Of a DNA stretch of 64,000 bases, positions 1 to 64,000 are shown in pieces (position 1 is the first letter of the stretch; each line of letters opens with the position of its first letter). Below the pieces are notes generated by a model, which saw only the letters and a program-made list of their open reading frames with translations, had not been told where the DNA came from and did not search any database. The position numbers and the translations under genes were made by a program. Source of the stretch: Zingiber officinale (taxonomy: Eukaryota; Streptophyta; Magnoliopsida; Zingiberales; Zingiberaceae); the NCBI RefSeq assembly GCF_018446385.1, contig NC_055990.1, positions 26,435,891 to 26,499,890 on the forward strand, in the 5' to 3' direction.

Positions 1-1882
1 AACGAAATATGTTTGATCGATACTCCATATTACCGGCTAAAATACTATGATTATCGACCATTTTGTTTTGCTAGTAACTCCAACTTTTCCTGTAGTGGTA
101 TCTTAAATGTATCCAATGGGTTCGTCCATAATTAATAAAAAAAGAAAGAGACTTAGAGTTAATCTTTTATGTAATCTCATCTTTATTGAAAATGCTTTAG
201 TTAATCAATTTGAAGTGTTCACTCTGGTCGTTGCATCTTTATACATATCCTTAATGACTTCAATATATTCTACGCTAATACCTTTCTTTTTTTAGAATTT
301 TTCATATAATGTTTCTTGAAATTATGTTACAAATTTTTTCTAAGTCAATAAATATCCGATGCAAATCTTGCTCTTCCTTCCGATACTTTTCGTAGCCTAA
401 GAATATATATAACTTCTATTTTCGATCTTCTATATATGAATTCAAATTGATTTTTGGTCACCGTGAACTCCTTAATTTCTTTTCTATTATTCTTTTCTAA
501 AGTTTCATTGTATGACTCATTAGTTTAATATCTTTATAGTTTTTATAATTTTGTATATCTCTCTTGTTATTATATAAGAGAACTAGAGTATTTATCTTTT
601 ATTGATCAGATTTTTTTTCTTCTATTTTTAGTTTTATGTTAAATAATTTTGTAAGTCATTTCATACCTTATTTCCATAGGACTTCCATACCTCTATCTGA
701 ACAGGGGCAGATCTAGGCAAGGGCTAGAGTGGGTTGAATGTCTCTCCAAGATCCGTCAAAGAAGGAGGAGCCATGGAAGTTGTAGTGGGCTGACTACTCT
801 CAGCCCTCACCGAGCAACGGAATCCCAGCCGTGAGTGGTGAGCCATGACCAACATCTAGGGAAATGAGGGAAGAAGAAGCTTCTGTCTTTGTTGTTCTTC
901 GTCCTTTTTTTAAAAAATTTATAAAGGAATTAGTGGATCGTTCCACTAACTCCTTATAAAATAAAAAAGGACCATCTTAATATCTTATTAACTTTACCGT
1001 CAGTAGCTATATCTGACGACCATGAGGTCCACAACCAACACTAATATGTCACCAAGTGTTAACTAATATTTCAATAAGCAATAGTCTAATAGTAATTTCA
1101 TAATTTATTAATTTAGTATTTTATCATTTTTACGATGTCGAATTGAACTTTTTGTTATTAAATATATTTATTATGTTGTAAAAAAAAAACTTGTTACCCC
1201 TCGCTAGAAATTATCTCTAAATCCGCCCCTTATTTGAATATAACTTGGTTCAACTATTTTTCCATTTTGTATCCCATTTAAAGCTTATTCTACCTCTGAA
1301 ATTTGAATTCTACGATAAAAATTTGACATACTTAAATTATCTAAGTTAAGTTGGTCACCTAAATCTTCATTAAAAAGTTGATAAAAATACCTCTTCTATC
1401 GTTCCTTTATTTCTCTATCATTTATTAGTATCTATTGTATTAATCTTTAATATATTTTATTTGGATACAATCTCTTCTCACTTTAGTTATTTTATAAATG
1501 TCTCTTTTTTCTTCTTTTAATTTATATATAATTTTTTATATAACTGTTCAAAAATTTCATTTTTTGATTCATTCACTTTCTTAGTCTCTTTCTTTAACTA
1601 TTGTATATTTTTTTTTAAGTTTGACTCGTTCTTACAAATATATAATTTTTTATCAGATATTCATTTTTCTTTCACCTTCTCTCGTACTTTTTCATTCCAC
1701 CATCAAGATTCCTTATTTGGTGATGCATGCCCTTCGACTCATCGATTACACTCTTGACTATTATTTTTAATTTTGATACAATCTTATCTCATGTTGAATT
1801 AGAGTTACCGTATATTTCACCTAATTCTTGTACTCCTATTTTCTCCTCGAATGTATTTTGTTTTCCATCTTTTAACTTTCAC
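1..1882 (-). mobile_element. RTE-type LINE, reverse-transcriptase half (window-truncated)
   Basis: Degenerate non-LTR retrotransposon read on the minus strand. Near 300-215 the complement reads ISVEYIEVIKDMYKDA, the conserved reverse-transcriptase stretch of plant RTE elements. Near 1720-1400 it reads the post-endonuclease linker, including DIYKITKVRRD. The 5' half of the same element lies at 17700-18690. Removing the L1 between them brings KWWKLK (right side) and DGKQNTFEEKIGVQELGEIYG-like sequence (left side) into one continuous reading. Many stops and frame changes make it dead. The 3' end is beyond the window edge. A MITE lies inside at 703-1230. Confidence 0.8.
703..1230. mobile_element. 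MITE-like DNA element inside the RTE LINE
   Basis: A 528-bp insertion with terminal inverted repeats: AGGGGCAGATCTAG on the left, and AGGGGCGGATTTAG as the complement of the right end. It is flanked by imperfect 8-9 bp duplications (TATCTGAAC / TATTTGAAT). No transposase is visible. Duplication length and termini fit a hAT- or Mutator-type non-autonomous element; the superfamily is unsure. The RTE reading is interrupted here. Confidence 0.7.
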
Positions 1883-2269
1883 GGAAATAGGTACATATTG
1901 TATAATATGCTTTGAGAGTGAAAACTCCCAAAGCAACATAGCATACAAAATGCCTAGGAGCTTAACCCTCTATATATGAGGTAAAGCTCCACAATCAACA
2001 CTCAATCCCTGCTTACAATCATACATCACATGGGCACATCAACCTTGCATGCAAGCAAGAGACACACACTACCAATCCACATTTGACATCATATAGACAC
2101 AAGCCCACATTGGACTTGCATTCACATCTGTAGCCTTGCATTACACGGACACCAACCAGACATGTTGGTGCTTACAAAACACGGACTACAATCATAAAAA
2201 TAAAACAACCATTACACCATATGAAACAATTATCCCCAACCAAATCGTGCTAGGCCAAGTGAGGAGCAT

Positions 2270-5140
2270 TATGCTGGCTTGATATCCACAAACCGGTGCC
2301 CTTGAATCTTAACTTTGCGAAAAATCCAATCAATATTTGGAGCAAACCCTTGGTACTGACTTCTATTGCGAGCTTTCCATATGAAATAGATCATGCTTCA
2401 GATGCTTAAGTATCGAGCATTCATTTTCCAATTGCTATCTTTGTAGTTCCGCCCAAGAACTTGTTGTAATATATCAAAGGAGTGAAAAACCTGATTGATG
2501 TCCAACCAATGCTTCACTTTACTCTACAATCCGCAAGCCATAGAGCATTCAAAGAACAAATGATGATTAGACTCTTCTTTATGCTGGCACAATATACATT
2601 CTTTATTTGACTCATATTCCATTTTATCTTTGGTTCTTAGATTATCATTTGCTAGCATCCATAAAGCGAACTAATATTTGGCATGATTTTCGGCCTCCAC
2701 ACCATCAAATTCCAAGTCACTTCCGAGCCCCTTGGCATGAATAAATGATAAGCATTTGTACTCCTTTTACTTTCCTAATGAACCAATCCATCATCATTAT
2801 ATTTGCTCTATCAACTTCATTTAAGGCTCTTAAGATTTTGTTTTGGATTTCTATAAGTCTCTTGATCAAGGGTGAATCTGAAGCATTAATTTCCCATGCC
2901 TAAAAATCAGCCCCTTTCATATAGTATTGGTGCACCCACTTAACTCATAATGAATTTATTTTAGCTTTGATATCCCATAATATTTTGCTCAACAAAGTCT
3001 CATTCCATGCAAGAAGATCTCTAAGGTCATAACCCTCATCTTGGTTTGATAGACAAATCTTTAACCAAGACATAGGTGGATGTTTTGAAGACCAAACAAA
3101 CATGAGACAAATAACTTTAATCTTATCAATTACTCCACTAGGAATTGAAAACATTGAAAGCCAAAAATATTCCATACCTTGAAAAATCGTACCCACTAAT
3201 TCCAAACGCTCGGCATATGATAAGGTATGCTTAGGCTAAACATTTATCCTTCTTGTAATAACATCTAGGAGCGACCTATAGTTAGTAATCCTGAATATTT
3301 TTCCACCGCCAATGGAATGCCCAAGTACCGGAAAGGAAAAGAACCTTCTGGGAATCCCATGAGACGAAGAAGCTGAACCTTTAATCTTACATTCACACTA
3401 GCCATATAACTTGCATTTTTTGAGGGTTTACTCGAAATCCCTCCAAAACTATCCAAACATTCTACTATATGTTGTGTAGATGATACATATGTTCAGCAAA
3501 ACAACATTAAATCATCCTCATAAATAAGATGTGTAATACCCACCTCCTTGCACATTGGATGACAATGGATGGCAAAGTGGCAATAGTCTTGAGTTTTCTT
3601 GATAGAACTTCAATGCATAGGCCGAATAGAAAAGGAGAAAGGGGATCCCCTTACCTAAGCCCTCTTTTCTCACTAAAAAATCATATATGCCACCATTTAG
3701 TGAAATTGAATAAGATACCGTAGTGACACATTCCTTGATCCAATTACAATATCGTTAGGGAAAATCAAAACCAATGAGTGCCTTCATAAGAAAGTTCCAA
3801 TCAATCATATCAAAAGTTGTCTTCAAGTCTACTTTGATCATGCATCTAGGAGAAATCTTTTTGTGTGCATACTTTTGAAGCAATTCTTGAGTTAAATATA
3901 TATTATCTCCTATAGAACGCCCCTTGATAAATGCTACTTGAGTTAGATCCAATGAGAAATCCAAGACTTCAAATAACCGACGAACAAAGATTTTTGAAAT
4001 AGCTTTATAGAACATGGTGAAACAAGAAACCGACCTATAATCTGAAACATCCATAGCATAATCTCCGTTCGGCACAAGAGAGATCAATGAGTGGTTTCAT
4101 TGCTTGAGTATCTTGCCATTTTGAAAAAAAATTCCTTTATAGCTGCAATAAAATCGTTACTAACAATATCCCAAGAAGAGGTAAAGAATTTCAAACTATA
4201 GTCATCTGGTCCCGGAGCTTTCCCACATCTAATGTCATGTAAACAGTCCTTATTTCTTCTTGGTCAACCGACTTGTATAAGTTTTCAGATTACCCCATGG
4301 TTAGCTTCCTTCCCTTGATCTTATTGCTGCCCAAGGTGTTGCATATCTCCTTTTGGCCAAGTAATGCATGAAAATAATCTACAAACTCTTCGGCTACTTC
4401 TCCTATGCTTGTAGTTTGATTTTTATTCCTTTTCTCGAGTGTTATGATTGCATTTCTTTTGTTGTTCATTTTTACCACATCATGAAAAAATTTTATACAT
4501 TTGTCCGTACTTTTCAAATAAACATTCTTCGCTAGTAGGTTGACTTTCTTTTTTATTTGAATATACTCCATAAGGGTTGGACCTCCATCTAGAATGCTTC
4601 TTTACACCTCTTCTAGTTCTACTTTTGCTCTTCTTGCTTTCTCCGAGATATACCCAAGGTGCTTCTTGTTTAGCTCCTTCAAACGACCTTTCAATCAAAA
4701 TAACTTTGTTTTAAGTATAAATTGGGTATTTCCCATTGTTGGGGCTGCCCAAGAGTCTTCTACAACCTTCTTGAAATCTTCATGCAATAACCACATGTTG
4801 AAGAATTTAAAAGCCTTAGCTAGTGTGTGCACAATGGTGCGTGACTGATTCAAGAGTTATTCGGACGCCATAAATTCCGCATAAGTATCAAAATTCATCA
4901 TCAACCAATAGGAGTTTACTAAAGCTCTATCTAACTTATAAGAAGCATTACCATTAAACCATGTAAAGCGACATTCAAGAGACTGGAGATCCACTGGACC
5001 ATAAGCTTATGCAAAAATTTACAAGTCCCTCATTTCATGATTTGTAATTGGAGATCCCTTTTGTTTTTCATGAATAGATAGAAAAGAATTAAAATCTCTC
5101 ATAATTAATCATCCATGGATCAAAAATAGTGCCTCCTATA
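2270..5140 (-). pseudogene. L1 LINE ORF2 remnant: endonuclease end, reverse transcriptase, C-terminal domain
   Basis: The complement around 5100-4850 gives the end of the endonuclease domain (SLECRFTWFNGNASYKLDRA). At 4571-4290 comes the linker before the RT. At 4087-3755 the RT reads VAFIKGRSIGDNIYLTQELL and MIKVDLKTTFDMIDW, the motif 2 and motif A regions of plant LINE RT. Near 3530-3500 the catalytic box appears as YEDDLMLF instead of the usual FADD. Near 3360-3290 the stretch GFPEGSFPFRYLGIPLAVEK is typical of the thumb region. It ends near 2270 with MIYFIWKARNRSQY and FVDIKPA followed by a stop. Several frame changes and stops mean it is not functional. Confidence 0.85.
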
Positions 5141-5148
5141 TCTGTGAG

Positions 5149-6514
5149 CAGCCCCAGTCCTAACATTCGGGAGGCTCAGGGCGAAACGATCAAAATAGGT
5201 CCTTAATTTTTTGTTTTCATAAAGTAAAGATTATTTACAATGATTTCTTCTAGCTTTTCTAGATGTAAAATCATCTATAATATTATTAATTTCAAGATTT
5301 TCTAAAATATCTTTTTCAATAGATAAAATTGCTAATCCATTCAATCTCTCTTATGACATTGTTGATCTCATGTATGTTTTTAACAATTTTAATTTTGAGT
5401 CATTTTGAGAAACTTTATTTACATGTTTACTGTATACCAACCTCTTTCGGTCTCTTATCTCTCCATTACTTAATTTTTTTAAAATAATGAGTACTTGAAA
5501 AATATCTAGAGTAATGATCAAAAGGAAATATGAGATTCATTTCCCTTATAGACCCCTTTTCAACTAAAATATTATGTGCATTATTATCAAGATTATCCCA
5601 ATTCCTTGGATTATATATATCAAGTGGAAAAATAAATTGTTTATCAATATTAGTATTCTCATTATCTACTACATTAGTAACATTTTCATGTTATCTTAAA
5701 TTATCTCTATCCTCATTAACATCATGAATTTCATTAGACTCATCATTAACATCATGAATTTCATTAAACTCCTCGTTAACATTATGTATTTCCTTAAACT
5801 CATCTATATTATCCTTATTTAAATTTTCTATATTTTCATTAGAACTTGATCTTTTAATAAAGAATTTATTAAGAGCACCTCTTTGTGATTCACTTAATTA
5901 TTCTATTTTTTTTTTCTTTTTTCACATCCAGAAATATGTTTTCTAGGCAGCATATTATAATGCACAAAATTACAATAATTGCAATACTATAATTTAAATC
6001 AACTGAAATAAAACTATAATTTAAATAAACTGGAATAATTGCACCTGGATGAAAAAGATGAGTAGATGACAACCTGCAACCGTCGCAACTCGCAAACCAC
6101 AACGCAAACAGTAGATGTTCAAAACCTTTAGGTGCAGTGTGCAGGAGGTGCTAGTGCAGCTGTGTGTAGAGAAGAGGCAAAGGCGCAACCTCACTGTGAC
6201 GCCGTCGCGGAGTCGTCGGTAGAAAGGAGAGCAAACAAAAAAGAAAGGGGAAGAGAGAAAAATGATGTAATTGTAAATAAATTCAAGAGAAAACTGAAAA
6301 ATAAAGAGAATATGAGAAAGGAGAGGTAGAAATCACAACAGCTTGTGCGGTGGCAGAGGATGTGCAACAGTGAAGGTTTACAACTATAAGTTAACTTAAT
6401 TCTCAATTAATATATGCATATATAAATTATGTAAATGTTTCAAAATTGTGGGCCCCTCCCAAACTTGGGCCCTGGGCAATCGCCCAAGATGGCCCGACCT
6501 TTGGGCCGGTGCTG
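5149..6514 (-). mobile_element. Internally deleted hAT DNA transposon
   Basis: A 1366-bp element flanked by a perfect 8-bp duplication TCTGTGAG (5141-5148 and 6515-6522), the hallmark of hAT elements. Ends are CAGCCCCAGTCC and (complement of the right end) CAGCACCGGCCC. It keeps pieces of the transposase start and end but not the middle. Inserted in the endonuclease region of the L1. The right third (6100-6380) is GC-richer and non-coding. Confidence 0.9.
5170..5890 (-). pseudogene. hAT transposase remnant (TTF zinc-finger / ZMYM1-like type)
   Basis: Read on the complement from 5890 down: a region with GALNKFFIKRSSSNENIENL, then three short repeats of NEIHDVN, then PLDIYNPRNWDNLDNNAH, then the family signature MNLIFPFDHYSRYFSSTHYF and RDRKRLVYSKHVNKVS. 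The next residues jump to the C-terminal SQERLNGLAILSIEKDILEN, which belongs to the hAT dimerisation region. The central RNase-H-like catalytic fold is missing, so this is a deletion derivative. It also carries stops. It could only be moved by a relative elsewhere. Confidence 0.85.
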
Positions 6515-6522
6515 TCTGTGAG

Positions 6523-6683
6523 TACATCATATAATGATCTCCTTGTAATAATTGAATGTAGCCCATATATGTAAGTCACCAAGAATCCACTGCTAGAAAT
6601 ATGACATCGAATATGACAATGTATATATTGATTGGTGGTTATAATAATATCCATATCAATCTTCTGCAAGTCCCAAAGAAGCA
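6523..6683 (-). pseudogene. L1 endonuclease fragment between two insertions
   Basis: A short remnant of the L1 ORF2 endonuclease left between the hAT element and the LTR element. On the complement it reads KIDMDIIITTNQYIHCHI and LVTYIYGLHSIITRRSLYDV, resembling the 'val-y-g.n....R..LW..L' stretch of plant LINE endonucleases. Continuity with 14013-14260 is restored when the LTR element and one copy of its GTATC target duplication are removed. Confidence 0.7.
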
Positions 6684-7195
6684 GTATCTGTTAGGACCAA
6701 AAGTAGCTAGAGGGGGGGTGAATAGCTCGTCGCGTTCGTTCGTTGCTCGGCGTTGCGTGGCGTTGCTTGTTTCTTCAAGAATATGCAGCGGAAAATACAG
6801 AAACAAATGCAATAACGCTAACACGGTTGGTTTACTTGGTATCCACCTCACAAGAGGTGACTAATCCAAGGATCCACACCACGCACGCACCCTCCACTAT
6901 GAAAAACACTCCTTTTCGGTAACTACCGAGGGCGGAGAAGCCCTACAAGACTCTCAGTACAAGAAGAAAGGAAAGGGAAACAAAATACAAGCGCAAAGCT
7001 TACAATGAGTACAGAAAACCCTAACCCTAGCTTCTCTTCTTGCCTTTGATCCGCCTCTTGACTTGGAAAGCTTCCAAGATCCTTCAAGAACTGGCGATCT
7101 GATCTTTGAGAGCGCTGTGGAGGAGCTGGCGAGTAATCTGGAGTGAATTGGAGAAGAGATACCGCAGCCATCGAACGCCTGCAGCTATAAACGAT

Positions 7196-7465
7196 GCCAA
7201 CGATCGGATCCCGATCGATTCGAATGTTCCCAATCGATCGGGGAGGCTTTGGATCGATCCACGGATCGATCCAGAGCGCCTCTGTGCTCTGGAAACGCGC
7301 CTGGATCGATCCACGGATCGATCCAGCGCTTATCGCGCGAAGTAGCCGCGTCCCAATCGATCCACTGATCGATTGGGACCTCTGGATCGATCCACGGATC
7401 GATCCAGAGGCTCTCTGTTCGCTGGGACAGGTCTGGATCGATCCACTGATCGATCCATCACTTGA
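7196..7465. repeat. Cluster of GGATCGATCC palindromes in the LTR
   Basis: The 12-bp perfect palindrome TGGATCGATCCA, or close variants, occurs again and again, usually in pairs separated by C(A/T)(C/G). Equivalent clusters occur at about 12940-13225, 37830-38170 and 43525-43865 in the other LTRs, and smaller ones at 9074-9256 and 39622-39795 in the element interiors. Spurious open frames rich in WIDP or DRS arise from it on both strands. Confidence 0.9.
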
Positions 7466-7534
7466 TTTTTGTCCAAAACCAAGTCCCAAACCTCCCAAAC
7501 CAGCACCCGGTCAACCTTGACCTGTTGGTATGTC

Positions 7535-8065
7535 ATGCCTAGCATCTAGTCACTCCCTTGACCTGCTAGGACTCCCTTACCAAGTGTCCGGTCAATCCCT
7601 TTGACCCACTTGGACTTTTCTCTGTGCCAAGTATCCGGTCAATCCCTTTGACCTACTTGGACTTTTCTTTCATGCCAAGTATCCAGTCAATCCTTTGACC
7701 TACTTGGACTTCCCAGCACCAGATGTCCGATCATCCTTGATCCATCTGGATTTTCCCTTGCCTGGCTTCACTCACCAGGACTTTCACCTAGCTTCACTCA
7801 CTAGGGTTTTCCATCTGCCTAGCTTCACTCACTAGGACTTTCACCTGGCTTCACTCACCAGGATTTCCATCTGCCTAGCTTCACTCACTAGGACTTTCAC
7901 CTGGCTTCACTCACCAAGATTTCCATCTGCCTAGCTTCACTCACTAGGACTTCCTTCTGCCTGGCTTCACTCACCAGGACTTTTCTTCTGCCTGGCTTCA
8001 CTCACCAGGACTTTCATACTGCCTAGCTTCACTCACTAGGTCTTTCATTTTGCCTAACATCCCAG
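7535..8065. repeat. Array of short covarying hairpins in the LTR
   Basis: Tandem units each form a short inverted repeat. Examples are CCTGG-CTTCACTCA-CCAGG, its variant CCTAG-CTTCACTCA-CTAGG, and CCAAGT...ACTTGG with an inner GGTCAA...TTGACC. The arms change together between units so that pairing is kept. The same array recurs at about 13290-13880, 38250-38670 and 43945-44370. Confidence 0.9.
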
Positions 8066-8211
8066 TTAGGACTTCCCAGTCAAGTATCCAGTCAACCTTG
8101 ACCTACTTGACTCTTCTTCAATCAATATCTTATTGTCAAACATCTAAACCCAAACCAAGACTCAGCTTGGTTACCCAGGTCAACCTTGACCTGAGGGATA
8201 TTGCACCAACA

Positions 8212-8225
8212 ATCTCCCCCTTTTT
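8212..8225 (-). promoter_or_regulatory. Polypurine tract of LTR element copy 1
   Basis: Complement reads AAAAAGGGGGAGAT directly before the 3' LTR. The same tract is at 38764-38777 in copy 2. This fixes the minus-strand orientation together with the primer site at the other end. Confidence 0.85.
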
Positions 8226-10558
8226 GATGTTTGACAATACCACTATAACACTTACAATCCCATATGTAAGTTAGGCTAATCCCATAGCCTCCTTCTTCAT
8301 GTCACTAGGTAATGAAAGCATAAATTAAGCTCTTCATTCTCCCCCTAAGAGGGCAAACTCCCTCTAGGTAATGAAAGCCTAAACTTAACCATACATTCTC
8401 CCCCTATTGGCACACATCAACCCATCGTTGGACACACATCAACCTATGCTCCAATTCTGGGCACACTTCAACAAAACCATTTGTTGAAGACTCTCCCCCT
8501 GAAGAGTTGCTCATCGTTGTTCACAACATCACTCGTTGTGATCAACACGATAATGAAGGTCCCATACCCTTCATTTATCCTTAACTTCTCCCTCAATGTA
8601 GACAACTACCCAACCTTGAGCATTATCTACCACTTGAGTGTCCACTTGAAATAATGAGGATATCCACTCCCCATTTCTCCCCATTTCAAGTTTAAATGCT
8701 CAACCTTGAGCAAGTTCACAACAGAAGGTTAACCACCTTCCAAGGTTCATGAAAAAAATAATTTTCATGTCTTTAAAGAGTCCCTCCCCCTAAAGACATG
8801 GTGGTAACTTCTGTCATTGCACCAACAATGACTTGGAATCCCTAAAACATTAGGAAACCCAAATTTAGAAGTTTTGAGGTTCAAATATTCAAAATTTGAA
8901 ACAACCTCAACCTAAACTTCTACTTAGTCTTCGTTAACCAATCCATCCTTGTTTTCAACATGAAAACACCCTTTGTATGTATACAAATGTATTTAAGGGG
9001 TTTGGAATGGTCACCTAGACTAAAAGAGGTTCAAAGTTGCTGAAATCAAGCCTTCCCAGCCAAAATCAGCAACTTGGATCGATTGGAGTTGGGTTCCAAT
9101 CGATTGAACCTTTCTGAATCGATCCACTGATCGATTCAGACTCCCTGGATCGATCGGCTGATCGATCCAGCGAGCTTCTGCTCGCGGGAATTGCCGTTTG
9201 AATCGATCCATGGATCGATTCAGGAACTCCAATCGATCCATGGATCGATCAGAGCTCTGATAGTTGCTGAAATTCCATTTCAGTCAACTTCAGAAACCCC
9301 TAGAAATTCTACAAAATCCAAAATTATGAAATTTCGTGTAGACATTATTTAGGGCATACTTAATCATGGAAAAATAGCTTTCTATGAAAATACATCATAT
9401 TTTCAAAGATTGACACAAACTTGAAAACTTGCAAAAACTTTAGTGTTTTTCTTCAAGTTTGTGTCTAACTATTCAATGGTGATTACTATCAAAAGATAGC
9501 CTTCACCAAGGTTTTCCAAAAATATTTTAAAAACATTTTCAAAACCAATATCCCATCATGTTCCTTGGGCATAATGCACATGACTTGTACATTAGCTTTC
9601 CCAATGATGGGAAAACACATAACTATGTGTTTTGATGAACCTAAAACTCAAAAGAATGCACTAAAATAACATCTTGAGTTTTGTTCATCTTCCTAACATC
9701 TCACTTGTATCTATTGTACTAAAACACATACAAGTCACCTTATAGTCTTTGTGAGATGTAGATTTTGGTTTTTGCCCTAATCTAGGGATCATGCATATTT
9801 ATCTAGGCATTTTAGAAATATTAGACATCCACCTAGGATGTCACTTGTCAATAAGTGTCGTTAAATGTCATTTGTCCTTAATTACAAGGAATTAAACTTA
9901 ATGCATGATTATGTTATGGCATACATCAAAAGAAAATAATTTTCAAAAGAAAATATCCTATTGCTACATGATGTATGAATGTCATGACATGGTATTTTTG
10001 GATTTTTCTTAATAAAACATGAATGTAAAAATAGACATGATGTCATGACATATGATGGGCAAACAATCATGGTAAGATTTAGCATAAATAAAATATACCT
10101 AGATTAACTATCTAAGTATCCTTAAAATCTTAGCTAAACTTACGACTTAAACCTAGATTGCCCTAAAGTGCTTCAAGAAAATGCCAAAACCTAAGTTGAC
10201 ATTTCTAATTTCCTTGATTAATGTATGCCAATTGAAAATAAATATATCCTCAAATGTTGGCATATTCCATTTTTCCACAAGAGTAGCACTTTTACATTAA
10301 GGCTTAGTTTGCCTTTAATTTCCTAAGAACATACCAAAATCCCAACTTGGTAGTTCTTGTGTTTTCTCACATTTGTGCCACTTTAAAATAAAATCAATAC
10401 TTCTCCAATTTGGCACATTTTACTCTTTCAAGGAGTGAATAATAATTCCATTTCATTTTCAAAGGTTAACAAAAACCTTGAAAATGCTCCTTGAGTGTCA
10501 ATTTCCTCAAAGTTGGGTTAACTACCCTTGTAATCGGAGTTGACACTCTCTAACCCAT

Positions 10559-12253
10559 CTATGGGGTAGAGAAGATGCTCCTAGGAACCCAACACCTATT
10601 GGTGCTCCTTGGATGCTCTAGGTACTCACTAGGGATAACTTCCCTAGATACCTTCCTAGTGACCTTGTTGGGCTTCTTAGAAGCCTTGGTCACACTTTCT
10701 AGGTCAACTCTAGGGATAGCCTCCCTTGTGACCTTGTTAGTGACTTTCTTAGACTTCTTAGACGTCTTAGTCACTTTGGTTGCAAAGATACTCTTAGGGA
10801 TGACTTCCCTAGTATTCTTGGCTTGACCACTAGACCTAGGGTTTGTTCCATAACTATATGGAACTCTATGGTAAGAGGGCACATCCTTCTTAGCCTTTGG
10901 TTTGTATCCCAAACCTCTATGGCCATTAGATGACCTTTGTGCTCCTAGACCTAGGCTATGCTCATTTTGCCCTTTTAGGATATTTTTCATCCTTTTTAGG
11001 GTCCTTTCCATTTTATCAAGCCTTGACCTCAAGACTTGATTTTCTATCACTAAGTCCTTAGTTTTAGATTTTTCATGAGCATTTTTGTTTCTAGGCTTGT
11101 ATCTTACATCCTTAGAGTTATCGCCTAGGTTTTTACCTACAATCCTAGCCTTAGGTGTAGTAGTTTTAGCATGAAAAGCTATATGTTTTTCTTTAACGCT
11201 ATCATGCTTTCTATTTTCATGGTAAATAGCATTAAAATGATATAAATTTGAACTATCATGCTTTTTACCATAATATAAAGGAGTAGGCTCAATAAATGTT
11301 ACCTTCTTCTTTACCTTAGAGGCTCCCTCTTGACTAGAGCTTCCTCCATGAGCCTTGACCACCTTCTTCCCCTTAGGGCATTGACTTCGGTAATGCCCCT
11401 TTAGATTACAAGAGAAGCACACGATGTGCTCCTTGCTCTTCTTTGTTCCGGGGATGGTCTCCTTGGGCTTCTCCTTGCCCTTTTGTGCCACTTTGCCCTT
11501 CTTCTTGGCCAATTTAGGGCATTTGCTCTTTTAGTGCCCACTTTCCCTACACTCAAAACATATTATATGATTTTTATTTTTAATTGAAACATTTATACCT
11601 TCTTGTATAGGGATGGCACTTGCTCCTCCATTTGATATTTCTTGAATTTCGGAGGTGGCACTATCTTCTTCTTCTTCACTTGACCCGGATGTAGAAGCTT
11701 CTCCTTCTTCTTGATCCGGCGTCACCAAAAATTGCTCCCCCTCAATCCTAGAGGTGGAGGCTTCATCATCTTGAATATGAAACAAGGAGTATGCTCCCTC
11801 CTTGTTCCCTTCGTTGCATTCCCTTGAGGATGAAGCTTCTTGGATTTCCTCTTCTTCGGAGGTTGAACATCTCTCAACCTCGGAGTCCTCCTCTTGGTCT
11901 TGATCCAATGAGTCGCCCTCTTTGGATTCTCCTTGATCTGGTACAGTGGAGGGGATCTCATGAATTCTTGCCAATTTGCTCCAAAGCTCCTTAGCATGTT
12001 CAACCTCTCCAATTTGTTCCAAGATGTTGCTTGGCAATAAATTGACCAAAAGCTTGGTCACTTTGTCATTGGCCTCACATCTTTGGATTTGGTCTTTGCT
12101 CCACTTGCTCATTTTGAGTACTTTGCCCTTGGAATTTGTGGGAGCTTCAAAACCTTCCATGAGAGCAAACCATTGCTCTATCTCCATCATAAGAAAATTT
12201 TCGATTCTTGATTTCCAAGAATCGAAGCTTGTAGATGAATATGGTGGAGCCAC
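10559..12253 (-). pseudogene. Gag remnant of LTR element copy 1
   Basis: A Copia-type gag (UBN2-like): the N-terminal region has FDSWKSRIENFLMMEIEQW and ELWSKLARIHE, followed by an acidic Ser/Glu-rich stretch, two CCHC zinc knuckles (CFECRESGH... and CFSCNLKGHYRSQC), and a long Lys/Thr-rich basic tail ending in WVPRSIFSTP. In family terms the knuckles bind the element's RNA. The reading is broken in about one place; the copy 2 homologue is at 41149-42944. The frame stops where a pol region would normally begin. Confidence 0.85.
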
Positions 12254-12407
12254 CCTTGTGTCAAATCCAAGTCCATCTTAGAATTGCATCTTGAAGTTGA
12301 GCTTGATAAAATCTTGAACTTGAAGAATTTGCTCCAACTTCTTCACCCTCTAGCTTTTCTTGATATACTTGACCCTTCCGGCGATGATTCCGGTGAAGAG
12401 CGGCCTC

Positions 12408-12419
12408 GCTCTGATACCA
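12408..12419 (-). promoter_or_regulatory. Primer-binding site, LTR element copy 1
   Basis: The complement reads TGGTATCAGAGC, the initiator tRNA-Met primer site used by most plant Copia elements, two bases inside the 5' LTR. The equivalent site in copy 2 is at 43006-43017. Confidence 0.9.
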
Positions 12420-12421
12420 CC

Positions 12422-14007
12422 TGTTAGGACCAAAAGTAGCTAGAGGGGGGGGGGTGAATAGCTCGTCGCGTTCGTTCATTGCTCGGCGTTGCGTGGCGTT
12501 GCTTGTTTCTTCAAGAATATGCAGCGGAAAATATAGAAACAAATGCAATAACGCTAACACGGTTGGTTTACTTGGTATCCACCTCACAAGAGGTGACTAA
12601 TCCAAGGATCCACACCACGCACGCACCCTCCACTATGAAAAACACTCCTTTTCGGTAACTACCGAGGGCGGAGAAGCCCTACAAGACTCTCAGTACAAGA
12701 AGAAAGGAAAGGGAAACAAAATACAAGCGCAAAGCTTACAATGAGTACAGAAAACCCTAACCCTAGCTTCTCTTCTTGCCTTTGATCCACCTCTTGACTT
12801 GGAAAGCTTCCAAGATCCTTCAAGAACTGGCGATCTGATCTTTGAGAGCGCTGTGGAGGAGCTGGCGAGTAATCTGGAGTGAATTGGAGAAGAGATACCG
12901 CAGCCATCGAACGCCTGCAGCTATAAACGATGTCAACGGTCGGATCCCGATCGATTCGAATGTTCCCAATCGATCGGGGAGGCTTTGGATCGATCCACGG
13001 ATCGATCCAGAGCGCCTCTGTGCTCTGGAAACGCGCCTGGATCGATCCACGGATCGATCCAGCGCTTATCGCGCGAAGTAGCCGCTTCCCAATCGATCCA
13101 CTGATCGATTGGGACCTCTGGATCGATCCACGGATTGATCCAGAGGCTCTCTGTTCGCTGGGACAGGTCTGGATCGATCCACTGATTGATCCAGAGCCTG
13201 GATCGATCCACTGATCGATCCAGCACTTGATTTTTATCCAAAACCAAGTCCCAAACCTCCCAAACCAGCACCCGGTCAACCTTGACCTGTTGGTATGTCA
13301 TGCCTAGCATCTAGTCACTCCCTTGACCTGCTAGGACTCCCTTACCAAGTGTCCGGTCAATCCCTTTGACCCACTTGGACTTTTCTCTGTGCCAAGTATC
13401 CGGTCAATCCCTTTGACCTACTTGGACTTTTCTTTCATGCCAAGTATCCAGTCAATCCTTTGACCTACTTGGACTTCCCAGCACCAGATGTCCGATCATC
13501 CTTGATCCATCTGGATTTTCCCTTGCCTGGCTTCACTCACCAGGACTTTCACCTAGCTTCACTCACTAGGGTTTTCCATCTGCCTAGCTTCACTCACTAG
13601 GACTTTCACCTGGCTTCACTCACCAGGATTTCCATCTGCCTAGCTTCACTCACTAGGACTTTCACCTGACTTCACTCATCAAGATTTCCATCTGCCTAGC
13701 TTCACTTACTAGGACTTCCTTCTGCCTGGCTTCACTCACCAGGACTTTTCTTCTGCCTGGCTTCACTCACCAGGACTTTTCTTCTGCCTGGCTTCACTCA
13801 CCAGGACTTTCATACTGCCTAGCTTCACTCACTAGGTCTTTCATTTTGCCTAACATCCCAGTTAGGACTTCCCAGTCAAGTATCCAGTCAACCTTGACCT
13901 ACTTGACTCTTCTTCAATCAATATCTTATTGTCAAACATCTAAACCCAAACCAAGACTCAGCTTGGTTACCCAGGTCAACCTTGACCTGAGGGATATTGC
14001 ACCAACA
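12422..14007 (-). repeat. 5' LTR of gag-only element copy 1
   Basis: 1586-bp LTR (5' LTR in element orientation), nearly identical to 6689-8211 but longer by one hairpin unit and by extra palindrome sequence. The G run here is 10 bases. Confidence 0.9.
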
Positions 14008-14012
14008 GTATC

Positions 14013-14640
14013 CACCATGGTTAAAGAAATCAAAATTATATGCATGACCCATATCTGAAAACCTTTTTTTGCAATGTTGGACCTAAAAAATTTTCATTGA
14101 GCTTTGTCTTCATTAATGTCATAACTTGAATATCTTTTTGTTGGAGAAGGTGTTATACTCCTCCATGTTTTAGGGACTTAAGGAAGCCCCTTACATTTCA
14201 AGAATCAACATTTATTTACGATCATTGCGGACAGCTCACACCCGTGGTTGTCTTATGCTCCTAGGCATAGGAGTTGTTTCTTCTGTCAGTTCCTTTGCAC
14301 TCGAAGAAGTTGTTGTAGTAAGGGAGGATGTTGAGGCCTCTTATGTGGAGCATAAGGTTATACTTGCTGTTGTGTCTAAGGAAGAAGATGAGCATCCTAA
14401 CTCGGACGGTGCAGGCTGGCCTATGCCATCCTCTGACTGGCTTGGTATGTTTCCATTTGCTTTCTGATTTGGCTTAACCTGTTGAGGTATATTCTGATTT
14501 GTTGCTTCATCACCTCCATGTGTCACTTCTTCACATTCAAGGGGAGGTACCACAACTATCAGAATAAGGCTATTGACAACCACAATTGCCAGATTATTTG
14601 TTGCCACTGAAACCTTCACATTTGTCCTCTATTGGGTCGG
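14013..14640 (-). pseudogene. L1 ORF2 start (endonuclease) and ORF1/ORF2 junction
   Basis: On the complement, 14215-14050 reads NVRGFLKSLKHGGV and DIQVMTLMKTKLNENFLG, the start of the plant L1 AP-endonuclease domain ('WN-RGL-...-D-..l-ETK'). 14640-14260 is the linker between ORF1 and ORF2. Degenerate, and continues past the LTR element at 6523-6683. Confidence 0.75.
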
Positions 14641-15304
14641 TCTCCATTGCTGCCTCGAGCAAGTTCTATACCTCATTCTTGTTCTCCCCCTGCCCCTCAA
14701 TGATTGAGACCTTGGTCTACTAGGTTGCTGCCCATTTCGAGCTGCTGAAGGCCCCTGTTCTGGCCAGTTGGGCTACTATCCAGCAAAGACGGCACCTTTG
14801 CGACAATTCTCTTTGCGATGGCCAATTTTCGATAATCTTCACGGAAATCATGCTCCATTTCATAGAATATTTTGAGCTTTAATTGCACTCCTATGGGCAG
14901 CATGATAGGCACCTCATGAACCCTTTCTTCGACAACCGAAACTTCTACCATGTGATGGGCATATTCCAATCTTTCCCTTGTTCTTGTCAAATTATTCGTG
15001 GACAATGGTTTTCCAACCTCTGATCCAATCATGCTCAATATCTTTTGCGATGAACAATTCGGTGGCAAGCCATGGATTTGGATCCAGGTAGGGACAAGCC
15101 TTTCATCCTCATTGAATAAAAAGCAACACGACATGATCTTCAAGAAGATCGGGATGCCAAATGCAAAGTATCACCCTCCTTTTAAGGTGATGTCCATATC
15201 TTGCTTCGTACCAAATTGGAACACAACCCACCCACTTATATGCATGAAAAACTTAAAGAGAACTTTCCATCGAGACGTTATTGCAACTATTCTATTTCTA
15301 CCCA

Positions 15305-16209
15305 TATAATACCTCGGTTCTGAGATTCTGGTTAAGTATGGCTTAAAAGATTAGATGGTACTATCCATATCACCAAGGTGCACCTTCCATTTCGAAAGCC
15401 CAAACTTAAGAACTCCAAAGTTAAGCGTGTTAGACTTGGAGAAATCTGAGGATGGGTGACCTCTTGGGAAATTTTCTAAGGTGCGTGCAAGTGAGGACAA
15501 AGCACGTTGAAAGGACCTCTGGTGGTCTGTACAGCTAGTTGTCAACCCGATGGGCAATTCTGGTGGCGTTCCCGATTCAGTTCGGGTGGGCCCCGGGCCG
15601 GGGTGTTACAAATAGTATCAGAGTGACCTTGCGACCGTGAGTGCGCCTGTGGCAGGGCACCCAGGGCACCACCTAGCGAGAGAGAGTCTGGGATTTGTCT
15701 GTGGTGTGATTCGTGGTTACACAACGAGGACGTTGTGTCTTTAAGTGGGGGTGATTGTACTACCCTGGTTTTGAGATTCTGGTTAAGTATGACTTAAAAG
15801 GTTAGATGACACTATCCATATCACCAAGGTGCACCTTCCTTTTCGAAAGCCCAAACTTAAGAACTCCAAAGTTAAGCGTGTTTGGCTTAGAGAAATCTGA
15901 GGATGGGTGACCTGACTTGGAGAAATCTGAGGATGGGTGACCTCTTGGAAAGTTTTTCAAGGTGCGTGCAAGTGAGGACAAAGCACGTTGAAAGGACCTC
16001 TGGTGGTATGTGGAGCTAGTCGTCAACCCGATGGGCAATTCTGGTGGCGTTCCCATTTCGGTCCGGGTGGGGCTCGGGCCGGGGCATTACAACCCGTCCG
16101 GGTGGGGCTCGGGCCGGGGCATTACAACCCGTCCGGGTGGGGCTCGGGCCGGGGCATTACAACCCGTCTGGGTGGGGCTCGGGCCGGGGCATTATAGCTC
16201 GGGTGTCGG
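15305..16209 (+). mobile_element. Cassandra-type TRIM with 5S-rRNA-like LTRs
   Basis: Small non-autonomous LTR element. LTRs are at about 15305-15611 and 15756-16091, each carrying a stretch very like the 5S rRNA internal promoter: AGTTAAGCGTGTT (box A region) and GGATGGGTGACCTC (box C region). The interior starts with TAGTATCAGAGTG, close to the tRNA-Met primer site, and ends with a purine tract (AAGTGGGGGTGAT). A shared CCCAT at 15301-15305 and 16210-16214 is a candidate target duplication. The right LTR has an internal duplication of about 33 bp and a 35-bp tandem expansion at its end. It has no genes, as is normal for the family. LTRs differ by several per cent, so it is older than the gag-only copies. 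Confidence 0.85.
16091..16195 (+). repeat. 35-bp tandem repeat at the Cassandra LTR end
   Basis: Three near-perfect copies of a 35-bp GC-rich unit (key words AACCCGTCCGGGTGGG and GGGCCGGGGCATTAC) starting at 16091, 16126 and 16161. They repeat the last 35 bp of the right LTR. Confidence 0.95.
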
Positions 16210-16255
16210 CCCATGAAACAATTGACAAGGCAGAACCCCATTGCATCTTTCATAG

Positions 16256-16754
16256 TAGGGATGCAAACGAGCCGAACCGAGCCGAACAGAATTAGGCTTG
16301 AGCTCGGGTCGTTTAAGTTATATTCGAGCTCGAGCTCGGCTTGTTTTAGAATTATCAAACTCGCGAACAATTCAAGCTCGGCTCGTTATTAGGTCGATTA
16401 TCAAAGTTAACGAGTCTAACTCGTTAAACGAGCTTCGGCTCATTTTCGGACTCGTGTAGAGCTCATTTTTGGCTCGTTTTAAAGCTCATTTTTGGCTCAT
16501 TTTAAGGTTCGTTTTTTTGCTCGTTTTAGAGCTTGTTTTTTAGCTCGGTTTAAGGCTCATTTTTTTGGTTCGCGAGACTATAAACGAACATGTTCGCGAG
16601 CTCACGAGCCGAATATTCTTAAGCTCGAGCTTGGCTCGATAAAATTGTCGAGCTCGAGCTCAACTCGATAAGATAAATGAACGAACTCGAACAAGCTTTT
16701 TACCGAATTGAACTCTGAATAGCTCGCGAACCGTTTGGTTCGTTTACATCCCTA
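16256..16754. mobile_element. hAT-type MITE
   Basis: 499-bp element with terminal inverted repeats TAGGGATGCAAACGAGCC (left) and TAGGGATGTAAACGAACC (complement of the right end). Flanked by 8-bp duplications TTTCATAG / TTCCATAG with one mismatch. The interior is rich in GAGCTCG repeats and can fold back on itself. No coding capacity. Sits in L1 ORF1. Confidence 0.9.
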
Positions 16755-17699
16755 TTCCATAGTGTCAATATCATCAAAATCAAAAGCTAACCCCCCCCCC
16801 CCTTGGCCTCATACTGATCCAAGTTCATGGCATTCTTTGTCTTCCGATTGTCCTTAAAGAGGTTGGCCCAAGATTTTTTTTGTTGAGGTTGCTTGTCCCT
16901 TCCATTCCCAGCAGTAACATTGCCTTCATCCGACAAATTGTTCCCAGCTGGAGGTTGATGTTCTTTTGGCAATGCCTCCTCCTCCACGATCGGTGGTGGG
17001 TTTGGTATTCTTTCGGCTTAATCTTGGGGACACATTTGAGTTGTTCTAGGTGACAAGTTAGCCACACCAGCCTCATTGTCCACCTCATCCTGCTATTCCA
17101 AGTCAACGTGATTTTGTTGCCCATTTGTTCCACCGTTTCTACCACATATGAAACCTAATCTACAACATCATCATAATTTACCACATCCTTAGGAGCCTTT
17201 TGACCTGATTTGTCCTTTTCTTTTCCTTTCTTCTTTGTTATGTTGGATGAGAAAATCCAGTTGGACCTAGGGAATTAGTTCACCTCTCAACTTACCCAAT
17301 GAATGCACTTGACATTCAATGTTTTGAATTAGCCCCAAGGGAGTGGATTGCCGCCCAGGATCCTTTTGCCACTTGTCATTGAGTTGATGGGCAGTGTGGG
17401 CGGTGTTTGGCTGGTGAAGATCACCAGAGAAGGTCAAAAGTCGTTAGACAACACCTCCAACAACCGAGAATCTATCGGAACCTCCGCCTAATTGCAAAAA
17501 ACCAAAGCTAGAAACACTTACCTCAATGCTTAGACCTCCAAAACCCTCCGGGAGTGGCCCTCACAGTAGGTGAAAGCCTCTCAAACACAACACCTAGCCT
17601 CCTACTATTGGTGAGGTGGAAGAAAACCACTTTCGACCATGGTTGATGGTTGCCCACAACAAGTTCTTCACTGGAGCACCAAGAAATCATAGAGAGAAG

Positions 17700-18690
17700 T
17701 TTTAACTTTCACCATTTAATTCTAAGTGTCACATATATTTTTCTTTTAGTGATATTATGATTAAGACGTGTATCTAAAACTCATAACCTATATTGGTTAA
17801 TTATGTTTTTTCCAAGGATAATCTTTTAATCTTTACAAATTTTTTTATCCCTTCTCCTAACCGTAAGAAAGTAAATTTATAATTTATTATTTCTAACTTT
17901 TGAACATGACTAAATATTCTTCTCTTTTCTTAAAAATTGTATTAATATAGTTTTTCCTTCTTTATTTCTTGTTCCAAACTCATAACCCTCATGTGCCCTC
18001 TAATATTACTCGTATTTCATATGCCCATTTAGATCTTTTCCTATTAAAATTATTTCATTTGACAGAATATTTTATAATACTTTATCTAGTTCATCCCAAA
18101 ACTTAGATTTTATATCTTTATTTAATTTTACTTGAGATGCATATATGCTTATTATGTTCATAGTTTCTTTCACTATTATTATCTTGATAGCTAAATTCTA
18201 TCACTCATTATAACTACTCCTAAATTTTATTTTTAACGAACTATTTATAATAATACCTCCCAATTTCTTATTTTACTCTTTCCTATGTGTCATACTTAAA
18301 ATTTGAGTTTTCTATCATCTTTACTTTCTCACCTACTCCTTTTATCTCTGTACACACCAAATACTTTCTTTCATAATCATTATATCCTACTACCTCTTTT
18401 GCTTTACTAGTGAGTGAGAGTTTCTATATTCCATGTTCAAAATCCTAGACTATTAATTTTTTTATAATATTTATTTTATTTTTATCCAATCTATGATGTA
18501 AGAGTTTTTGCCTATTTAACACTACACTCAAATTCTCATGGAGATATAATGATCCTTGCTAATACGATACAGTCGGATTATGCAACGTGAACTCTTACAT
18601 ATTTAACACTATACCTGAGTTTTGGAGATGTAATTGTTCTTGTCGAGATGTTACAATCGGACATTGTAATACATCTTTCAGGAGAAACAA
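17700..18690 (-). mobile_element. RTE-type LINE, 5' untranslated and endonuclease half
   Basis: The 5' part of the RTE LINE whose 3' part is at 1-1882. On the complement, 18300-17720 reads MNIISIYASQVKLNKDIKS-like sequence, FWDELDKVL, LIGKDLNGHMK, and the closing KWWKLK of the endonuclease region. 18690-18500 is the 5' leader, with two similar 70-bp blocks ending in a 'GATACAGTCGGA'-type word. Many stops are present. Confidence 0.75.
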
Positions 18691-19521
18691 CATAGTATTA
18701 ATATAATGGTTTAATAAATTTGTTTATTAAATATTTACCTAATGAATTCTCCTCTTTTATCTAGATTTGAGATATGATCACGGAGTAATTAGGACGGACT
18801 CAAAATAATACTTTATGATAATTTTATTAAATAAATATTCTATTTTTGCGAACGGCTAATGCAAGATAAAACTCTATACTTTATCACAAAACTCTAATAT
18901 TGAGCTTGTAAATATATTTTACATCTTTTCTATGGTTAAAGATTTATCACAATAAATCTTAATTATTGTCTCTTAAAGACGACATGGTTAGCGGGCCCAA
19001 CCACATGCAGCCAAATTAAATCCACCTCGTGAACAGTCGCCACCCGCCCCTGCAGTGCACATAACAGCAACGCTTCTGCTACTCCGCGGACCATCCCAAT
19101 GCGGCTCCTCAATTAAGCCTGGTCCAACGTCCACTTCGTCACACTCTCACACCCTTCCGTCCTAATCATGGATCGGAAGACCTCGTATCTCTAACACGGA
19201 TCCGCTATAATGTACTCGCGCTTCCTCACCACTAGGAGCTCGTAAAGTGATCAATGGATCAGTTGGACAGGAGCTCTTACGTGTATGCTGTCGGGTACAA
19301 TGTGTTCGATCCGAATCCAGAAGCGTCCGCCACCGAAAACAAAGGAGATTCCATTCGGACTAAAATACCCTTTACTTCGGGGCTAATCTCGCTCGCTCTC
19401 GTCGTTACACGCAATGTTATTCTTGGCATTTCATTTTAATAGTAGTGAGGCGGAGTGGCAGCGTTGCCTTCGAGGTCCAGCTCCGGCGTTGGAAACCGAG
19501 GGGAATGCGGAGGAGCCGAGG
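18691..19521 (+). other. Intergenic region upstream of the remorin gene
   Basis: AT-rich to about 18960, then more GC-rich. No gene is seen. The second half probably includes the remorin promoter and 5' leader, but I could not fix a TATA box or a transcription start. Confidence 0.4.
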
Positions 19522-22500
19522 ATGCCATCATTAGGGTTGGGATCGGATGGCGCGGCGGTCGGGAGGAAAGCGAAGCGGAGATCGAGGTTGGGGCGACGGC
19601 GGAGCGGAGACGGTAGGCGTGACTCCCCGATCTACTACTCCTCCGATCGCCGCTCTTCCAGCGGAAACGTATACAACGGCGAAGCCGGCGGTAGTGTTAC
19701 TGATGGCGGCGACCACAATGACTTGGTCTCTATCTGCAATCCCTTTTCTGTGATTTTTCTCCTTATTAAATCTATTTTTGGGGCCATTTTCGCGTTATTT
19801 TAGTCTTTGTCGTGGCGATCCAGCAGCGTTCTTGAGACAAAAAAAAAAAAAAAGGTGGAACTTTAGATAGGAACTCAAAGTGTGACGAGTTGGTTTTCTA
19901 GGACTAATAAAATGGCAAGCGGACATCGATCGAGGAAGGTCCCCACGATGTGTCTTGCGAGAGAAATCGCTAGGGCACTAAACTAAGAGCTAAGATCGAG
20001 AGCTTTACAGGGACCTCCTCGGAAAAAATGTTAGTTTTTTCTTGAACGGAGTTGCATCTTTGTTCCATGCGACTAGAGAGGCAGAGCTATGTACCAAAAC
20101 AATGCAAAGAAATTGGAAGGCGAGGAGAAGAACCTTATATAGGTAAACGAAGCAAGAACAAGAAGAAAAAAAAATGGCAAGACAAAAACATAGAAGAGAA
20201 AAAAAGAAATAGAACAGGGATTTTATTTTTGGTCCAGATATTGATATTGATATTGATATTGATATTGTTTTTTTTACTTCTCTTCGAATATCGATCTATC
20301 TGTTTCTGTAGTTTCTTGTAGCGACATGGGTTGGATTCTGTGTTTAACAGAGACGCTTTCGACTTTTTGTGATTGATACAGCCTTTGACGGTACTTGGGC
20401 ACGCCGGTGGTGGCCCTCCTGCGGATCCAGATCCTGAGACCAGACCCTTCCCTTGTCCTGTTGGCTTTCCACCGCCGAAGAATCGCTCCAAAGGTCCGTA
20501 CTGTTCTTTCTGCGGCTGGCACTTCCCTTAGCTGAGCTGGTGTTCGTGCCATCCCCACTAGTCTGCTTCTTTAAAATAGAAATCGATCGATTTCTCTGTC
20601 TTGCAGTGACTGCTGAGGACTTTGTGCAAAGAGAAGTAAGAGTTGATGAAGAAGGGAACGATGAGGTAAAGGAGGAAGGAGAAGTAGTATCATCTTTGGC
20701 CTCGTCAAAGCATTCTTTTCCCCATCCTCCCAGAGGTATGTGGCACTCCCTCCATCAATAACCCATAGCCACATTTGTAAAGTTGTGAATTTCTGGTTCT
20801 AGCAGAATGCCAGAGCCAACAATGCAGATCCGAAGAGGCTGCTTTGACCAACAGGAGGAAGCTGCAGCGGCGGCGGCCTGTATCGCTCGACTTCAATGGC
20901 CAAGGTGCTGATGCATCTGTTATGTCCCCGAGGTTCTTCATTGGCTTAGCAGCAGGGATGAAGAAAAGCTCTGCTGATTCATCTTGGAGCAGATCCGGCA
21001 TATTACAAAGCCCAGGGACTCCTAACTACAGGCATGGAGTTGGGGTGGCTGTGTACCAGAAGGGGTGGAGCTCTGAGAGAGTGCCTTTGCCGGTACACAG
21101 CAGCTGTAGGCGCGATGCCAGCAGAGTTATCCTGCCTTTTGCCAATGGGAGGACTCTGCCCTCTAAGTGGGAGGACGCCGAGAGATGGATCTTCAGCCCG
21201 GTCTCAATTGATGGAGCTGGGAGGTCGCCGTCGTCCCTCTCACACTATAGGCGTCCCAAGTCAAAGAGTGGACCACTTGGACCTCAGGCTGGCCTAGGGC
21301 TCGGCAGCAGCTACTCGCTGGCTTCACCGGTGGTCCCTTGCTTTGATAGTGGCAGGGCAGGAAGCATTACAGCAAATTCGCCCTTCCTGGCTGGAGTTTT
21401 GATTCCTGAACAGGATTTTTATCACAATGGTAATAGAGGAAGAAGGGGTGGTGGGGGTGTTTGCAGTGGAGGAATAGGAGTAGCTGGTGTTGGTGCCATG
21501 TGTGGAAAAACTCATTCCACAACAGGGGATCCTTACATATTCCGATCTGCTAGCATCCATGGATGGTCTGAAAATGCCATCGAGTCATCTTCCTCAATTC
21601 CTAGCTCTCGGGGTACTATGTCGTGTTAAACTATTATATTAATTGCCATCTCTGAAGAGATTTCTTTTATCACAACCATCAACTCTAAATATCATTGACA
21701 AGAAAACTAAACTACATGCAGTAGAAGTTTGTGTTCTCTTAGTTGGTTCTTGCTAGAAGCACAGTAATCCTAGACTTCAATCTAGCAATATGACATTAGC
21801 ATGTAATTAAATACATTTTATAGGATATTATTCAAATACAGCTATTCAACGTACCTCAGTATTGTAGTAGATCATTATGTACATGAAGCAAGTCCATGAT
21901 CTATCCCTGTCAGTCACAGCTTGCTTGGTAAGTATAATTGCAAGTCATACTTGATCACTATTTTGTTTCTGTGCTTAATTCCTCATAAAAAAAACAGTTA
22001 TTCAGACTTGCAAGTTATGTGGAAAATATGTAGCTGATAACTGGGGATAAATTGCAAGTTTTGGTTTCCTTCTGTAACCTAGTTTGTCTGTAAACTGTCT
22101 ATCACTGTATCTTTGTATTAGCTTCATCATGTTATTCTGTGTGCTATTGCCATGTTATTCTAATCTTCCACAAAAAGAGATATTAAAAAATCATTATGAA
22201 GATGAGAGTGATTGGTTGAAATGGATAAGGTCTTTTGGAGTCTTGTGTAATTGAATGATCCTGATGTGCTCCCTGAGAATGGGTGGCATCATTGCTTTTT
22301 CAAACTATAAGCTACGGATACTCATAGATGCATTCTTACATATGTATATACAACATGCATTGATTGCAATCCTAGGGCAATTTTGTTTCCTCGTTGACCA
22401 TTTTAGATTTCTTTTACTGCTTTTAGCAAAACTATGTTGCTCCTTTTTGCTGGAATGAGAACCAACCCTACCATCCAAGTTCCTTCAACTCTTATTGTTG

Positions 22501-23815
22501 GATCATTTTACAGATGAGAAGTCGGATGGCAGCAAAGAAGAAGCATCCGTGGTTTCCATCTCAACTTCAAGGAAGGATGTGGCAACACAAATGGGTCCAG
22601 ATGGAAGCACTTTCTCCTCTCCTAACGAGGGGCCTTCTTCCCCCTCCCCAGTCTCAGCCCCTGCAATTGTGGAGCTAGAGAGCCACTTCTCAAAGATTGA
22701 GGTTAGGGATGTGCAGGTAGACAATCATGTGACCCTAACCAGGTGGTCCAGGAAACACATAGCGCAAGGCTCTGATAGGCAGTCAGCAAGCATCGCAGAA
22801 TGGAAGAAGACTATTGAGGGAAACACTACTTGGGAAGTTACTGAGACAGCAAAATGTATATCAAGGTGCCCTGATACTTTCTATGGGTTATTAACATTTT
22901 ACACATGGAAATTGTTTTGAATCAAACTCTACCATTAATAGTGTTGAACGGGGATTGGGTTTAGGTTTTCGGCACCTATGTTTCTGATGAAAGGACTAAT
23001 ACCAGACTGACCCTTTACCAGGTCACATAGATGAGTAGTGGTAATTGAGTCCATGCTCTAGTTGATCTACCTAGCTGAGAATGACACCATTTCTGCAAAA
23101 TTGGGCTTGTGTAACTTAAATGTCGATGCTGATAATCTTTACACCACAAATCTGCGAATTGATTGCTTTTCTGAAACATTTACATTACAGTGGTTAATTT
23201 GGGAAACGTGTCTTCTTAAGCTAACCTTAATTGTTTGAATTTGTACATATGAAGATGACCACTCTCTTTTGCACTGTTACCTGCTTGGTGATTTTCTGAA
23301 GATGGCTTTGGAATAGTGTGTTGGTTTTTTTTTTGTGATGTGCACATTCAAATCTTCTACTTTGCAATGCATTTGATAGGTATAAGAGAGAGGAGGCCAA
23401 GATCACAGCATGGGAGAACTTGCAGAAGGCAAAAGCTGAGGCAGAGATCAGAAAACTAGAGGTGCATTAGAACTCGGTCAATTATCTTATTTCTGCAAAA
23501 TTTCTTTGTTTTAACCATTTTTGTCTATGAATTTTCTGAAATTTAAATGCACTTAACTTTGTTCGGAGTTCATTGCTCATTTAGAAATAACTAATCGCAT
23601 AGCAGATGAAGCTAGAGAAGAAAAGGTCATCCTCTATGGAGAAAATTCTGAGCAAACTTCAATTCGCACAGAAGAAAGCCCAGGAGATGAGAAGTGCCTT
23701 GACTACCAGTCGAGGCAACCAAGCAACAAGGACAATGAAAAAGGTTTCATACCTTGGCAAAACTGGCCAGATCAGTTCTCTGAGTGGGTGCTTCACCTGT
23801 CATGCTTTTGGTTAG
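19522..23815 (+). CDS. Remorin family protein (long N-terminal region, C-terminal remorin domain)
   Basis: Seven coding exons with phase-matched GT/AG borders: 19522-19725, 20382-20493, 20607-20735, 20803-21612, 22514-22865, 23380-23461, 23606-23815 (632 aa). Remorins are plant plasma-membrane nanodomain proteins that oligomerise through a C-terminal coiled coil and act as scaffolds in signalling and cell-to-cell traffic. The C-terminal domain (about residues 505-605) is clear: ETAKCISR, YKREEAKITAWENLQKAKAE, IRKLEMKLEKKRSSS, then QKKAQEMRSAL. The end GCFTCHAFG carries two Cys that could be lipid-modified, as in the known membrane anchor. Residues of exons 2-4 include PCPVGFPPPKN and LPSKWEDAERWIFSP, a conserved stretch of long remorins. 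The first exon is the least certain: it was chosen for phase fit, and an in-frame upstream ATG lies at 19414. Confidence 0.85.
20237..20267 (+). repeat. Hexanucleotide microsatellite in remorin intron 1
   Basis: About five copies of ATATTG in the intron between coding exons 1 and 2. A likely length polymorphism. Confidence 0.95.
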
Positions 23816-25348
23816 TCAATCATCCTCCATGCATAATCACACTATTTGTTTTCATCGAATCTTCCTTTTATGAAACTTCTTGATATCTTGTGTTGCTAAC
23901 TCATTGTTCCCTTCCTCTAGGTGGGCACTAGTATTGCTATTCGACCTTAGGCAGCTTATCGTATGCTTTTCAGTTACACGAGGTTCATCAATAAATCCAT
24001 GAAGACAGCAACATGCTGAGGTTGAACATGGTGATGTGCAAAAATAAAAGATCACTGCAGTTTTCTGCAACTTCAAAATAATGTGCTTCCAGCGGCAGTT
24101 TGCAAGGATGAGTATTGAGAAGAGAACGGCCACCCCTTTTATTTACACGCAAGAACACGACCTTCAAAATGAATCTGCATGTAGTTGAACCGGTCGATAT
24201 GATCTATTTTACAGAATGCTTCTTTTAATTATGGCAGATTCTAAAGCAAATGATTTTCCTTTTTTTTTCCTACTGTTAATCGTGGTACTTTTGCAGTCGG
24301 ACTGACGTTTGAACTTTGAATGGTCTTGTTGACTGAACCGAACCAGTTTAGCTTCTGCGGCTTGGTTTGGTTCAATTTTGAAACTTTTGGTTATTTGTTT
24401 GGAAAAATAATAAAACTGGGGGTTTTGTTGAGAAATTGGCATTTGAAAACTACATGCTCGTCTTCTGGCACGACGAGAATGTGTACAAACAACGTAGCCG
24501 TTGGCTCATATAAAACAATTATTCTTAGGGACCACGTAGTGGTTGGCCGCCTCGGATTATGATGCAACGATAAGGTGATTAACCTGGGTCATGGTGCAAC
24601 ACTAATGCGGTTAAGTAGGTTTTTTTTAAATATTCAGGATTTAAATTTTCATTACGGTATTTTTTTAGGGATAAAAAATCTGAAACGTTAGAAGTTACTC
24701 GTGTTTCTGAATTTGTGATGACCGATTTATAGGGTCGGGCCGGCCTTTTGAATTTGGCTGCGATCGATGTACGAGGTCGGACCGTCTAATTGAACCGAAG
24801 GTACAGACACGGGATTATAAAAAGAAAATTCAAATTATTGTATAATTTGTAAGGCAGTTTTAAATTCGCCCTTCCTTTTAAAAACTCTGAAATGTTTAAA
24901 CTATTAAAATTCCATTTTGTTGATCTTTTAAATTCTAAAAGAGTCAGAAAAAATAAATGAAATATCTTAAATTAAACTTTTTAGCAGTTAATTTATATAA
25001 TATGAAAAAAATAGTTATGACAAATTATTATTTTTAAAAATAAATTTATTCATTACCGTACCTGATGTGAATGGGGGTAAAGAAATGAAGGTGTTAGCTT
25101 ATACCAACCGACACCAAATTATTTACTACTGTACATAAACAGTGTGCGACTGTCCTTCGATGTTAAAGTTAATAAAACTAAAGGGAAAAAAAAATATCCA
25201 GTCTTTTCTTTCATTCATACTTTTCTTCCTCGATAGGAAACACGGCAAAAATCTCCTTCAAATACCTTCCTTCTGGCTCTTAATTCTCCAATTCCATATT
25301 CGTCTTCTTCTTCGTCGTCGTCGTCTTCAGTTCCTGGATCGCAGATCA
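23816..25348 (+). other. Intergenic region, remorin 3' end to carbonic anhydrase
   Basis: Contains the remorin 3' untranslated region, then an AT-rich stretch without recognisable genes. Near 24335-24380 there is an imperfect inverted repeat (GAACCGAACCA ... TGGTTTGGTTC). 25290-25348 is a CT-rich 5' leader directly before the carbonic anhydrase start. Confidence 0.5.
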
Positions 25349-26756
25349 ATGGCGACTCATCGCATCGAGTTCTTCGCCGTTTCTGCCCTACTGCTCTTCT
25401 TGCAATCTCCCCTTGCTTCATCTCAAGAAGTCGGTAAGCAACGCTGCTTTTCCTTTCTGGATCGCCAGTTCCCCCATCTTGTTACAGCTTTTAAAAGAGA
25501 GAACAACGCTTCGCCATTGATGGCTGCGAGTTCGCAGATCACGAGGATGAGTTCAGCTACGAGCGAGGCAGCGAGATCGGGCCGAATCACTGGGGCGAGA
25601 TCCACGAGGAGTGGGCCGCCTGCGGCCATGGCCGGTTGCAGTCGCCCATCGATCTCACCGACAGTCGGGTACGGATCCTCCCCCATCTCGGCCGCCTCCG
25701 CCGCTCCTACCGCCCCGCCGCCGCCGTCCTCAAAAACCGCGGACACGACATCATGGTAAGCGAAACGATCGGCCGAAGGATTCGTCTTCGATTGATTCGC
25801 GAGATCGATGATTCTTTTTCTTGTTTCGCTGGATGATTAGCTCCAATGGGAAGAGGACGCCGGGAATCTGCAGATCGACGGAAAGGACTACGATCTGAAG
25901 CAGCTGCATTGGCACTCGCCGTCCGAGCACACCATCAACGGACGCAGGTGGTCCTTGCTTCTTCTCTCAATCCCTCGATTTTTTTTTTAAATTTGTTTAA
26001 ATCACATCTTTTTGTGAAGATTCTCTCTGGAACTCCATATGGTTCATCAGAGCGCCGACAACAGCACCGCCGTGGTCGGCATTCTCTACACCATCGGCCG
26101 CCATGATCCCTTCCTTTCCAACGTCCTACTCTCCACTCCCAATTGATTTTTCTTACACTAAAATTCAACGAAACCACAATAAAATTGGAGAAAACAATCA
26201 ACGGCTTGCAGATAGAGAGACAGATCCAGATGATTGCAGACAAGCATGAAGCAGAGGAAGCAGTGGGCATGGTGGATCCGAGGCACATCAGGAGGGGAAG
26301 CCGGAAGTATTACAGGTACATGGGATCTTTGACTACTCCCCCTTGCACGGAAGGTGTGGTCTGGAGCATCGTCAAGAAGGTTTGTTGGATCTAATTTCTG
26401 CTTGATTAATTGCTGTTTATTTGAATCCAGTAGATGCAATGATACGATTAATTGCTTGCTCAGGTGAGGACAGTGACAAGGGAGCAAGTGGACCTTCTCA
26501 GACAAGCTGTTCATGATGTAAGTAACACTCGGAATAATTCATTTTGTTAGAGATTTTATCTAAATCATATAATTTCTCATTTTTTTAATTAAAATAAAAG
26601 AAACAAAAGTCTATCAGAATTTTAAAATCGTCAAGATTTTAAAAATTATAGTTATCTGATCTTTTGCAGGATTCCGAGATGAATGCGAGGCCGATTCAGC
26701 AGATCAATGATAGGATGATCGGTTTCTATCGTCCCCTTCCAAATAATTATGCATGA
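25349..26756 (+). CDS. ACA: Alpha-type carbonic anhydrase (secreted)
   Basis: Seven exons: 25349-25433, 25538-25755, 25841-25947, 26020-26122, 26212-26379, 26464-26517, 26670-26756 (273 aa). It catalyses reversible hydration of CO2 to bicarbonate with a zinc ion. An N-terminal signal peptide (hydrophobic [18 protein letters not shown]) predicts secretion to the apoplast or routing through the secretory path. [11 protein letters not shown] and QSPIDL open the domain. The three zinc ligands are the two His of LHWHSPSEH and the first His of ELHMVHQ. The proton-shuttle His is in RGHDIM, and the catalytic Thr is in [12 protein letters not shown]. Cys in WAACGHG and in PPCTE can form the usual disulphide. 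All borders are GT/AG and in phase, and length is normal for the plant family. It looks intact. Which family member (ACA1-8) cannot be told. Confidence 0.95.
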
Positions 26757-27210
26757 GAATGTTCTCCAAATCTTTTGTTTCCGTTGATTTCTCAATTAAT
26801 GGTTTGTTATTAACTGTACTCATTTCTTCATGTTTTTTTCCTTCTTTCTGCCTAACGTTCTATCTGAGTCCTAGGCAAAGGATTAACGATCTCATTCATT
26901 TTAAAATTGTCAAAAACATTATGTTTTTTCAAATAAAAAGCTATACAGACTGCAGTTATCATTAAATAATTGAGCATAACTTACAGGAGCACTTTTTCTT
27001 TTATCCAAACTGGATCTTCAAGTTCACTGAACATTTAAACAAATTTTTTTCGAAAATAACTGAGAATCAAACTTAAAAAAAAAAAATTCTATTATCGAGG
27101 TGATTGAGATGACATATATTTATAAGCATTTGCATTACATAGTTTCTTTTATTATTTAATAAAGTTGTTTTATTCATTAATTTTTTTTTCAAAAAAGTTA
27201 AAATGGCGAA
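26757..27210 (+). other. Carbonic anhydrase 3' region
   Basis: AT-rich 3' untranslated and intergenic sequence ending at the tRNA. No gene or repeat recognised apart from short A and T runs. Confidence 0.5.
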
Positions 27211-27283
27211 CGCCCACCGTGGGGCTCGAACCCACGACCACAAGGTTAAGAGCCTTGCGCTCTACCAACTGAGCTAGACGGGC
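27211..27283 (-). tRNA. trnK-CUU: tRNA-Lys (anticodon CTT)
   Basis: The complement starts GCCCGTCTAGCTCAGTTGG and forms a full cloverleaf. The acceptor stem GCCCGTC pairs with GGTGGGC (one G-U). The D-loop carries AGCTCAGTTGGTAGAG, anticodon stem CAAGG/CCTTG encloses loop CTCTTAA (anticodon CTT), and the T-arm has GGTTCGAGCC. Discriminator base is G and no intron is present. A T run follows on the minus strand about 15-20 bases downstream, near 27190-27196, a plausible Pol III stop. The gene lies between two protein genes. Confidence 0.97.
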
Positions 27284-27329
27284 TTGTTATTTTATTGGTA
27301 CCTTAAAATATTATAATTTTTAAAATACT

Positions 27330-28577
27330 TTTCTTCTTTTTTCTTCCTTCGCTTCGCTTCCCTGCAAACGACTTGATTGACGAAACAAGAAGCCCCTCGC
27401 CCCCTCCCTGGTTTCCTCCTCCCAACCGATCCTGCCGTCGCCTGCGAGGTAACTTCTCGCCCCCCCTTTCTACTTCCCCTGTTTCGTCGCTCCTAATTAC
27501 GGGATACATCTCCTGATTTGCTACGATCCGAACGATCCCCCGCGTTGAAGCGGAAATCCTCCCTTTTACTCTTGCCTGAATGATCTGCTTGGATTCATTC
27601 CCATTAGAATTTTTTCGTATTGTTCCAGACTAAAATATTAACTGAAAGTGATACAAAATGATGTTACCCGCTGCTGCCCGTTCTCGGCGATGCGGTCGAT
27701 TGGTTTCCTGTTACCTGTGAATTCGTTATTTTCAACAATCAATTTATTAAATTAAACTAAGTTATTGGATGAGCGTTGCATGGAGAATGTGTGCATGATT
27801 TTATTGCAGCAGATCTATTTGATGAGAGGATTGCAATGGCTATGAAGATTCTGTAATGCCAGCATGTTCTCAATAAGTGCGTTTTTCATATAGTTTTCTG
27901 CATGCACGCTGATCAGTTTTCTGGTTATCACTTATCAGATCATAGAAACTTAGGTCTTATTTGCACATCGTTACTGACCAAGTATTATGTTGGAAATGTA
28001 AACTATTAATGTTTTAAGTAAAGACGACCTATCTAGATCTTTGTTATGAAAATTTGTTATTGATCAAGGGTCTGTTTCCTGTGAAGAATAGAGACTGCCA
28101 GTGAAAGAAATATGGCAGAAGAAAGCTATGAAGAGGGAGAAAAACATGAACCTAATCTCTTGGGCTGTTTCCTTTGAGGGGATGAAGTGAGGGATCAAAT
28201 AAATTCTACAGTTTCCTATGATAGATGCAAATTAGTAGGGAAATTTTTTGATGAAGACTATCTTCAAAGCATTGACTAGTAATTAAATTAATTCCTAACA
28301 ATTATAATATTAAATGTCTAATATAATCAATGTTACAATTATTGTATTGCCTTTGCTCTGTACAATTAGTTGACTATACTTCCATGTTATTTTTTGTGAC
28401 CTTGCAAATTGGAAGATTACCTAACCTTTGATGTTTTTATGCTAATATATCTCCAGCTCTATTGGTGACTCGAGTTCTGAGTTGCTTATGTTTCTACTTT
28501 AAATTAAGGTTCATTTTATTGCATTTTCTCGGTGCAGATACTTTTCCAAAGGAGTTAACCTATAGTCAGTCTTGAGA
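27330..28577 (+). other. Likely VPS26 5' leader with noncoding exons
   Basis: A CT- and GC-rich block ending GCCTGCGAG before GTAACT (near 27450) looks like a noncoding first exon. 28540-28577, after TCGGTGCAG, is the end of the leader before the ATG. A possible middle leader exon lies near 27812-27880. This is inferred from splice-site words and needs transcript support. Confidence 0.5.
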
Positions 28578-31500
28578 ATGGTATGTTTTTGCTATTTATA
28601 TCTTGGAAATTATGAGACTTGAATGTGCTAACATCATTTAGATGAGAATCTGGTTTGATTGTAATACATAAATGCTAGAGAAAATTTTTCTTATCAATAT
28701 ATGAGTGAAAATAGATGCTATCATCACAAGTATGTTATGCTTAATTATGCAAGAATGAACTCAAGCTGATAACAAGAGGCACATTATCTTGCGTGAGGAT
28801 ATATGCAAGTAAAATTGAGTAACTTGGATCATCAAAAAAGTTACAACCATCTCATAGGTGACCATGAAAGAAGTTAAATTGCCCCCAGGGCGTAGCACAG
28901 ACGGTGGGCGCATGACATCTTTGGCATAATGGCCAAGAGTCGATCCTCAGGAACTGATAACCTGGGTTTTACCCCATCATGTACTTAACACTTGTGTACC
29001 TAAATTTACCTCCCTCCATATCCGTGGAGCTGGCATTAGAGGGCGTTAAGGTAGTTGATCTACCTTTTATGAAAGAAGTTAAATAACCAAACATGGATTT
29101 CTTGTGCTCTTTGGAATGTCTTTCATATTGTAAGACTCATAATTCAAATTTAGTGCTCCTGTTGACCTTTTATATCATAGCTTCATTATTATTAGGGATA
29201 TGCTAAGTACCTATTGCTAATTATTAGAAGTTGTCTTAGTCTACATATCAATTATAATTACTATGTGATTCATGACTAGTTCAAAGATGGGGTCTGCACC
29301 AAAGTATGATTATCTGTTTGCAAGATTCAACTTTTTCTGGAATCTGGAATCTTTTTTATTTGTCTCAATCTTCACTATCAATATCAGTTGTTTGCTTGAT
29401 GATTTCTTATACATTATCATTATATGGTAACCATGGTAGCAGATGGATGTTTTCCAGTGTTATGTTTATGAAAAATCAACTTGTCTGTATTGGTGCATGC
29501 ACATTCAGTCAGTAAGAATTAGTGTATTGACTGGCATATCTCAGCATGGATCCAATTCACTTACCAGGAAAGTATTGCCACTTTCTATGCAAACCCAACC
29601 CAAGTGGTTAACATATAGTTAAACTCAATTATGACTTGTTGGCTGATACAGTGTCATGCCTATTTACTCACAATTTGATGAAACATGATCATCTATATCT
29701 GGCATATCCAATTTTTTATACATCAATTTTGTTTTTCATTCTTACTGAATTCAGTATGGTGGATTAAACTTGAATTCCTGACATTGTTATCTCTGTTTTA
29801 TTTTTCAGAATTATATTATTGGAGCTTTCAAGCCACCATGTCACATAACAATTTCATTTATTGATGGCAAAACCAGAAAGAAGGTGAATGGCATATTCGT
29901 TTTCATATTTATGCTCTCTTATGTCTTCTTTCATTCAAGTGGTATGAATTTGAGACTGATTTGCAATATGTTATGGAAGGGCTTTGGCATGTTTGTTATT
30001 TTAATTTCCTATTTAGTAATGTATTTGCGCAGGCTTCTGTAAAGAAAGAAAGTGGACAGACTGCAATGGTTCCACTTTTTCAAAGCCTAGAAAATATTGT
30101 TGGCGAGGTTTGTTGCGTGGATTTGGAATTTTACTATTTATTTAACATAGTGAATACAATGAAATATCACATGTAACTATTATATGAACAAATCATAGAG
30201 AAATGGCATTGCAGGTGTCTATAGATCCACTTCAAGGGAAAAAACTGGAACATACTGGTGTGAAAATTGAGCTCCTTGGTCAGATTGGTATGCTTCACTT
30301 TATCTAATGATTTTTTGGTTGTTTCATGGCAAACTGAAAATTGTTAGATTTTCAGGACTTGCTTAATTCTGGCATAACTGTTCCCTTCATCTTTTTTTTA
30401 TACAAAATAACAAATCTAAAAAATTATAAATGACAACGTTTTGTACTTCTTATAGTTAGAACTTAGAAGCTTGACCATCTAATCTCCCAATTTAGTTTGA
30501 CTATCCCAAAAAAATATTATTTTTTTCATAAGTCAATTATTGCAATTATCAACAACCTGTTTTTTAAGTTATAATGTATAGTGATTTAACTGTGATAATT
30601 AGAAACATCGAGAGTTCATTGCTTGTTTTAGCTTTCATGTACAAGAGACGGAGAATGAGCTGGTACTTGTTTATCTAATCTAGGGCTTTTTGTGGCCAAA
30701 TGCTATTAATTCTTGAAGTAATGGCTGATGATCCGTCCAATTTCGAATCAATGTGGATTATGTAGCATGGTTGGCTTAATTTTTAGTGTAGCTTATATTG
30801 ATTTATCCTAATTCTCTAGGTAAACAATGGTGCAGGGATTTTACTTCTATTATTTTATTTTTTTCTGCCTAAAGCAGCGCATTCTTCTTTGCAGTTTCAG
30901 ATTGACATTCCTTTGAACATATATAACTTCAAATGATTAATAATCTATACATTAAAAAAAAACCTTTTAATTGTTGTAAAATATTAAGCCTAAGAATTTA
31001 GAAATTTTGACTGTACTTTTCCTATATTTCCTTGATTTCACTGTCCCTTTTGCTTTCTTATTTTTCTTGTATTCTTGCAGAGCTATATTTTGACAGAGGA
31101 AACTTTTATGACTTCACCTCTCTAGGTTTGTGGACATTCCATCTTTCTTGTATCAGTTCTATTTCAAAATACTCAAATGGATTTCACCATTTCAGATCAG
31201 TTATATTGCAAACTCAGCAAGCAGATTCTTGGGCATTAGAATTGTTTCCATGGCTTTGGCTCACGCACATCATAGGCATCTTATTTAAACTAAGCTTTGG
31301 GCCCACAAAGCATAATTGAAGTGTTGGGATTGAGTGTGAATTAGTAGACTTGGTATGTGTCTACAAGAAAAGGACATAATGGACCATACATTTATGGCTT
31401 CTTAGCAAATATGTTGATGTCCTGTGATCACAAGCTGTTCCTGAAATTTGTTATGGTGATATGTTTAGCGTTTGTTTGTGGTTTTAGGTTTTAAAGAGAT

Positions 31501-34500
31501 CCTACTGAGTTATAACTTCGAAGGATAAGAATTTGATTCTGTCAACACAACATTTCATTGGCCTATTAGTTCCTATTAAACTCAGACGTAATTGTTTAAC
31601 TTCTGATGAGGATTAGATTGTATAGGCACATAAAAAAGATTAGTGATATTGTGATATTACATTCATTTAAGTCTTTAATTGACTAGAAAAATAAATAATG
31701 ATATGTAATTAGCAGAGTTTGTCTAACCTATGATATTTACTTGACCGATCTAATATCACACTTGCATGTGATTAATTTGATCAGGATAATTTATGCCTTT
31801 TTGTTAATATAACCATATTCTAAGTGCCATCAATGCATAGGGAGAAAGGCAACGTGCAAAAGAAAAAATAATGGGAAAAAGACCAGTATTTGTGAATATC
31901 ATAGTGAAGATAGATGGAAAGAGTTTGCCATATCTCCAATTTATTAACACAATAAATTCTACGACTCCTAGAAATGATAGAGAAAGTTGATAATTTATCT
32001 GTTTTTGTTCGCACTTTTGTTCTTCCATATACTAATTGAAAGGCCAGTTGAGGCTGAAACTATGGCTGAGTGCTCAAGCCTATTAGTTCTGTCAGGCTTA
32101 GAATTATCTTCAATATCTTGAAGTCAACGAAGATATATATAAACTACACATTTTGTTCTTTCAATAGGAACTAGTAAACATAAATTTTAATGGAAATGTC
32201 TGTCACCAAGGGACAGGAGAGAAAATTATATATATATCCCTTGTGCTTGCCTCTCTCTACATGAACTTTGAGCATCATTCACCACACCTTTGTATTAAAG
32301 TGTAGGTCTTCAATCTTGCAAAGAAACTAAATGATAGGACAAGTACCAATAAGGATGATATTTGGAGGGGGAGAAGAGGCAAACCTGAAGGTCTGATGCA
32401 GGCAGAGATTGCTAGCTTGGTAGAAATGGCATATATTTTTAATAGTCTGGGATGTTTTTCGTTGATGTATATATGTGTAGAATGAGCTTGGCTTTAATTT
32501 GCTTAGAATACTGATATACCTACATATTTCAGGTCATTTGGTCTTCTTTTCTAAATTGTGTACTAGAAGTCTAATAATTTCTTATGTTTGCAGTGCGTGA
32601 GCTTGATGTTCCTGGTGAAATTTATGAAAAAAAAACTTTTCCATTTGAGTTCTCATCTGTTGAGATGCCCTATGAGTCATATAATGGTATCAATGTCCGA
32701 TTAAGGTACATATGCTATTTTGTTTTAGATTCCTTGATTTTTCTTTTTTGGTTCAAGTGCATTTAGCTTTTGTCATTTACTTATGCTATCCTTGTATCAA
32801 AGTATATTAAGTCTTAGCTGACTAATGTCTCATCAAACTGAACAAACATGTACTGAGTGTTGGAACCAGTTGGTGATTTTGTTTGTAAAACCCATTGTAG
32901 GATTCCCTAGATAATTAGGAAAATCATTATACAGTACAGACAAGACTTTGACATTCATAATTTTAGTAGACACCTTTTGTTGTTAACAAGAAACAACCTT
33001 AAAATTTTTTATCTCTATTGTGATTGACATTGTCTTCTGTTCATTCTGTATTATCACGTTTTTGTCCTAGAATATGAGACCTGTAGAAAGGCTTATGTTT
33101 AACACAACCTGTATTCATATTTTGATAATATTCCTATTGGCTTAGACAGTTAGGTTTTTGTCATTTTTCATCTGTTACTTTTTCTCAAGTGAAATTTTGA
33201 CTCTAGCCACTTACAACTGGATTTTGAAAATAATAAAAGGAGAGACAAACAGCCAAAGATGTCCATGATTGAAGCTTGATAAATCCCTGGGCACATGTAC
33301 TTCAAGGAATTTATTTTGCTTGTTTGAATTCTGCGTGCCCTTTTATCTTTATCTTATTCCACATGAGAGAAGATTCAATGAAAATTTTCATTGTAGAACC
33401 TGTGCACTTTTTGAGTTATTGGTCTGAACTGCATGATGAACTTATCCTTTTACACGTTGGTCTCTATTGTGGTGAGAAGTATATAAAATAAACGATTTAT
33501 TAATCGATGATTAAAATTGATTTGCATTTGTCTCACAGGTATGTTTTGAAAGTGACAATCAGTCGTCATTATGTCAGCAACATTGTGGAGCACCAAGATT
33601 TCTGGGTAAAGGCTTTTGATCACAATTTTAGCATCTGGTTGTTTGTAGACACACCTTGTTTAATTGGAACTTCATGCAATTCCTTGTTAAAATTGAGAGG
33701 CATATTGAAAGCGAACTGATATTTAAACCATGAGATGCATGATGTGGACTGATTAACATCAAGTACATTTCAGCATATGTTATGTAACTGCTTGTTTTAC
33801 CATGCTGTCTGGTGTCCCAAAAAATTATGATCAAGATGACAAGTAGAATTTTATTTTAGAATTTTTTAGCAAGATGCTGTGCCCTCATTCCAAAGTACCT
33901 GCATTATAGAGCTATGATTATTGTCATCGTGTCTAGGTTTGCTTCTTATGTTATGATTAAATTTTCTTCAAAATTCTGCTGCATTAAGTCTTCCATCTAA
34001 ATAACTTTCTAGATACTGTAAACTCCTCTTGTACTATACAGAGAGCTATGCTTGTCGTCATGGTTTCTAAGTTTGCTTCTTATTTAATGGTTATGTTTTC
34101 TTCAAAATTCTACTGCATCAAGTTTTCCATCTAAATAACTTTCTAGATACTGTAAATTTCCCTTCCAAGCTCACAGGCGTGAGTATTGGCAGCATCAATC
34201 ATAAATTTTCTCATGTCTTATTACAGCTTTTGTTATTATTCAGGCTTATTTTTCTTTGAATCAATAAAATTGTCCAATTTTTGTGCACCTACAATTCTCA
34301 TTTCTGTTATGACGATGGTTTTTTACATCAGTTTGTTTCATGCAAGTTAGTGCTATCGATATCAAGATATTGTTAAGATATGCCTACTTTTTCTTGCAAG
34401 TACTCTTTGGTAAACTTAATACTCCTCATGTTTTATTCTGACTCATTCACTTCAATTTGTCTTTTGTTTCAGGTTCGCAATTATACCCCAGCCCCAACAA

Positions 34501-36840
34501 TTAACAATAGTATCAAGGTCTGTTTCCCTTATGGATGGTTAAATAACCTTCGCTGTTATATACAGCTCGTGAGCATATCCTGTGTTTTTTTTTCTCAAGC
34601 TATGACAATATATACATATCTAATACTTTAAAACAATATTTTTCACATATTAACATGACATGAGACAGGTTGCAACTATTTAAGTTATGTGTAAATGCAT
34701 GCATACAATACTCTGCCTTTTTATGTTCCTTTACTGACAAGCAATAATGCTCCAAAGAATCTATCTGGTAGAAGAATTGATAAAACATTTTACATTCAGG
34801 TCTGAAGATGGTTCCTTAATGCTTGTTAGTCATCATAACCTTAACCCATAAAAGGAGATCAGAACCACAAGCTCCAAGATTTTACATTCTATAATGCCTA
34901 ATTGTCATGGATCCTTGAAATGGATGAATCATTGCATTGGTAACACATTCTGAAGAAACACAAAAATCCTCAATTTTAGTATGTTTACTCAAATATCAGT
35001 GCCAGGTCCACGCACCAATTTTATCAGGGCAACTTCACATGATTTATGATGCAAGTTTAGTCATCATTGCTGTCTTTAATCTTCACCTCATTGTTTTTAT
35101 AACACATAAGGTGTCTTTCTAGTAACTGGGCAGTGTAGTAGTTTGTGAGCATGCCTTAATTTTTAAGTTGTGATGTATTATTGCAGATGGAAGTTGGAAT
35201 TGAAGACTGTTTACACATAGAGTTCGAATACAACAAAAGCAAGTAAGTCCATATATATCAAATAACATTTTGCATCACTTGTTCTTGTAATATCTCATTT
35301 TCCTATGCCAACTTTGCTGCAGGTATCATCTCAAGGATGTTATAGTTGGGAAAATCTACTTTCTTCTTGTGAGAATAAAATTAAAAAACATGGAATTGGA
35401 GATTAGACGTAGAGAATCAACTGGTTCAGGGCCCAACACTTATGTTGAGACAGAAACACTTGCAAAATTTGAATTAATGGATGGTGCTCCAGTTAGAGGT
35501 ATATATGACTGTCAAAACATTTGTGCTATACTGTTTTTTTACTTTCTGAAACTTTTCGTTTATGATTAGGTTTGTCATCATCTCAGAAATTTCTAAACTT
35601 AAAGATAAATTGTGTTTGTATTTCTTGAATCTTTCAAATGTTGAGGGGGGGATTTAGCAATTAGAGTACATTATAATCAAAATCTGTTATCCTGGTTCAA
35701 CGCATGCCACTTCTAGTGAAGTCTTGTGTTCATAGATCGTTCCCTTTTCTTACAACCAGAACCAGTTCTTTGATTCATATTTTCACATCTTGTTCTATTT
35801 TTCCACCTAGTAAATTAATGAAAAACATCAAATGGAAGTTTTGTAACATATACAAGAAAGCTCTAATTAAAGATTCACAATGTAAATCCAACACACCTGA
35901 TAGCCAACTTAAGTTGAAAGATTATATATGGTACTAGAATTTGCCTACTTACAAAGTTTTCTTGACATCCTTGGGTAGTGACACGTGGACTTGCAGCGGA
36001 ATACAAAAGGGTTTATAGGCTTAATTGAGTAAATTTTTTTTAATTGTAGTTAAAACATTTGAGATAGTTATTCTGCCTAATAAATTAATGAATCAATTCT
36101 CACATTTGAAACAAGAGGATTGTATTGTGATAGTTTTAGCACAGACTTCCTATCTGATCTCACCTATCCAATCACGTCTAAACAAGTCTCTTCCCAGTTC
36201 TGAGTTTTGTAGCATTGTTTTGGTATTGACTTGATCTACGGTCGAACTCTTTAGCTGACCTTAATTTCATTTCGAATTGTATTTTGCCACACTAGTTTCG
36301 ATCAGCCATGGCTCATTACTGGTTATGGATCCAGTCTGTTACCTAATTTCTTCTCTAAGCGCAGTCAGTCTGTTACCTATTTCTTCTCTAAGTGTTCCTA
36401 ATTTTGTTCTTTTGTGGAATGTTTTTTTTTCTTCTGATGTTATTCAACCAATGTGGCAGATATATCGGTCTAATTGTAAACCTAGGGTTTATCAGGATTT
36501 GATAACCAAAGATTAATGTTTTGTAGTTACCTTCTCGGTCAATCGATCAATTGTACATTCTGAAAAGTTATTTCAAGTTTTGTAGTAAAAGATGTTACTT
36601 TCTAGATTCATTACTGATGTCTGCTTAATTCATCCTTTTGTTAACTTTGGTTCTTTCCCAGGAGAATCAATCCCTATAAGATTGTTTCTGAGTCCCTATG
36701 AGCTGACACCTACCTATCGGAATATCAACAACAAATTCAGTGTTAAATACTTTTTGAATCTCGTTCTCGTGGACGAGGAAGATCGGCGGTATTTCAAGCA
36801 GCAAGAGATCACCATATACCGTCTCCAGGAAACTCCTTGA
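28578..36840 (+). CDS. VPS26: VPS26, retromer core subunit
   Basis: Eleven coding exons: 28578-28580 (just the ATG), 29809-29883, 30033-30107, 30215-30287, 31081-31125, 32594-32705, 33539-33605, 34473-34517, 35187-35242, 35323-35498, 36662-36840. They give 301 aa, the normal plant VPS26 length. VPS26 is the arrestin-fold subunit of the retromer, which with VPS35 and VPS29 retrieves vacuolar sorting receptors and other cargo from endosomes. Recognisable stretches are NYIIGAFKPPCHITISF, ELYFDRGNFYDFTSL, RELDVPGEIYEKKTFPFEF, VLKVTISRHYVSNIVE, DCLHIEFEYNKSKYHLKDVI and ESIPIRLFLSPYELTPTYRN near the C-terminus. All exon phases and GT/AG sites agree. It seems intact, and the splitting of the start codon onto its own exon is notable. 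Confidence 0.97.
28880..29068 (+). mobile_element. Au-like SINE in VPS26 intron 1
   Basis: 189-bp tRNA-derived retroposon flanked by a perfect 16-bp duplication ATGAAAGAAGTTAAAT (28864-28879 and 29069-29084). The start GGGCGTAGCACAGACGG matches the Pol III A-box region of plant Au SINEs, and AGAGTCGATCCTCAGG matches the B box. It ends with a short T-rich tail. The perfect duplication indicates a fairly recent insertion. Confidence 0.9.
33908..34157 (+). repeat. 134-bp tandem duplication in VPS26 intron 7
   Basis: Two diverged copies with 134-bp spacing, starting AGAGCTATG at 33908 and 34042. Each contains CCATCTAAATAACTTTCTAG. Roughly 90% alike by eye. Confidence 0.9.
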
Positions 36841-37326
36841 GGTTTATCATCGTGAGACAAGCATCTAGATGAAATTTCCTCAAGGACATAACAGCTTTCT
36901 CTTGAACAAAAAACAAAACACAAGTTTGTAAGAGGGCGGTTGAACTGCCTTGCTTGTTTGTGAATTCTAAGATTTCTTTCTCACTTTCGTCGCTGTATTC
37001 TTTAGTCTAATCCTATGGTTTCATATCCTATTTGTGCCAAGGCTTGTAGAAAACCTAGGAAATATTGGTTTCATTGAATGCTTGCGAATTGTCTAGGATA
37101 ATAAAATGACTGGGGAACTGTTGCTTTTTCTTTACCTAATTGCTGTAATTTATTGATCACTTTTATATCGAAATATATTGTTGAGTGATAACTGATAAAG
37201 AGAAGGAAACGAGACTTTGATTTTAGAGTGGTTTGATGCAAGAATAATTAAAATCCTAGAAAATCATTAGTAAACTTGCCATCCACTATGTTGAAAAACT
37301 ATCTTGCGATCAAAAGGGTGGAAGGA
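36841..37326 (+). other. VPS26 3' region
   Basis: 3' untranslated region and downstream DNA, including AATAAAA near 37101 as a candidate polyadenylation signal. No other gene is seen before the LTR element starts. Confidence 0.5.
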
Positions 37327-37331
37327 TTCAT

Positions 37332-38763
37332 TGTTAGGACCAAAAGTAGCTAGAGGGGGGGGGGGGGGGGGGGGGGAATAGCTTGTCGCGTGCTCGTTGC
37401 TCGGTGTTGCTTATTTCTTCAAGAATGCGCAGCGGAAAATACATAAACACACACAAACACGCTAACACTAGGAGTTTACTTGGTATCCATCTCCAACGGA
37501 GATGACTAATCCAAGGATCCACACCACGCACGCACCCTCCATTATGAAAACACTCCTTTTCGGTAACTACCGAGGGCGGAGAAGCCCTACAAGACTCTCA
37601 GTACAAGAAGAAGTAAGGGTAGTAAAGAATAAGCAAAAGCTTACAAGAAATGCAGTAAAAACCCTAGCTTCTTCTTCTTCTCGTTGCAACTCGCCTCTTG
37701 ACTTGGATGAGCCTCCAAGAACCTTCAAGAACTGGCGGTGAGGAGCTTAGAGAGTGCTGGGGAGGAGCTGTGTTGAATCTGGAAGGAATCGCACGCCAAC
37801 AGCTATAAACGACGCCAACGGTCGAATCCCAATCGATTGGATTGCTCCCAATCGATCGGGGAGGCTTTGGATCGATCCACGGATCGATCCGAGCTTCTGA
37901 TCGAAACCCGGATCGATCCACGCTTATCGCGCGAAGCAGCAGCGTCCCAATCGATCCACTGATCGATTGGGACCTCTGGATCGATCCACGGATCGATCCA
38001 GAGGGGTTCTGTTCGCGGGGACTCACCGGATCGATCGGCGGATCGATCCAAATCTTCTGGATCGATCCACTGATCGATCCAGATCTGCTGGATCGATCCA
38101 CGGATCGATCCAAACCTGCTGGATCAATCCACGGATCAATCCAAACCTGCTGGATCAATCCACGGATCAATTCAAACCTTGGTTTTTGCCCAAAACCAAG
38201 TCCAAAGCCCCCTAAACCAACATCTAGTCAACCATGACTTGTTGGTACATAAGACCTAGCATCCGGTCACCCTTGACCAACTAGGACTCTCTCACCAAGT
38301 GTCTGGTCAATCCCTTTGACCCACTTGGACTTTTCTCTTCTTGCCAAGTATCCGGTCAGTCCCTCTGACCTACTTGGACTTTCACCAGATGTCTGATCAA
38401 CCTTGACCCATCTGGATTTCTCTTGCCTGGCTTCACTCACCAGGACTTTTCCAATTGCCTAGCTTCACTCACTAGGTCTTTCACCTGGCTTCACTCACCA
38501 GGATTTTCCTCCTGCCTAGCTTCACTCACTAGGACTTCCCAATTGCCTAGCTTCACTCACTAGGTCTTTCACCTGGCTTCACTCACCAGGATTTTCCTCC
38601 TGCCTAGCTTCACTCACTAGGACTTCCCAGTCAAGTATCCGGTCATCCTTGACCTACTTGACTCTTCTTCAATCAACCTTGCATTGTCAAACATCGAAAC
38701 CCAAACCAAGACTCAAGCTTGGTCAACCAGGTCAACCTTGACCTGAGGGATGTTGCACCAACA
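37332..38763 (-). repeat. 3' LTR of gag-only element copy 2
   Basis: 1432-bp LTR with a 22-base G run at 37355-37376, palindrome cluster 37830-38170, and hairpin array about 38250-38670. Confidence 0.9.
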
Positions 38764-41148
38764 ATCTCCCCCTTTTTGATGTTTGACAATACCAACACTA
38801 TCACTTACAATACCACATGTAAGTTAAGCTAATCCCATAGCCTAAACCTTCTTCATGCCACTAGGTAATGAATACATAAGTTAAGCCCTTCATTCTCCCC
38901 CTAAGAGGGCAAACTCCCTCTAGGTAATGAAAGCCTAACTTACTCCCTTTCATTCTCCCCCTATTGGCACACATCAAACCATCTTTGAGCACACATCAAC
39001 CCGTGCCTCAATTTTGGGCACTCTTCAACAAATGCCCCATTGTTGAAAACTCTCCCCCTGAAGAGTTGCTCATCGTTGTTCACAACTTCACTCGTTGTGA
39101 CCAACACGATAATGAAGGCCCCATACCCTTCATTAACCTTAACCCTACATTCTCCCCCAATGTAGGCAAATGCCCATCCTTGAGCATTATCCACTTGAAG
39201 CCACTTGAACAATGAGGATATCCACTCCCCATTAAAGTTCAAACGCTCAACCTTGAGCATATTCTTAACGGAAGGTTGACTAACTTCCAAGGTTCATGAA
39301 AAATAATTTTCATGCCTTTAAAGAGTCCCTCCCCCTACAGACATGGTGGTAACTTCTGTCATTGCACCAACAATGACTTGGAATCCCTAAACCTTTAGGA
39401 AACCCAAATTTAGAAGTTTTGAGGTTCAAATGTTCAAAATTTGAAACAAACCTCAACCTAAACTTCAATGAAGTCTTCCTTAACCATTCCATCCTTGTTT
39501 TCAACACGAAAATACCCTTTTTATGTATACAAATGTATTTTAAGGGTTTGGAATGGTTACATAGACTAACCATGGTTCAAAGATGCTGAAGTCAGGCCTT
39601 CCCAGCCAAAATCAGCAACTTGGATCGATTGGAGTTGGGATCCAATCGATTGAACCAACTGAATCGATCCACTGATCGATTCAGTATGTGTGGATCGATC
39701 CACTGATCGATCCAGCGAGCTTCTGCTCGTGCCTTCTGAATCGATCCATGGATCGATTCAGGCACTCCAATCGATCCATGGATCGATCGGAGTTCTGATA
39801 GTTGCTGAAATTCCATTTCAGTCAACTTCAGAAACCCCTAGAAAATTCTACAAAAATTCAGAAATCATGAAATTTCGTGTAGACATTATTTAGGGCATAC
39901 TTAATCATGGAAAAATAGCTTTCTATGAAAATACTTTATATTTTCAAAGATTGACACAATCTTGAAAACTTGCAAAAACTTTAGCGTTTTCTTCAAGTTT
40001 GTGTCTAACTATTCAATGGTGATTACTATCAAAAGATAGCCTTCACCAAAGTTTTCCAAAAACATTTTAAAAACATTTTCAAAACCAATATCCCATCATG
40101 TTCCTTGGGCATAATGCACATGACTTGTACATTAGCTTTCCCAATGATGGGAAAACACATAACTATGTGTTTTGATGAACTTAAAACTCAAAAGAATGCA
40201 CTAAATCAACATCTTGAGTTTTGTTCATCATCCTAACATCTCACTTGTATCTAATGTGCACTGAAACACATACAAGTCATCTTATAGGTCTTTTTGAGAT
40301 GTAAGATTTTGGTTTTGCCCTATTCTAGGGATCATGCATATCTATCTAGGCATTTTGAGAGGTAGACATCCACAAAGGATGTTACTTGTTAAACAAATGT
40401 CACTTGTTTATTCCACTTGTTGTAAACAAATGCCACTTGTTTAACTAATGCCATATGTCCTTAATTTTTAAGGAAATAAACATAATGCATGATAATGTTA
40501 TGGCATACATCAAAATAAAATAGCTTTCAAAAGAAAGATTCCTATAACTACATGATGTATGTATGGCATGACATGGTATTTTTGTATTTTTAGGATAAGT
40601 CATGAATGCAAAATACAAATAAGATAAAATATGATGTCATGGCATATTATGAGCAAACAATCATAGCAAGATTTAGCATAAATAAAATATACCTAGATTA
40701 CCTATCTAAGTATCGTTAATCTTAGCTAATCCTAAAACTTAAACCCTAGATTGCCCAAAGTGCTTCAAGAGAGTGCCAAAACCTAAATGGGCATTTCTAA
40801 TTCTCTTGATTAATTTATGCCAATTGAAATTAAGCTTATCCTCAAATGTTGGCATATTCCATTTTTCCTCAAGAGTAATCACATAAATCAAGGCCCGGAG
40901 TGCCTTAAAATTTCTAAGAGAATACCAAAATCCCAACTTGGTATTTCTCTAGGTTTTCCCAATTTATGCCTTTTTAAGATAAAATCAATTTTCCACCATT
41001 AGGCACATTTTACTCTTTCAAGGAGTAAATAATAATTCCATTTCATTTTCAAAGGTTAACAAAAACCTTGAAAATGCTCCTTGAGTGTCAATTTCCTCAA
41101 AGTTGGGTTAACTACCCTTCTAATCGAAGTTGACACTCTCTAACCCAT

Positions 41149-42944
41149 CTATGGGGTAGAGAAGATGCTCCTAGGAACCCAACACCTATTGGTGCTCCTT
41201 GGATGCTCTAGGTACTCACTAGGGATAACTTCCCTAGATACCTTCCTAGTGACCTTGTTGAGCTTCTTAGAAGCCTTGGTCACATTTTCTAGGTCAACTC
41301 TAGGGATAGCCTCTCTTGTGACCTTGTTAGTGACTTTCTTAGACTTCTTAGAAGTCTTAGTCACTTTGGTTGCAAAGATACTTCTAGGGATATCTTCCCT
41401 TGTATCTTGGACTTGACCTCTAGACTTAGGGTTTGTTCCATAGCTATATGGAACCCTATGATAACTAGGCACATCCTTTTTAGCTTTGGGTTTGTATCCC
41501 AAACCTCTATGACCATTGGATGACCTTTGTGCTCCTAGACCTAGGCTATGCTCATTTTGGCCTAATAGGATATTTTCCATCCTTCTTAGGGTCTTTTCCA
41601 TTTTATCAAGTCTTGACCTCAAGACTTGATTTTCCATCACTAAGTCCTTAGTTTTTGGTTTTCCATTAAGTTCATGAGCATTTTTGTTTCTAGGCTTGTA
41701 GCTACAATCCTTAGAGTTCTTGCCTAGACTTTTACCTACATTCCTAGCCTTAGGTGTAGTAGTTTTGGCATGTAGAGCCACATGCTTTTCCTTAAAGCCC
41801 TCATGCTTCCTATTCTTATGGTAAATCGCATTAAAATGATAAAAATTAGAACTATCATGCTTTTTACCATAATGTAAAGGAGTAGGCTCAATAAATGTTA
41901 CCTTCTTCTTTACCTTGGAGGCTCCCCCTTGACTAATGCCTCCTTGAGCCTTGACCATCTTCTTCCCCTTGAGGCATTGACTCCGGTAATGCCCCTTTTG
42001 ATTGCAAGAGAAGCATATGATATGCTCCTTGCTCTTCTTTGTTCCGGGAATGGTCTCCTCGGGCTTCTCCTTGCCCTTTTGCGCCACTTGACCCTTCTTC
42101 TTGGCTAAATTGGGACACTTGCTCTTGTAGTGCCCACTTTCCCTACACTCAAAACATATTATATGATTTTTATTTTTAATTGAAACATTTATACCTTCTT
42201 GTGTAGGGATGACACTTGCTCCTCCATTTGCTATTTCTTGAATTTCGGAGGTGGCACCATCTTCTTCTTCTTCACTTGACCCGGATGTAGAAGCTTCTCC
42301 TTCTTTTTGATCCGGCGTCACCAAAGATTGCTCCCCCTCAATCCTAGAGGTGGAGGCTTCATCATCTTGAACATGAAACAAGGAGTATGCTCCTCCTTGT
42401 TCCCTTCATTGCATTCCCTTGAGGATGAAGCTTCTTGGATTTCCTCTTCTTCGGAGGTTGAGCATCTCTCAACCTCGGAGTCCTCCTCTTGGTCTTGCTC
42501 CAAAGAGTCACCCTCTCTGGATTCTTCATGATCTTGTACAGTGGAGGGGATCTCTTCATGAAGCTTGGCCAATTTGCTCCATAGCTCCTTTGCATCTTCA
42601 AACTCTCCAATTTTGCAAAGGATGGTGCTTGGCAATAAATTGACCAAAAGTTTGGTCACTTTGTCATTGGCCTCGCACCTTTGGACTTGCTCCGGGCTCC
42701 ATTTGCTTTTCTTTAGAACTTTGCCCTTTGAATTTCTTGGAGCCTTGAAACCTTCCATTAGAGCAAACCATTGTTCTATCTCCATCATAAGAAAATTTTC
42801 GATTCTTGATTTCCAAGAATCGAAACTCGTAGAAGTGTATGGTGGAGCCACCCTTGTGTCAAATCCAAGCCCATCTTGGAATTGCATCTTGAAGTTGAGC
42901 TTGATAAAGTCTTGAACTTGAAGAATTTGCTCCAACTTCTTCAC
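41149..42944 (-). pseudogene. Gag remnant of LTR element copy 2
   Basis: Same layout as copy 1: UBN2-like N-terminal region, acidic Ser/Glu-rich segment, two CCHC knuckles (CFECRESGHYKSKC and CFSCNQKGHYRSQC), and a basic Lys/Thr repeat tail. Broken in about one place. No pol follows in the remaining 2.4 kb to the LTR. Confidence 0.85.
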
Positions 42945-43019
42945 CCTCTAGCTTTTCTTGATATGCTTGACCCTTCCGGCGATGATTCCGGTGAAGAGCG
43001 ACCTTGCTCTGATACCACT

Positions 43020-44456
43020 TGTTAGGACCAAAAGTAGCTAGAGGGGGGGGTGAATAGCTCGTCGCATGCTCGTTGCTCGGTGTTGCTTATTTCTTCAAGA
43101 ATGCGCAGCGGAAAATACATAAACACACACAAACACGCTAACACTAGGAGTTTACTTGGTATCCATCTCCAACGGAGATGACTAATCCAAGGATCCACAC
43201 CACGCACGCACCCTCCACTATGAAAACACTCCTTTTCGGTAACTACCGAGAGCGGAGAAGCCCTACAAGACTCTCAGTACAAGAAGAAGTAAGGGTAGTA
43301 AAGAATAAGCAAAAGCTTACAAGAAATGCAGTAAAAACCCTAGCTTCTTCTTCTTCTCGTTGCAACTCGCCTCTTGACTTGGATGAGCCTCCAAGAACCT
43401 TCAAGAACTGGCGGTGAGGAGCTTAGAGAGTGCTGGGGAGGAGCTGTGTTGAATCTGGAATGAATTGGTGAAGTTCTGCCGAAGGAATCGCACGCCAACA
43501 GCTATAAACGACGCCAACGGTCGAATCCCAATCGATTGGATTGCTCCCAATCGATCGGGGAGGCTTTGGATCGATCCACGGATCGATCCAGAGCGTCTCT
43601 GGGATCGATCCATGGATCGATCCAGCGCTTATCGCGCGAAGCAGCAGCGTCCCAATCGATCCACTGATCGATTGGGACCTCTGGATCGATCCAGAGGGGT
43701 TCTGTTCGCGGGGACTCACCGGATCGATCGGCGGATCGATCCAAATCTTCTGGATCGATCCACTGATCGATCCAGATCTGCTGGATCGATCCACGGATCG
43801 ATCCAAACCTGCTGGATCAATCCACGGATCAATCCAAACCTGCTGGATCAATCCACGGATCAATTCAAACCTTGGTTTTTGCCCAAAACCAAGTCCAAAG
43901 CCCCCTAAACCAACATCTAGTCAACCATGACTTGTTGGTACATAAGACCTAGCATCCGGTCACCCTTGACCAACTAGGACTCTCTCACCAAGTGTCTGGT
44001 CAATCCCTTTGACCCACTTGGACTTTTCTCTTCTTGCCAAGTATCCGGTCAGTCCCTCTGACCTACTTGGACTTTCACCAGATGTCTGATCAACCTTGAC
44101 CCATCTGGATTTCTCTTGCCTGGCTTCACTCACTAGGACTTTTCCAATTGCCTAGCTTCACTCACTAGGTCTTTCACCTGGCTTCACTCACCAGGATTTT
44201 CCTCCTGCCTAGCTTCACTCACTAGGACTTCCCAATTGCCTAGCTTCACTCACTAGGTCTTTCACCTGGCTTCACTCACCAGGATTTTCCTCCTGCCTAG
44301 CTTCACTCACTAGGACTTCCCAGTCAAGTATCCGGTCATCCTTGACCTACTTGACTCTTCTTCAATCAACCTTGCATTGTCAAACATCGAAACCCAAACC
44401 AAGACTCAAGCTTGGTCAACCAGGTCAACCTTGACCTGAGGGATGTTGCACCAACA
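43020..44456 (-). repeat. 5' LTR of gag-only element copy 2
   Basis: 1437-bp LTR, nearly identical to 37332-38763 apart from a G run of 8 and insertions or losses of palindrome units near 43580-43740. Confidence 0.9.
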
Positions 44457-44461
44457 TTCAT

Positions 44462-44839
44462 GCCCAAAAAAGGCAAGTGAAGCTGCTAAGCAACGAGTTG
44501 TCTCAGCTGAAAATCTTGAGTATTACGTTTGCTGTTAGCGCCATCAACTCCATCTGCATCTTCAATGCAATTCACTCGAACTACGGTATCTAACATCAAC
44601 ACTCCTCCGAACTCCAAAGAAGTGTTGACGATAAGCACAAAAATGTGAAAATGCCCTATTAACAGGATCCTACATGACGGCTTCACGTCGATGGAAGGAG
44701 ATTCATTAGGAGCATAAGTGCTATGTATGGCGGGGCGAACATAGATGATGCATTTCTTGGTATTCAAACCCTGCCCACCATATGTGTGCCAAGGCTTGGG
44801 CAAAGCACAAGATTTGCATAAGAGTTGAGATGCACTATT
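44462..44839 (-). other. Unrecognised sequence with a 105-aa open frame
   Basis: An open frame at 44486-44803 (minus) starts MPKPWHTYGGQGLNTKK. I do not recognise the protein. It follows directly on the LTR element's target site, has no visible partner exons, and could be chance or the remains of an older repeat. Confidence 0.25.
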
Positions 44840-45412
44840 TAGGGTTGTAAATGATCTAAACGTTCGCGAATAAGTTTAGTGTTCAGTTTGGTAAGAACTT
44901 GTTTATGTTCGTTCAATATACACAAGATCAATTGAATAAATAAGTTTGAACATCTCGTTAAACTAAACAAACAAACTTGAACACATATGTGTTCAGCTTG
45001 TTAATATTCGTGAATAACGTTCGTGAATAATGTTCACAAACTATGTTTATTAATAAAACTCTTATCAATATGTTAAATAAATAAATAAAATAAATAAATA
45101 GTTTGAATTATCAAGCTCAATAGTCAATCAAATAATAAAAGTTTTAAACGATCAAACAAACTTAAATTGAGAGTTTGATAATATTTAAACTAATTAAGCT
45201 TGAACCAAACTTGAACCAAGTTTAAGCTAACCTTGAATTGAGAACTCGATAACGTTTAAATTAACTAAGCTCAAGCTTATAAAAATAAACCAAAACAAGT
45301 TTGAACAATCATTTCAAAAGCTTAGTTTATTTTAAATTCGACTCGACTTAACTTGATTAGTTTATCAAACAAGCTTGAATACCTCTAAGCTCGGCTTGTT
45401 TACTGCCCACTA
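44840..45412. mobile_element. Probable MITE related to the 16256-16754 type
   Basis: Left end TAGGGTTGTAAATGATC and complement of the right end TAGTGGGCAGTAAACAAGC are similar inverted ends. The inside is rich in GAACTTG/CAAGCTT-type words that fold back. No convincing flanking duplication was found, so the boundaries are approximate. Confidence 0.55.
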
Positions 45413-45589
45413 ATATTATAAACTATGAGGGAAAATATAGTCATTCAAAACAAGAAATAAATAAAATGTGGGGGCAAAATGAAATTTTCATATGTAATTT
45501 TCTTCAAAATCAACCTCTATCAAAAGGACGGTTTGGGAATAAGGCATCGAAATATTTTGAAATAATATATTGACATTTAAAAATAAGAA

Positions 45590-46419
45590 TTAGTGTAAAT
45601 AAATATATATAAAACCTTTATTATACCCAAAAACACGAATAGATGTCATGATTCCAAGGAACATATTTTTTCAGCCAAAAATAATAGACTGACAATTTTC
45701 AAATGATATTGAAATTCAAACGATATTTCTACAATTTATGGGTGGAAATGAAATTCTCCGTGGAGATTTACACATAGCACGTGTGACGAGCTCACCGATT
45801 TGGGAGATGCGTCTTAAATTTAAACGAGCCCTTTTCCCGCTCAAATCATCCCAAAAATTCCACATTCCTGTCGACATGGCGCAGCGTTAAGGTGTAGCAG
45901 AGCCAAAGAAAGTATTACGCTTCGATCCTCTATTAGAACATGTGTTGATACTGAATTTAATAACAAAACTTAGGTTGAAGGTTCGTGGGCCAAAGTATCA
46001 TGGATGAAAAAGGTCCATGAGTTCACAAAAAGTGTTGAGCATCCAGATGATGCAGAGAAGAGTGATTAGCGGTTTGTGGATGAGGTAATAGATATTTGTG
46101 GATTTGCTATACGAGCCTTATCAAGCTTTGCAAATGACGGAGAAGACTGTGACATTGTTGTTCTTTTCCTCGAAACTCTTCCTGGAGAACCAAATTATGT
46201 ATGTCCTTTTAAAAAGAAATAAAAAATCATGCATACACTTTGCGGTTTGCTTAATCCCATTGTCCTGTTTAGTTCTCGTCATTAATTTTTAAAATTCAAT
46301 AGGAGGTGCGCAAGCCTATTGTCTTATCTCTTCCACCCTCAGACATGGCACCTGAGGCTATCATCACATCAACCCTTAATGTTAGTGTACAGTCAATATT
46401 CAAGATAAAGAGATATTTG
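45590..46419 (+). pseudogene. CAP-G pseudogene, 5' part (promoter, exon 2-3 remnants)
   Basis: A broken copy of the condensin gene at 60833. 45600-45860 matches the CAP-G promoter (shared GATTTGGGAGATGCGTCTTA and TTTTCCCGCTCAAATC). Most of exon 1 is gone. 46040-46200 resembles exon 2 (GCAAATGACGGAGAAGAC, CTTCCTGGAGAA), and 46303-46388 resembles exon 3. At about 46388 the sequence jumps from exon 3 directly into intron 5 of the parent (parent 62683). Frames are not open. The rest continues at 56118-56940, after the Gypsy element. Confidence 0.85.
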
Positions 46420-46424
46420 ATTAG

Positions 46425-48803
46425 TGAGCCTATCAGAAATTTGAGAAGACGGAACCATAGTTTGTAGAATCACGATCCTACGCAGAATCGATTTAGGGTC
46501 AGAATTAGATCGGTCAGGATCGGATCGTAGAATCGTACGATCCTATCAAAAAACCTTAAAATCTTATCATACATGATTAATAATTAGAAAAAATACATAA
46601 GAAACTCATTTACATATAAATAAATAACTAATTTTGTATATATATGCAATCATTTACACTCAATACCTCAAATTACATTGTACATATACAAATTTAAATT
46701 AACTTGTAATTCAACTATCATTTTCGCATAATAATAATATTTATATTTTCATATCATAAAATGAAAGAATATAAAATTTCTATTAACACAATAATAATAA
46801 CACATTAATGTTAAAAATATTTCCTTGGTTTATAAGATAATTCAATTTAAAGGCTAACAAAACACCTAACGTATATAACATAAACTATTAAAACGCCTTG
46901 AAATAATCTTCTAAAGAATGGTTGATGCCACACAATACTAGACAATAGGCATCCAAAAACTCATTATCTTGGAGAAAAGAAATGACAAAATATTATTGAT
47001 AAAAAACTAACTCAAAAATAATTAAACATATGTTTGAATAATTTAAAACCCTAATAAGATGAAAAGCATATAATAAAAAAAAGATAAAATCTTTTAGACA
47101 TCCGAAAAGGATTTAAATGATATTTGTTGGATTTGAAATAGGGTGGTTAAGGATAAACTTTGAAATTTATTAAAGATCTCTGAAAGAGCTTTGATTTGAT
47201 ATATTATAGGCCTCGTGGTTCAATCCGAGTCAAAAGTTATGACTTCTCAAAGCTTCCACCGATCCTGCTCCGATCCTACCGATTCTGTTCCGATCCTACC
47301 GATCCTACTGCGATCCTACTGCAAAAATGATTCTACACGATCTTGGATCGATTTTGGGTTTCCGGATCGTAGGATCGTACGATCCTATGATCCAGATCAT
47401 GATTTTGCAAACTATGGACAGAACTGTCGGTGTGATGTAGCTGGAATGCTGACTAAGTCGCCATACTCCATAGGTGGAGGGTATGATGAGCTGTCTTCTA
47501 TGTTGACTAAGTCGTTATAAGGCCTCTGGTCAACAATACCTGCAAACAGCGATCGGGTTGCCCTGGTTGCTGGGAACCCGATGCTTGCGGCGAGTCCCAC
47601 GAATATATAAGGAACATGTTAATAGTAGAATTATGAAATAAATAAACAATGAGTACAGTAACGTACCTTGGCCCTCTGGTAGACTGATGAGCTGGTCGTA
47701 ACGCTTGATCCGTAGGAGCAGATGGAGATGATGAGCTTTCTCAGGTTAACCTCCTCTGATATAAAAATATAATGACGAATATAAATGTCATATATGAAAA
47801 GGGAAGCATTAGCTTCCCTACACCTTGGCTCGCGAGAGCGGGACTTTATATAGCATGAAGGGTCGGACTGGATAGAGAACTGAGTCAACACGAAGCCCGA
47901 GGAAATGTAGGGCTGAAGGCCACGTGGAGGTAAGGAGCTGGAACATATCAACGGCTCAAAGATTGGAACCACATTGGCTCACCTGCCGGCCGGACACCAC
48001 CTCGGCTCACAGGGCGGTCACCACATCGACTTGAAGGCCGGAGCAAATAAACAACACGGAGTCGGAACAAGCGGTACAAAGCCGAAGCGAACCAGGTGGT
48101 ATAGCGCTAAAATGGAATAGGGACAGTAGGCAAGTCTAAGAACCTAGGCTACGGCTGCCCGAAGGGTGGAGGCTATGGAGGAGGTGGAGGCGGTAGTCGC
48201 TGGAGGCCTCATTCGTTGAGGGAGAAAGCCGCTGGAGACGACATCGCTGGAGAGGCCCCTAGGTGGCTGACAGAAGCTACTGGAGGTGTACCAGAGGCGG
48301 CGGTGCATGAGCTACATGGTCCGATCGATGGAGAAGACGACGCTAGGGGTAGATGACGAAGGAGGCGAGGTGGGGGAGCAGTGCTTGGCCGCTGGATGTG
48401 ATGGCTGCTGCTAGGGAGAGAGGAAGAGAGGAGAGGGGTGGTCTGGTCACGGAGGTGGCAGACATCGACGTCGGACGGCTTCGAAGGCGGCGCTCAGGAG
48501 AGTGAGGTAGTCTTCTTCAGCGTGAGGTGACGACGCTGGAAAAATGCGAAGAAGTGAGAGAGAGAGAGAGAGAGAGACATATGAGGTTTCCGGCGAGGTG
48601 GCGACGAGAGCCTCCGGGGAGGAGACACTGAACGGGGGCAGCGACGTGCGTGCCTCATGGTTGTGGCGGCGGTAAAAAATATGAAGCCTTCCCTTCTGTC
48701 ATCCATGCCAAAGACCTAAAGGGAGGATGCACAGTAAAATGATAAAAATACCCCTCCTCTTAATTCCTTATTCCTTTTAACCCCACATAATATATCTATA
48801 TCA
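46425..48803 (-). repeat. 3' LTR of the Gypsy-type element (contains a MITE)
   Basis: Matches 54700-56117 once the MITE at 46456-47416 and one 8-bp duplication are subtracted. It contains a (GA)n run near 48555-48579. Confidence 0.85.
46456..47416. mobile_element. hAT-type MITE inside the Gypsy LTR
   Basis: 961-bp insertion with inverted ends CATAGTTTGTAGAATCA (left) and CATAGTTTGCAAAATCA (complement of the right end). Flanked by 8-bp duplications GACGGAAC / GACAGAAC with one mismatch. Subterminal GATCGTACGATCCTA-type palindromes occur at both ends. Absent from the other LTR, which proves insertion after the Gypsy element. No coding capacity. Confidence 0.9.
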
Positions 48804-48929
48804 CAAGCCTCCCCTTTAAGTCTAATCAAAGGAGGCGTAAGTCCGACTAACTAGATAATCTATCATAAAGGCTAAATCACTCCCAAGTATAGAGTCAGAT
48901 CGCTGAGTTCATTGTGAAATGTCGTGCCC

Positions 48930-49796
48930 ATATCTATGATGATGCCGATCGAGCAACGAAAGCGATGTCAAGCAAGTGACAGTAGCGATGCCAATCGAAC
49001 GGCGATAGCAATAATGAGCGAGCGATAAAAAAGAGTGTTGAATGAGTGTTGAATGAGACAAGTATAGACTAAGCGACGAACAAGGCAAGTGCTGACTGAA
49101 CAACGTGCGCCTGGCAAAGTGGTGAGAGAAACAAGTGTCGACCGAGCGACAAAAACAATGCTGAGAGGATGCCAAGCAGACGATCGAGCGAATGTCGAGC
49201 GATGCCGATCAAGCGAATATCGAGCAGGCGATCAAGCACATGCCAAGCAGGCAACCGAACGGGTACAGAGAGGATGTAGAGCAAATGACTAACCTGATGC
49301 CGAGCAGGCAGCCAGGAGAGTGTCACACAGTGTCAAGTGGGCAAAACTAAGCGGTGCCTAGATAAGGCAGAGCAAATGGTTGACCCAATGCTAAGCAAAT
49401 GTGGATCCCATGAATCGAGCGACCACGAAGTCCGTGAGATCGAAGGCAAACGAGAACGAAAATCATAAGCTGAGCGAGCACAAAGTCAGTGAACTGAACG
49501 AGAGTGTAACCTGTGAAATAGAAGGCGAATGAGGACGAAAATCGTGAGCCGAGCGAGCACAAAGTCAGTGAACTTAACGAGAGTGTAGTCCATGAAATCG
49601 AAGGCGAACGAGGACAAAAATCATGAGCTAAGCAAGCACAAGGCCAGTGAACTGAACGAGAGCGTAGCTCATGAAATCGAAGGCGAATAGAAGCGAAAGT
49701 CGTGAGCCAAGCTGGCATAGAGCTCGAGAACTGAATGGGAACGTAGCTTGTGAAATTGAAGGTGCATAGAAGCAAAAGTCGTGAGCCGAGCAGACG
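48930..49796 (+). repeat. Tandem repeats in the Gypsy interior, first block
   Basis: 48930-49320 holds loose short repeats built on GCGATGCCGATC/AGCAGGCGATC words. 49430-49796 holds about five copies of an 80-bp unit with words GTGAGCCGAGCGAGCACAAA and GAACTGAACGAGAG. The array continues at 52396 after the nested solo LTR. Confidence 0.8.
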
Positions 49797-49801
49797 TAGA
49801 G

Positions 49802-52390
49802 TGTTGGAATGTATACTAAAAGCCTATCTTTTGTATAAACATTTATTTAGAAATAAAGAATCACATTGGTCAAATGTCTTCATTTATATACTAAGTGTAG
49901 TTGTTCAATTATTTTATATTGTAGATAACATGGTGTGTGGTGTCACACAGAAGATCATGTTATCAGTTCTTTATAAATTATAAACAGTTGCTACGACTAA
50001 GATGGATAGGAACAAACCATTGGAATAGTCGTAGTGTAATTTGGTATTAATTTATCTTGACTTTAAAATTATACTAGTACACTCAGAGTATATTGAGCTA
50101 AACCATTTAAGGTAAGTTCTTTTTATACTGACTTAATAAAAGAACTAGACCTTTGTTATTATGGAAGTGTGTGCTCTTAATCCCGATATAGTAACAAGCA
50201 CGCGTACTTAGTATTTATTTCTTTGACTTATCAAAAGGTGAAATTTAGCTCGATAAATCAAGAGACCCGATAAGTTGGGAAATGATATTATTTATAGTGT
50301 GTGTTGTTGATTATAGAAGAAAACTGTGTCCTAGTAATCTAGGTTGATGATGTTCCCAAAAGGAGCTCATAAGGATTGTCATGTAAACCCTGCAAGTGGA
50401 CTTAGTCTGACATGACGATAAGGTTGAGTGGTACTACTCTTGGAGCTAGATATTAATTAAGTGAGTTGTCACTAACTCATTTAATTAGTGGACATTCTTT
50501 ATCTTAAACACAGGGAGACTAACACACTCATGATAAGAAGGAGCCCAAAATATAATTTGGGATCGGTGCGGTAGTTCAATAATAATTCTTTAGTGGTATG
50601 AATTATTATTGATGAAATTAAGTTGGGTGTTCGGGGCGAACACGGGAAGCTTAATTTCATCGAGAGACCAAAACCAATTTCTCCTCTCGGTCCATATCGT
50701 AGCCTTTTATTTATAAAGTATTATATCCATCCATACCCACCTTAAGGTGGTCGGCCAAGCCTACCTTGGAGCCCAAGCTTGGGTTGGCCAAACCAAGGTG
50801 GAATGGTTACATTAGGTGGCCGACCCTAGCTTGAACTCAAGCTTGGTGTGGCCGGCCACAATGAATTAAAATGTTTTTATTTTTTTAAATCTTTCTTATG
50901 TGGAAGTCATGGTTTTAAAAGAGAGTTTAAAATTTAAATCTTTCCTTTTATAGTTTTCTACAAAAGATTTGATATCTTTTCTTATTTGTAGTTAAAAGAA
51001 ATATTTTAATTTTTTTGATAAAACTTTTCCTTTTTATAACCATCCTCATGATTTTAAAATAGAGTTTTAAAATTAAATCTTTCCTTTTATAGTTTCTACA
51101 AAAGATTAAGAAAAGATTTGATATCTTTCTTTATTTGTAGATTGAAATGAAAATTTTAATTTTAGAGAAAACTTTCCTTTTTGTAAATCATCCACATGTT
51201 TTAATAGAGAGATTTTAATTTATAAAAGTTTCCTTTTATGATCAACCATGAAGGGAATTTTAAAAAGAGAAATTTTTATTTAAAAATTTCCGGAAACAAT
51301 TTAGGAAGTTTTAATTTTGTGTTTAAAACTTTCCTTGTTTGGAGATATTAAGGTGACTGGCCATATATAGTTTGAAAGGGAAATTTTATTAAACTTTCTT
51401 TTCATTGGCAAAGAGAATAAGGAAGTTTTAATAAAACTTTCCTTATTTGCCAAGACCAAGGAATATAAAAGAGAGGATAGAGGTGCATCACCTCATAACA
51501 ATATCTCTTATATTAGTTCCTCTCTTCCTTGGTTGGTGGCCGGTCCCTCTCTTCCTCTCCCTCTCCTATTCTTCTTCCTTGGCCGGCGGCATCTGCATCT
51601 CAAGGAGCTTGGTTGGTGGCCGGATTTTGTTAGAGGAAGAAGGAGAGATAGGAGGCTTTGTTTCTAGTATCCCTTGGAGTTTGGTGGTGGTGGCCGAACC
51701 TCATATTCTCTTGGAGTTCTTGTGGTGGCCGAAACTTGCTAGGAGATGAAGGAAGCTTAGGTGGTTCTCGTCTCGGTAGATCGTCGCCCACACGACGCCC
51801 GAGATAAGAAGAGGAATACAATAGAAGATCAAGAGGTTATTGCTTACAAAGAAAGGTATAACTAGTAATTCTATTCCACATCATGCTAGTTTTCTTTGTA
51901 TAGATTTTGAAATACCAAACACAAGAGGTATATGATTCTAGGTTTCAAATTTGTGATTTGAGTTTTGTGTTTCTTTTGTTTTTCAAACTTGTGATTCGAT
52001 TGTTCCTTTTGGTTAAACCTAGGGTTATTATAAGGAAATTAAATATTAAATTTCGTTGAAAGGCTTTGTTTAGGAAGTGGTGGATGCTCTCATACCCAAG
52101 AAGGCTTAGTGCCTCGCCATGTTTAACCTGGAAGCCAATATCTGAAATTAATATTTAATTGAATTTGTAACATGGGTGGATTTGGATCAATAATGTTAAG
52201 TATCGTTTGCGATCGAAGTCTAAACCTCTAAGAATAGATAAGTTAAATTTGGAATCAATAATGTTAAGTTCCGTTTGCGATTCTTAATTTAATTTCTAAA
52301 TAATACAATACGTTGTTAGGAATGGTTTAAGACTTGTACAAAAAATTTTATACAGGGGAACCGGTACGATATTCCGAGTATCAACCAACA
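49802..52390 (+). mobile_element. Copia-type solo LTR nested in the Gypsy element
   Basis: 2.6-kb insertion with ends TGTTGGAATG...ACCAACA and a perfect 5-bp duplication TAGAG (49797-49801 and 52391-52395). The sequence style (start TGTTGGAATGTATACTAAAA, end region GGGGAACCGGTACGATATTC) is that of long Copia (SIRE-like) LTRs. No primer site, purine tract or coding part is seen, so a solo LTR left by LTR-LTR recombination is the simplest reading. Strand is inferred from the terminal words. Confidence 0.75.
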
Positions 52391-52489
52391 TAGAGCCTGA
52401 GAACTGAACGAGAGCATAACCCATGAAATCGAAGGCGCATGGAAGTGAAATTCATGAGTCGAGCAGGCGTAGAGCCCGTGAGATACTTT

Positions 52490-53650
52490 GGTCCTAAACT
52501 CGTGGAGATACTCTTGTCTGAAATCTGTGGAGATAGATCGACCCTGAACGGAGGAGATAGATACTTCAATAAGCTAGTCTGATACCAGTGGAGATTACTC
52601 GACCCCGAATGAGGGAGATAAATACTTCAATAAGCTGGTCCACGACCAATAGAGATTGCTCGACTCCGAACGAGGGAGATAGATACCTCAATAAGCTGGT
52701 CTGCGACTAATAGAGATTGCTCGACCCCGAACGGGGGAGATACATACTTCAATAAGTTGGTCCGCGACTAGTGGAGATTGCTCGACCCCGAACGGAGGAG
52801 ATAGATATCTCAATAAGTTGGTCCAAGATCAGTGGAGACTGCTCGACCCCCGAACGGGGGAGATAGATACCTCAATAAGCTGGTTCGAGACCAGTTATGA
52901 TTGCTCGACCCTGAACGGGGGAGATAGATACTTTAATAAGTTGGTATGAGACTAGTGGAGATTGCTCGACTCCGAACGGGGGAGATAGATACTTCAATAA
53001 GTTGATTCGAGACCAGTGGAGACTACTCTATCCCGAACGGGGGAGATAAGGAATCCTATAAGCTGGTCCAAGACCAGTGAAGACTGCTCGACCCCGAACG
53101 GGGGAAATAAGGAATTCGATAAGTTGGTCCAAGACCAGTGAAGATCACTCGAACCCGAACGGAAAAAATAATGAATCCGATAAGCTAGTCTAAGATTAGT
53201 GAAAATCACTCGACCTAGAATAGGGGAGATAAGGAATCCGATAAGCTGGTCTAAGACTAGCGAACACTCCTCAAACTCGAACGGGGGAAATAAGAAATCC
53301 GATAAGCTGGTCCGAGACCAGTGAAGACCGTTCGACCCCGAAAGGGGGAGATAAGAGATCCAATAAGTTGATCCGAGACCAGTGAAGACCACTTGACCCC
53401 AAATGGGAGAGATAAGAGATTCGATAAGCTAGTCCAAGACTAGTGAAGACCGCTCGACCCCAAACGGGGGAGATAAAGAATCTAATAAGCTGGTTCGAGA
53501 CCAGTGAAGACGGCTCGACCTCGAATGGGGGAGACAAGAGATCCGATAAGCTGATCCGAGACCAGTGAAGATCGCTCGACATTGAATAAGGGAGATAAAA
53601 TATCTGATAAGCTAGTTCGAGATCAATGAAGACCGTTCGACCCCGAATGG
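52490..53650 (+). repeat. About 60-bp tandem array, ~19 copies
   Basis: Repeats of about 60-61 bp with the words GCTCGACCCCGAACGGGGGAG and GATAAGCTGGTCCGAGACCAG, diverging gradually along the array. Each unit contains two small inverted repeats (CCCCGAACGGGG; TGGTCCGAGACCA). Confidence 0.9.
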
Positions 53651-54480
53651 ACGACACAGGAGTCTCTAACGCTGAGCCCATGGCTTAAATATAACTCAAA
53701 CCCGGCCAATCGACACAGAAATTTTTACCCCTGAGTCCGTGTCTCAAATATAACTTAAACTTGGCTGAGCATCTCAGGAGTCTCTACCACTGAGCCCGTG
53801 ACTCAAATATGACTCAAACCTAGCCGAGTAGCTTAGGAGTCTCTGACTCAAGGGTTTATAGTCACCGCTCGACTGTTGGTTGGTGTAGATAAGGGTTTAT
53901 AGTCGTCACTCGATTGTTGATTGATGTAGACAAGGGTTTATAGTCGCCGCTTGACTGTTGATTGACATAAACAAGGGTTTATAATCGCCGCTCGACTGTT
54001 GATTGGCATAGACAAGAGTTTATAGTTGTCGTTCGATTGTTGTATGACTCGGTCCCTCGACTCCCGAATGCCCATGGAGTCGGAGAGATAAATAACATTG
54101 ATCCCTTGACTCCTAAATTTTCACGAAGTCAAGGAAAAAATAAACTGAGCTCCAACCGTCAAAGGGAGCGAAGCCTATAACAATACGGGGGATTAGAGAC
54201 CCTACGATAGGAGGAAGCAAAGCTCCCCGGGTGGAGGCCCTAGTCTCGAATCAGAGACTAAGGCCCCTAGTATGTAATCAAAGATCGAGACCTCTAGATC
54301 TAGATCAAGAAGCGGTACCATGAGTATCCGGTCGAGAAGCTGTGTCCCTAATATCTGATCATGGAGTTGTGCCCTTGGTATCTAATCAAGGAGTTATGCC
54401 CTAAGTGTTTGACCGAGAACCTGTGTCCCTAGTGTATGATCGGAGAGTTGTGCCCTTGCTCTCTGATCGAGAAGTCTCCA
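53650..54480 (+). repeat. Three further short tandem arrays
   Basis: 53650-53850: about 3-4 copies of a 60-bp unit (GAGTCTCTACCGCTGAGCCC-like). 53850-54030: about five copies of a 41-bp unit (AAGGGTTTATAGTCGCCGCT-like). 54290-54480: about six copies of a 30-bp unit (GAGTTGTGCCCTTGGTATCT-like). Confidence 0.8.
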
Positions 54481-54699
54481 CGGATCCTATGAACGAAAGG
54501 GAAAATATATTGGAAAAATTGATTTGCTAACCGGTTGAGAATCCAGGTCAATCTCTCGACTCCCGAATACCTGTGGAGTGAGGGGAGAATATAATATGTT
54601 CGTCAAAATCCTCCGAGACCATGATGATGACAAAGAATTTCCAGATCATCCATCTTCACATTTCAAATTAGGCAAAGGTTCCCACAGATGATGCCAATA

Positions 54700-56117
54700 T
54701 GATCCTGTCGGGAATTTGAGAAGACGAAATTGTCGGTGTGATGTGGCTGGAATGCTGACCAAATCCCCATGCCCCGGAGGTGGAGGATTGATGAGTTGTC
54801 CTCTATGTTGACCAAGTCATCATAAGACCTATGGTCAATGATACCTGCAAACAGTGATCGAGTTGTCCCAGTCGTTGGCACCCCGATGCTCAAGGCGGGT
54901 TTTACGAATATATAAGGAACATGCTAATAGTAAAATTATGAAATAAATAAACAATGAGTACGGTGACGTACCTTGGCCCGAGGGGTACCCTCTGGTAGAC
55001 TGGTGAGCTGATCGTAACGCTTGGCTCGTAGGAGCTGACGGAGATGATGAGCTGTCTCAAGTTAGCCTCCTCTAATATAAAAATATAATGACGAATATAA
55101 ATGTCATTTATGAAAAGGGAAGCGATAGCCTCTCTATATCTTGGCCTACGGGGACGAGACTTTATATAGCCTGAAGGGTCGGACTGGATAGAGAGCGGAG
55201 TCGACGCAAAGCCCGAGGCAATGCAGGGTCGAATTCGAAGGCCACGTGGAGCCAAGGAGCTAGAACATATCAACGGCTCAAAGGCCGGAACCACATCGGC
55301 TCACCGGCTTGTCGGACACCACCTTGGCGCACATGCCGAACACCACATCGACTTGAAGGCTGGAGCAGATAAACAACACGGAGCCGGAACAGGCGATACA
55401 AAGCCAAAGCGAACCAAGTGGTATAGCGCCGAAATGGAATAGAGACAGCAGGAAAGTCTAAGAACCCAAGCTACGACTGCCCGGAAGGCGGCGACTGTGG
55501 AGGAGGTGGAGCCGGCGACCACTGGGAGGCGGCATCCTTTGGAGGAGGCAGCCGCTGGAGACAACAGCGCTGGAGAGGGCCCTGGGTGGGCAATAGAAGC
55601 TTCTGGAGGTGTACCAGAGGTGGCAGCGCATGGGCTGCGTGGTTTGATCGACGACGAAGGCGACATGAGGGGTAGATAGGCGAAGGAGGCGAGGCGGGGA
55701 GCGACGCTTGGCCGCTAGATGCAATGGTTGCCGGTAGGGAGTGAGGAAGAGAGGAGAGGGGTGGTCCAGTCACGGAGGCGGCAGACATCGACGTTGGATG
55801 GCGTCGGAGGCGGGACTCGCAAGAGTGAGGCAGTCTTCTTTAGCGTGAGGCGGCGGCACTAGAAAAACGCGAAGAAACGAGAGAGAGAGAGGCGTATAAG
55901 GTTTCCGACGAGGTGACGGTGAGAGCCTTCGGCGAGGCAGCACCAAACGGGGCAACGATGAGAGTGCCTCGTGGTTACGGCGGCGGCGAAAAATACGAAG
56001 CCTTCCCTTCTTTCGTCCATGCCAGACTCCTAAAAGGAGGATGTACACTAAAATGATAAAAATACCCCTCCTCTTGATTTCTTATTCCTTCTAACCCCAC
56101 AAAATATATCCGTATCA
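54700..56117 (-). repeat. 5' LTR of the Gypsy-type element
   Basis: 1418-bp LTR without the MITE. A GC-rich middle part (55480-55990) yields several spurious open frames. Confidence 0.85.
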
Positions 56118-56940
56118 ATTAGTATAAGTAATTTAATTCACAGTATTATATTCATAAGTACATTATTCAAATACAAGAAATGAACTGAATAAAAATAATT
56201 ACATGACCCTTGCACTAATGTCTACATACACTTAGCACACTTGAGTTTCAAAATTTCGCACGATATCCCTTTATATTATTTAAATACAGCAAACTGAATA
56301 AAAGTAAAAGTTACATGGAGCCCTAGTACTAACGTCTACATATACTAAACACTCTTAAGTTTCAGAATTGTGCACGATACCCCTTGGTGTTCCCAACCAA
56401 TAATGGAGCTAGATATTTTAATATTTTTATCTAATAAAATTGATTTGATGTGATTAAGTTTGCATGAAACAATTGTGATTTCAACAAATGTTCTGGTAAT
56501 GATTTGCTACGAGTTTATAATCTTACACTGAATATTTGGAGATTGTTTGAAGATCTTCGACAGTAAAGAATATTGAAATAGATTTACGTTATTAGGCAAA
56601 TAAATATTACGATACTGTCCTCTCAACTAACTGAGAAGAAAAGGCATATTAGTTTCTTGACTGACACTGCTGTTTATGCATACTGTCATCATCACTAATT
56701 TTTAAACTTGGAAGAGACTCAAGTATAACTAGACCTTAGTAAAAGATGGCACCGTACTTTACCCAAAAGGTATCTATTACAAACCCAATCAAAGAAAAGA
56801 GGAATGTAGGCTATAGAGATTTGTGTTTGAATCAAATTCTGCTCATGCTGAATTAGGTATGTGTGAAGAATTACCATGCTTTTTAGAACACGAGATGACA
56901 CATGAAACTGTATTGTATTAAATGCATGGCACATAGAACT
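56118..56940 (+). pseudogene. CAP-G pseudogene, intron-5-derived part
   Basis: Matches intron 5 of the functional CAP-G (62700-63425) over about 0.8 kb, for example TAATTTAATTCACAGTATTA and CCCAACCAATAATGGAGCTA in both. It includes about 105 bp near 56645-56755 that the parent intron lacks. It also has a two-fold internal repeat of about 110 bp that both copies share. Non-coding. Confidence 0.85.
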
Positions 56941-57201
56941 TGGATAGTGCTTCTGCTGGTGGATGCTGAAATGTTGTTAGTCATCCTTGTAGTTCATTTA
57001 TACAAATTTCATGCATCTTTAGAGAAGTGTTAAATCACTGATTTTGAGTAATTGTTCTAGATATAAAAATTAAGAATACAACATTAATTATGCCAAAATG
57101 ACCTTACAATTCTCAATTGGATGTTTGGTTCTCTTATTGAGTTTAAGAATTGTTTCATTTTCACATTTATGATGTTTCTAACATCATTTTTCACATGCAG
57201 G

Positions 57202-58634
57202 CATGCAGTTTGGATGAGGTTGATAGACTTGTGGATTTGGGATTTGAGGAGGATATAAGGGAAATATGTGATCATTTTAGATCACAAAGTCAAACCGTGC
57301 TCTTTTATGCCACCATGCCAACAAGATACAGAACTTTGCACAGAATAATTTGGTGAAATGTATGTTGGTGCATGTAGCATCAGAGGATCGAATTTGTATT
57401 TTGATAATGGTAAAAAGGTTCAAAGTTAAGTTGTAAAGTCAAGACCAGACAATTCGAAAGTTGTCAAATCTTATCATTCTTTACGTGTTATTTGCCTTTT
57501 ATTCTAACTCTGTTTTGCTAGAATATTAACACTTTGCAGGTTAGAATTTTGATTTGTTTAGTCGACCGAACGTCCAGATTGGTTGACTAAACCCCCAAGC
57601 AAACAGATCATATTTCAGCTCGTGATGAAAGTTTTGCCTAAGATCTTACCAGGAGTGGTAGCATCTAGACGGAAAGATGGGTGGATTTAGCAAGTTCAGT
57701 CAACCGATAAAGGAGATCGGTCGATCGATCAGTGTCGAGTCAAACACTGATCCCGAGATCAGTGAATCTAGATCACGTCCAACTTGACTATAAAAAGGAG
57801 TTCGACCAGCAGTTTCGAAATGATTCATTCAGAACAACTTCAGCTACTGCGTGTGCTGACTGTGCTCCGGAAATAATTCGACAACGCCCAAACATTGTTT
57901 CGACGACAATCACGCCAAAAAATCAAATTCTCCAAGTCGTCGGTAACAAATTTCTTTTTATGCAATACTTGTATACTTCAACTTTGTAATCTAAACTTGT
58001 AAAGATTTTCCAATACTATAGTGGTTGCCCAACGAAAGCGATTAACAATCACGAGCCTTAGAGTAGGAGTCGTCATAGGTTCCGAACAAAGTAAATTCTT
58101 GATGTCCTTGTTGTTTGTTTCTTACTTTCTGCTGTCTATTCTGTGTTTTGTGAAAAACAAATGTGAAAATCATGAGTGCTATTCACACCTCCTCTTCTAG
58201 CGCAACGATTCTACAACCTAGGATACTAAATGTGGAAGAGCTGGAGTAGCAAATCTTGATGTCATTCAAGAGGTTAGTATGTGAAATAAGAAGTTAAATT
58301 TATATATCTTATTGAGTTCCTCTAGAAGACACCATTGCTAGTTTTAATTTTTTGTGAGAACACAAGATGATGATATCCACGAGTATTTTCTTATCAAGGG
58401 TATTAATGTTGTTTCTATCCATAACATTCAACATAGACGATGTTGCTTCGAAGGGGCTAGAATTTCCTAACATTCAACGTATGATCAACTTTGACATGAT
58501 CAACTGAAATTGAGAATTATGTGCATCGAATTGGACGAACTAGGAGGGGGTGGGAAAACAGACATAGCCACAACATGCATAAATAAGAACCAAACAGAGA
58601 CGATGCCCCTTGACTTGAAGCACTTACTGCAGAG
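57202..58634 (+). pseudogene. DEAD-box RNA helicase (RH35-type) pseudogene, plus-strand copy
   Basis: Fragment of a helicase of the DDX41/RH35 family. It starts at the motif II region (SLDEVDRLVDLGFEEDIRE, with DEAD changed to DEVD), then motif III as YATMPT (normally SAT). After a frame change come NFAQNNLVK, then a solo LTR insertion at 57359-58215. Next are GRAGVANLDVIQE, VLIFCEN, DDIHEYFLIKGINVVSIH, a gap of about 30 residues, VASKGLEFPNIQ, and KTDIATTCINKNQTE with LDLKHLL near 58620. It lacks the N-terminal half, with several stops and frame changes. It may come from a spliced or intron-poor parent, since no introns interrupt it. Confidence 0.85.
57359..58215 (+). mobile_element. Solo LTR (Copia-like) in the helicase pseudogene
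   Basis: About 857 bp that separates LVK from the following GRAG helicase sequence. It has LTR-like ends (TGTATGTTGGTGC ... GATTCTACA), a TATA-like CTATAAAAAGG near 57788, and the late word GGAGTCGTCATAGGTTCCGA seen in plant Copia LTRs. No clear target duplication was found, so edges may be off by a few bases. Confidence 0.65.
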
Positions 58635-58809
58635 TGTCTTCTCTTTTTGGTTCTTGTTTATGAACGTTTGTCGCTATGCCTGTTTTCCCACACCTTCCAG
58701 TTCGTCAAATTCAATGTACATAATTTTCAATTTTAGTTGGCATATTAAAGTTGATCGTGTGTCGAATGTTAGGGGAGTTCATTCTCTTAGAAGCAACATC
58801 AGTGACCAC

Positions 58810-60439
58810 TGATACGGATATGATAGAGGAGGGTAGAGAAGAAATAAGGGGAAGATAGGAGGGCATTTTGGTCTTTTGACAGGCTAGGCCTTTAAGGAGA
58901 CACTGTAGCATGCATGCGAGGGGGGGCTGCTTCGTGGAGGGGACGCCGCCGCCAACAGGGGTTTCCTTCTTCCTCCCTCCCACACTCCTCACCTCGCCGG
59001 CGTCACCGGCCTCCGCCTCCTCTCCTCTCCTTTGCTCTCCCTCTCACCTAGTCACCATCTCCTCTCCTTCCCCCGTGTGACGTCGCCACCGCCGAGACTG
59101 TCTACTTCCCTTCTCTTCCTCACGATGCTCGCCGCTGCCATCATCGGACCAGCCTCCGAGCGCCCCTCGCTCCTCGCCGGCGCCGACCACAGATCTCCAC
59201 TTCTCATTCCTCCCTCTCCGACGCTGTAGCCGGAGCCGATGCCAGCCACCTCCTCTGCTTCCTCCTCGCTGCTCCGCCACCGGACCAACCAATCGTCGCC
59301 GCTCCACTATTTCTCCTCTCCGCGCCGTCACCGGCCCTCCTCCTTCGTCGCTACCTTCGAACGTCGGCCACTGTCCTCTCTCGCTGCCACCTTCGAGCAA
59401 CGCCTCGTCGGCGACGGCCACTGCTCCCTCCTTCCTCCTTTTCCTCCTCGCAACACCGCAGCCGACCTCTCTTCCTCGCAACACCGTAGCCGACCTCTCC
59501 TTGCGATACCGTAGCCGGATTCTCCCTGTACACAGTGGGATGACGACTCCACCTCTCTGTTTGCATGGTGGTAGTCCATATGTCCCCTCCTTTTCGGCAC
59601 ACCCTTAGTTGCCGTCGGCCGACCCACGATTTTTGTTGACTGCACAACGGTGGTCATGCTCCGATCCGCGCTGTAGTACGTTTCAACGTCGATCTGGTAG
59701 CCGATCCACGCCGCTATGCGCTTTCGGCGCTGAGCTGGCCATCGAGCTAGTATGGTGTTCCGACCTTCGAGTCGCGGTTATATTTCAGCCTATGTGATTC
59801 GTGTTCAGCTTCCTTGGTGTTAGTATGTCCCGGCCTGCGTGCCGATCCAGCATCCCGGCTTGCGTGCCGACCCAGCGTCACGGCCTGCGTGCCGATCTTG
59901 TGTGCCGGCCTGCGTGCCGATCTCATGTCTCGGCCTGCGTGCCGATCTTGGGTCCCGGCCTGCGTGCCGGTGTCGTATCCCGGTCTGCGTACCGGTGCTT
60001 TTTCCCGGTCTGCGTGTCGTTATTATCTCCCGACCTGCAGCTCATCTTTCGGCTCTGCACCTCGTTCGGCTCTTCACCGTCAGATCCAGCCTGATCAGAA
60101 TCATCTACTCTTTCGGGTCGCGACAACTCAAGCCGCGTCCTATCCGAGGGCGCCCCCTGGGCCAGGGTACATCCCTCGTTCATATTTCATATGCATTTTC
60201 ATTATTTCATGGCTTAGTCTTGTACTCATATATTCGTTGGATCTGCCTCGAGCATCGGGGTACCGGAGGCCGGGTCAACCCGGTCGCTGGCTGCAGATAG
60301 CGTTGACCAGAGGACTTTTGAAGACTTGATCAACACGGGAGCCATCTCAGCACACCCCTCCTCCGGGACGTCGCGACTCAGTCAACATCTCATCCACCTC
60401 ACCCGGCGGTCCGTCCGACTCAGCTTCCGGACGGGATCA
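58810..60439 (+). mobile_element. Gypsy-type solo LTR
   Basis: 1630 bp with ends TGATACGGATATGATAG...GGACGGGATCA and a perfect 5-bp duplication ACCAC (58805-58809 and 60440-60444). The ends match those of the Gypsy element at 46425-56117, so it is a related family, here in the opposite orientation. The very GC-rich 58900-59520 part and a repeat region account for many chance open frames. No interior is present. Confidence 0.9.
59825..60045 (+). repeat. Short tandem repeat in the solo LTR
   Basis: About nine imperfect units of roughly 24-30 bp built on CCGGCCTGCGTGCCGATC. All three plus-strand frames stay open and give spurious Cys/Pro/Arg-rich peptides. Confidence 0.9.
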
Positions 60440-60793
60440 ACCACTAAAACGACTTTCTTGTAAGATTTAAAAGATAATATTGCACGTTCTCTTTCTTTTT
60501 GGTTGATCTGTTCGAAAGATGCCTTTATTATTAGAAATAAATATAAAATCTTTATCATACCCCTAAAAAACACGAATGGATATCTTGATAGTTGACTTGA
60601 TTCCAAATCATCAGAACATTTTTTTTCCGGCCAAAAATAATAAATTGAAAATTTGAACTGATAGTGAAATTCAAGGGATGTTTTTACAATTATACGGGTG
60701 GAAATGAAATTTTCACTGGAGATATACACAGGCGTGCCACGTGTTACGAGCTCACCGATTTGGGAGATGCGTCTTAAATTTAAACGAGCACTT

Positions 60794-60801
60794 TTTCCCG
60801 C
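60794..60801 (+). promoter_or_regulatory. E2F-type site upstream of CAP-G
   Basis: TTTCCCGC, the E2F consensus (TTTSSCGC), lies 32 bases before the CAP-G start codon. It is kept in the pseudogene copy near 45830. E2F sites near the start are typical of S-phase/G2 genes, which fits condensin; the regulatory role here is inference. Confidence 0.65.
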
Positions 60802-60832
60802 TCAAATCATCCCAAAAAAATTTGCATCCTCG

Positions 60833-63800
60833 ATGGCGATGGCGATGGCGGATGACGACGAGAAGCGCATCGCCGGCGAGATTGCTAGGGTCCTCGACGA
60901 GTGCCGAATCTCTCTCGCCGTCCACTCCCGCAAGATCAAGGAGCTCTCCGCCCTCCGTTCCTCCGCCGGCGGTCCCTTCTTCCGCGCCTTTTCCCGAGCC
61001 CTAACCCCTCTCTTCGACTTCCCCCGTCGCACCGTATCCTCCGAGCGCGCCATCCGGTTTGTCTCCTCCTTCGCTGCCCACCGAGATGGGAGGGACACTG
61101 CAACATCCGATGCCTTCCTGGAGGAGTTCCTCCGGTTCCTCCTCCTCGCTGCTGCTGCCGCCCACCGGGCCGCCAGGTTCCGCGGCTGTCAAATCATCTC
61201 CGAGGTCTGGAAAAGTTTACACCTTGAGTCAAATTTATGATTTCTCACTATTAGTGCCTTCAAATTGTTGCAATCTAATGCTGGTGATGCTTCTTGTGTA
61301 TTAGCACGAAATTCCTATATTGATTACCCAAAATTTGCCCATTCAGTTTATTGGAGTGCCAAGAACTTGATTTGGACTGATTCAGGATTCAAGTCTTCAG
61401 TTTATTGTAGTATCTTTGTCTTGACTGGCCATCTGCATCTTGTGTTTTGTTAAATAATTCATCCTATGTTTTTCATACAAAAACTGTTGATATTACAGAT
61501 AATTATGCGGCTCCCAGATGATGCAGAGGTGAGCGATGAGCTGTGGGATGAGGTATTAGATAGCATGAAGCAACGTGTAGGAGACAAAGTGCCAGCAATT
61601 CGTGGATTTGCTATCCGAGCTTTATCACGCTTTGCAAATGACGGAGAAGACAGTGACATTGTTGTTCTTTTTCTTGAAACTCTTCCTGGAGAAACAAATT
61701 CTGTATGTCCTTCAAAAAAAACATGCATACAATTTGCGATTTGCTTTATCCCATTGTCCTCTTTAGTTCTCATCATTAATTTTTATAATTCAATAGGAGG
61801 TTCGCAAGTCTATAGTCTTATCTCTGCCACCATCAGACATGACGTCTGAGGCTATCATCACATCAACCCTTGATGTTAGTGAGTCAGTGCGGAAAGCAGC
61901 ATACCTTGTCTTGGCAAGTAGATTTCCACTTCCAACTCTTAGGTAATTGTCCATTATGAAAATTGGAAGCTAAATTGTATGTGCTTGATGAAATTAGACA
62001 GAGATAACTCCTTTGTTTTGGAACTCTCAGCATTAAGCAAAGGAGCATTATCCTTCAGAGAGGGCTTTTAGATCGATCTTCATCTGTATTGAATGAATGT
62101 TTGAAGATGTTGAAGGATTGGCTTACAAAGTGCTGCAATGGAGATCCAATTGTTCTTTTGAGATTTCTTGATGTTGAAACATATGAATCAGTAGGAGTGC
62201 TAGTTATGGAAACTCTCCTGAAAAATGGTATGGTGCAAGAACATCAAAGTATAAGACAACATTTGGCATCCAGCAAAACTAGTGAAGGTGAGTACTGAGT
62301 TGAAAAAGTTATTGATTTGCAAATTTACTTAACTGTTCACATCATTATAATTTTCATATATATAATTTTTGTTGTCCATTCATGTTACGTTAACACCATC
62401 ATTATCTCAAACAAACTTCTTCATCCCCAAGTAGCTGAAGTTTTTTTTTTTAGAAGGAAACGGTTCAGGCATTCAGCTAATAGAAGCTGAAGTTGCTCTT
62501 TATTGGAGGACCCTATGCTGGCATTTACAAAGTAAAGCTCAAGTAAGGACTTTGTTCATGCATTTAAAATTTTGTCTAATATTTCCTTGTGTTGGATTTG
62601 ATATCATGCACTCGAGTCAATTAAAAAATTCTAAACTTGCATTCTGGAAACAATGGATGGAATTATCACTTTCCCCATAGTGTACAGTCAGGAGATATTT
62701 GATAAATAATTTAATTCACAGTATTATATTCATAAATACATTATTCAAATACAAGCAATGAACTGAATAAAAATAAAAATAAAAATAAAAATAATTGCAT
62801 GGCCTTGCCCTAATGTCTACATACACTTGACACACTTTGAGTTCAAAATTGCACATAATGCCCCTTTATATTATTTAAGTACAACAAACTGAATTAAAAA
62901 AACATGGAACCCTAGTACTATTGTCTACATATATTAACACTCTGAAGTTTTAGAATTGCATTTGATATCCCTTGGTTTTCCCAACCAATAATGGAGCTAG
63001 ATATTTTAATATTTTTATCTAGTAAAATTGATTTGATGTGATTTAGTTTGCATGAAACAATTGTGATTTCAACAAATGTTTTGGTAATGATTTGCTACGA
63101 GTTTATAATCTCACACTGAATATTTGGTGATTGTTTGAAGATCTCCGATTGTAAAGAATATCGAAATAGATTTATGTTATTAGGAAAAATAAATATTAGG
63201 ATACTGTCCTCTCAACTAGCTGAGAAGAAAATGCATATTTGTTTACCCAAAAGGTATCTATTACAAACTAGACAAAGAAGAGAGGAATGTATGTAGGCTA
63301 TAGAAATTTGTGTTCGAATAAAATTCTGCTCATGCTGTACTAGGCATGTGGGAAGAATTACTATGTTTTTTAGGACAGGAGCCGGCACATAAAACTGTAC
63401 AGTATTAATTGCATGGCACAGAGCTGTATAGTTTGAACATCACCTTAATTTCAGTTCTTTTTCAATTCTAAAATATTGCATAGTCATCACAAAGTAATTG
63501 TTCTTTAGATTAATTTCAGCTTGATATTGATGATAGTCAAGCTTCTTTGTTGAGGAATATTCCAATTTGCATAATGAATATAAATTTCCTTCTCATTGTC
63601 ATCAAACAGATAAAAGGTACTGATGCCGCTAGTGCCACGGGCACAGAAGCAGCAATATATGCATCAGAAGCTTCAGACAATAATGACCTTTTAGAGGCAA
63701 TCCTTCCGGCAACAGTGTCTGCCTTTGTTGATTTGGTAAAACTGCATCTATCAGCTGGTGAGATTTTGTTCTGCATTTTGCTCTCAATCTATGAATCACC

Positions 63801-64000
63801 AAACAATTTAGATCTTGCCACCAAATCATGTTGTATTTACAGGTCCAAATCACCACTTCACTGCCCGTCAGCTATTACTACTCGGGACAATGCTCGATTT
63901 CTCAGACTTGACAAACAGGAAAGTTGCTAGTGAATTTGTTAATGAACTTTTACTAACGCCTCTTGAATTCGAAGTTGATGAGGATGGGAATAAGATTGTC
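60833..64000 (+). CDS. CAPG: Condensin I subunit CAP-G (NCAPG), 5' part, runs off the window
   Basis: First seven exons: 60833-61204, 61499-61702, 61797-61942, 62031-62287, 62454-62542, 63610-63757, 63843-64000 (open at the edge). All phases agree. CAP-G is the HEAT-repeat subunit of condensin I, the ring complex that compacts chromosomes in mitosis and meiosis. Typical stretches are RIAGEIARVLDECRISLAVH, IIMRLPDDAEVSDELWDEVL, VPAIRGFAIRALSRFANDGE, SVRKAAYLVLASRFP, LDRSSSVLNECLKMLKDWL and HHFTARQLLLLGTMLDFSD. They follow the order of the plant protein. Exon 1 is GC-rich, with an Ala-rich loop typical of monocot first exons. The start was chosen at MAMAMADDDEK after the E2F site. About 460 residues of roughly 1000 are in view. 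Confidence 0.93.

Follow-up and report, generated by a model that had tools for sequence, protein, structure and literature searches.

The window analysed here, 64,000 nucleotides of the Zingiber officinale genome (contig NC_055990.1, positions 26,435,891 to 26,499,890 of the forward strand), holds two related LTR elements, both on the minus strand and each with an internal domain of ~4.2 kb. The 3′ LTR of element 1 spans 6689-8211 (minus strand; TGTTGG...CTAACA in sense, with edges read from the sequence) and its 5′ LTR 12422-14007 (minus strand), and the target-site duplication GTATC stands at 6684-6688 and 14008-14012. Element 2 has its 3′ LTR at 37332-38763 and its 5′ LTR at 43020-44456, both on the minus strand, with the target-site duplication TTCAT on both sides. 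The coding content of element 1, which our ORF list covered, consists of gag remnants only. These are a gag fragment at 11531-12253 (minus strand) with a weak Retrotran_gag_2 match (E 2e-4, under the Pfam cut-off) and an ORF with a CCHC zinc knuckle at 10559-11512 (minus strand); a second knuckle-like motif at 11560 is interrupted by a stop codon. No pol ORF was present among ORFs of at least 90 aa in 6500-14300, the element 1 region. A non-coding linker domain occupies 8212-10558 (minus strand).

Read in sense, the LTRs carry a hairpin array in their upstream part, then a second palindrome array, a TATA-like hexamer and ~500 bp without clear hairpin excess. Both arrays lie within the U3 half, upstream of the TATA-like site (TTTATA in sense, 7186-7191, minus strand, with a putative promoter role; at 37804 in element 2), and are built of dyad-symmetric units, many of them with two inverted TTGAC(C/T)-like sites as their core. 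In bulged units, a 7-bp outer stem is combined with an inner GGTCA/TGACC stem and with a 3-base bulge whose side is constant; simple units have 5-bp arms flanking CTTCACTCA. In the 3′ LTR of element 1, the bulged units H1 (7499-7529, ACCAGCA..TGTTGGT, inner GGTCA..TGACC), H2 (7538-7570, CCTAGCA..TGCTAGG) and H3 (7580-7613, CCAAGTG..CACTTGG, inner GGTCAA..TTGACC) are followed by two H4 units (7627-7707, starting at 7627 and 7675, CCAAGTA..TACTTGG), an H5 unit (7719-7749, CCAGATG..CATCTGG, inner GATCA..TGATC), ten CTTCACTCA hairpin units (7761-8040; arms CCTGG/CCAGG or CCTAG/CTAGG, perfect over 5 bp in 9/10), a CCTAAC..GTTAGG unit read directly (8053-8070) and a terminal bulged unit (8080-8110, TCAAGTA..TACTTGA). 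The stretch under study, 7535-8065, takes in most of the CCTAAC..GTTAGG unit and is flanked by one bulged unit per side, at 7499 and 8080. The second array, of the GGATCGATCC/CAATCGAT type, occupies 7230-7470; its arms reach ~15 bp by eye, and a regular expression finds five ATCGAT pairs in the LTR at 6689-8211.

An earlier note on this DNA had described small inverted-repeat units with matching arms, several with an inner GGTCA..TGACC stem, and units of this kind, inner stem included, do recur both at 7499-8110 and in each of the three remaining LTRs. Its 'dozens of units' apply to the four LTRs combined; the single LTR at 6689-8211 has 18 hairpin units, GATC palindromes being extra. As it also stated, the arrays recur in all four LTRs with changes in unit number: CTTCACTCA units count 10, 11, 7 and 7 (perfect in 9, 10, 7 and 6) and bulged outer-plus-inner units 7, 7, 6 and 6. 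The regular expression returned 8, 8, 7 and 7 bulged units, and the last match of each LTR (TGGTTAC or TGGTCAA with TGAGGGA) was excluded from the count, being the GGTCAA/TTGACC palindrome of the LTR end, whose outer arms do not pair. In element 2, at 38121-38171, CG to CA changes in both halves have turned some GATC palindromes into GGATCAATCC direct repeats. These repeats, in tandem and with the dyad broken, are a counter-example to strict upkeep.

Perfect inverted 7-mers exceed dinucleotide shuffles 28-fold in the 3′ LTR U3 of element 1 and 27-fold in that of element 2; for the linker the factor is ~11, and for the gag region 5 to 9. Elsewhere it is 1.0 in the flank 1-6600 and 1.4 in 14100-37300; three of the four other stretches tested lie at 1.0- to 1.7-fold, and 44500-52400 at 3.7-fold. 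Folding beyond shuffles likewise extends throughout U3 and the linker and, to a lesser degree, the gag region, but not to R-U5 nor to most of the remaining window. Inverted 7-mers cluster at 50500-51500, which has 50 of the 106 in 44500-52400 and overlaps a 149-bp tandem repeat at 50962-51239. A 61-bp unit is repeated in tandem, in ~17 copies, at 52527-53580.

Sireviruses are marked by a polypurine tract (PPT) octamer with further copies, a primer-binding site (PBS) with a gap, a C-rich signal, an inverted repeat at the PPT and palindromic repeats upstream of TATA (PMC2829016). In both elements the PPT octamer AGGGGGAG starts 10 bp upstream of the 3′ LTR and joins it by an AT/TG junction (8214-8221, minus strand, in element 1). 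Each element has five octamer copies within 0.57 kb of the 3′ LTR, the additional ones of element 1 starting at 8339, 8398, 8493 and 8784, with 1 and 2 outlying copies at about 3.1-3.6 kb; the published elements have several identical octamers in the linker, mostly at ≤0.5 kb from the 3′ LTR (PMC2829016). The PBS TATCAGAGC stands five bases past the 5′ LTR (12408-12416, minus strand, in element 1), and the published gap of ATTGG or AGTGG (PMC2829016) is matched exactly by AGTGG in element 2 and, with one base off, by GGTGG in element 1. CACCCCCCCTCTAG and a longer C run, read by inspection close to where the LTRs end in sense, fit the C-rich integrase signal placed ~21 bp from the LTR end (PMC2829016). 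An inverted repeat at the terminal PPT, TATTGTCAAACATC/GATGTTTGACAATA, was recognised by eye. In element 1, four bases separate its left arm from the octamer and the right arm starts ~67 bp into the LTR, and in the published elements the right arm lies on average 28 bp inside (PMC2829016).

At least eight palindromic repeats upstream of TATA, with a CGG-CCG core except in Tnd-1, were described for Sireviruses, and palindromic motifs occurred in 13 elements of the set; hence not all Sireviruses have them (PMC2829016). The elements in the window share with these LTRs high-copy, dyad-symmetric palindromes that lie mostly in the upper LTR half, upstream of TATA. Their palindromes are abundant, with cores of ATCGAT and TTGACC types, not CGG-CCG; CGGTC..GACCG occurs in sister loci. 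The ATCGAT core resembles Tnd-1 ACAATCGATTGT, and CGGTC..GACCG of the sister LTR families resembles Osr8 CGGTCAGACCG (PMC2829016). Unlike the published elements, which have one consensus motif each with copies 66.5-100% identical, the ginger LTRs contain additional classes, namely TTGACC-cored bulged units and units of the CTTCACTCA and CCTAAC types, with arms that are diverse and covary; none of these classes is among the 13 motifs tabled in that source (PMC2829016).

Because most of the published Sirevirus marks are present and palindromes in Sirevirus LTRs have already been described, this layout belongs to a known type, of which it is a variant. The contention that no named plant LTR family has this layout was hence wrong in kind (PMC2829016). 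What appears to be new is the number of palindrome classes, the covariation of arms and the extension of dyads across the linker; no report of covarying arms in such LTRs was found in the open-access literature searched. A study of maize Sirevirus palindromes (Genome Res 26:226) is reportedly a follow-up on Sirevirus LTR palindromes. In maize, Copia elements have their predicted hairpins concentrated in the LTRs, and palindrome-rich Sirevirus LTRs have been discussed as control regions and small-RNA sources (PMC10760457, which cites the maize Sirevirus study). Most Amomum genomes analysed, from the ginger family, have SIRE as their prevalent Copia lineage (PMC11066291). The elements can also be likened to TR-GAG and LARD-type non-autonomous LTR elements: LTRs, PBS, PPT and gag-related ORFs are common to them, and no pol ORF was found among the ORFs listed. 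They differ from these in the ~4.2 kb internal domain and a linker unusually rich in inverted repeats. A Retrozyme is an LTR element with a hammerhead ribozyme; this identity was rejected, as a gathering-level Rfam scan of 6 of the 168 fetched loci gave no hammerhead, and the same scan returned no match to any ribozyme or known RNA family. Taken together, we consider the two elements to be probably (at a probability of roughly 0.55) non-autonomous, gag-only, Sirevirus-type (Copia) LTR elements, in which the array is an enlarged version of the Sirevirus palindromic cis-regulatory region.

In the whole genome, CTTCACTCA units with arms CCTGG/CCAGG occur 110,714 times, CCTAG/CTAGG 99,394, CCTGG/CTAGG 4,783 and CCTAG/CCAGG 7,846, so that 94.3% of the 222,737 exact units are paired (odds ratio 293); allelic copies are counted twice in this census if the assembly contains both haplotypes. 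The published haplotype-resolved ginger assembly is nanopore-based, with a size of 3.09-3.1 Gb and a scaffold N50 of 141.27 Mb (PMC8342452). The bulged-unit core GTCACTCCNTTGACC occurs 26,139 times, compared with 11 for its reversed control. From the counts of this core and of the CTTCACTCA units, the family is therefore very abundant.

Covariation was also surveyed in 168 fetched loci, in which a pattern blind to the outer arms found 964 bulged units. The pattern constrains the inner stem and fixes the side of the bulge, and many loci came from similarity searches and are thus a non-random sample; only 40 loci (L069-L108) were picked regardless of arms, via the H2 core. Among the 964 units the inner pair was GGTCA/TGACC in 648 and GATCA/TGATC, itself a paired change, in 97. 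The outer arms formed 153 distinct pairs, and the 62 present in at least two loci paired at a mean of 4.90 of 7 positions versus 2.72 with shuffled partners (maximum 3.31). Ten of these 62 were perfect types on a common bulge and inner stem, compared with a shuffled mean of 2.0 and maximum of 8. The unrelated GATC and GGTC palindromes of the same U3 are two further covarying classes: pairing just outside the core was 0.87 versus 0.59 shuffled (maximum 0.67), and at the fourth position of GGTC palindromes 0.70 versus 0.32 (maximum 0.47). Units multiply in tandem, and arms across units and families remain largely Watson-Crick complementary despite their differing sequence.

Homologous changes at H1-H3 were followed in an alignment of 118 distinct rows, after 5 of 171 sequences were dropped because H1-H3 was not covered, 7 of 127 distinct rows were dropped for more than four gaps, and two misaligned rows (L157 and L167), which gave false terminal double changes, were removed. 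Rows with double changes that preserve pairing numbered 66 against 8-9 under the nulls (maximum 43; reached in 0/1000), and the 3,974 paired cells were reached in 0 and 1 of 1000 under two nulls. However, pairs with any double change were not in excess of the tree-based nulls (6 versus 4, 206/1000, or 3.6, 114/1000); with L157 and L167 kept, pairs with at least two such rows numbered 5 versus 2.6 (84/1000). The six pairs comprise one in the H1 outer stem (C:G/T:A, 20 rows), one in the H1 inner stem (G:C/A:T, 11 rows), three in H2 (C:G/T:A in 18 rows, and two changes each confined to one row, of which the one in L055 is a transversion pair) and one in H3 (C:G/T:A, 15 rows). Independent homologous double changes are few at H1-H3, and their broad spread is inheritance.

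Between the internal domains of the two elements, which are 90.5% identical, double changes that preserve pairing numbered 10 versus 1.4 expected (0/2000) with element 1 stems, 8 of the 10 in the non-coding part, and weakly, 5 versus 1.9 (77/2000), with element 2 stems. Paired positions were 93.2% identical compared with 88.5% for unpaired ones, and in one hairpin two adjacent pairs were jointly changed (8450-8451 with 8431-8432). When 18 pairs of LTR mates were compared for change after insertion, 1,532 pairs had 56 single changes and 5 double ones, 3 of which still pair; misalignment at ends and changes in unit number make these figures uninformative, and the lower rate at paired sites is given no weight. 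The census, the ten perfect outer-arm types, the homologous H1-H3 changes and the internal domain all bear out the earlier observation that arms change together. A compensatory excess was seen by rows (66 versus 9) and with element 1 stems, not by the number of pairs (6 versus 4), and weakly with element 2 stems.

Paired changes in repeat arrays alone are no proof of a selected RNA structure, and amplification explains a good deal of the pattern. Of the 187 simple units in the 40 arm-blind loci, 141 show one of the two main paired states; when 129 units were counted more narrowly, 115 had these states and none was mixed. The state tracks the preceding spacer (P = 2e-8), four spacer combinations holding both states, and the CTTCACTCA alternation is on this account largely an amplification of two states. 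The alternation of CCTGG/CCAGG with CCTAG/CTAGG noticed earlier is genuine in that paired states dominate, and for the most part it reflects the copying of two old states; neither the diversity of bulged arms nor the changes of the internal domain can be accounted for in this way. That amplification of a few ancestral units explains the whole, with pairing never kept up, agrees with these proportions and with the H1-H3 pair number (6 versus 4 or 3.6), but it is quite improbable in view of the ten perfectly paired outer-arm types, the 66 double-changed rows, the covarying GATC/GGTC flanks and the internal double changes, which lie beyond the U3 arrays. As sole explanation it is already hard to hold.

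If an RNA is maintained because of its fold, G-U pairs would be expected on one of the strands. Fold z-scores against shuffles were −3.93 in sense and −4.12 in antisense for U3, −2.88 and −3.08 for the linker, −1.92 and −1.93 for gag, and −0.40 and −1.13 for R-U5, with no strand preference in U3, linker or gag. Equal folding of the two strands in U3 is as expected of Watson-Crick dyads, not of RNA with G-U pairs, and folding without strand preference leaves selection on RNA unproven. The earlier proposition that structure rather than sequence is kept is partly supported, in that the arms covary; upkeep of an RNA structure is not. Among mixed units of the census, the sense G-U form exceeds the A-C form by 7,846 to 4,783 (1.64:1); the internal domain shows a similar lean in its single changes, 24 to 17, or 34 to 20 with element 2 stems, all of these being raw counts uncorrected for inheritance or mutation bias. 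H1-H3 changes to the sense G-U versus A-C form were 12:7 on internal and 47:24 on terminal branches in the 118 rows. Since the lean is equally present on both kinds of branch (13:6 and 47:26 before cleaning), it looks mutational, and we rejected this asymmetry at H1-H3 as a sign of RNA selection.

Different parts of the units change at different depths of the tree. Internal and terminal branches carry 14 and 53 changes in inner stems, 11 and 31 in bulges, 29 and 63 in outer stems, 17 and 26 in loops and 41 and 49 in spacers, terminal counts taking in sequencing errors. The branch ratio of inner stems differs from that of spacers (P = 0.0014); for outer stems P was 0.067 against spacers and 0.44 against loops. 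Bulges were noted to change more than any other part on terminal branches, probably a CpG effect. The TTGACC-like sites of inner stems are what we take to be the WRKY box, and W-box hexamers TTGAC(C/T) number 15, 15, 11 and 11 in the four U3s versus shuffle means of 1.2-1.6. From their sequence, the inner TTGACC pairs are putative enhancer sites of WRKY type; such a role would account for inner stems being the part that changes least along lineages, and the branch pattern would fit such sites together with weaker constraint on the outer arms. The outer arms may be matched partly through amplification of few dyads and partly because mismatched arms were matched anew. This re-matching would come either from selection for the dyad, acting on a DNA site or on a hairpin of the transcript, or from template switching at hairpins while the element is reverse-transcribed or replicated. 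An enhancer role in U3 leaves the 11-fold inverted repeats of the linker and the 5- to 9-fold ones of gag unexplained, and the sense G-U excess in the census and in internal single changes leans towards sense RNA, against a view in terms of DNA dyads.

Selection on the transcript would mean that hairpins of the linker and of U3, at the genomic RNA's 3′ end, persist because they serve packaging, stability or evasion of silencing, with arms that compensate to maintain the fold. The internal double changes, which include transversion pairs, the higher identity of paired positions, the excess fold along the whole element except R-U5 and the somewhat more frequent sense G-U intermediates would all agree with this. 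We nevertheless regard it as unlikely, given that fold z-scores are equal between strands in U3, linker and gag, with little-structured R-U5 weaker in sense, that the G-U bias at H1-H3 looks mutational and that element 2 stems give a weak excess. Mutation might instead suffice, if hairpin template switching copies one arm as the complement of the other and palindromes arise and are perfected without use, a mechanism published for RNA genes (PMC8794818). Such switching predicts perfect arms and simultaneous paired changes; the part of that source consulted describes it for RNA genes, not LTR elements (PMC8794818). The equality of strands in folding, the occurrence of dyads in the linker as well as in sequence classes that are unrelated, and the joint change of 8450-8451 with 8431-8432 speak for it, yet a general form of the process should touch other elements, and the effect is absent from three of the four other stretches tested. 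Moreover, on internal branches conservation is higher in inner stems than in spacers, and loops and the 3-base bulge hold one orientation. Loop inversion is a known companion of template switching, and exact CTTCACTCA-type motifs in both orientations within one locus were seen in 0/108 loci; hence loop inversion was not seen. Mutation alone is accordingly a doubtful, though conceivable, explanation. Overall, dyads at the DNA level with correction by template switching are somewhat more likely than selection on folded RNA.

A wider proposal is that these elements belong to a non-autonomous Sirevirus-type lineage whose U3, linker and part of the gag region are near-continuous local hairpins, with arms that evolve by paired change and R-U5 spared, and that selection or a lineage-specific copying process acts for ordered structure. 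We put this forward only tentatively; if true, the very many unit copies would allow compensatory evolution to be watched at very high replication. The ~223,000 exact CTTCACTCA units, with mixed-arm intermediates in thousands, are in any case an unusually large natural experiment on arm matching, which bears on whether selection or template switching keeps hairpin arms matched.

Sister LTR families around L108 and L094 have 40 scored copies each, 97-100% identical to the query, and several copies stand in pairs at a distance of ~5.1-5.5 kb. This is suggestive of recent bursts of elements that are short and probably non-autonomous. Many of the loci L039-L068, and L087 and L102, show single-base losses at CCAGG/CCGG-like sites (CGGG for CCAGG; CCGTCAA for CCGGTCAA), occasionally several within one LTR. 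Loci L039-L068, including L055, were selected by a first pattern with spacing one base short, which favoured units with losses, and they are included in the H1-H3, outer-arm and GATC/GGTC counts. Because the assembly is nanopore-based (PMC8342452), these losses are possibly base-calling errors linked to methylation.
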